Source of the DNA: Syntrophobacteraceae bacterium
Lineage (GTDB): Bacteria > Desulfobacterota > Syntrophobacteria > Syntrophobacterales > Syntrophobacteraceae
Direction: 5' to 3'
NCBI GenBank assembly: GCA_031292215.1
Contig: JARLHO010000092.1
Span: 1 to 36,871, forward strand
DNA length: 36,871 nucleotides
The position numbers and the translations under genes are program-made. The notes beneath the pieces were generated by a model. It did no database searches. It worked only from the letters and a program-made list of their open reading frames with translations, and was not told where the DNA came from. Below are positions 1-36,871 of the stretch, piece after piece. Every line of letters starts with the position of its first letter. Positions within the stretch are counted from its first letter, which is position 1.

Positions 1-83
1 GGGAATGTCTTGGCAACCACTCCGAGGCTAATGTAATCAGTTACTCGGCTCCCTTTGGGGAGTTCTGCAACAACACGCGCCAT
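1..83 (-). CDS. IS4-like transposase, N-terminal fragment (runs off the window)
   Basis: Reading leftward from an ATG at 83, an open frame of 27 codons continues past the window edge. It begins MARVVAELPKGSRVTDYISL and goes on GVVAKTF, which resembles the N-terminal domain of IS4-type transposases (the T-D-x-I-S-L-G-V-x-A-x-T-F pattern). A GGGAGGAG ribosome-binding site lies about 5 bases upstream. The frame is too short for the ORF caller. Only the N-terminus is visible, so the family call is by recalled resemblance, and intactness cannot be judged. The element's terminal repeat should lie between 84 and about 150 but I cannot delimit it. Confidence 0.6.
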   Translation of the reverse strand, partial: MARVVAELPKGSRVTDYISLGVVAKTF

Positions 84-160
84 CTCGCTCCTCCCGGTTT
101 GAGTTGGCACAAGGTACTACAAAATTTGATACAAGTTAAGCATTAAGTGAACAGTATTGC

Positions 161-413
161 CCCAACCCCCCTTTGAAAAAAAGGGGGGCGATTGAGCCTG
201 GCCCCCTTTGATTGCGTCTGGCCTCCCTTTGATTGCACCGAACCCTTCGTTTGATTGAGCCGAGCCCCTTCCACGCGCGTCTCCCGGACTCGAAATCCCC
301 CCACCCCCCGGGGGCGATTGAGCCTGGCCCCCCTTTGATTGCGTCTGGCCTCCCTTTGATTGAGCCGTGCCCTCCGTTTGATTGAGCCGAGCCCCTTCCT
401 TTGATTGAGCTTG
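161..413. repeat. Repeat-rich leader with duplicated TTTGATTG array
   Basis: The gene-free stretch 84-610 is mostly repeats. A C6T3/A3G6 hairpin lies at 166-188. The octamer TTTGATTG then recurs at 207, 228, 250, 334, 355, 377 and 400, with steps of 21-23 bases inside two groups. The groups are copies of each other offset by 127 bases (186-235 resembles 311-362). Open frames here on the minus strand only translate the repeat and are not genes. The first hairpin belongs to the dispersed family also seen near 2872, 28648 and 30221. Confidence 0.75.
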
Positions 414-466
414 AAAGAGCATGGGAGCAAGCGGAGGGCCAGACCAATGCGTTTCCGGATGGACGA

Positions 467-483
467 TAGCTAACATATAGCTA
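467..483. promoter_or_regulatory. Candidate operator TAGCTA-N5-TAGCTA upstream of iorA
   Basis: Two TAGCTA hexamers sit with a 5-base spacer, about 130 bases before the iorA start. Each hexamer is itself palindromic. The same architecture (TAGCTA-N5-TAGTTA) overlaps the -10 box of the bam operon promoter at 12977-12993, suggesting one regulator acts at both. No binding protein is identified. The remaining leader, 484-610, shows nothing else except the iorA ribosome-binding site. Confidence 0.35.
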
Positions 484-610
484 ATATCGATATTGCCGTC
501 ATGGGGAGATTTGGGGTAAATTAGAAGGGAGGAGATCGAGCCTGCCGCGCCGTGTCGAATAAGCGATACGACCGCTTTACTCTGGAGTTCTAGAACCGTG
601 AGGACGAAAA

Positions 611-2476
611 ATGCACAAACTGCTTTCGAAACAAACGGACGCAAAGATGCTCATGCTCGGAAACGAAGCGATTGCAAGGGGCGCTATCGAAGCGGGGCTT
701 GCTTTCGGCTCGACTTACCCCGGGACCCCATCGTCGGAAATCTCGGCCAACCTCTTTGAGATTTCGCACGAAAGCGAGCTTTGCTTCGAGTACTGCACCA
801 ACGAAAAGGTCGCGCTCGAAGTTGCCGCCGCTTGGGCCAACTCGGGACTGCGAAGCATGGCGATCATGAAGCACGTCGGTCTAAATGTCGCGGCCGACCC
901 CCTCATGACTCTGGCCTACCTGGGGGTAAGAGGCGGGATGGTTATCATCACCGCCGACGACCCGAGCATGTTTTCAAGCCAAAACGAACAGGACAACCGG
1001 TATTACGGAAAGCTTGCCGGACTGGCGGTGATGGAGCCTTCCTCGCCAGGCGAGGCCAAGGAGATGATCAAATACGCATTCGAGCTTTCCGAAAAACTCC
1101 AGGAGCCCGTACTGTTTCGGACCACCACACGGATCAACCATTCGACCGGGACCGTCAGCCTGGGCGATATGGCGCCGGTAAAAAAGATCGGAGATTTTAC
1201 AAAAGATCCCTTCCGGTACGTGGCGATACCCGCGGTATCAAGAAAGCTCCATGCCAAGCTGCTAGAGGCCCTTGCGCAGGCCAAAGCCATCTCGGAGGAA
1301 AGCCGGTTTAATTTCGTCGAAGGCGAGGGCGCAAACGGAATCATCTGCAACGGCATAAGCTACGGTTATGTCTCGGACGCAGTCCGGGAACTAGGACTCG
1401 CAAAAGAGGTCAAAATCCTTCGGATCGGTCTTTCCCACCCGCTGCCCGAGAAAATGATCGGAAACTTTATGGCCGGGTGCAAAAAGGTGCTGATCGCCGA
1501 GGAAGGCGAGCCGATCATGGAGGACGCGGTAAGGGGCTTTGCGCAGAAGATCGGACTGAGTGTTTCAGTCGAGGGCAAAGGAGCGGATCGTTTCCCGATC
1601 CTCTACGAATTCGACCCGGCCATGGCGCGAAAAGTTATCGCCAACTGCTTTGGCGCAACGGATAAGGCGTTGAAAGCAGTCGATCTATCAGATATTGCTC
1701 CCATTGCGGAGCGTCCGCCCAACCTGTGCGCGGGATGCTCCCACAGGGCGACTTACTACATCGTCAAAAAGGCTGCCGAAGGACTCGACACCATTTATCC
1801 TTCGGATATCGGCTGCTACACGCTCGGAGTGCTCCCCCCGCTTTCCATGGCCGATTTCCAAATCTGCATGGGCTCTTCCATCACCACCTCTTCGGGGTTT
1901 TCCAAGGCTACCGGGAAAAAGGTCATCGCATTTATAGGGGATTCGACATTTTTCCACAGCGGGATCACGGGCCTGGTAAACGCTGTGTTCAATAACCACA
2001 ATTTTACGGTCGTAATTCTCGATAACGGCACAACCGCCATGACCGGCCACCAGCCCAACCCCGGAGTGGATATGAATCTTCTGGGCCTTTCCGGATACGG
2101 CCGTGTTTCCATCGAAGAGGTCGTTCGCGCGGTGGGCGTAAAAAACGTGACTGTCATCGAGCCCTTCAAGATAAAGAAGGGGATCGAGGCGGTAAAAAAA
2201 GCCCTCGAATACGAAGGGGTCTCGGTAATCATTTCCAAGGAGATGTGTACGCTCTACGGCAAGGGGCTAAAGCTTCAAAGCTCCCGCAGGTACATGGTCA
2301 CCGATAAATGCAAAAACCATCGCGATTGCATAACCCAGTTGGGATGCCCCGCGTTTTCCACTAGCGAGGGGAAGGTCCAGATCGATGCAGGGCAGTGCAC
2401 GGGATGTTCGATATGTGCGCAGATTTGTCCGGAAAACGCTATATTGCCTATAAAAGAGCAGAAGGCTGAGCGATAA
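611..2476 (+). CDS. iorA: Indolepyruvate:ferredoxin oxidoreductase, alpha subunit (IorA)
   Basis: This is a thiamine-diphosphate 2-oxoacid:ferredoxin oxidoreductase large subunit that converts aryl pyruvates to arylacetyl-CoA while reducing ferredoxin, in the cytoplasm. The 621-residue product has the expected IorA order. An N-terminal pyrimidine-binding domain (YPGTPSSE near 36-43) is followed by the CAGCSHRA region near 373-380. The ThDP motif GDS at 443-445 ends in N-N near 461-462. A C-terminal double [4Fe-4S] ferredoxin domain has cysteines 567, 573, 579, 596, 599, 602 and 606. Start: ATG at 611 after GTGAGGA. IorA normally works with IorB (gamma subunit), but the next gene downstream is convergent and upstream is an IS end, so no iorB is visible. 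It may process phenylpyruvate or indolepyruvate into the aryl-CoA routes nearby; the substrate is inferred only. Confidence 0.93.
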   Translation: MHKLLSKQTDAKMLMLGNEAIARGAIEAGLAFGSTYPGTPSSEISANLFEISHESELCFEYCTNEKVALEVAAAWANSGLRSMAIMKHVGLNVAADPLMTLAYLGVRGGMVIITADDPSMFSSQNEQDNRYYGKLAGLAVMEPSSPGEAKEMIKYAFELSEKLQEPVLFRTTTRINHSTGTVSLGDMAPVKKIGDFTKDPFRYVAIPAVSRKLHAKLLEALAQAKAISEESRFNFVEGEGANGIICNGISYGYVSDAVRELGLAKEVKILRIGLSHPLPEKMIGNFMAGCKKVLIAEEGEPIMEDAVRGFAQKIGLSVSVEGKGADRFPILYEFDPAMARKVIANCFGATDKALKAVDLSDIAPIAERPPNLCAGCSHRATYYIVKKAAEGLDTIYPSDIGCYTLGVLPPLSMADFQICMGSSITTSSGFSKATGKKVIAFIGDSTFFHSGITGLVNAVFNNHNFTVVILDNGTTAMTGHQPNPGVDMNLLGLSGYGRVSIEEVVRAVGVKNVTVIEPFKIKKGIEAVKKALEYEGVSVIISKEMCTLYGKGLKLQSSRRYMVTDKCKNHRDCITQLGCPAFSTSEGKVQIDAGQCTGCSICAQICPENAILPIKEQKAER

Positions 2477-2496
2477 CAATACACCGTAACAAAACG

Positions 2497-2595
2497 AACC
2501 ACAAAGGCACAGAGGAAACTCCTTTTTTGACCGGCCGGCAGACGACGGCCGGTCAAAAGGGCTGCGCCTTGGGCACGCGATACTCTCACTCAATA
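2497..2595. repeat. Dispersed repeat with 13-bp palindrome (copy 1)
   Basis: Downstream of iorA, a GAACCACA..GGCACAGAGG start is followed by a perfect 13-bp inverted repeat (2525-2537 and 2546-2558, core GACCGGCCG/CGGCCGGTC, 8-base loop). A tail resembling GGCTGCGCCTTGGGC and ACTCTCA follows. A second copy lies at 36694-36829, also just after a plus-strand gene. The stem is flanked by T's before and A's after, so it is not a classic terminator, although it could still stop or protect transcripts. The rest of the gap 2596-2871 shows no convincing gene. Confidence 0.7.
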
Positions 2596-2871
2596 GGCCC
2601 GGTGTCTTACTGCACACGGGGCACTGATTCACATTTACGCTGCCGGAGCCGGAAAAAACGAAACAACTGTCCACTACACATCAGTTCGGGGGAGGGATTT
2701 TTTAAATGCTGCCCTATAGCAGAGGATGACCGAAGCAAAACAGGCCCTCGGGTCCAAAGTTGGGCAAAACAGCTCAATGGTCGGGTTTTCTATCGGCAGA
2801 AAGCCATCGGCGTGAAGTTGGTTATAGAGCCTCAATATTTTTAAGAACATGGATGGAGTTTTATCCGTATT

Positions 2872-2932
2872 GCAAAAGGGCGGGGGATTGAGCCAAACCC
2901 CTTCTTGCGCATCTGCGCTAAGGGGTGCGTGT
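2872..2932. repeat. Diverged copy of the dispersed hairpin repeat family
   Basis: The stretch ATTGAGCCAAACCCCTTC.. ending CGCTAAGGGGTGCGTGTG matches, with drift, the longer copies at 28618-28754 and 30191-30324 (ATCGGGCCAAGCCCCTTT.. CTAAGGGGTAAGCGGGCG). An inner AACCCCTT/AAGGGGT stem is kept. Confidence 0.5.
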
Positions 2933-2962
2933 GCCCACCCTGCACAGGCGCGCAGGGTGGGC
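2933..2962 (-). terminator. Stem-loop after the bam operon's last gene
   Basis: An 11-bp perfect inverted repeat (GCCCACCCTGC at 2933-2943 and its complement at 2952-2962) with an 8-base loop lies 16 bases beyond the stop codon of the CoA ligase. No U-run follows on the minus strand, so it may act as an RNA 3'-end stabiliser or a weak terminator rather than a textbook intrinsic one. Confidence 0.4.
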
Positions 2963-2978
2963 GGGGGCGGATTTACTT

Positions 2979-4556
2979 TTAAGCGTCGCGCAGTTTGAAG
3001 CGCTGGATTTTTCCGGTGGCGGTCATCGGCAATTCGTCCATGAATTCGACCCAACGGGGATACTTGTACGGGGCAAGGCGCGACTTGATAAAATTTTGCA
3101 GCTCCTTTACCATTTTGTCGTCGGGCGCATAGCCGCTTTTGAGCACGACGCAGGCTTTGGGCTTTATCAGGGAATTTTCGTCTCTTTTGGCCACAACGGC
3201 GCACTGCACAACCGATTCATGCTCAAGCAAAGTCGCCTCGATTTCAAGAGGCGAAACCCATATGCCGGAGACCTTAATGGTGTCGTTTGAGCGGCCGCAA
3301 TGTTCGTAGTAGCCTTCATCGTCCTTTATGCAGCAATCCCCGGTCTTCATCCAGCAACCGTCTCGGAAGGATTCGGCGTTTTGCTCGGGCTTATTCCAGT
3401 ACCCGCAGGTAACCGCCCCGCCCTTCACCCACAGGTCTCCCATCGTGCCATTGGGGACGTCTTTTCCGTCTTCGTCGAGCAGCTTGACTTCGTAGCCGGG
3501 AAGGACATTGCCGCAATAGCCGATTTTAACGCGGCCGGGACTACTGGAGATATAGATCCAGCTTACTTCGGAGGAGCCAAGGCCATCGAGGATCTCGACA
3601 TGAAAGCGATCGAACCAGCGGTTGTAGATGACTGCGGGCAAGGCTTCCCCTGCCGAGGTGGAAAGTCTCAGGCAGCTAAGATCCGGATCGAGCTTATTTT
3701 CCTCGAGGTAGTGGAGCAGTTGGGCATAAGCGGTCGGAACCGAGAAGAACTTCGTTGGGCGATATTTTTCAAGATTTGCCAGAACGCCTGCGGGCAGAGG
3801 CCGATCCTCGCACAAAACGACCGAGGCGCCGTAATAGAAGGGCAACTGAAGCCCCATGTTCAGCCCGTAGGAAAAATAGAGCTTGGGCACCCCGTAGCTT
3901 ATGTCGTCGCTCGTATAGCCGATAGAGTGGCCGTAGACTTCGATCGAATAAACAAGGTCCTTGTGAAGGTGTATTACCGCCTTGGGTTTTCCGGTCGTAC
4001 CGGAGGTGTAGAGCCAGTAAGAGTGATCCAACGCATCCGTTTGACACATCTCAAGGGCCGGGGAGGCAGCGTCCAAAAGATCGAGGAGGGAAGGCATGCC
4101 GGGGCCGGGTGTACCTCTAACTATAAGCTTAGCACCAGGGCTTGCCTTGCTTTCGATTTTTTCGAGCAAATCCTCTTCGACCACCAGGACGGAGGCCTGT
4201 GAGTCCTCGATAAAATAGGTGAGGTTTGAAGCAGTTGCAAGGATGTTTACGGGTATGGGAACGGCCCCTATCTTCATCGCGCCCAAAAATACCGCGACCC
4301 AGTAAGGACTGTCGTACATCATCATGAGCACCCGGTCGCCTTTTTTAACCCCGAGCGAAGAAAGGGCGTTACCTGCGCGATTGGTCAGCTCGAAGACGTC
4401 CCGGTAAGTGTACTTGCGGTCATAATAATGAATGGCCGTGCGCTCACCCCTGCCCTTCTCGATATGACGATCGAGGTAGAGGCTCACCATGTTGAACTTT
4501 TCGGGTAGACGGAACCCTTCTTCCCAGGGTCTCATGCAAATATCTTCAAATGCCAT
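2979..4556 (-). CDS. Benzoate/hydroxybenzoate-type CoA ligase (BadA/HbaA/BamY family)
   Basis: This is an AMP-forming ligase that activates an aromatic acid with ATP and CoA to the aryl-CoA. The 525-residue protein matches the length and layout of benzoate-CoA ligases. It has the nucleotide loop YTSGTTGKPK, the hinge region WMKTGDCCIKDDEGYYEHCGRS and the C-terminal catalytic lysine in ATGKIQR. I place the start at ATG 4556 (MAFEDICMRPW) because GGGAGGAG lies about 10 bases upstream. The longer open frame to 4703 overlaps the preceding gene and gives an unlikely basic leader. It is the last gene of the bam operon, 43 bases after bamI, which supports a role in making benzoyl-CoA or a hydroxybenzoyl-CoA. 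Substrate choice between benzoate and 4-hydroxybenzoate cannot be settled by eye. Confidence 0.92.
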   Translation of the reverse strand: MAFEDICMRPWEEGFRLPEKFNMVSLYLDRHIEKGRGERTAIHYYDRKYTYRDVFELTNRAGNALSSLGVKKGDRVLMMMYDSPYWVAVFLGAMKIGAVPIPVNILATASNLTYFIEDSQASVLVVEEDLLEKIESKASPGAKLIVRGTPGPGMPSLLDLLDAASPALEMCQTDALDHSYWLYTSGTTGKPKAVIHLHKDLVYSIEVYGHSIGYTSDDISYGVPKLYFSYGLNMGLQLPFYYGASVVLCEDRPLPAGVLANLEKYRPTKFFSVPTAYAQLLHYLEENKLDPDLSCLRLSTSAGEALPAVIYNRWFDRFHVEILDGLGSSEVSWIYISSSPGRVKIGYCGNVLPGYEVKLLDEDGKDVPNGTMGDLWVKGGAVTCGYWNKPEQNAESFRDGCWMKTGDCCIKDDEGYYEHCGRSNDTIKVSGIWVSPLEIEATLLEHESVVQCAVVAKRDENSLIKPKACVVLKSGYAPDDKMVKELQNFIKSRLAPYKYPRWVEFMDELPMTATGKIQRFKLRDA

Positions 4557-4599
4557 AGAGATAACTCCTCCCCTAGTTGGGATCGATAAAGGTCGGGCG

Positions 4600-5184
4600 T
4601 TAAACGGGCGAAAGCGCCTGGGCCAAAACGTAGGCCGCCTGGAGGGCCGAGGTGGGACAAAGCTCGAAGCACTCCTTGCAGTTCCAGCATTCCTCGGCGG
4701 CAAGCTTCGGAATGAAGCTTATCTCGCGCCGCGCGCCCCGGTCGATAAACCCCAGAGCGTTTTTCTTCTTGATTTCGGCGCAGTAGCGAACGCACAGGCC
4801 GCAGTGGATGCAAAAGGAGGGCTCTTTTTCAAAGCGGTCCCTGTCGGCCCCGTATTCTTTGGCAAGCTCATCGAGCTGCACGGAATCGGGTGCATGGGCC
4901 AGCATCTCCTCGATTAGCACCCTGCGGATTTTGTCTATTGTTTGAGATCTTGTTCGGACCACCAGGTTGGGCTCGACAGGATAGAGGCAGGAAGCCACAA
5001 TCCTTGTCCTGCCGCCGGTTTCGACCTCGACCATGCAAATCCTGCAGGCCCCGTAGGGCTCCAGTTTTTCGTGGTGGCAAAGCGTCGGGATGAATACCCC
5101 GATGCTTTTGGCCGCCTCCAAAACGGTCATCCCCTCAGTGGCCTTGACTTCTTTTGCGTCGATCGTAAAAAGGATTTCACTCAT
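4600..5184 (-). CDS. bamI: BamI-like iron-sulfur protein (NuoG N-terminal type)
   Basis: This 194-residue electron-transfer subunit resembles the N-terminal region of NuoG, HydA and formate dehydrogenase partners. A [2Fe-2S] ferredoxin domain comes first (TLCHHEKLEPYGACRICMVEV, with a further cysteine in VASCLYPV). A double [4Fe-4S] section follows (CIHCGLCVRYCAE and CWNCKECFELCPTSAL). There is no molybdopterin domain, so it is an electron relay rather than a catalytic subunit. Its ATG overlaps the bamH stop (ATGA at 5181-5184), indicating translational coupling and a fixed stoichiometry with BamH. Its place in the D-E-F-G-H-I order supports the BamI assignment. In Geobacter metallireducens, BamGHI is proposed to be the NAD(P)H- or ferredoxin-interacting part of the class II benzoyl-CoA reductase complex. 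Confidence 0.82.
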   Translation of the reverse strand: MSEILFTIDAKEVKATEGMTVLEAAKSIGVFIPTLCHHEKLEPYGACRICMVEVETGGRTRIVASCLYPVEPNLVVRTRSQTIDKIRRVLIEEMLAHAPDSVQLDELAKEYGADRDRFEKEPSFCIHCGLCVRYCAEIKKKNALGFIDRGARREISFIPKLAAEECWNCKECFELCPTSALQAAYVLAQALSPV

Positions 5185-7109
5185 TTTTGTTTACTCTCCC
5201 GGGTAATGATCCTGGCTTCTTCAGGGATGGGAGGCGGAACGGGCGCCCCGGAGATCTTGGTCACCGCTCCGAAACGAGACGGGCAGACTTCAAAACAGGT
5301 CCCGCACTTGGTGCACTTATCCTGCTCGATCACGTGAATGCGGTTTTTTCCGCCATCGATCGCATTGGAGGGGCACTGCTTCGAGCAAGTCATACAGGCC
5401 CGGCACTTGTTCGGATCGATGTAGTAGGCGATAAGCTCCTTGCAGGAAAGCGCCGGGCATTTTTTGTCCCGGATGTGGGCCTCATACTCTTCCCTGAAGT
5501 ACTTGAGGGTGCTAAGAAAGGGGTTGGGGGCGGTTCTACCCAAAGCGCAGAGGGCGGCGTAGCCGGCCACCTCGGCAAGCTCTTCGAGCCGCTCGATATC
5601 GCCCTCTTTCCCCTTGCCTTGGGTGATGTTGGTGAGGATTTTTAGCATCTGCCGAATGCCCTCGCGGCACGGGACGCACTTGCCGCACGACTCGTCGGCC
5701 AAAAAGTCGAGAAAATACCTGGCCACATCGACCATGCAGGTATCCTCATCCATAATGATCATGCCGCCCGAGCCCATCATCGAGCCGACCTTGGAGAGCT
5801 CGTCAAAGCCCACCTCGAGATCGAGCATACTCTCGGGGATGCACCCGCCCGAGGGACCTCCGGTTTGGACGGCCTTAAACTTTCTGCCCCCCGGAATTCC
5901 GCCTCCGACCTTAAAGATTATGTCTCTTAGGGTCGTACCCATGGGGACTTCGACAAGGCCGGTGTTGTTGATTTTTCCAACGAGCGAGAAGATCTTGGTG
6001 CCCTTGCTCTTCTCGGTGCCAAACTGGGTGAACCAGTCCGCCCCCCTGGCAATAATTAACGGCACATTGGCCCAGGTTTCCACGTTATTTAAAACGCTTG
6101 GCCTGTCCCAGACGCCCTTTATCGCCGTATGGATATACTTTGGCCTGGGCTCGCCCGCCTTGCCTTCAATGGCGGTCATAAGAGCGCTCGATTCGCCGCA
6201 CACAAATGCCCCCGCCCCCCTGTGGACGGTTACCTTAAAATCAAAGCCCGAGCCGAGGATGTTTTGCCCGAGAAAACCGTACTCGGTTGCCTGCTCGATT
6301 GCGATCATAAGGTTTTCGACAGCCAGGGGATATTCCTGGCGCACATAGACAAAGCCTTGGCAGGCGCCAACGGCCCAGCCGCCAATGATTAGCCCTTCGA
6401 GCACCGAGTGAGGGTTGCCTTCGAGGACCGACCTGTCCATGTAGGCGCCCGGGTCCCCTTCGTCGGCGTTAACGATCACGTATTTTATGTCCCCCGGGGC
6501 GTTACGGGATTCCTCCCATTTCCTGCCCGTGGGAAATCCGCCGCCGCCCCGGCCTCTGAGGTTCGATTTTTTGATTTCCCCGAGCACCTCGACGGCCGTC
6601 ATGTCGCAAAGGGCCTTGGAGAGGGCGGTGTAGCCGCCAAGGGCCATGTAGTCCTCGATGCTTTTGGGATCGATCCTAACGTTACTGCCTATGACGTGGC
6701 GCTGCTGGTTTTTGTAGAAGGGGATCTCGGACTCGCGGGAAGCTTTTTCGCCCGTCGCCCGATCGGCGTAGACCAGCCTTTCGACGATTTCTTTCCCTTT
6801 AAGAGTCTTTGAGACGATTTCCGGGACGTCTTCGGGTTTTACCTGAAGATAGCAGATCTCTTCGGGATAGAGGACCACAACCGGGCCTCTTTCGCAAAAG
6901 CCGTGGCATCCGGTGCCCTTTGTGCCGATATCTACCGCCAGCCCCTGGTTTTCAATTTCGGCCCGAAAAGCGGCAATGACTTCGGCAGCCCCCGAGGCGA
7001 TGCAGCCCGAACCTGCGCATATCAGCACGCAGGGTTTGGCTCTATCCGCTTGAGACTCTATTTCCCGCCTTACCGCCTCCAGTTCACCGGGAGAGTTTAT
7101 CCTTGGCAT
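5181..7109 (-). CDS. bamH: BamH-like flavoprotein (NuoF family) with extra ferredoxin domains
   Basis: This 642-residue NuoF/HydB-type subunit binds NAD(H) and FMN and passes electrons through Fe-S clusters. Visible parts are an N-terminal thioredoxin-fold [2Fe-2S] domain (cysteines 27, 31 or 36, 68 and 72), the glycine-rich NADH/FMN loop RGRGGGGFPTG at 185-195, and an SLBB region. These are followed by the [4Fe-4S] motif SCGKCVPCREG and a C-terminal double [4Fe-4S] ferredoxin (CRACMTCSKQCP and CTKCGTCFEVCP). The extra N- and C-terminal domains are typical of bifurcating hydrogenase and Bam-type proteins rather than of complex I NuoF. It starts 9 bases after bamG and overlaps bamI by 4 bases. 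It would be the site where NADH, or NAD+ in confurcation, meets the complex. Confidence 0.9.
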   Translation of the reverse strand: MPRINSPGELEAVRREIESQADRAKPCVLICAGSGCIASGAAEVIAAFRAEIENQGLAVDIGTKGTGCHGFCERGPVVVLYPEEICYLQVKPEDVPEIVSKTLKGKEIVERLVYADRATGEKASRESEIPFYKNQQRHVIGSNVRIDPKSIEDYMALGGYTALSKALCDMTAVEVLGEIKKSNLRGRGGGGFPTGRKWEESRNAPGDIKYVIVNADEGDPGAYMDRSVLEGNPHSVLEGLIIGGWAVGACQGFVYVRQEYPLAVENLMIAIEQATEYGFLGQNILGSGFDFKVTVHRGAGAFVCGESSALMTAIEGKAGEPRPKYIHTAIKGVWDRPSVLNNVETWANVPLIIARGADWFTQFGTEKSKGTKIFSLVGKINNTGLVEVPMGTTLRDIIFKVGGGIPGGRKFKAVQTGGPSGGCIPESMLDLEVGFDELSKVGSMMGSGGMIIMDEDTCMVDVARYFLDFLADESCGKCVPCREGIRQMLKILTNITQGKGKEGDIERLEELAEVAGYAALCALGRTAPNPFLSTLKYFREEYEAHIRDKKCPALSCKELIAYYIDPNKCRACMTCSKQCPSNAIDGGKNRIHVIEQDKCTKCGTCFEVCPSRFGAVTKISGAPVPPPIPEEARIITRESKQK

Positions 7110-7118
7110 AATTTTCCC

Positions 7119-7571
7119 TTACTCGTAGTTTTTCAACACTTCCAACGCCTTGGCCGGCGCCATCCTGCCGTGAGGCTTGCCGTCGATTTCGATAACCGGC
7201 CCCAGCGCGCAACAACCCAGGCAGTTGACGGTCTCCAGGCTAAATTTCATGTCCAGATCCGTTTCCCCCGGCTTTATTCCGGTGTGGCCCTCCACGGTGT
7301 CCAACACTCGGGAAGCGCCCCGGACATGGCAGGCGGTGCCCATGCAGATATGGATTTCATGGCGACCCTTGGGGACGAGGCTGAAGGCCTTATAAAAGGT
7401 GGCTATGTGCTGTATCCGGGTAAGAGGCACATCGAGGGCCTCGGCAACCATCTGGAGCGCTTCCCCGGGAAGCCAGCGGTTTTCGCTCTGGATGTCGAGC
7501 AGAATTTGAATGAGCGCGCTGGGCTCACCATGATATTTAGCGACGATTTTGTCTATTTGTTCTTTATCCAT
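7119..7571 (-). CDS. bamG: BamG-like NuoE-family [2Fe-2S] subunit
   Basis: This 150-residue thioredoxin-like [2Fe-2S] protein belongs to the complex I 24-kDa (NuoE) family. The four cluster ligands are seen as CMGTAC and NCLGCC, the usual C-x4-C and C-x3-C pattern. It partners the NuoF-type BamH that follows 9 bases later. Upstream, a 128-base spacer holding two palindromic repeats separates it from bamF, so BamDEF and BamGHI could be differentially expressed within the operon. The ATG at 7571 has only a weak ribosome-binding site (TTCGGGAC). The family is certain; the Bam role rests on gene order. Confidence 0.88.
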   Translation of the reverse strand: MDKEQIDKIVAKYHGEPSALIQILLDIQSENRWLPGEALQMVAEALDVPLTRIQHIATFYKAFSLVPKGRHEIHICMGTACHVRGASRVLDTVEGHTGIKPGETDLDMKFSLETVNCLGCCALGPVIEIDGKPHGRMAPAKALEVLKNYE

Positions 7572-7593
7572 AGTTTTTGTCCCGAAGAGTGCT

Positions 7594-7686
7594 TGTTGGG
7601 CTGCGCTGCGCTTAGCCCAACCTACCGGTTCGATCCATGTTCGTGAGTTGAACTTGTTGGGCTGCGCTTTGCTTAGCCCAACCTAC
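7594..7686. repeat. Two short palindromic repeats (GTTGGGCT..AGCCCAAC) between bamF and bamG
   Basis: Two copies, at 7594-7625 and 7655-7686, of a hairpin-forming unit that reads TTGGGCTGCGCT..AGCCCAACCTAC. A third copy is at 17620-17652 and a diverged fourth at 26161-26191. In all cases the unit lies between genes. This is a REP-like element; paired copies inside an operon may form RNA hairpins that affect decay or polarity. Confidence 0.75.
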
Positions 7687-7699
7687 AGAGTGGCCGTAC

Positions 7700-8470
7700 C
7701 TAGGGGGCGGCCACGTAGCGTTTGCAGTTAACGTCGTATCTTACCAGGCCGTGTTTGGACGAAGTGTTTAGGCGCCTGGAGACTTCCGAGGGGCTAAGGC
7801 CCAGGGCCTCGGAGATTTCCGCCGTCGAACGGGGCCCCTGCCGCAGGAGCAGCATGATTTGCCCGATGGCGAGCTTTCCGGCAAGCAGTTCGTCGAAAAG
7901 GCCGTTTACCTCGTCGCTTGCAAAAAATCTTTCGATCTCCGCTTCGGTTTTCAAGGTGATCCGGAGCCGTTCGCGCTCAACCAACCTGATGTAGGGGATA
8001 AGCGAGGTTATGGCCCGCAGCTTGAGATCGAGGCCGTCTTGGGAGATGCCTTCACCCTTTCCGATGGGGCCAAGCTCTTTAATTTTTTCGACAAAAGAGC
8101 TCACATGCTCCGTGTAGAGGCCCGCCTCGGATCCCGAGACAAAGCCGAGCTTCAACCTCTCGGGATTTAGCCCCACGTACTGCATGATCTTTCGGAAAAT
8201 GGACACCATGCTAAGGGCCTGAAAGTTTCCGTTGGTTATATAGTTACATTCATTTAAGTGGCATGCGCCTATAAACACACCGTCGGCGCCCTTGGAGAAG
8301 GCGCGCAACACGAAGGACGGATCCACCCTGCCCGAGCACATGACTCGAACAAGCCTCATTTCGGACGTATATTGTAGTCTGGAAACTCCAGCGAGGTCGG
8401 CAGCGCCGTACGCTCACCAGTGGCAGACAAACCCGATCAGTTTGGGCTTAAATTGAAATCCCGAGCTCAT
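7700..8470 (-). CDS. bamF: BamF-like MvhD/FlpD subunit, probable selenoprotein (Sec at codon 19)
   Basis: This MvhD-type [2Fe-2S] electron-transfer protein is thought to link HdrA to its partner in Hdr/Mvh and Bam complexes. A naive call begins at 8359 and loses the N-terminus. Reading upstream through an in-frame TGA at 8414-8416 gives a start at 8470 (MSSGFQFKPKLIGFVCHW, then U, AYGAADLAG). It has the family's conserved N-terminal cluster region in register with RVMCSGRVDP and ACHLNEC. A GAGGTG ribosome-binding site precedes 8470, 7 bases after the bamE stop, whereas 8359 has no plausible site. With Sec at position 19 the product has 256 residues. The C-terminal third looks like a small winged-helix-like domain (LRQGPRSTAEISEALGLSPSE), unusual for plain MvhD. 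Geobacter BamF is a known selenoprotein, matching this reading. Confidence 0.88.
8379..8391 (-). promoter_or_regulatory. Candidate bacterial SECIS hairpin of bamF
   Basis: Starting 22 bases after the UGA, the mRNA can form a 5-bp stem CUGGA/UCCAG closed around GUU. Bacterial SECIS elements sit directly downstream of the UGA and usually expose GU in a small apical loop, so position and loop fit. Folding was judged by eye only. Confidence 0.45.
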
Positions 8471-8477
8471 AATCACC

Positions 8478-11400
8478 TCACTCCATCGCCGCATCGATTG
8501 CGCTCAAAAGCTCTTCATCGGTAAAGTGCTTGAGCTGTATGGCATTTGTGGGGCACTTCGTGTTGCACACACCGTCCCCCTTGCAAAGGACCGGGTTCAC
8601 CACCGCCTTTCTGCCAAGCGGCGTATTCTCAAACTCGATAGCGCCGTAGTTGCAAACGGTGATGCACGCCCCGCACGAAACACACATGTTTTTGTCGACC
8701 TCGCACACCGACCCCGAGGCGACGACCGTATCGCGGGAAAGAAGCGTAAGCACCCGGCCCGCGGCCCCCAGGGCCTGGCTAACGGATTCTTTCATAAACT
8801 TTGGATAGTGCGCCGCGCCGCATAGATACACACCGTCGGTCCCGAAATCGACCGGCTTTAGCTTCACATGGGCTTCCTTGAAAAAGCCGTCCGGGCTAAG
8901 GGGCACCTTGAAAAGGGATGCCATCTCAGCGGTAGCAGCCGAAGGAAGGACAGCGGCAGACAGTACGAGAAGGTCCGCGTCAATGGCAAGCATCTGTCCC
9001 AGGACCGGATCGGGGGCAGACACCCTCAACACCGGGCGGCCCTCCTCGACAACGGCTTCGACCAGGGGCTTTTGCGAGGGCTCGTAGCGGATAAACTTTA
9101 TGTCCTTTTCGGAGGCCTCCCGGTAGAAGTCCTCTTTTAGACCGTAGGTCCTCATGTCCCGAAAATAGATATGGATATCGGTTTCCGGGTTTATCTCCCT
9201 AAGTTTTAAGGCGTTTTTTATGGCGTGTCCGCAGCAGATGCGCGAGCAGTAGTTTCTGTCCGCCTGACGGCAGCCCACACACTGGATCATCGCAAGGCTT
9301 CGGCAGGAGGTAACGGATTTCTCGCCATCGGCTATTTTTTGCTCCAGCTCGACCTGGGTGAGGACTTTGTCGTCTTGCCCGTAGAGGTATTCGGTCGGCG
9401 TGTAGAGGTCTGCGCCTATGGCCATAACGGCCGCGCCGTGTTTTATGAGCGCGGGGCCGCGTTTGGACTTAATAGTGGTTTGGAAGTTTCCGACATAGCC
9501 CGTGGCATCCGTTATGGCGGCATCGGTATAGACATGGACCGCGGGGTGTTTGTGGACCTTCGAAACGAGGTCTTGCACAACGGCCGCGGGGTCGACTCCT
9601 TCCAGGGTATAGCGCACCTTTTTGGCCATCCCGCCCAGCTCACTTGTCTTTTCGATGAGATAGACCTCGTGTCCCTGGTTGGCGATGGAAAGAGCGCAGG
9701 TCATCCCGGCGATGCCACCGCCTACGACGAGCGCGGCTTTATTTACCGGCAGATCGTATTCCCGCAGGGGCTCAAGGAGACAGGCGCGGGCAACGGACAT
9801 CCGGACGATGTCTTTTGCCTTTTCGGTCGCCTTTTCCTTTTCCTTCGAGTGGACCCAGGAGCAGTGTTCCCGAATGTTTGCCATCTCGAAGAAGTATTGG
9901 TTTATTCCCGCCTCCCGGACGGTGTCACGGAAAAGGGGCTCAAGGGTCCTGGGGCTGCAGGCGGCGACCACCACGCGGTTAAGGCCCTTTTCTTTCGCCA
10001 GATCGGTTATCTGCTGGGCGGAGTTTGTCGCGCACGAAAAGAGCTGTTCCTGCGCGTAGACAACATTTGGCAGGCTAAGAGCATAGTCGACAACCGAAGG
10101 GACGTTGACTATCCGTCCGATATTTGCCCCGCAGTGGCACACGAAGACCCCGATCTTGGGGGTCTCCTCGGAAACATCTCTTTCCGTCGGGTATACCCTG
10201 GCCTTGGAGAGCCCCCCGCGCCTTTTGCGGAGTAACTCTCCTACGCGCGCCCCGGCGCCGCTTGCGCCGAAAACCGACTCGGGGATATCGACCGGTCCCT
10301 GGAAAGCCCCGCTTATAAACACCCCGGCCCGGGTGGTCTCGATGGGATTTACCGGATCGGTTTTGCAAAAGCCGTGAGATTCGAGCTCTATTCCAAACTT
10401 TGCCGCGATCCCCTTAAAATCCTTGGGAGGGTTTAGTCCGATGGACAAAACCACCATATCGAATTCTTCTTCCTTTACCCCATCATCGTTTGTCGCATAG
10501 CGGATGGTGATATTTTTACTTCCCGGGATCTCTTTTCCAATGGTCACGTAGCTGCGGATAAACCTCACCCCCGGCAGACTCTCGGCTTTATCGTAGTATC
10601 TTTCGAAGTCTTTGCCGTAGGCGCGGATGTCGTTGTGGAATATGGTGCATTCCGACTCCGGGCTGTGGTCTTTGGTCAAAATCACCTGCTTTTGCGTATA
10701 GGTGCAGCAGACAGCCGAGCAGTAGGTGTTTGCGCCCTCAAGAATCTGGCGAGACCCCACGCACTGAATCCAGGCGATATTTTTGGGGTGCTTATTGTCC
10801 GAGGGTCGCAGCACCTCGCCCTGGAAAGGCCCGGTGGAGCTTAGCAGCCGTTCGTAGTCAAGGCTCGTTATAACGTTTGCATACTCTCCGTAGCGGTATT
10901 CCGCCCTCACCCTCGGGTCGAAGGGCTCGATGCCCGGGGAAAGAATGATAGCCCCGATGTTTATCTGCTTTTTCCGCGGCCGCTGGTTGAAATCGATCGC
11001 GTCGTTTTTGCAAACGGCGGAGCAGATCCGGCATTTTTTCTCCTTCAGGTAGATGCAGCTCTCGTCGATATAGGCGACAAGAGGGATCGCCTGGGGGAAG
11101 TAGATATGGATGGCCTTGTTTGTCGATATCTTCTGGTTGAAAACATCCGGGTATGTCACCGGGCAGTTCTCGACGCAGGTAGTACAGCCCGTGCACCTAT
11201 CTTCCAGGATGTACTTGGGTTTTTTTGTCAACTCGACCGTAAAGTTTCCAGCTTCGCCTTCGACGCTATCGACTACGGTATTGGTCAAAACTACAATATT
11301 TGGATGCCGGCCGGCCTCGACCAGTTTTGGAGAAAGAATTCACATCGAGCATTCATTGGTCGGGAATGTCTTGTCGAGCTGGGCCATGTGGCCTCCGATG

Positions 11401-11564
11401 CTCGGCGATTTCTCGACCAGGTAGACTTTAAAACCCGCAGTGGCAAGATCGAGGGAGGCCTGAATACCGCTTATGCCTCCACCGACGATCATGACGTCTC
11501 CGAACTCGCTGCCGCAAAGACCTTTGAGAATCTGTTCTCCGATATTTCCCAGTTCTTTTTTCAC
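8478..11564 (-). CDS. bamE: BamE-like double HdrA flavoprotein, probable selenoprotein (Sec at codon 75)
   Basis: This HdrA-family FAD/Fe-S protein is the likely electron-bifurcating hub of the complex. Two open frames (11564-11340 and 11288-8478) join in one frame through a TGA at 11340-11342. The context reads [18 protein letters not shown], where HdrA proteins usually carry cysteine (CS-x-C-ILxPKM). The joined product has 1028 residues. It has a first FAD domain (GGGISG at 28-33), a double ferredoxin (cysteines 124-134 and the CRICSAVC group) and an HdrA N-terminal domain restarting near 470 ([10 protein letters not shown]). A second FAD domain (GGGIAG near 615) and a C-terminal double ferredoxin near 952-1008 follow. 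It is therefore a duplicated or fused HdrA. It lies 9 bases after bamD and 7 before bamF. Frameshift or decay is unlikely because frame and family conservation persist across the UGA. Confidence 0.9.
11311..11324 (-). promoter_or_regulatory. Candidate SECIS-like stem of bamE
   Basis: Beginning 15 bases after the UGA, CUGG and CCGG can pair around the loop UCGAGG. The position suits a bacterial SECIS but the stem is short, and the overlapping GGCCGGCC palindrome offers rival folds. Judged by eye. Confidence 0.3.
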
Positions 11565-11573
11565 TTCTATCCC

Positions 11574-12722
11574 CTAAATGACTTCAGCAATGATTTCCGT
11601 GATGTCCCTGATCTCGATCGCTTCGCCGTCTTCCCGGTTCAGCCTGGAGTCCTCGAAATTGGTGATGCAATACGGACAGGAAGTGGCCAGCACCCGGGCC
11701 CCGACCTCTACTGCCTGATCGAGGCGAAGATCTGAAAACCTCTCGCCCTTGGGCGTTTCCATCCAAATCCTGCCGCCTCCGCCACCGCAGCACAGGCTGT
11801 CGAGGCGACACTCGGACATCTCGACAAGTTCGAGCCCGGCTTTTTTCAAAACCTCCCGCGGCTCATCGAAAATTCCGTTATGTCTTCCCAGGTAGCAGGG
11901 ATCGTGATAGGTGACCTTTTTTGCGTACTCGCCACTTACCACAAGCCGTCCCTCTCTCATCAGTTCGAACAAATACTGGGCGATATGGACCACCTCGAAG
12001 TTCACCATGAACTCGGGATACTCGTTTTTAAACGTATGGTAGCAGTGGGGCGAGGAGACGAGGACTTTTTTCACCCCGGCGTCGATAAAGTTCTTTATGT
12101 TTTCCTTGGCAAGACGTTTAAAGAGTTCCTCATCACCGGTTTTTCGGATGCTTTCCCCGCAGCAGCTCTCTTTTGAACCGAGGATGCCAAAATCCACCCC
12201 GGCTTTGTTTAAGATGGCGGCCGTCGCTTTTGCGACCCGTTTCATCCGGGGGTCGTAGCTCAGGTAGCAGCCGGGAAAGTAGAGGATCTCCATGCCCTCG
12301 GAAAAACTCGGGACAGACGCGCCTTCGGCCCAGTTCCCTCGTTTGGACCGCTCCTCGTTAAGGGGGTTCCCCTCGCCGACAAGGCTTGCGCCAATCGCGC
12401 GAACGGATTTTACAGCACTTGGAAACACCCCGTACTCGGTAGCAATCCGCCTAAGGGCCACCCCGGACTCAATTTGCTTAACGCCCCGGGGGCACCTCTG
12501 GGGACATCTTCCGCAGGTGGTGCATCGCCAGATGTCTTCGGTTTCGATGTCGGTTAAACCGAAGGTCGCCTGCCGGACAATTTTACGCATACTAAAATTG
12601 CGCACCCTGTTCCACGGGCAGACCGTATCGCATATACCGCACTGGTAACAGTATTTGAAGGCGTCTCCGCCGTTCGCCTTTATTACCTCGATAATTTCCT
12701 TTTCAGGGGTTACAGTCTCCAT
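11574..12722 (-). CDS. bamD: BamD-like HdrD/GlpC-type iron-sulfur protein with two CCG domains
   Basis: This 382-residue heterodisulfide-reductase-like subunit has an N-terminal double [4Fe-4S] ferredoxin (CYQCGICDTVCP near 25 and CTTCGRCPQRCP near 68). Two cysteine-rich CCG domains follow (SCCGE..PHCYHTF and DPCYLGRH..LCCGGGGGRIW..SCPYC), which in HdrB/HdrD bind noncubane [4Fe-4S] clusters. No membrane segment is seen, so it is a soluble relay. It is the first large gene of the operon, followed after 9 bases by bamE. The ATG at 12722 is preceded by CAGGAAAG. In Geobacter the BamDEF module resembles HdrABC-MvhD; here D, E and F are in the same order. Confidence 0.88.
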   Translation of the reverse strand: METVTPEKEIIEVIKANGGDAFKYCYQCGICDTVCPWNRVRNFSMRKIVRQATFGLTDIETEDIWRCTTCGRCPQRCPRGVKQIESGVALRRIATEYGVFPSAVKSVRAIGASLVGEGNPLNEERSKRGNWAEGASVPSFSEGMEILYFPGCYLSYDPRMKRVAKATAAILNKAGVDFGILGSKESCCGESIRKTGDEELFKRLAKENIKNFIDAGVKKVLVSSPHCYHTFKNEYPEFMVNFEVVHIAQYLFELMREGRLVVSGEYAKKVTYHDPCYLGRHNGIFDEPREVLKKAGLELVEMSECRLDSLCCGGGGGRIWMETPKGERFSDLRLDQAVEVGARVLATSCPYCITNFEDSRLNREDGEAIEIRDITEIIAEVI

Positions 12723-12753
12723 ACGTCTTTCCTGGTCCTTTTCTTCGGGCTTA

Positions 12754-12825
12754 CTAGTTTAGCCCTTCATCGACATCGGGGCCGAGGCGTCCGTTGCGTC
12801 CGCCAAGCCATGCCTGTTTAGCCAT
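12754..12825 (-). CDS. 23-residue micro-ORF ahead of bamD
   Basis: A short frame starts at ATG 12825 and ends with TAG at 12754. It encodes a peptide beginning MAKQAWLGGRNGRLG and ending PDVDEGLN. It lies inside the 5' leader of the bam operon, 31 bases before the bamD ATG. Its codons resemble those of the neighbouring genes, but the ribosome-binding site is poor. A GGGCT/AGCCC stem (12747-12751 and 12760-12764) spans its stop codon. I do not recognise a family. It could be a small complex component, a leader peptide that tunes bamD translation, or chance. Confidence 0.45.
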   Translation of the reverse strand: MAKQAWLGGRNGRLGPDVDEGLN

Positions 12826-12974
12826 GTCGCAAGTCCCGTTTCCATCTGCTCGCCTTCTTGCCGGAATTGCTCTTAGAAAAAATTCATTGTGCTAAAAAGG
12901 TGAGGTCGCCACCCCCCCTGCAAACAGATACCGGCCTCGTAGCGCAGAGAGCAAAAAAACAGGAACTAACTACA

Positions 12975-13010
12975 TTGTAGCTATTATATAGTTACAACAG
13001 CCAGGGTCAA
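12975..13010 (-). promoter_or_regulatory. Promoter of the bam operon with overlapping palindromic operator
   Basis: On the minus strand, TTGACC (13005-13010), a 16-base spacer and a perfect TATAAT (12983-12988) form a near-consensus sigma-70 promoter. A 10-bp inverted repeat, TTGTARCTAT-N3-ATAGYTACAA, at 12975-12997 covers the -10 box, so a bound protein would block RNA polymerase. Transcription from here gives a leader of about 250 bases before bamD. The gap 12826-13186 otherwise holds only an octamer tandem repeat. Confidence 0.6.
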
Positions 13011-13076
13011 GAAAAAATGCGCGTTGGTCCCGGTTACGAAAAGTTTTCTTGCAAGAAGACGGGAAGACGGGAAGGA

Positions 13077-13115
13077 GCGAAGAGGCGAAGAGGCGAAGAG
13101 GCGAAGAGGCGAAGG
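13077..13115. repeat. Tandem octamer GCGAAGAG, four copies plus a partial
   Basis: Four perfect copies of GCGAAGAG run from 13077 to 13108, then a partial copy. It is noncoding, lying between the 3' end of the acyl-CoA dehydrogenase gene and the bam promoter. A similar octamer series (CACAGAGG) sits at 36699-36754. Confidence 0.8.
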
Positions 13116-13186
13116 CAGTCAGCGGGCTGAAGGGGGTGGGCTTCCGGCGGGCACGAAATATAGCCTACCGGAAGCCCAGGCGCCGC

Positions 13187-14365
13187 TTAGTCTTTGTTGG
13201 CTTTTTTGATACCCAGGGCATCGGTTGCGAGAATCATTTTCATGATGTTGGTCGCACCCTCGAGTATCTTGTAGACCTTGCCGTCACGAAGGATTCTGGC
13301 CATGGGGTATTCGTTTGAGTATCCGTAGGCGCTAAGGACGTCGAGGCCAAGGTTTGGAACTTCGTCCGCGGCCCTTGAGGCATAGAACTTGGCAAGGCAG
13401 GTCTCGCGCATATTGTTTACCATGCCGCGGTCTTTCTGGATGGCGCATCTCCAGGTAAGGGCACGTGCGGCCTCGGTTTCGGCAACCATCCGGGCGATGG
13501 TTTCCTGCACCATCTGGTATTCGGCGATGGGACGGCCGAACTGGCGGCGCTCGTTGGCGTATTTGATGGATTCGTCAAGGGCGGCCTGGCAGGTTCCAAC
13601 GGCGCCGGCGGCAGCCGAAAGGCGCGTGCTGATGAGTTCCTTCATGAGGTATTGGAAGCCCTTGCCTTCTTCTCCAAGGCGATAGGAGGCGGGAACCCTC
13701 ACGTCTTCCATGATTACTTCACCGGTCGGGCAGGCCCAGATCCCGAGCTTATCCTTGATCGCGACGGTGGATACGCCGGGCAGATCCATATCCATTACGA
13801 AAACGCTCATGCCCTTGTGTTTTGCGGCCTTGTCGGTCATGGCGAAAACGACGCACACATCGGCGACCGGGGACCATGTGATCCACATTTTGCGCCCGTT
13901 AAGGATGTAATGGTCACCGTCTCTTACAGCGGTTGAGGACATGGAGGCCGTATCCGAACCGGTGTCGGGTTCGGTGATTCCAAAGCAGCCGATCTTTTTG
14001 GCCGATACGAGGTCGGGAATATACTTTCTTTTGAGCTCCTCGCTACCCCATTTGAGAATGGACATGGAGGTGCCCATGGTCTGCATGTTGAAGCCAACGC
14101 GCAAAGACCCGGAGACTCTTCCGATCTCTTCGGTAACGATCGCGTGGGCGAGGTAACCCATGCCGTTTCCGCCGTATTCTTCGGGGACCGGGCAGCCGAA
14201 AAGGCCGAGTTCCGCCATCTTGTCGACCAGGTCGCGCTGCCACCTGTGGTTTTTTTCATCCTCATCGACGTGCGGGGCGATTTCCTTGTCGGCGAATTTG
14301 CGAACGGTGTCGCGCAAAATAATGAGATCTTCGGACAATTCCACATCGTATCTATCACTGCTCAT
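13187..14365 (-). CDS. Acyl-CoA dehydrogenase (aromatic-pathway or glutaryl-CoA-type)
   Basis: This 392-residue flavin acyl-CoA dehydrogenase oxidises a CoA ester at the alpha-beta position and passes electrons to ETF. Family signatures are the FAD/substrate loop CFGITEPDTGSD and the W-I-T-W segment. The helical C-terminal domain has RRQFGRPIAEYQMVQ, and a probable catalytic glutamate lies near 369 in KILEGATNIMKM. The start at 14365 is chosen because AAGGAG lies 9 bases upstream; the longer frame to 14404 adds a non-family leader. It closes the operon that contains oah and had. Its substrate is likely an intermediate after ring opening (pimelyl- or glutaryl-CoA type) or an alicyclic acyl-CoA such as cyclohexanecarboxyl-CoA. 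Sequence reading alone does not decide. Confidence 0.9.
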   Translation of the reverse strand: MSSDRYDVELSEDLIILRDTVRKFADKEIAPHVDEDEKNHRWQRDLVDKMAELGLFGCPVPEEYGGNGMGYLAHAIVTEEIGRVSGSLRVGFNMQTMGTSMSILKWGSEELKRKYIPDLVSAKKIGCFGITEPDTGSDTASMSSTAVRDGDHYILNGRKMWITWSPVADVCVVFAMTDKAAKHKGMSVFVMDMDLPGVSTVAIKDKLGIWACPTGEVIMEDVRVPASYRLGEEGKGFQYLMKELISTRLSAAAGAVGTCQAALDESIKYANERRQFGRPIAEYQMVQETIARMVAETEAARALTWRCAIQKDRGMVNNMRETCLAKFYASRAADEVPNLGLDVLSAYGYSNEYPMARILRDGKVYKILEGATNIMKMILATDALGIKKANKD

Positions 14366-14672
14366 GGTAGTTGGCTCCTTGAAGGTTTTCCGTACGATAT
14401 CCACCGGGACGGCGTCGCCCCCCCGGAACTTTTCTCAGCCGCGCCCGGCGGCAGGGGCGGAGCGGCGGCGTATATAGCGCGCAATATATGTGGTATCGGG
14501 GGCCAATCGCCGCCAAAGACGACCTTACCCGAGGTTACGCCCGGGATCGGGAAAAGACTCGATGGCGGCAGGCCCGATATTTCCCTGTACACGTTCTCAT
14601 GCAGTCTCGACAGTCCGAGTCCCCCCGGAAACCCTCCTCGACCACCACCTACTGTTTGCGTTCGCGGGCAGA
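14366..14672. other. Gene-free spacer between DUF35 protein and acyl-CoA dehydrogenase
   Basis: These 307 bases hold no convincing gene on either strand. An AT-rich island (GTATATAGCGCGCAATATAT near 14468-14487) stands out in GC-rich surroundings and might contain an internal promoter for the dehydrogenase, but no -35/-10 pair is clear. Confidence 0.5.
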
Positions 14673-15104
14673 CTAAGCTCTATTAAAAACGTAAGTCAAC
14701 TGGCCGTTTGCGGTCCGCGACACAGCGGCCTTAAGGGTCATTCCGACCGCCAGGTCATCCCGGGGCACGGACCCGTCGATACGCCCGAAGACCTTGTAGG
14801 CGCCGTAGTCGACCAAAGCGATCGTGTAGGGGACTTCATCGGTAAAGCCTGTGGGCGCGTACTGCAGGGTCGAATAGCTAACAAGCTTACCAGCCCCGGT
14901 GACTTCAAACCATTCCATTTCCGCGGTAAGGCAATCGTGACACTGAGCGCGGGGGGGAAAGAAGTTTTTCCCGCACTTAACGCACCGGGCGCCCATCAGT
15001 TTACCGTTTTGCAGATGGCCGATAAAATCGTTTACCCGGGTTACGGAGGCAAAGCTCACCGTCCCGAATTCAGAGAATCTGGTGTCCAATTCACTTTTTG
15101 CCAT
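14673..15104 (-). CDS. DUF35 Zn-ribbon/OB-fold protein, thiolase partner
   Basis: This 143-residue protein has a rubredoxin-like zinc ribbon (CVKCGKNFFPPRAQCHDC near 40-57) followed by an OB-fold (GKLVSYSTLQYAPTGF..). DUF35/DUF35_N proteins form tight complexes with SCP-x-type thiolases and thiolase-like synthases, for example BbsA with BbsB in benzylsuccinate degradation. The thiolase gene lies directly upstream in the same operon, separated by a strong hairpin. The protein is therefore probably required for activity or CoA-ester binding by that thiolase. ATG at 15104; no strong ribosome-binding site is visible. Confidence 0.88.
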   Translation of the reverse strand: MAKSELDTRFSEFGTVSFASVTRVNDFIGHLQNGKLMGARCVKCGKNFFPPRAQCHDCLTAEMEWFEVTGAGKLVSYSTLQYAPTGFTDEVPYTIALVDYGAYKVFGRIDGSVPRDDLAVGMTLKAAVSRTANGQLTYVFNRA

Positions 15105-15117
15105 GCTCGTGCTCCAT

Positions 15118-15167
15118 AGGGAGGCCGAAAGTCGGGGAAAATTTTGACTCCCCCACTTTCGGCTCCC
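15118..15167 (-). promoter_or_regulatory. Long hairpin between thiolase and DUF35 genes
   Basis: An interrupted 18-bp stem (AGGGA, then GCCGAAAGT, then GGGG, pairing with complements at 15149-15167) closes on an A/T-rich loop. It begins 14 bases before the DUF35 start codon on the minus strand. There is no following U-tract. It is likely an intra-operon RNA structure affecting processing or DUF35 translation. Confidence 0.55.
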
Positions 15168-15182
15168 TGATATCCGTTCCGG

Positions 15183-16355
15183 TTAGTCGACGCCAAAAAT
15201 TGTTACGTTACCGTAGAGCCCCACGCCGCCGATATTGTGAACGAGCCCGAAGACGGGGTCTTTCACCTGAATATCTCCGGCCTCTCCGCGGAGCTGCATG
15301 ACGATGGTGCGAATCTGCGAGCCGCCGGTAGCCCCGATGGGATGTCCCTTGGACAGGAGGCCTCCGTCGACGTTAACCGGAATGCGCCCTTCCTTGTAGG
15401 TCTCCTTGGACCGGATGAGGTCTTTGCCCTCGCCGGGCTTGGCAAATCCGAGGTTTTCGTATGCCATCATCTCAGCGATCGTAAAGCAGTCGTGGACTTC
15501 GGCAACGTTGATATCGGCAGCCGTAATGCCGGCCATCTTGTAGGCCTGCCTGGCGGCCTCCTCGGCTGCCGCAAGGCCGAAGAGCCTGTCTCGGCCGGCC
15601 ATGTTTACCGGGGCCGAAGCGGCGCCGACTCCCTTTATCCAGACGGGCTTTCTGGAAAAAGAGCGCGCCTTTTCCTCGGAGCAAACGATCACGCAGGAAC
15701 TGCCATCGGCGTTGGCACAGCAGTCGCCGCCGCGAAGAGGCGTGGCAACAGGGGCGCCGAGGAAGCTCGAAGGATCCATGATCTGCTCGAGCAAAACGGG
15801 TTTTCGATAGACGGCAAGCGGGTTTAGCTGTCCATAGGTTGCGGCCTTGACGCGAATGAGCGCCAAATCTTCCGGGGTCGTCCCAAACTTTGCCATGTGC
15901 GCTCGGGCGTGCATGGCGTAATAGGCGGGCATCATGGTCCCGAATGGGGACTCCCACTGAATGTCCGCGCCCCGGCCCATGCGCTCCTGCGACTCGACCG
16001 AGGTAAGCTGCGACATGATCTGGAAGCCTACGACCAGCACGACGTCGTGGAGACCCGAGGCCACGAGAGAGTAGGCGAGCCTTAAGCCCGTGCTGCTAGA
16101 CGAGCACAGCGTCTCGGCATAGAAGGTGGGCTGGGGATTTAGCCCCAGGTACTCGGCGATGACTCCTGCCGGAGACCTTTGCTTATCGTATTCCGGCGCC
16201 GAACAGACAACGGTTGCGTCGATATCGGTTCCGACAATCCCGGCATCCTTCATCGCTTCGCTATAGCTATCAAACACCAACTCACGGATCGACCCCGGAT
16301 AGGTGCGCACAAAGGTGCTTTGCCCGACGCCGATTACTCCAACTTTTCCACTCAT
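15183..16355 (-). CDS. SCP-x-like thiolase / acetyl-CoA acetyltransferase family protein
   Basis: This 390-residue thiolase-fold enzyme would cleave a 3-ketoacyl-CoA with CoA. The nucleophilic cysteine is C84 in ETLCSSSSTG. The active-site histidine is H338 in GHPIGATG, and HDCF and HNIGGVG follow the SCP-x/BbsB-type pattern, where the second cysteine of classical thiolases is missing. Its partner is the DUF35 protein encoded just downstream. It sits 33 bases after oah, in an operon of ring-opening enzymes, so a role in beta-oxidation of the 3-hydroxypimelyl-CoA product is plausible. ATG at 16355 with CTGGAGGGTTATT upstream (GGAGG 6 bases away). Confidence 0.88.
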   Translation of the reverse strand: MSGKVGVIGVGQSTFVRTYPGSIRELVFDSYSEAMKDAGIVGTDIDATVVCSAPEYDKQRSPAGVIAEYLGLNPQPTFYAETLCSSSSTGLRLAYSLVASGLHDVVLVVGFQIMSQLTSVESQERMGRGADIQWESPFGTMMPAYYAMHARAHMAKFGTTPEDLALIRVKAATYGQLNPLAVYRKPVLLEQIMDPSSFLGAPVATPLRGGDCCANADGSSCVIVCSEEKARSFSRKPVWIKGVGAASAPVNMAGRDRLFGLAAAEEAARQAYKMAGITAADINVAEVHDCFTIAEMMAYENLGFAKPGEGKDLIRSKETYKEGRIPVNVDGGLLSKGHPIGATGGSQIRTIVMQLRGEAGDIQVKDPVFGLVHNIGGVGLYGNVTIFGVD

Positions 16356-16388
16356 AATAACCCTCCAGGAGCTCTTCCCCGGGAACTC

Positions 16389-17525
16389 TTATTCCTTAGG
16401 TTTGCCAAGCACTTCGGCAAACATGTCATAGTCCCAGGTCTTGCACTCCGCAATATTTTGGCGAAACTTGATGAAATCAGCCACATCGGTCCCGGTTATC
16501 TTCTTCGTATTGAAGGCGCCGAACCCAAGGAACGCTTCCCCGCCCATGTTGGCGGCAAGCCAGTGGCGGTGCTCGTTTTTGGTGGTATCCCAGAAGAACT
16601 TTTTCTTTTGCCTGATGCCGTCGATAGATTTAATAAGGCATCCCGGGAAAAGGTTTGCAAACTTCCACACTACCGACTGGACTTCTTTGTCGAGCAGTTC
16701 GAAGTCGGAGTTGGCCTGGTGTTTTTTAAGCAGTTCCCGGCCTTCGGCCAAATCCTTTCCGGTTTTGGACTCGCCGTAGACGATCTCGCCGTCATCGACC
16801 CATTTGTCCCAGACAACCGTCGGGTTTCTCATCCACTTGCCGTCCACCTTGAGAACGGGAACGACTTTGGAGACAAGGTTTTTGGCCTTCATCTTATAGG
16901 CGGACCACATCTCGCAGGACACGCAGTTCCACATGGCGTCTTCGGCCGAAAGGTACCAGGGCAGAAAGTCCGAGGAACCGCCAACAGGGGCGGAACCGTG
17001 GCGGGGGCCGGCCTGGCCGTAGATGGCAAGATCTGAGGAAATAGCGATATCGCACGCCATCCCGATTTCCTGTCCGCCGGCGACCCGCATGCCGTTTACG
17101 CGGCAGACCACCGGTTTTTTGCACATGAGGATCGAGTCTACCATGTGGTTGAACAGCTCCATGTACTGGCCGTATTCGTCACATCTCATGGAGTAATATT
17201 CGCTGTATTCCCGGGTGTTTCCGCCGGTGCAAAAAGCGTAGGGGCCGGTGCCGGTAAAGACGACGCAAATGACGCTCCTGTCCAGAGAGGCATTTTCGAA
17301 GCCGGCTATAACGCCTTTTACCATTTCCGTGGTGTAGGAATTGTACTGGGCAGGGTTATTTAGCCGAATCCATGCCGTGTACAGACCTTCGACCACCTTT
17401 CCCGAGAGGTCCGTAAGAGGTTTTTTCTCGTATACCACGCAAGGGGCTTCCGTCCCCCAGTGAATATCCGAGTGCAGAAGGTGGTCTTTGTGTTCCTGAT
17501 CCCTTGGCATCCATTCAAGTGCCAT
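16389..17525 (-). CDS. oah: 6-oxocyclohex-1-ene-1-carbonyl-CoA hydrolase (BamA/Oah)
   Basis: This enoyl-CoA hydratase superfamily enzyme hydrates and hydrolytically opens 6-oxocyclohex-1-ene-1-carbonyl-CoA to 3-hydroxypimelyl-CoA. The gene is widely used as a marker for anaerobic aromatic degradation. The 378-residue length fits BamA. The crotonase core appears as FTGTGPYAFCTGGNTREYSEYY and RVNGMRVAGGQEIGMACDIAI (oxyanion hole region), with family-typical AIYGQAGPRHGSAPVGGSSDFL. ATG at 17525 has AAGGAG (..TATAAGGAGATATATCG) upstream. had lies upstream in the same operon, and the thiolase pair and dehydrogenase lie downstream. Confidence 0.96.
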   Translation of the reverse strand: MALEWMPRDQEHKDHLLHSDIHWGTEAPCVVYEKKPLTDLSGKVVEGLYTAWIRLNNPAQYNSYTTEMVKGVIAGFENASLDRSVICVVFTGTGPYAFCTGGNTREYSEYYSMRCDEYGQYMELFNHMVDSILMCKKPVVCRVNGMRVAGGQEIGMACDIAISSDLAIYGQAGPRHGSAPVGGSSDFLPWYLSAEDAMWNCVSCEMWSAYKMKAKNLVSKVVPVLKVDGKWMRNPTVVWDKWVDDGEIVYGESKTGKDLAEGRELLKKHQANSDFELLDKEVQSVVWKFANLFPGCLIKSIDGIRQKKKFFWDTTKNEHRHWLAANMGGEAFLGFGAFNTKKITGTDVADFIKFRQNIAECKTWDYDMFAEVLGKPKE

Positions 17526-17619
17526 CGATATATCTCCTTATAGCATCGCGCCCTGGAGGCGGGGCGGTGAAAAGTGGCAATGGCCGCCCGGCCATTGGCT
17601 GCAATGTTATGAAAGGTGG

Positions 17620-17652
17620 TTGTTGGGCTGCGCTTCGCTTAGCCCAACCTAC
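17620..17652. repeat. Palindromic REP-like repeat between had and oah
   Basis: Third copy of the TTGGGCTGCGCT..AGCCCAACCTAC unit, in the 160-base spacer between had and oah. Confidence 0.75.
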
Positions 17653-17685
17653 GGGTTGGCCCAACCTCAATCCCGCCGATAACTT

Positions 17686-18789
17686 CTAGAAATCGGGAAC
17701 CAGAACGATCCGCCGGTCGGGGGGCGTATGGTGGGCGTCCTCGAAAGCCTCCCGTATCTGGCTCATCGGCCGGGTCTGAACGAAGGGGCCAACCGAAATC
17801 TTGCCGGTTACAACCATTTCGAGCACCTGAGGATAATACTCGGGCAAACATCCCCAGGTCCCGATGATCTCGGCGTCAAAGGCCATGAGGCGGCTCAGCA
17901 TGTATTCGGTTTTCCCCATGCCAAAGCCGATGATGATCAGTTTGCCGGTAAAGCTTAAGAGAGTTAGCGCGGTTTCCTGGCCGGGCTTGCTCCCGGTCGC
18001 CTCGAAAATCTTCCACCCGTAGCCGGGAAGCCCCTGCTGCTCGCGGATTTTCTTTACTTCCGCAGATACCTCGGCCGGACCCTTTCCGCTCGCATTTATC
18101 ACGAAGTCGGCCCCGTACTTTAGCATCTTCCGGAGGCGTTCCTCGACGATGTCAACGGCGATAACCGTTCCCGCCCCGAGCCCTTTGGCCGTTTGAACCA
18201 TGTACTGTCCGACGCCTCCGACCCCGATAACGATGACGTTATCGCCCACTTCAAGGCCCGCACGCTTTGCGGCCTGAAAGGGAGTGGTGACCGCGTCGGC
18301 CACAACCGAGAGTTCTTCGAGCGGAATACTTCCCCGTTTTTTAATTTCGCAAAGATCCAGGGAGGGAACGGGAATATGGCTTGCAAAACCGCCGTAGACA
18401 CCCGTGCTGTTTCCGGGCATTTTCTGATTGAGGCACCTGTTGCCGCGCCGGGTCTTGCACAGCTCGCACTGCCGGCAGGGCATGACCGCGGGGACAAGGA
18501 CTTCTTTTCCCACCCATTTTTTATCGCCTGCCACAACGGTCCCGGAAATCTCGTGCCCCAGGATCAGGGGGGGCTTGCAAACCGTTGGCACTCCGTCGTA
18601 GAAGTAGCCAAGATCGGTGTGGCACACTCCACAGCCTGCAACCTTTACGAGAACTTCGCCCTCTTTTAGCTCGGGAACCGGAATCTCCACCAGTTCGAGC
18701 CTCCCGGGGATCTTTTCTCCAGTCTCCTTGTTCTTGGCGGTCGGTTGGACCATCTGCCAAGCCTTGATCTTATCGGGCACTGTTGACAT
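17686..18789 (-). CDS. had: 6-hydroxycyclohex-1-ene-1-carbonyl-CoA dehydrogenase (Had/BamQ)
   Basis: This zinc-type medium-chain alcohol dehydrogenase oxidises 6-hydroxycyclohex-1-ene-1-carbonyl-CoA with NAD+, feeding Oah. The 367-residue product shows catalytic zinc ligands in CGVCHTDLG and GHEISG. The structural zinc loop CRQCELCKTRRGNRC and the Rossmann motif GVGGVGQ are also present. Start at 18789 (MSTVPDKIKAW), with GGAAGGAG about 6 bases upstream; the extended frame to 18858 adds a basic leader without family support. It is first in the operon had-oah-thiolase-DUF35-acyl-CoA dehydrogenase. Pairing with Oah makes the Had call safer than a generic alcohol dehydrogenase. Confidence 0.92.
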   Translation of the reverse strand: MSTVPDKIKAWQMVQPTAKNKETGEKIPGRLELVEIPVPELKEGEVLVKVAGCGVCHTDLGYFYDGVPTVCKPPLILGHEISGTVVAGDKKWVGKEVLVPAVMPCRQCELCKTRRGNRCLNQKMPGNSTGVYGGFASHIPVPSLDLCEIKKRGSIPLEELSVVADAVTTPFQAAKRAGLEVGDNVIVIGVGGVGQYMVQTAKGLGAGTVIAVDIVEERLRKMLKYGADFVINASGKGPAEVSAEVKKIREQQGLPGYGWKIFEATGSKPGQETALTLLSFTGKLIIIGFGMGKTEYMLSRLMAFDAEIIGTWGCLPEYYPQVLEMVVTGKISVGPFVQTRPMSQIREAFEDAHHTPPDRRIVLVPDF

Positions 18790-18867
18790 TTTTCTCCTTC
18801 CTGAAAAGCTCTGCGGCACGGGCCGCCGCGGCGAGCGTACAAGATATGGATTGAACATCCCTAAATA

Positions 18868-18940
18868 GTGAGCAGTAAACAGTGATTAGTGAATGGAAGG
18901 GGCGCTGTAAACCATTCACTAGTCACTATTTACCAGTCAC
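18868..18940. repeat. Imperfect 29-bp inverted repeat in the had/Mo-hydroxylase divergent region
   Basis: Arms 18868-18896 (GTGAGCAGTAAACAGTGATT..) and 18912-18940 are imperfect complements around a 15-base spacer. The gap 18790-19187 also contains a CAGCTA-N5-CGGCTA pair at 18975-18991 with the same 11-base half-site step as the iorA and bam operators, and TTCATCATAGTGAA at 19090-19103. Control elements for both divergent operons should lie here; no clear -35/-10 pair was identified. Confidence 0.6.
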
Positions 18941-19187
18941 CAGCCTGGGAGGCGCGAAGCTGCCTCACGGTAAGCAGCTACAATCCGGCTACAAAATAGC
19001 TTGTGAAAAAAATAGTGTCAATAAATTTTTGCCCCCCTTTGCGCTGGGGAAGGGGTGGTCTTCGCCTGCTCAAGATGATAAAAAGGTCATTCATCATAGT
19101 GAACTACCCCCAGGATTCCCCAAAAAACCGCGGGCGCGGTGCGGGGCAAGGAAAAGTTTACCATACCTTTGCTTGAGGAGAAATGGA

Positions 19188-20063
19188 ATGGTCCTGCCCG
19201 GATTTGAATTCGACGAGGCGGCAACCGTTGCGCAAGGGTGTCTTATTTTGTCCGAATTCGGGGCAAGGGCCAAGGTGATAGCGGGGGGGACCGATGTAGC
19301 GGTTGCGATGAAAAAGAAGCTGCTCGCCCCCGAGCGGCTGGTATCCATAGCGAGGATCCCCGAGCTCAAAAGAATCGATTCCTCCCCTGGGATGTTACGA
19401 CTTGGTCCCTGCGTAACGATTGGAAAGATCGGTGCATCGGGGGAAATCGACAAAAGATGGGGGGCGATTTGCGCGGGGGCAAGGGCGCTTGGGACCCCAT
19501 CGGTTAGAAACCGCGCAACGGTTGGCGGAAATCTCGGGAGTGCTAGGCCTGCCGCGGACATGGCGCCTTCGCTTATGGCCTATGGCGCACGGGTCATTCT
19601 CACCAGCAAAGCGGGAGAGCGGGTGGTGTCTTTAGAAAATTTTTTCCATGGGCCGGGACTAAGTGAAATGGCCTCCGACGAGATCCTGACGCAAATCGAG
19701 GTGGACGCGCCTCCCCCGTTTGCCGGGGCAAGCTATGGGAGCCTTTCCGTTCGATCGCGTGACTGCAACATCGTAAATGTGGCCTCTTTTCTGATGTTGG
19801 AAGGCCCGGGCGGGCAGATAAAGGGGGCAAGGATCGTTTTGGGGTGTGTCGGCCCGACGCCGCGAAGGGCGCTTGGGGCCGAAAGGGCCCTTATCGGCGA
19901 AAAGGGTGGGGAGGCTTTGTTTACAAGGGCCGCCCAAGCCGCGATGGTTGATTGCGCGCCCATAGACGACTTCCGGGGATCGGCCGGCTACAGGAAAGAG
20001 ATGGTGGGGGTGCTTGCGCAAAGGAGCCTTTGCGCGGCGTTTCAAGAGGCGCTAAAGAGCTGA
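19188..20063 (+). CDS. Molybdenum hydroxylase FAD subunit (HcrB/CoxM family, without the [4Fe-4S] insert)
   Basis: This FAD-binding subunit belongs to a xanthine-oxidase-family enzyme and passes electrons between FAD and the [2Fe-2S] subunit. The 291-residue product carries the two FAD motifs, AGGTDVAV near 32-39 and ATVGGNLGSARPAADM near 107-122. The start at 19188 follows GAGGAG by 7 bases; the longer frame to 18882 runs through repeat DNA. Genuine 4-hydroxybenzoyl-CoA reductase beta subunits have an insertion of about 40 residues binding a [4Fe-4S] cluster. Here the segment after the second motif runs straight on (SLMAYGARVILTSKAGER), so that cluster is absent. It may thus be a relative with a different substrate or electron direction. 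The context of aryl-CoA genes still suggests an aromatic CoA ester. Confidence 0.85.
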   Translation: MVLPGFEFDEAATVAQGCLILSEFGARAKVIAGGTDVAVAMKKKLLAPERLVSIARIPELKRIDSSPGMLRLGPCVTIGKIGASGEIDKRWGAICAGARALGTPSVRNRATVGGNLGSARPAADMAPSLMAYGARVILTSKAGERVVSLENFFHGPGLSEMASDEILTQIEVDAPPPFAGASYGSLSVRSRDCNIVNVASFLMLEGPGGQIKGARIVLGCVGPTPRRALGAERALIGEKGGEALFTRAAQAAMVDCAPIDDFRGSAGYRKEMVGVLAQRSLCAAFQEALKS

Positions 20064-20100
20064 TCGGGCGTTCGGGTTTATCCCGGGGATAAGAGGGTTT

Positions 20101-20574
20101 ATGGCGGCAAAACTCATTCACCTTGTTATAAACGATAGGGAATATGACATCGCGGTGCAGCCAAACGAGACTTTGGTAGACATGCTGCGCGACCGGTTTG
20201 GCCTTACCGGGACCAAAAAGGGGTGCGGCCTGGGAGACTGCGGCTCGTGCACGGTGATTATGGACGGAGAAACCGTTAATTCGTGCCTTGTGCTTGCGGT
20301 GCAGGCCAGCGGGCGCCGCATCACAACCATCGAGGGTCTGGAAACCGGGGAGGGGCTCCATCCGGTTCAAAGAGCTTTTATCGAACATGGGGCGATCCAG
20401 TGCGGGTTTTGTTCTCCGGGGATGATACTTTGCGCCAAAAACCTGCTAGACAAAAATCCCGAGCCGACCGAAGGGGAAATCCGGGGGGCAATATCTGGAA
20501 ATCTTTGCCGGTGCACCGGCTACCAGAAGATCGTTGAAGCCGTGCAAGCGGTTGCGGGACGGGGAGACATTTAA
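20101..20574 (+). CDS. Molybdenum hydroxylase [2Fe-2S] subunit (HcrC/HbaB/CoxS family)
   Basis: This 157-residue small subunit has two [2Fe-2S] clusters. The plant-ferredoxin-like cluster uses C42, C47, C50 and C62 (GCGLGDCGSC..SC). The second, four-helix-bundle cluster uses C101, C104, C136 and C138 (QCGFCSPGM..LCRCTGYQ). These are complete and in standard spacing. Start ATG 20101 with GAGGG upstream. It is sandwiched between the FAD and Mo subunits, the large subunit starting one base after its stop. Family certain; substrate specificity is set by the large subunit. Confidence 0.94.
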   Translation: MAAKLIHLVINDREYDIAVQPNETLVDMLRDRFGLTGTKKGCGLGDCGSCTVIMDGETVNSCLVLAVQASGRRITTIEGLETGEGLHPVQRAFIEHGAIQCGFCSPGMILCAKNLLDKNPEPTEGEIRGAISGNLCRCTGYQKIVEAVQAVAGRGDI

Positions 20575-22932
20575 GTGGGCGGCTTTGAGGTTGTAAACTC
20601 GAGGGCCATAAGAGTCGATGCGCCGGCAAAGGCTACGGGGCGAGCCCAATACGTAGACGACATGAAGATTTCGGGAATGCTCCACGGGGCCATGCTGCAA
20701 AGTCCTCTTTCGCACGCGCGGATAATGGAGATCGATGTTTCGGCCGCAGCGCGCCTTCCGGGCGTAAAGGCGATCGTTTCAGCGCGGGAGGCGGGTCTTG
20801 TAGCGTTTGGCGTAAGCCCGGCTCGCTATGACGAAACTCTTTTTTGCCACGACAAGGTAAGGCACCACGGAGACAATGTGGCAGCGGTAGCCGCTGTGGA
20901 CATGGAAACGGCCATGCACGCTCTTTCTCTTATAAAAGTGGAATACGAGGAGCTTCCAGCGCTTCTAACGATCGAGGAGGCCATGGCCGAGGGCGCCCCT
21001 CTTATCCACGAAGGGTTTCCTCGAAATATCGGCGCAGAGGTTCACCAGGAATTTGGAAATGTCAAAGAGGCCTTTAAGGAATGCGACCTCATAAAGACCA
21101 CGACTTTTGTCAACAAGCGCCAGGACGCCGCCTTTCTAGAACCCCAGGGATGCATCGCCGACTTCGATATTTTCGGAAACCTGACGCTTTATACTTCGAC
21201 CCAGTCGGTCCACTACGTCCAGAGGACGGCGGCCATGGTCCTGAGGTTGCCCCTAGGGAAAGTGCGGGTCGTAAAGCCCTGTGTGGGAGGGGGATTTGGA
21301 CCCAAGGCGGCAGCCAATCACCTGGAGCTTGCAGCAAGCCTTCTTTCGATGAAGACCACAAAGCCGGTCAAGATGACCTTCGATAGAGAACAGGTCTTCC
21401 TGCACGGCCGCTCGCGCCATCAATTTTTCCATAAATTCACCACCGGGGTAAAAAAAGACGGCTCGATTTTGGCACTGGACCATGAGTGCTATGTAAACGG
21501 GGGGGCCTACTCAAGCTTTGGGATGGCCACGGTCTACTATGCCGGGGCGCTGCTCGGGGGCCCCTACAGACTGGCCAACATGAGATATGAGGGCTACCGC
21601 GTCTACACAAACCTTCCGGCGTGCGGGGCGCAGCGGGGGCACGGGGGAGTGGCCGCGCGCGCCGGCTTTGAACAGCAACTGGACATGATAGCCGTTGAAC
21701 TGGGGATGGATCCTTTCGAATTTCGAAAGAAAAACGCTCTGGCAGCAGGAGATGCGACCTGCAACGGCATGGACATCGGAAGCTTCGCCATGGGGGAGTG
21801 TCTGGAAGCGGTAAAGAACACCTCAGGGTGGAGCGGGAAGAAGGGCAAACTCCCCCGGGGCAAGGGTATCGGCATGGCCTGCGGCTTTTTCCCCACGGGG
21901 GCGGGTTATCCGGTGTACCCCTCAGAGACCTGCCAGGCCACGGTGCTGGTAAAACTTTCCGAGGACGGTGGGGCGGCGCTGGTATTTTCGGCCTCGGCGG
22001 AAATCGGGCAGGGCTCGGACACCGCCCTTGCCATGATTGTGGCCGAGGCGCTGGGGATCCCGCTGGAGATGGTGAGAGTTCGGTCGGGGGATACCGATTT
22101 CGGGGTAGACCTTGGAGCGTATGCCAGCCGGCAGACCCTTATGAGCGGCCAGGCGGCAAAAGAGGCGGCAGAAGAGGCAAAGCGCCAGGTTTTGGAAGTT
22201 CTGGGCGAGCAGTTGGGCGTAGCCGTAGAGGAGATGGATATCAAAAACGGCGTAGTGGAATTTAAGAGGGATAAACCGGATCCGGGGCCGCTTAGGACCC
22301 GCTATATCAAGGAACACCGAGGGTTTAGGGACAATCCGGCAAAAGAGGACACGTTGTCTTTCCGGGAAGCTTCCCGGATTGCTTTTTTAAGCCGCGGGAC
22401 AATTGTAGGCAAGGGGTGGTACAAGCCTCCCGGGCCTTCGGGGGGATTTACGATTGCAACGGCCATCGGCTCTCCCGCCTACGGCTGTTCGGCCCAGGTG
22501 GTGGAGCTTTCGGTCGATGAACAGACCGGCAAGATCACAATCGAGCGGGTAAGCGATGCCCACGATTGCGGACTGGCCATAAACCGCACCTCGGTTGAAG
22601 CTCAGATGCAGGGCTCGGTTTCCATGGGGCTTGGCGAGGCGCTGTTTGAAGAGGTAAAATTCGATTGCCGGGGCCGGCTCATCAACGCAGACCTTGCCGA
22701 GTACAAAATTCCCACCTCCCTGGACATGCCCGAGGTGAAATCGGTTATTGTCGAAAGCAGGGAACCAAACGGCCCCTACGGGGCAAAAGAAGTGGGAGAG
22801 GGGGCGATAATGGCCACCATTCCGGCTATCCTGAACGCAGTGTTCGATGCGACGGGAGTGAGGATCTTCGAACTTCCGCTGACACCCGAGAGGGTTTACC
22901 AGGCGCTAAAGGAAGATAGGGGGAAAGTATGA
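20575..22932 (+). CDS. Molybdenum hydroxylase large subunit (HcrA/HbaC-like, candidate aryl-CoA dehydroxylase)
   Basis: This 785-residue molybdopterin-binding catalytic subunit belongs to the xanthine oxidase family. The glycine-rich Mo-cofactor loop VGGGFGPK ends at 244, a CGAQRGHGG segment contacts the cofactor, and the invariant active-site glutamate is probably E742 in GAKEVGEG. The GTG at 20575, immediately after the preceding stop, is the start; GGGGAG lies 8 bases before it. Length and motifs resemble 4-hydroxybenzoyl-CoA reductase alpha (about 770 residues), which reductively removes the para hydroxyl. Other family members act on nicotinate, purines or CO. Nearby bam and oah genes favour a hydroxybenzoyl-CoA, but the FAD partner lacks the diagnostic insert, so specificity stays open. 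Confidence 0.88.
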   Translation: MGGFEVVNSRAIRVDAPAKATGRAQYVDDMKISGMLHGAMLQSPLSHARIMEIDVSAAARLPGVKAIVSAREAGLVAFGVSPARYDETLFCHDKVRHHGDNVAAVAAVDMETAMHALSLIKVEYEELPALLTIEEAMAEGAPLIHEGFPRNIGAEVHQEFGNVKEAFKECDLIKTTTFVNKRQDAAFLEPQGCIADFDIFGNLTLYTSTQSVHYVQRTAAMVLRLPLGKVRVVKPCVGGGFGPKAAANHLELAASLLSMKTTKPVKMTFDREQVFLHGRSRHQFFHKFTTGVKKDGSILALDHECYVNGGAYSSFGMATVYYAGALLGGPYRLANMRYEGYRVYTNLPACGAQRGHGGVAARAGFEQQLDMIAVELGMDPFEFRKKNALAAGDATCNGMDIGSFAMGECLEAVKNTSGWSGKKGKLPRGKGIGMACGFFPTGAGYPVYPSETCQATVLVKLSEDGGAALVFSASAEIGQGSDTALAMIVAEALGIPLEMVRVRSGDTDFGVDLGAYASRQTLMSGQAAKEAAEEAKRQVLEVLGEQLGVAVEEMDIKNGVVEFKRDKPDPGPLRTRYIKEHRGFRDNPAKEDTLSFREASRIAFLSRGTIVGKGWYKPPGPSGGFTIATAIGSPAYGCSAQVVELSVDEQTGKITIERVSDAHDCGLAINRTSVEAQMQGSVSMGLGEALFEEVKFDCRGRLINADLAEYKIPTSLDMPEVKSVIVESREPNGPYGAKEVGEGAIMATIPAILNAVFDATGVRIFELPLTPERVYQALKEDRGKV

Positions 22933-23132
22933 AAATCATAGAAAGCGGCTCCGAATTGGAAGTTCCATCCGGCTGCACGGTTGAAAAACTCCTGGCCATC
23001 CTTGGGGAGGACGGGCGGCACGACATGATAGTCGAGATAAACCACGTATTCGTGCATGCAAAAGATTACTCCTGCGCCCAGATCCGGGAAGGGGACCAAA
23101 TCGAGCTGATACACCTGGCTTTCGGCGGCTAG
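22929..23132 (+). CDS. ThiS/MoaD-like sulfur-carrier protein
   Basis: This 67-residue ubiquitin-like protein ends in the exposed Gly-Gly (HLAFGG) needed for thiocarboxylate formation. The beta-grasp pattern is visible (VPSGCTVEKLLAIL..IVEINHVFVH..DQIELIHLAFGG). Its ATG overlaps the large-subunit stop (ATGA at 22929-22932), so it is made with the Mo enzyme. It could supply sulfur for molybdopterin synthesis or for a sulfurated Mo site. ThiS for thiamine is less likely in this setting. No E1-like activator is in the window. A weak ATGAGC/GCTCAT stem (23255-23273) lies in the following 137 bases. Confidence 0.85.
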   Translation: MKIIESGSELEVPSGCTVEKLLAILGEDGRHDMIVEINHVFVHAKDYSCAQIREGDQIELIHLAFGG

Positions 23133-23269
23133 GGGCTCGATTAATGGATAAACGATCGACGGTGAACGAGATAGGGCATAAAAACAGGCAAAAAAACGGG
23201 AGTCTTCATTACGAATTCGGCTAAGGCACATTGTGTTTCAAATTGATTTCTCTTATGAGCTTCTCCAGC

Positions 23270-26074
23270 TCATTTAATTTTCTTGTCCAAAATATGCCGG
23301 ACTTTTTCAGCCATCGCCGCGTTGGAAAAAGGTTTCTGGAGGAAATGGACCCCCTCCTCCAGCACGCCATGATGGGCGATTACATTGGCGGTATAGCCGG
23401 ACATGAACAGGGATTCGAGTCCGGGCCTTAAGGCGTTCAGGTTTGCATAGAGTTCTTTGGCGTTCATCTCGGGCATGACAACATCGCTCATAAGAAGATC
23501 GATTTGGCCGGGGTGGGCTTTGGCCAAACGGATGGCCTCGCCAGGCGTCCCCGCCTGCAACACCGTATACCCCTGACGTTCCAGCATCTTGGTCGCCATT
23601 TTGAGTATGGCCGGTTCATCCTCCACCAGAAGGATCGTCTCGTCTCCGCGGCGTATCGTTGGTTTCGTAGCGCCTGCTTTGGATGTCTGCTCGGCCTTGG
23701 CGGCATGCCTGGGCAAATAAATCTTAAAGGTTGTCCCTTGGGACGGTTCGCTATAGACATTTACGAAGCCGCTATTTTGCCTGACAATGCCATAGACCGT
23801 CGCCAGACCAAGCCCGGTACCTTCGCCCACCCCCTTGGTGGTAAAAAAAGGCTCGAAAAGTCTGCCCCGTGTTTCTTCATCCATGCCGCAACCGTTGTCG
23901 CTAACGGCGAGCAGCACGTACTCACCGGCGACTGTCCCCGCATGATCGGCGCAGTAGGCCCGGTCGAAGACGATGTTTTCCGTTTCGATGGTTATCTTCC
24001 CATTGCCATCGATGGCGTCCCGGGCGTTCACGCACAAATTGGCGAGGATCTGGTCGATCTGTGTGGGGTCCACCTTGACAGGCCACAAGTTATTGTCGGG
24101 CAGCCAGGCAAGATCCATATCCTCTCCGATAAGGCGGCGGAGCATTTTGAGCATTCCTTCCACGGTCTCGTTTAGATCGAGTATTTTCGGGGCCACGGTC
24201 TGCTTGCGGGCAAAGGCCAGGAGTTGTCGGGTGAGATCCGCGGAGCGCTCCGCGGCTTTTTGGATTTCCTGCAGGTCGGCATGGAGCGGTTGGGTGGAAT
24301 CGACCTGCTCCATGGCCATTTCCACATGGCCGAGGATAACGCCCAACATATTATTGAAATCATGGGCCACCCCACCGGCCAGCCTTCCCACCGACTCCAT
24401 CTTCCGAGCCTGGCTCAACTGCGCCTGCAACTTTTCCCGCGTCTCCTCCGCACTTTTTCGCTCGGTGATGTCCCAGTCAATGCCGTAGACCCTCAAAGGT
24501 CTGCCCGCCATGTCACGGATCAGTCTGCCGCGGGAGTTGATGTAATGGAGGCTCCCATCGGGCCAGATCACGCGGTACTCCACTTCGTAGAAAGCACCAT
24601 GAGATAGGGTTCGGGCCATGGCCGCAGTCAGTGGTTCCCGATCGTCGGGATGCACCCTGCGGAAAAATTCCTCGGCCGCTCCGGTAAAGGTAGCCGGATC
24701 GATCCCGAGCAAAAGACAGACCCGGTCGTCGAAGCAGCGCACATCCTCTGCGATTTCCCGGGACCAGACACCCATGTGGGCCGAACTTAAAGCAATATCG
24801 AGTCTTTCCTCACTTTCCCGCAGCTTCTCCTCCACCTGTTCGCGCGCGGTGATGTCTATGTTTAAACCGATCATCCGCAGAGGTTTCCCATCCCCATCGC
24901 GAAGCACGTGACCGTCGGCCTTAATATGGACAACCGTCCCGTCGGGGCGCAGGACGCGAAATTTCGTGTCAAGATGTCGCTGCCCATTTATGGCCGCCCG
25001 GAATTCCTCGATCGCCCGCAGGGAGTCATCGGGGTGGAGCGCCTGCTCCCAGGCTTGAATCGCTCCGGGGAAATTCTCGCGCGTTAGCCCGTAGAGTTCA
25101 AACATTTGGTCATCCCAGACCATGTCGTTTTCCTGGAGGTTCCAATCCCAAACCCCGGCCTTTGCGGAGGCCGTGGCAAGATTAAGACGACTGGTAATTT
25201 CACGCAGCTCTCGTTCAGCCCTTTTTCGCTCGGTGATGTCCCGGATATTACACTGGATGACTTTGGCGCGGTCCACCAGGTAGACGTTGCTCACAAACTC
25301 CACGTCGATGCGGCGCCCGTCAAAGGTTTGCAACGGCAAGTCTTCGTAGCGGATGTATTCGCTATCCTGGAGGATCTTGAAGGCTTCCCGGGACTCGGCA
25401 GTGTCTTTGAATACACCTATCTCCCAGATGTGCTTGCCGAACAATTCGTCGTAGGAATAACCGAGTAACCGCAACAGGAAAGGATTGACGTCGACCACCC
25501 TGCCCGTATCGGCATCGAGAATCAAAATCCCGTCCTTGGCCGATTCAAAGAGCCGCCGGTAGCGCTTTTCGGAATTTTGCAGCGCCTCTTCCACCAGTCT
25601 TTTCTCGGTGATATTTTGAAAAACACAGTGGGTCTGCTTGAAGCGGCCTTGGGAGTCTACTCCGATTTTCCCGTTAAAAGACACCAGCATCTTCGATCCG
25701 TCTTTTTTGACCATCTCGAACTCGACGCCCAGGATTTCACCGACAGCCTTGAACCTCGGGAAATTTTCCCTGAAGTGATCGGCCCAGTCCGGGGGCAGGA
25801 AATCGGCGAAGTTTCTTCCGATAACCTCTTCTTCGGTGTAGCCTAAAGCCTCAAGCCAGGCCGGGTTGACAGCGACAAAGTCTCCGTTTTGATCCAAAGA
25901 TTGGTAGGCCAGGGGGGCTCGATCGTAGAGGAGCTTGAACTTTTGTTCGCTTTCCATTAGAGCGGTTTCGGCCTTAATGGATGCTCCCATTCTCCCTTCC
26001 AAATCGGCGACCTGTTGACGCAATGTCGCTAGTTCGTCCTCAAGGTCCTGGATATTTCGGTGTTTACCTTCCAC
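23270..26074 (-). CDS. Hybrid sensor histidine kinase with four PAS domains and a receiver
   Basis: This 934-residue soluble sensor starts with a short coiled coil (residues 5-45). Four PAS/PAC units follow, each closed by an ITE(R/K)- or ITAR-like end (FQNITEKR, IRDITERK, NIDITARE, WDITERKS). Next come HisKA with the phosphorylated histidine in GGVAHDFNN, HATPase_c (N box ANLCVNARDAI, G boxes SDNGCGMDE and GVGEGTGLGLA) and a C-terminal receiver with aspartate D864 in MSDVVMPE. No transmembrane helix is seen, so it senses a cytoplasmic cue. The start is GTG at 26074, with only a weak ribosome-binding site, so a later start is possible. There is no response-regulator gene beside it, and its signal and targets are unknown. 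Confidence 0.92.
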   Translation of the reverse strand: MEGKHRNIQDLEDELATLRQQVADLEGRMGASIKAETALMESEQKFKLLYDRAPLAYQSLDQNGDFVAVNPAWLEALGYTEEEVIGRNFADFLPPDWADHFRENFPRFKAVGEILGVEFEMVKKDGSKMLVSFNGKIGVDSQGRFKQTHCVFQNITEKRLVEEALQNSEKRYRRLFESAKDGILILDADTGRVVDVNPFLLRLLGYSYDELFGKHIWEIGVFKDTAESREAFKILQDSEYIRYEDLPLQTFDGRRIDVEFVSNVYLVDRAKVIQCNIRDITERKRAERELREITSRLNLATASAKAGVWDWNLQENDMVWDDQMFELYGLTRENFPGAIQAWEQALHPDDSLRAIEEFRAAINGQRHLDTKFRVLRPDGTVVHIKADGHVLRDGDGKPLRMIGLNIDITAREQVEEKLRESEERLDIALSSAHMGVWSREIAEDVRCFDDRVCLLLGIDPATFTGAAEEFFRRVHPDDREPLTAAMARTLSHGAFYEVEYRVIWPDGSLHYINSRGRLIRDMAGRPLRVYGIDWDITERKSAEETREKLQAQLSQARKMESVGRLAGGVAHDFNNMLGVILGHVEMAMEQVDSTQPLHADLQEIQKAAERSADLTRQLLAFARKQTVAPKILDLNETVEGMLKMLRRLIGEDMDLAWLPDNNLWPVKVDPTQIDQILANLCVNARDAIDGNGKITIETENIVFDRAYCADHAGTVAGEYVLLAVSDNGCGMDEETRGRLFEPFFTTKGVGEGTGLGLATVYGIVRQNSGFVNVYSEPSQGTTFKIYLPRHAAKAEQTSKAGATKPTIRRGDETILLVEDEPAILKMATKMLERQGYTVLQAGTPGEAIRLAKAHPGQIDLLMSDVVMPEMNAKELYANLNALRPGLESLFMSGYTANVIAHHGVLEEGVHFLQKPFSNAAMAEKVRHILDKKIK

Positions 26075-26160
26075 TGCGCGTCCCCCACCCTGAAAGCCTG
26101 CCGCAACGAAGTTGCGTCCATGATTGATCCGAAATCGGCGTTAGGTTCATGGTTTAATCC

Positions 26161-26191
26161 GATGGGTTGCGCTTTGCTCCACCCATCCTAC
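26161..26191. repeat. Diverged REP-like palindrome
   Basis: GATGGGTTGCGCTTTGCTCC followed by ACCCATCCTAC matches the fold and layout of the REP-like repeats at 7594, 7655 and 17620, with compensating changes in both arms (GGGT/ACCC instead of GGGCT/AGCCC). Confidence 0.6.
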
Positions 26192-26314
26192 GGCTCACTT
26201 GGGCGAAAAACGACGCATTTTGAACGTAACTTGGCACCAACACATTTGGACTTTGGCAACAAGCACCGGATGTTTTATTCTACAACTTCTCCACAAATTT
26301 AGCAAAAACACTAT

Positions 26315-28162
26315 TCAGCCACACTTTTGGGCCTCTGGGACATCCCCCACCGAATGAAATTGGAGGAATGAAGCCAGACCGGATGGGCCCATGTAGCGTT
26401 CCAGAGTATGGGGGTCGGTGCGCGCCAGATCGACTAGCACCAGCGCATCGATTGACTTGGAAAATGCCGGGTCCACGCCGAACCCGAGGAATTGTCCTCC
26501 AAGTTTCACATAATGTTTGAGCAGTATGGGGATCCCCTTGGAGTCGGTTTCGATATCGGAGATCACCTCCGAGAATTCGTTAATGTCACACAGCGTGGAA
26601 TAAGCCGGCGCGAGGTCTTTTTTACCCCCGGGCCAGCGTCTTGCGATCGGTTGCCTTGGGCGAACGAACCTTGCGAGGTCGGATCTCGTGTAGCCTGCCC
26701 GCAGGAATCTAACGATCAGCCGGCGAGAAATGCCCAGGTAATCGTTACTAATGCTTACGGCCCCGAACAGGAAACGATACCGGGGATTTTTTGCCACAAA
26801 GCTCCCGATCCCAGACCAGAGGAGCAAAAGGGGCTGATAGGTCTTCTGATACTCCGGACGCACAAAGGATCTGCCGACCTCAAGGCAGAGGCCGATACTG
26901 GTGAAAAGTTCGCTCTGATACTCGAAAAGCGTGTTCGTATACAGGCCCTTCACACCGTAGGCTTCCAAAATGGCGTCTGCCGGGCCAAGTCTGTAGCCTC
27001 CGACAATTTCCCGGCCCTGCCGGTCCCACAAAATTATGTGTCGATAGTACGAATCGAAACGGTCGATATCCAGAGAGCGCCCTGTGCCTTCCCCGGCTCC
27101 CCGGAAGGCGATTTCGCGAAGGCGTCCGATTTCATGGATGGTGTTGGGCGCTTGGGGGGCGCTCAGGCAAAAGACCTCGAAGTTTTTCGTAGACACCAGC
27201 CGCTGCTGCGGGGGCAAGCCCTCAATTTCCCCCATAACCGTGCCCGCGGCCTTAGCCCCGGCTACCGGTTGTCTTTTCAAAGCAGGTGCTGAGGCGGGCG
27301 CAAAAGAAATCAGCCGCTTTTCGCCTTTTCGGTTCTTGAGATTATAAGTGCGAAGGCGCAGGTACTCCATCATGGCCAAATCCCCAAGGCCTGCGAGCTT
27401 TTTAGGGGAAACCGGTTTTCCGATGTACACCCGGATCATTCGAGGGTGGTTTCTTAGATTTTCTCTTGGCAGGAGCATACTGCGCAGCAGGGGGTGAATC
27501 AAACCGAGCGCGCAGAAAAGGAGGCTATTGCGGCCTTCGAAGTACACGGGGAGAACGGAGGCCTCCGTCTTTCGAATAATCCTTGCCACACCGGGGCTCC
27601 ACTGCGAGTCGATCACCCCGGATCTCAAGTCATGAACGCAGGAAACCTCTCCGGCCGGAAAAATACCCAGAGCATGGCCGCTTCGCACCCAATCGACAGC
27701 CTTTAGCAGGGGCTTAATGTTCTGGCTCGTCGCGCCCCTTGTCCGATAAGGATCGACGTAGAAGAGCTCCTCATTTAGTTCGCCGATGGCAAGGGCTGCG
27801 AGCAAAAAATTCGCCATTATCCTGGCGTCTCCGCGCGCCGTCCCAAGGAGAGAGCTCAGCACCAGCCCCTCCACGGCTCCAAAGGGATGGTTGGCGACAG
27901 CGATCAGGGGGCCGGAGCGAGGTATCCTGGCCCGATCGGATGGGGAGAGTTCAAAACCGACATCGAGCGCTCTTAGCACCCGGTCGGAAATCGCCATGGT
28001 TTTTGGAAGCGAGTCGAGTTTTTCATGGAGTCCATCCATGCGCTTAACGGGCAGTATATATTTGACAAATAGTGCCCTTAACAGGTTGGCCCGGATTGAT
28101 TGGCGCTTTAGACCTCTTCGGCTGAAAAGACTTTCGACAGCGTTGCCCACCAACTCATTCAT
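26315..28162 (-). CDS. OlsF-like bifunctional acyltransferase (PlsC domain plus ornithine N-acyltransferase-type GNAT domain)
   Basis: This 615-residue fusion has an N-terminal lysophospholipid/glycerol-phosphate acyltransferase domain (ANHPFGAVEG near 90, an HP-F-G-variant of the H-x4-D box, and GIFPAGEVS). Its C-terminal domain resembles OlsB and hemolysin-type N-acyltransferases (EIGRLREIAFRGAGEGTGRSLD..GGYRLG..LEVGRSFV). The same order is found in OlsF of Serratia, which makes ornithine lipids in both steps, so phosphate-free aminolipid synthesis at the inner membrane is the best guess. Start ATG 28162 with GGGAG upstream. In the first domain the usual aspartate is replaced by glutamate, as in many members of this subgroup. 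It stands alone on the minus strand, 152 bases from the sensor kinase, with no evident link to aromatic degradation. Confidence 0.82.
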   Translation of the reverse strand: MNELVGNAVESLFSRRGLKRQSIRANLLRALFVKYILPVKRMDGLHEKLDSLPKTMAISDRVLRALDVGFELSPSDRARIPRSGPLIAVANHPFGAVEGLVLSSLLGTARGDARIMANFLLAALAIGELNEELFYVDPYRTRGATSQNIKPLLKAVDWVRSGHALGIFPAGEVSCVHDLRSGVIDSQWSPGVARIIRKTEASVLPVYFEGRNSLLFCALGLIHPLLRSMLLPRENLRNHPRMIRVYIGKPVSPKKLAGLGDLAMMEYLRLRTYNLKNRKGEKRLISFAPASAPALKRQPVAGAKAAGTVMGEIEGLPPQQRLVSTKNFEVFCLSAPQAPNTIHEIGRLREIAFRGAGEGTGRSLDIDRFDSYYRHIILWDRQGREIVGGYRLGPADAILEAYGVKGLYTNTLFEYQSELFTSIGLCLEVGRSFVRPEYQKTYQPLLLLWSGIGSFVAKNPRYRFLFGAVSISNDYLGISRRLIVRFLRAGYTRSDLARFVRPRQPIARRWPGGKKDLAPAYSTLCDINEFSEVISDIETDSKGIPILLKHYVKLGGQFLGFGVDPAFSKSIDALVLVDLARTDPHTLERYMGPSGLASFLQFHSVGDVPEAQKCG

Positions 28163-28536
28163 AGAAAGCAGCTCCCTTCATCTACAGGTTTCGGATAGGA
28201 TTGTATGGGTATTTGTCCACGATGGGCGGCGGCGAAAAGTATAGGAAGGTTTAATGACGACAATGTGGGGCTGAAGTTAAGAATAGGTTACGGTAAATGG
28301 GTTTGGGGATTCACAACGTTTCTCCCTTCCCGGTGGTCCGATAAGGGAGGCAAGGGGCATCATCCGGCCCCCCCTGCCGGCGCCCTTTGTCGGCACCGCG
28401 AAGGGGTTCCCGCAAGGGCATTCGATGTCATCCAGCTATCTCAGTCTCCATGATCGCCAAAGTCTTCGGGACGAAAAATCGTCGGAGTTTTATCCGTGCT
28501 ATGCGAAAAGACTTGAAATCCCCCCCCCCTTTGAAA

Positions 28537-28754
28537 CTGACAATTACCCACACATGCGCCCACCTATCTCCTTTTGCAAAGTTGCAAATAAGGGGGGCGA
28601 GCGAGCCTAGCCGGTCCATGCGCGTCATTGCAAGCGGCTGGAGAGTAAATCCCCCCAACCCCCCTTTGCAAAAAAGGGGGGCGATCGGGCCAAGCCCCTT
28701 TCCCGGGAGTCTCCGCTAAGGGGTAAGCGGGCGTATGTGTAGGTAATTGTAAGC
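28537..28754. repeat. Large inverted-repeat element (dispersed hairpin family, copy A)
   Basis: The gap 28163-29046 holds no credible gene. An element is framed by inverted ends: CTGACAATTACCCACACATG at 28537 and its near-complement ending at 28754. It encloses the C6T3/A3G6 hairpin and the GCCAAGCCCCTTT..CTAAGGGGTAAGCGGGCG block. The right part, 28618-28754, is nearly identical to 30191-30324. A C10 run lies at 28520-28529 and another fragment at 28766-28800. Terminal inverted repeats and small size suggest a non-autonomous (MITE-like) element. Confidence 0.6.
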
Positions 28755-29046
28755 TTAGAAAATAAGGGGGGCGATCGGGCCAAGCCCCCTTCGGCGATTG
28801 AGTACTGTGGAGGCTGTCCGGCGTTCTATCAACGACTCCGGTGATCTTGAATAGTATTGGAAGGCGTGTTTTTGGCAGACCCGGCTCGGCAGAAAAAACA
28901 CTGAACCAGCCAAAGCATAGTCGATAAGCACTATTTCGAAGCCTGAAATTCCTGTCTAGTTGACGAAACCATCGCTATCGAAGAGGCCGGAATCAAAAAC
29001 AAGGGTGGGTGACCCTCCCCGCAAGGTATCGGCGCGGTTTTTACGG

Positions 29047-29301
29047 CTAGTAATGGTATCGGCAACTCAGGACGATAATATCTTCGCCTTCAACCTTGTA
29101 CACGAGACGGTGCTCCTGGCTTATTCTTCTGGACCAGTAGCCGGTAAGCTGGAATCTGAGCTTTTCCGGCTTACCGATTCCCTCTTCAGGATCTCGAATG
29201 ACGTCTTTTAGCAATCTGCGAATACGGAGCGCCATATGTTTGTCATTGTCCAGAAACCACTCAAAATCCGTCCATGCGGCTTCGGTAAACCGGATATTCA
29301 T
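29047..29301 (-). CDS. yoeB: YoeB/Txe-family mRNA interferase toxin
   Basis: This 84-residue RelE-superfamily toxin would cleave mRNA on the ribosome when the antitoxin is degraded. Length and catalytic positions match E. coli YoeB as known: E46, R65, H83 and Y84 are all present (PEKLRF, QEHRLVYK, SCRYHY). Its ATG overlaps the antitoxin stop (29298-29301), so it is translationally coupled. It is probably functional by residue content. It sits in a repeat-rich, gene-poor stretch typical of acquired modules. Confidence 0.93.
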   Translation of the reverse strand: MNIRFTEAAWTDFEWFLDNDKHMALRIRRLLKDVIRDPEEGIGKPEKLRFQLTGYWSRRISQEHRLVYKVEGEDIIVLSCRYHY

Positions 29302-29555
29302 AGTTCCTCGGGAGGGAAAGGAACTGTCATGTTTTCTCTTACCTGCTGTAAGGCCTCTTCCAGGTGTGCACGGTTTACGGGTGAGCGCAGCAGGTAAGCT
29401 GTCTCCTCCAGGCTCCTGTAGTCATCGATGGAAATCAAGACGGCCTGTTCGGAGGAATCCTTGTCCACGATCACGGTAGGTTCCGAGTTCTCGTGAACTT
29501 CATGAATCAGGGCGCGCAAATTTTTTTTGGCGTTGGAAAGAGTAACGGCTTTCAT
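29298..29555 (-). CDS. yefM: YefM/Phd-family antitoxin
   Basis: This 85-residue antitoxin has an N-terminal Phd/YefM DNA-binding domain (MKAVTLSNAKKNLRALIHEV) and a C-terminal toxin-neutralising tail. The start at 29555 follows GAGGTGG and drops four residues (MRWT) of the longer frame. It would repress its own promoter together with YoeB. I see no convincing palindromic operator upstream. Confidence 0.9.
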   Translation of the reverse strand: MKAVTLSNAKKNLRALIHEVHENSEPTVIVDKDSSEQAVLISIDDYRSLEETAYLLRSPVNRAHLEEALQQVRENMTVPFPPEEL

Positions 29556-30190
29556 GGTCCACCTCATCTCGCACTTTTAGTAGAGCATACTGCAAAAGGC
29601 GCTAACCGTCGATAGCGCCGGCCAGGAGGTATCCAATCAATGTCAGTAGACATAAATATCTCCTTTCCGCTGACTACCATAGCCATTCTATTGAATTCCT
29701 GTCAATAAATGTCGCCGGAAAAGATTTGATCATTCTCGCCCCGGCAGGGTCGCTATCGGATGATCGCCAAACCTACATAATGCTCACTTCCGGCCATCGA
29801 CGCCGTACTCATCGAAGTGGATATCGCCTCCGACCTTTCGGAAAATAAGCTTTCAGGATGAATATCTGAAGATTTTCGACTTTTGCAAGAGGCTCCTCTG
29901 ATCCGAAATGGTTTTCGTAAGGCCCCTACAATCCGATGGCCAGGAGTTGCTCTCCCGCTCGCTCACCGGGTCAATCCCTTAAAACCCGGGTAGGCACGAG
30001 CCGTAGGGGTGGCATGGCTCGGGCGGATCCGCGCAAAGGCGATGTTTTTGGTTAAGCCCGATCCTTGCCTGCGGATCGCCCGTAAAGAGGCAACCCATGG
30101 CACATGTGGCGCACAAAAAACAGGCAGCGAGCCATGCGTTTTCCCGCATTTCGTTGTGGGGTATGGAATCGCTCTATCCATTCTTTAATC

Positions 30191-30324
30191 ATGCGCGTCA
30201 TTGCAAGCGGCTGGAGAGTAAATCCCCCCAACCCCTTGCAAAAAAGGGGGGCGATCGGGCCAAGCCCCTTTCCCGGGAGTCTCCGCTAAGGGGTAAGCGG
30301 GCGCATGTGTGGGTAATTGTCAGC
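30191..30324. repeat. Dispersed hairpin repeat, copy B
   Basis: About 134 bases nearly identical to 28618-28754 (ATGCGCGTCATTGCAAGCGG.. to GTGGGTAATTGTCAGC), three bases shorter in the C-run. Unlike copy A it has no left inverted arm nearby. The surrounding gap 29556-30772 shows no credible gene; its reading frames are not family-like. Confidence 0.7.
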
Positions 30325-30546
30325 ATTTAGCCGGCCTAAAAGATTGTCTCCTCTATAGCTTACCCAGGTATCCGGGAAGATGCTCCCTCAGTGGCTAGGC
30401 TCATCCGATGAGGATGGATGGAGGAGCTAATTCGTTATACTGAACGAACCCGCATGGGAGTTTTTTGTTCTCCTTTGTTCTAACACTGCGCTTTCCCGGG
30501 TCAATATTTTCCAAATATCTTGTTGCCTTTCGCGACCACTTTCGAT

Positions 30547-30571
30547 ATTTTGATCACCGCAGTGAATTATA
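30547..30571. promoter_or_regulatory. Candidate IclR operator upstream of the PaaK-type ligase
   Basis: A 25-base site with core TCACCGCAGTGAATT matches 22 of 25 positions at 32431-32455, just before the iclR gene. It contains the inverted half-sites TCAC and GTGA. It lies about 200 bases before the ligase start. Confidence 0.55.
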
Positions 30572-30772
30572 GCGCGTGTTCAGCCGGAAGTTCCAGATAG
30601 CAGCCGCCCCTTTCCCCGATTAGAAATTCCCCTTCGTAGCGCAGGCTGCAATCGATAAGACAACTATAGGGATTACCCTTGCCGAGACTGCTCGCAGGGG
30701 AACTCGGTAGTCCGTAGATTTTGGCCCCGGTCGATTTCCACCCACCAGGGGGGGGGGAGGCACGTGACTCAG

Positions 30773-32101
30773 ATGGCAAATCATACAAGCAACTACTGGA
30801 ACCCGTGGCTCGAAACACTCGAGCCTTGGGCGCTTCGGCAAATCGAGCTCAAAAACTTCCGCAAATACGTCGGTTATGCCAAGGAGCACTCGGGTCTATA
30901 CCGCAAAAAACTTGCGGGAATCGATCCCGAAGACATCAAGACGATGGAGGACGTCCGCAAGCTGCCCCTTACGGATAAAGAGGATCTTCGGCTTGCGCAG
31001 CACGGAGACCATGCGACGCTCTACGGGGACCTTTTGGGGGTAAGTCCCCTGGAGGTAAGCGACTTTCGCCAGACGTCGGGAACCACGGGCAAGCCGGTCT
31101 ACGTTCCCGAAAGCTATGAGAGCTGGCAGTGGCGCATCGAGGTATGGAGCCACATTCTTTGGATGGCCGGATTCCGGGAAACCGACAGGGTTTTCATCCC
31201 CTTTGGCTACAATGTCTATGTGGCCTTCTGGGAAGGACATTACGCGGCCGAAAAAGTGGGGTGCGAGGTCGTGCCCGGCGGGGCTCTCGACACAGGGGCA
31301 AGGATCGCCAAGATACGCGAGGTCGGGGCGACCGGTCTTATGAATACGCCCACCTATGGCCTCCATATGGCGGAGGTCGCAAGGAGCATGGGGATCGATC
31401 CGAGGCAAATGGGAATAAGAAAGATGCTGTGCGCCGGGGAACCTCTTCCGGCCCCGACCCGCCGGCTTCTCGAAAAGAGCTGGGACGCCGAGGTCTACGA
31501 CCACATAGGCGGCACCGAGCCTTGCGCCTGGGCGGCAATGTGTTCGGAGCGAAACGGGCTACACATCATGGAGCCGTTCTTTCTTGTGGAAATTTTGGAC
31601 GTGGACGACCCGAGCAAAGAGGTTGGGGTCGGCGAGCTTGGCACAGCGGTAGTCACCCCTCTTGGACGCCATTCTTTCCCGCTGGTTCGGTTCAACACCA
31701 AGGATCTGGTAAGAAAGGCCGCCCCCGGATGCTCCTGCGGCAGGACCTCCATGAAGATCTCCGAGGTAGCCGGCCGGACCGATCACCTCCTGAAAATTCG
31801 CGGCGTGCTCTTTACGCCGGTAACCGTCGAGGAGGTTTTGCGGGAGCAATTCCCCGAGGTGATCGAATACGAAATCACGCTTAGCAAAAAGGGGGTGATG
31901 GACGCGGTAAGCCTGAAGGTGGAATCGGAGAGCGCACTGGGCGCCGAGGCTTCGGCCGAGTTAAGGAAAAGAATTGGAGAAAGGCTGAAGGTAAAGACCA
32001 ACCTGAGCTTTGAGACCGAAGTGGTAAACCCCGGCCAATTGCCTCGCTACACACTCAAGGCGACGAGATTTAAGGACCTGAGAGAACGGACGGATGGATA
32101 A
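30773..32101 (+). CDS. Phenylacetate-CoA ligase family protein (PaaK-like AMP-forming ligase)
   Basis: This adenylate-forming enzyme would activate an aromatic or other carboxylic acid to its CoA ester. It is about 442 residues long, as in PaaK. It shows the phosphate loop RQTSGTTGKPVYV, an acceptor region YDHIGGTEPCAW, a cysteine pair GCSCGRTS, and the hinge/C-domain GRTDHLLKIRGVLFTP with a probable catalytic lysine in LPRYTLKATRF. I prefer ATG 30773; GTG 30764 is only 3 bases from the GGAGG. A run of ten G's (30748-30757) abuts this ribosome-binding site. Divergence from true PaaK means the substrate may differ. It appears to begin an operon with a small helical protein and the IclR gene. 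Confidence 0.9.
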   Translation: MANHTSNYWNPWLETLEPWALRQIELKNFRKYVGYAKEHSGLYRKKLAGIDPEDIKTMEDVRKLPLTDKEDLRLAQHGDHATLYGDLLGVSPLEVSDFRQTSGTTGKPVYVPESYESWQWRIEVWSHILWMAGFRETDRVFIPFGYNVYVAFWEGHYAAEKVGCEVVPGGALDTGARIAKIREVGATGLMNTPTYGLHMAEVARSMGIDPRQMGIRKMLCAGEPLPAPTRRLLEKSWDAEVYDHIGGTEPCAWAAMCSERNGLHIMEPFFLVEILDVDDPSKEVGVGELGTAVVTPLGRHSFPLVRFNTKDLVRKAAPGCSCGRTSMKISEVAGRTDHLLKIRGVLFTPVTVEEVLREQFPEVIEYEITLSKKGVMDAVSLKVESESALGAEASAELRKRIGERLKVKTNLSFETEVVNPGQLPRYTLKATRFKDLRERTDG

Positions 32102-32318
32102 AATGGATGGTGCGCAATTACACAGGCTACAGGCCATGAGCAGAAAAATCAAAGAGGTCGAAGAGGCGCTACAAGAGGTGCAAAGGCTTGGGGAGGGGGC
32201 GCCGGTGATAGAAAAAAATGTTCGAAGCATTTTGAGCCTCACCCACGCCCTGAGGTTTGGCATCTGCGACCTGGCGGACATGGAAGCCCCCTTGCTGGAA
32301 ATTGGAGGGGCGCAATAG
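32094..32318 (+). CDS. Small helical hypothetical protein coupled to the PaaK-type ligase
   Basis: This 74-residue protein begins within the last 8 bases of the ligase gene, or at ATG 32103. It is rich in charged heptad-like residues (MSRKIKEVEEALQEVQRL), suggesting a coiled coil or helical bundle, with one cysteine. Codon use matches neighbours and no competing frame is better. I do not recognise a family. The overlap suggests it works with, or is co-regulated with, the ligase. Confidence 0.6.
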   Translation: MDKMDGAQLHRLQAMSRKIKEVEEALQEVQRLGEGAPVIEKNVRSILSLTHALRFGICDLADMEAPLLEIGGAQ

Positions 32319-32430
32319 TTCCAGCATAGCAAAGAGGTTGGCCGAAGCGTTTCGTGGCCATTTCCGCCAATGTATCGGTTTTTTTGTCCAAATGGCGACT
32401 ATTCACTTGTCATTTTGCAATGTTTTAGCT

Positions 32431-32455
32431 ATTTTGTTCACCTCAGTGAATTTTA
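32431..32455. promoter_or_regulatory. Candidate IclR operator upstream of iclR
   Basis: A 25-base site with perfect inverted half-sites TTCAC-N4-GTGAA at 32437-32450. It matches the site at 30547-30571. At about 47 bases before the regulator start it is well placed for autoregulation. A separate GCCATTT/AAATGGC inverted pair lies at 32357-32396. Confidence 0.6.
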
Positions 32456-32501
32456 CGGTCTTTTCCCCGGTTACACGCATACGGTGATGACAGTGAGCAT
32501 A

Positions 32502-33386
32502 ATGAGCAAAGCGGAATACGAGTTGGACCGAAACGGATACAAGGCGCCCGCCGTACACAAGGCGTTCGAGTTGTTGCGAGCGGTTGCGGAGGCGCAGGGC
32601 GGGGCGCGCCTGGTCGATCTTGCGACCCGCGCGGGTATTAGCACGAGCACCGCTCACGGCCTGGTGCATGCGCTTCTCAGGGAAAAAGCCCTGGTTCAGG
32701 GAGACGATCCGCGCAGGCTGTTTCTCGGCCCGCTTATCGCCGATCTGGCATTTACCGACTGGAACTATATAAAGGTTAACCGGCTGGGCCAGCCTATTAT
32801 AAACGAGCTGCGGGACCGGGTCGAGGCGACGGTGTTTCTCGGCGTGCGGGTTCGCGGGCGCATCATGATCACCGCGACCGCAGAGGCAAAGGAATCGTTT
32901 AAGATATCGGCGCCAGTGGGGACAACCATGCCGCTTTGCGCGGGGGCAGTGGGGAAAGTCTTTCTGGCCCTGGAAAAATCTCCCGAGCAGATCAGCGAAG
33001 CTCTCTCGGAAAAGGGGCTTCCCCAGTTTACCCCCAATTCCATAACAAATCTCGGACAATACCTCGACGATCTGGATCGGGTGCGTTCGCAGGGTTTTGC
33101 CATCGACGACGAGGAGTATCTGTCGGGGATTCGCGCGGTGGCGGTGGCTTTAAAGAATCGACGCGGTCTGCCCATGGCGATCTGGATTGTAGGTATTGCC
33201 AGCAGCATGGGACTTTCCAGGCTTCAGCAGGTGGCCGAGATGAGCGTTCATGCCGCAAAGGAGCTGTGTTCTAGGCTTGACGGAATCGGCCGCACCTCCT
33301 TTCAGCCGGGAGTCGGGGGCCATGCCGAGGCCAGACTCGCTCCTCTGCAGGCAGATTCCGGACCGGCTCCGGCCTCGACCACTTAA
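32502..33386 (+). CDS. IclR-family transcriptional regulator
   Basis: This regulator is about 294 residues long. A winged helix-turn-helix lies near 15-75 (KAFELLRAVAEAQGGARLVDLATRAGISTSTAHGLVHALL). The IclR effector-binding GAF-like domain follows (PIINELRDRVEATVFLGVRVRGR..GTTMPLCAGAVGKVFLA..GFAIDDEEYLSGIRAVAVAL). A start at 32502 (MSKAEYE) or in-frame 32487 is likely. The longer frame to 32370 would translate across the operator. IclR proteins often control aromatic-acid genes and respond to a pathway CoA ester or acid. The identical sites before itself and before the ligase suggest it controls both. Confidence 0.93.
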   Translation: MSKAEYELDRNGYKAPAVHKAFELLRAVAEAQGGARLVDLATRAGISTSTAHGLVHALLREKALVQGDDPRRLFLGPLIADLAFTDWNYIKVNRLGQPIINELRDRVEATVFLGVRVRGRIMITATAEAKESFKISAPVGTTMPLCAGAVGKVFLALEKSPEQISEALSEKGLPQFTPNSITNLGQYLDDLDRVRSQGFAIDDEEYLSGIRAVAVALKNRRGLPMAIWIVGIASSMGLSRLQQVAEMSVHAAKELCSRLDGIGRTSFQPGVGGHAEARLAPLQADSGPAPASTT

Positions 33387-33764
33387 AACGGAAAAGAAAA
33401 CGTGGTGGATCTTTTGGCAACATTTGAAGGGCTCAAAAGCAGTTTACCTTCTCAAGATCGCCGCGAGGCATCGCCAAGCGGTTTGCCGCACCTCATTTCG
33501 ATTATCGCTTCTCCATCTCGAAGATACGTTCCCGTTTTCCATTTCCTTTCCTCTTGCCGCTCGCCTTCCAGAACGACAGCAAAACGCCCACTAGAGACGG
33601 TGGAGACAAATGTTTGCCCTCTTTCGCGGAGGAAGAGGTGTTTTTATCCGGGGGGATGCCGGCCAAGTGTAGCAATCCGGCATGTGTTTATAAATTTACG
33701 GTTTCGGTATTTCATTATTTTTTTCTTTTTACTTTTAACCAACGCACTATAAGGAGGCGTAACA
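33387..33764. other. Gene-free spacer before the MFS gene, with a short hairpin
   Basis: No convincing gene on either strand. A perfect 7-bp inverted repeat ATGCCGG/CCGGCAT (33656-33662 and 33677-33683) precedes a very AT-rich segment (33685-33750) that probably contains the promoter of the transporter, although no unambiguous -35/-10 pair stands out. Confidence 0.5.
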
Positions 33765-35009
33765 ATGGCAACGAAACAAGCTGCGCAGTCCGACAGTTAC
33801 AAGTGGGTCATGCTGCTGGCCTATGTGCTGATGTCCCTGGGAATCTGGACCAGTTGGTTCGCCCAGGCGCCGCTGCTGCACGTGTACTGGGAACCGGTAA
33901 TGCACGTAAGCCTTGCCACGGGCGGACTGCTACTGTCACTCCCGGGGCTTGTGGCCATCGCCATGGCTGTCACCACGGGGCGGTGGGTCGATACTGTGGG
34001 CGTAAGGAAAATGATGATCCTCTCGGGCATCCTGGCGTCCATCGGTTTTGGTCTTCGCCCGTTTTTCATTGATTCCTTTGTCGCCAATGCGGCCCTCACG
34101 GTCGTTGCCGGCTATGGCGTGTGCATTCTCACAGCCTGTCTTCCGTCAACAATGATCCAATGGTTCGGCCACGAAAAGGGGCATACCTTCATCGGCATTG
34201 GCGCGGGGTCCTACTTCATGGCAGCCGGAATCGGAATTCTCGGGACTGCCAATTTATTCCCGGTGCTGGGCGCCAAAGGCGCATTGACCGTATGGAGCTG
34301 TGTCATTGTAGCCGTAACCGTTATCTGGACTCTTATCGCCAAGGACAAGACGGGGCTGCCTCACCACGAGCGCGCGCCCTTCGTTGCCGAGGCAAAGAAG
34401 ATCATGCAGACGCCTTCGGCATGGCTCATGCTGGTTTACGCCATTTTCATTTCGGGCATGACCGTTGCGGTGATGCATTTACTGCCCGGTGAAATGATAG
34501 TCGCCCGTCATCTACCGCCCCCGATGGCCGGCACGGTAGTAGGCATATTTGCAATCGGCATGGGCGTGGGGCTGGCGATTCTACCCGCATTCGCAGGCGG
34601 CGTGGGGGTAAAGAAGATGAGCATCATTTTGTGCGTATTAACGCTGCTCGTCTGGGTCGCCTATATGGTTCTCCCCACATGGACCCCGTCCACCCTGCTT
34701 CTTTTCGCAGTGGTTTTCGGGTTTTTCTTTGAGGCCCCCTGGGCCACAGGGCTTGCGCTCATGGAAAGCATGCCCGGGGTCACCCCGGCAAACATCGGTG
34801 TCGCGGCCGGCTTGTGGACGATGTTCGTAAACGTGGGCGTATTCTTCCTACCGCTCATATGCGGAGGGATCGTCGAAAACACCGGCGGGTCCGGCGCGTC
34901 CGGCCTCCTGTGGACGATCCTGATCGGCTATGGCCTGGGGCTGCTCGCAGTGCTTCCGGTAAGGGATTCCCGCGCCGAGGCGGCGAAGGCCAAGGCCGGG
35001 GCGGCGTAG
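33765..35009 (+). CDS. Major facilitator superfamily transporter, candidate aromatic-acid or organic-anion carrier
   Basis: This 414-residue integral membrane protein has about twelve hydrophobic segments and the MFS loop signature GRWVDTVGVRKMM between helices 2 and 3. The strong ribosome-binding site AAGGAGG lies 7 bases before the ATG. The sequence is closer in feel to CynX/NarK- or OxlT-type carriers than to sugar transporters, but the substrate cannot be read. Its position between an IclR gene and two CoA ligases suggests uptake of the acid those ligases activate. A strong terminator follows. Confidence 0.9.
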   Translation: MATKQAAQSDSYKWVMLLAYVLMSLGIWTSWFAQAPLLHVYWEPVMHVSLATGGLLLSLPGLVAIAMAVTTGRWVDTVGVRKMMILSGILASIGFGLRPFFIDSFVANAALTVVAGYGVCILTACLPSTMIQWFGHEKGHTFIGIGAGSYFMAAGIGILGTANLFPVLGAKGALTVWSCVIVAVTVIWTLIAKDKTGLPHHERAPFVAEAKKIMQTPSAWLMLVYAIFISGMTVAVMHLLPGEMIVARHLPPPMAGTVVGIFAIGMGVGLAILPAFAGGVGVKKMSIILCVLTLLVWVAYMVLPTWTPSTLLLFAVVFGFFFEAPWATGLALMESMPGVTPANIGVAAGLWTMFVNVGVFFLPLICGGIVENTGGSGASGLLWTILIGYGLGLLAVLPVRDSRAEAAKAKAGAA

Positions 35010-35054
35010 GTTTTGGATGTTCCTACAGTCATGTCCGAATAGTTGACACAATGA

Positions 35055-35089
35055 GGGCGGAAGGCGCCATAGCGCTCTCCGCCCTTTTT
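35055..35089 (+). terminator. Intrinsic terminator after the MFS gene
   Basis: Stem GGGCGGA..TCCGCCC (35055-35061 and 35078-35084) continues after one mismatch through five inner pairs to a CATA loop, followed by TTTTT. This is a textbook rho-independent terminator. It is 35 bases ahead of the next gene, so read-through or a tightly placed promoter must serve that ligase. Confidence 0.88.
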
Positions 35090-35123
35090 CATTACGCTTA
35101 GAGATACAAGAGGAGGAAAACCT

Positions 35124-36623
35124 ATGAACCTGGCGCAGCACCTGGAGATGTCGGCATCCATTTTTCCGGATCGCCCCGCAGTAAGCAGCCCGGCCGGCGA
35201 GATCACCTATAAAGAGCTTGAAGCCAAGGCAAACCGGATCGCAACGGCGCTTATCGCGATGGGGGTAGCCCCCGGAGACCATATTTGCCTGTGGGCGCCC
35301 AATTCGGCGGACTGGATAGCCTTTTATTTCGGCGTACTCAAAACGGGCGGAGTCGCCGTCACCCTGTCCTGGGCGCTTTCGGCGCGGGAACTGGGGATGC
35401 TGCTTGGCCACAGCCGCCCGAAGATCGTTTTCACCGATGCCGCAAAACTCGAAGCCGTTCAGTCCGCCCGAGAGTCGGCGGGAGTGGAGAAAATCATCTG
35501 CGAAGACGGCGATCTCAATCTGAGCGGGCTCATGGCGGCGGGATCGGAAAAATTTCGGGCGATCGAAAGAGACCGGCTAGACACTGCGGCGATACTCTAT
35601 ACCGGCGGCACGACGGGCATGCCCAAAGGGGTCATGCTGACTCACCAGGGCATCGCTTTTTCGAGCTGGAGTGTCGCCTACTGCGAACGTTCCACGGAAC
35701 AGGACCGGGCGCTGTGTTTTTTGCCGTTTAACCACGTTTTCGGCCAGATTCACATAATGAACGCCACGATTTTGGCCGGAGGCTGCCTGGAGCTCTTGCC
35801 CACCTTCGATCTCGACCGTTGCCTGCAACTGCTCGAGGCCGGGAGGATAAGCAAGTTCTACGCAGTCCCGACTATTTACGTTCGACTGCTGGGCGTAGCG
35901 GACCTCGAAAAGCGAAAGGGGGCGCTTCGCTACAGTTTTTCGGCCGCCGCCAGCATGCCGATGAACGTCGTAAAGCAGTGGAAGGAGAGAACGGGAATTA
36001 CGATCGCCGAATCTCTTGGCATGACCGAGATGATGCCGCTTAGCTACAACCACTATTATCAACACAGGGTGGGGTCGGTCGGGCAAATCCTTCACCAGGT
36101 GGAAGTACAGATTCGGGACATGGACGGCAACCGGGTGGCAGACGGCGAAAGAGGGGAAATCTGCGCTAGGGGGCCAAATGTGATGAAGGGCTACCTAAAC
36201 AACCCGGAAGCAACCGCCCGGGCCTTCTGGGATGGCGGCTGGCTACGCACCGAGGACATCGGGCTCTTCGACGAAGACCGCTATCTTTTTATTGTCGACC
36301 GTTTGAAGGACCTGATAATTACCGGGGGCGAAAACGTCTACCCCCGAGAAGTCGAAGAGATGCTCTACACCAGGCCGGAGGTGGAGGAATGCGCTCTTAT
36401 CGGACTTCCGGACCCCAATTGGGGGGAACGGGTGACAGCGGTCGTAAAGGTCAGGAACGGCCAATTTCTTGAGCCCGAGAAGATGAGCGCCTTTCTTAAA
36501 GCTTCGCTTGCGCCGTTTAAAGTGCCCAAGGAATATATCGTAGTCGATGAGCTTCCCAAGAGCGCTACCGGAAAAATCCTCAAGAGGGAATTGCGGACGC
36601 AGCTACGAAAGGACAACGAGTAG
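35124..36623 (+). CDS. Class I acyl/aryl-CoA ligase (AMP-binding enzyme)
   Basis: This 499-residue ANL-superfamily ligase activates a carboxylate as its CoA ester. It shows the loop YTGGTTGMPKGVMLTH, the adenine region SLGMTEMMPLSYN, the hinge DRLKDLIITGGENVYP and the catalytic lysine in KSATGKILKREL. Start ATG 35124 with a strong AGAGGAGG. Family members include fatty-acid, 4-coumarate-type and cyclohexanecarboxylate ligases, and substrate cannot be assigned. It differs clearly from the benzoate-type ligase at 2979 and the PaaK-type at 30773, giving three unlike CoA ligases in one window. Its clustering with the transporter points to an imported organic acid. Confidence 0.92.
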   Translation: MNLAQHLEMSASIFPDRPAVSSPAGEITYKELEAKANRIATALIAMGVAPGDHICLWAPNSADWIAFYFGVLKTGGVAVTLSWALSARELGMLLGHSRPKIVFTDAAKLEAVQSARESAGVEKIICEDGDLNLSGLMAAGSEKFRAIERDRLDTAAILYTGGTTGMPKGVMLTHQGIAFSSWSVAYCERSTEQDRALCFLPFNHVFGQIHIMNATILAGGCLELLPTFDLDRCLQLLEAGRISKFYAVPTIYVRLLGVADLEKRKGALRYSFSAAASMPMNVVKQWKERTGITIAESLGMTEMMPLSYNHYYQHRVGSVGQILHQVEVQIRDMDGNRVADGERGEICARGPNVMKGYLNNPEATARAFWDGGWLRTEDIGLFDEDRYLFIVDRLKDLIITGGENVYPREVEEMLYTRPEVEECALIGLPDPNWGERVTAVVKVRNGQFLEPEKMSAFLKASLAPFKVPKEYIVVDELPKSATGKILKRELRTQLRKDNE

Positions 36624-36693
36624 CGGAGATAAAGACAAAAGCAAAGACAGGGGCAAAGATATAAGGGTAAAGACAAGGGCAAAGATACAAAAG

Positions 36694-36829
36694 CGAACCA
36701 CAGAGGCACAGAGGCACAGAGGCACAGAGGCACAGAGGCACAGAGGCACAGAGAAAACTCTTTTTTTTGACCGGCCGGGAGACGACGGCCGGTCAAAAGA
36801 GGCTGCGCCTTCGGACGATTACTCTCATC
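36694..36829. repeat. Dispersed repeat with octamer array and 13-bp palindrome (copy 2)
   Basis: CACAGAGG is repeated six times plus a partial (36699-36754). The palindrome TTTTGACCGGCCG/CGGCCGGTCAAAA follows at 36765-36777 and 36786-36798. The tail GGCTGCGCCTT..ACTCTCA is shared with 2497-2595. Upstream, 36630-36690 is a degenerate purine-rich tandem (AAAGACAAGGGC-like units). Frames across it translate to LCLCASVPLCL-like peptides and are not genes. Confidence 0.8.
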
Positions 36830-36871
36830 GCTTCCTTGAGGCCGGAGGCGTTAACGTTTATAAGAAACCAA

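Follow-up and report, generated by a model that had tools for sequence, protein, structure and literature searches.

The question raised by this locus is whether a molybdenum enzyme of the 4-hydroxybenzoyl-CoA reductase (4-HBCR) kind can work reductively with an FAD subunit that lacks a [4Fe-4S] cluster. The [4Fe-4S] insert of HcrB has been taken as what lets an enzyme of the xanthine-oxidase (XO) type run backwards, its cluster presumably relaying electrons from ferredoxin towards the FAD. In the window, by which we mean the whole stretch of 36,871 nucleotides analysed here, the genes for the FAD, small and Mo subunits of such an enzyme are divergent from an opposite-strand run of benzoyl-CoA pathway genes:

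5181..12722, minus strand: BamD-H-like electron-transfer genes (CCG/Fer4, HdrA-like, FlpD-like, NuoE-like and NuoF-like)
13187..16355, minus strand: acyl-CoA dehydrogenase, OB-fold (ChsH2) protein and thiolase, in one gene run
16389..17525, minus strand: gene matching TIGR03200 (542.2 bits, cut-off 464.45)
17686..18858, minus strand: 6-hydroxycyclohex-1-ene-1-carbonyl-CoA dehydrogenase (BamQ/Had), the divergent neighbour (TIGR03201, 473 bits, cut-off 338.65)
19188..20063, plus strand: FAD subunit of the CoxM/Xdh type without the [4Fe-4S] insertion, 291 aa
20101..20574, plus strand: small subunit with two [2Fe-2S] clusters (Fer2, Fer2_2; motifs CGLGDCGSC..C and CGFC..CRC)
20575..22932, plus strand: Mo subunit of the HcrA clade, 785 residues (Tyr322 = HcrA Tyr326, Glu742 = HcrA Glu726)

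The FAD subunit gene is a real open reading frame, with an ATG start preceded by GAGGAG, and the BamQ/Had and BamA/Oah genes of the window are both above their NCBIfam cut-offs. The gene order recalls that of the bam genes of Geobacter metallireducens, as tabulated in PMC1924859, and the Bam names used for positions 5181..12722 are suggested by resemblance to that order. The BamD-H-like genes are present, and no BamB/BamC-like gene (AOR family) was recognised among the window proteins scanned. In a same-genus relative (L066), the arrangement is kept as far as the contig reaches, with proteins 73-94% identical. Downstream in the window lie a PaaK-like ligase and an IclR regulator (30764-33386); PaaK-like genes of other genomes, 44-49% identical to this one, accompany the clade described below, mostly with transporter genes. 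An AMP-binding ligase (2979-4703) follows the NuoF-like gene, and a 414-residue reading frame (33765-35009) has no NCBIfam match at 1e-20.

The sequence-only reading held that the FAD subunit has no [4Fe-4S] insertion, and our alignments bear this out. Against 1rm6_B, 7 residues replace the 45 between residues 116 and 160 of Thauera HcrB, and Cys122, Cys138, Cys146 and Cys155, all four present in HcrB and presumably the ligands of its [4Fe-4S] cluster, are all missing from the window subunit. The HcrB profile (TIGR03195) matches over positions 3-115 and again over 159-318 but skips the insertion between them, and FAD_binding_5 and CO_deh_flav_C are both over their cut-offs. The four-Cys insert is found in none of the 33 FAD subunits of the clade, a count that leaves out loci L080, L085 and L086, where the stretch holds no full FAD subunit; as all 33 are without it, its absence is not a matter of chance. 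Cluster ligands at other positions of the subunit, which would have told against the claim, did not turn up and are ruled out: the clade FAD subunits hold 1 to 11 Cys, each of the seven in the window subunit is present in just 1 to 24 of the 33 members, and no Cys is conserved elsewhere in the alignment of the 33. Conserved FAD-binding and catalytic motifs, on the other hand, are kept.

The same reading had called the subunit HcrB-like, which does not hold, as it is of another FAD-subunit type whose nearest counterpart is CutM of CODH. It scores higher to XdhB than to HcrB among the NCBIfam models (170.8 vs 92.5 bits), groups with the FAD subunits of the non-4Fe kind, and has CutM as its closest solved relative by sequence (133.6 bits). 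The predicted fold (mean pLDDT 91.2) agrees: the best match is CutM (1ffu_C; Z 39.8, rmsd 1.8, 287 of 287 residues aligned), and the comparison with 1rm6_B (Z 34.8, rmsd 2.0, 280 of 323 aligned) leaves 43 residues of the latter unaligned.

By its sequence, the catalytic subunit is nevertheless close kin of HcrA. Among solved structures it matches Thauera HcrA best (1rm6_A, 558.7 bits), with the quinoline enzyme 1t3q next at a distance (285.7 bits), and its best NCBIfam model is TIGR03194 with 856.6 bits, compared with 571.6 for XdhA and 397.9 for pucD. The Mo-subunit tree groups it with Thauera HcrA and with the cluster-bearing enzyme's HcrA from contig 71 of the same genome (SH-aLRT 99); a second tree recovers the same clade with bootstrap/SH-aLRT support of 100/99, Thauera HcrA forming a long branch. 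Of the two residues that we take to belong to the active site of HcrA, the first, Tyr326, is invariant across the canonical (4/4), window-clade (36/36) and sister-group (7/7) rows, its place being taken mostly by Leu or Val in the 57 others; the second, Glu726, presumably catalytic, is found in all 47 HcrA-clade rows, among them 36/36 of the window clade, and in 39 of the 57 others. A literature search for the names of these residues found no paper. The structure model of the Mo subunit has a pLDDT of 82.8. All three subunits stay under the 4-HBCR cut-offs, the scores for TIGR03193, TIGR03194 and TIGR03195 being 184.8, 856.6 and 92.5 bits vs 257.8, 994.55 and 404.55; the cluster-bearing set on contig 71 is also under the alpha and beta cut-offs. 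Judged on sequence, the window enzyme most likely works like HcrABC; we do not file it as HcrABC since it is without the [4Fe-4S] cluster.

The enzyme is far from unique to this bacterium. Matches at E<=1e-190 were found in 48 of the 395 sampled genomes of the phylum: 41 belong to the clade (a match of at least 62% identity), and 7 have only a sister group of 45-48% identity, likewise without the insert; within the class, a limit of 1e-180 gave matches in 5 of 55 genomes. The window genome (G000) carries two clade copies, one in the window and one on contig 147, with Mo subunits 73% identical. It also carries, on contig 71 (L071:7110-10418, minus strand), a cluster-bearing HcrA/HcrB set, whose HcrB scores 309 bits and has the four Cys, so that both FAD types coexist in one genome. 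The contig 147 copy (L065:8856-12729, minus strand) adjoins an IclR regulator, with the housekeeping genes TsaD and KsgA beside it. The genes of clusters c34, c20 and c15, which we take to be Mo-hydroxylase accessory genes, lie beside the contig-71 set, and the same clusters flank the same-genus copies. Among the sister-group loci (L167-L173), a PaaK-like gene lies beside one and Mo-accessory-like genes (c15, c20, c34) beside two.

Turning to the relatives, we read 41 neighbourhoods, six of them comparison sets from outside the clade (L071-L076). An AMP-ligase (cluster c3) is present in 10 of the 41, and most of these neighbourhoods also have UbiD, UbiX, UPF0261 and PpsA/PpsB-like genes (a PEP-mobile-domain protein of 616 residues and one with PPDK_N); the representative UbiD scores above the cut-off for the phenylphosphate carboxylase beta subunit (519.0 vs 468.95 bits). 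Several other neighbourhoods combine a TRAP-type transporter, identified by eye, with a PaaK-like ligase. In five genomes, the FAD subunit gene has upstream of it a gene for a conserved protein of some 121 residues with no Pfam match (cluster c9; L092:7175-7540, also L089, L093, L095 and L096).

Searched across 51 genomes, the carboxylase beta subunit is over its cut-off in 29, that is, in 23 of 44 clade-bearing genomes, with 21 lacking it, and in 6 of the 7 with the sister group only. Within the 23 genomes, a TIGR02724 gene lies at most 16 kb from 15 of the 27 clade Mo genes, the remaining 12 not being near one, and from 2 of the 123 other XO-family Mo genes among the matches listed; the association has a Fisher p of 1e-11, to be read with the rows sharing phylogeny and the 16 kb distance having been set after the loci were seen. 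The 15 genomes with a carboxylase-adjacent clade gene span eight different family codes. Of the two exceptions, one (G291:C106:22088) belongs to a cluster-bearing XO enzyme that shares a contig with the phenol-type genes of its genome, and a second XO enzyme is therefore present in that genome. Among the matches listed, 21 of the 23 genomes have no Mo subunit outside the clade scoring above 780 bits to HcrA, G046 and G048 being the exceptions, whereas the cluster-bearing kind of contig 71 scores 917 to 929 bits; the twenty Mo subunits fetched as ranking next in these genomes all adjoin insert-free FAD subunits. A fragment of an FAD subunit at a contig edge in G095 may be of the insert type. 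BamA is over its cut-off in 16 of the 17 genomes tested (the 15, G396 and G000), with none in G249.

The strongest single case is G326, a genome in one contig and 98% complete, in which the clade gene lies 11 kb from the phenylphosphate carboxylase gene and BamA is over its cut-off. Its FAD_binding_5 genes number exactly five, all with a length that leaves no room for the insert, and in the HcrB profile search of this genome the matches end at 115-116 or begin at 153-159, none spanning the insert. Should G326 convert phenol or aniline to benzoyl-CoA by way of an XO-family enzyme, the enzyme in question lacks the HcrB-type cluster.

On this evidence, we lean towards reading the enzyme as a para-substituted-benzoyl-CoA reductase, removing OH or possibly NH2, that is fed at its FAD, most likely by NADH. 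We infer the substrate, direction and donor, and also that the window copy acts like its relatives in phenol operons. The para substituent would leave the benzoyl-CoA derivative, yielding benzoyl-CoA for the adjoining bam pathway. Electrons would enter directly at the FAD and travel via both [2Fe-2S] clusters to Mo, the OH of the aryl-CoA leaving, with no [4Fe-4S] relay involved; with an FAD subunit of another type, one that lacks the cluster, the reaction may proceed in its absence. NADH is suggested as the donor by analogy with Ucdh (UcdhABC) of Enterocloster bolteae, an XO-family enzyme whose nearest characterised relative is 4-HBCR: its described cofactors include FAD and two 2Fe-2S clusters, and once purified it removes a hydroxyl group from urolithin C with NADH as the donor (PMC12771579). 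In the window genome itself, the phenol genes are missing, no phenylphosphate carboxylase beta subunit being found at E<=1e-80, and the contig-71 HcrA/HcrB set is already present; the window copy may therefore have another substrate, such as a different aryl-CoA, or serve 4-hydroxybenzoate that comes from elsewhere. Of the two options offered by the sequence-only reading, another electron path fares better than a hydroxylase of a different aryl-CoA or of a heterocycle: a Mo subunit of the HcrA clade and relatives in operons of the phenol or aniline type point to a reductase.

The most serious competitor, which we nonetheless consider unlikely, is an oxidative hydroxylase of an aryl-CoA or aromatic acid, taking its oxygen from water and passing electrons out through the FAD to NAD+ or another acceptor. 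It fits an FAD subunit of the type found in CODH and in xanthine and quinoline dehydrogenases, the usual oxidative arrangement, as well as a genome already equipped with a cluster-bearing HcrAB; it fits poorly with the HcrA-type Tyr of a Mo subunit in the HcrA clade and with operons of relatives that appear to run from phenol to 4-hydroxybenzoate and on to the CoA ester, a route whose next step calls for a reduction. Quite improbable, too, is that the clade or a part of it is a 4-aminobenzoyl-CoA reductase, performing the reductive deamination of anaerobic aniline degradation. The ani cluster of Desulfatiglans anilini combines PpsA/B-like kinases, PpcB and a ligase with genes annotated as 4-hydroxybenzoyl-CoA reductase (03875, 03876), and these two were detected on aniline or 4-aminobenzoate but on neither phenol nor benzoate (PMC7500099); TIGR02724, moreover, does not separate phenol from aniline operons. 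Yet the D. anilini reductase, set beside the clade by description only, may itself be of the cluster-bearing kind, and a clade found in 41 of 395 genomes is widespread for so rare a substrate. An N-heterocycle hydroxylase of the nicotinate, quinoline or xanthine type merely standing beside bam genes is very improbable: the FAD and FeS subunits do score best to Xdh and glyceraldehyde dehydrogenase models, but the Mo subunit clearly prefers HcrA over XdhA, pucD and the quinoline enzyme, as given above.

We think it similarly far-fetched that an HcrB ancestor lost its insert in place and that the enzyme is now degenerate or inactive. The nearest characterised kin, the contig-71 type and Thauera, do bear the insert, but the conserved FAD-binding and catalytic motifs speak against decay, and the phylogenies against loss in place. 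Trees were made of 104 Mo and 104 FAD subunits of Desulfobacterota, with Thauera HcrAB, E. coli PaoBC and E. coli XdhAB included; locus L140, a duplicate entry for the L074 stretch, was removed beforehand, and HcrB matches among named plasmid references, 32 to 37% identical among the matches listed, were left out. With the insert columns removed, 4Fe and non-4Fe FAD subunits form the two sides of one branch (SH-aLRT 98), a split repeated in a careful 38-row tree (98/97). On the Mo tree, the insert label needs seven changes, six of them forced by the starred branches. Forcing the FAD subunits of the HcrA clade into one group was rejected (p-AU 7.4e-5), the group having been named after the first tree and Thauera HcrB being a long branch. 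Since the FAD tree splits in two while the Mo tree needs several switches, whole FAD subunits have probably been exchanged between Mo-subunit lineages; either FAD type, cluster-bearing or cluster-less, may have been the ancestral one in the HcrA clade.

The insert is common among XO-family FAD subunits: it is present in 40 of the 104 collected, most of which adjoin Mo subunits outside the HcrA clade, and it is therefore no marker of 4-HBCR. Neither is it one of reductive direction, as the sequence-only reading had supposed: PaoB, a subunit of the E. coli aldehyde dehydrogenase, has the four-Cys insert at the same place as HcrB, and the reductive Ucdh, run with NADH, is described as carrying just FAD and a pair of 2Fe-2S clusters (PMC12771579). 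The sequences point to an FAD subunit that can be exchanged as a module within the enzyme family, which makes it unsafe to annotate direction or substrate from one subunit.

A clade of the HcrA kind without the insert, in the same pathway position, makes the idea of backward running accessible to direct experiment. In its general form, which we put forward tentatively, a sizeable group of anaerobic Desulfobacterota would reduce 4-hydroxy- (or 4-amino-)benzoyl-CoA with an HcrA-type catalytic subunit that has taken on a CoxM-type FAD subunit by exchange, NADH driving the reaction without a [4Fe-4S] relay. If true, the [4Fe-4S] cluster would not be needed for reversed electron flow in the XO family and would serve ferredoxin docking instead. 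None of the listed titles and abstract openings, which leave aside the subscription literature, reported a 4-HBCR without the cluster. The clade supplies candidate genes for unassigned reductases of anaerobic phenol and aniline breakdown.

Set against known systems, the window enzyme shares with HcrABC of Thauera aromatica (1rm6) a Mo subunit of the same HcrA clade, 40-43% identical across the window clade, a small subunit with two [2Fe-2S], Tyr326 and Glu726, and an aromatic-CoA gene neighbourhood; it differs in an FAD subunit of the other type, without the 45-residue [4Fe-4S] insert, and in an extra stretch around residues 563-590 of its Mo subunit. CutM of CODH (1ffu_C) is the closest solved relative of the FAD subunit in both sequence and fold, but CODH oxidises CO and its Mo subunit is remote from that of the window. 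The putative 4-aminobenzoyl-CoA reductase of D. anilini has PpsA/B-like kinases, PpcB and a CoA ligase nearby, as do many clade members; its substrate derives from aniline, and the comparison is one of gene context (PMC7500099). Likened by description (PMC12771579), Ucdh is a fellow member of the XO family and performs a reductive dehydroxylation para to an ester with NADH as the donor, though its substrate is no CoA ester and it serves another host in another role.
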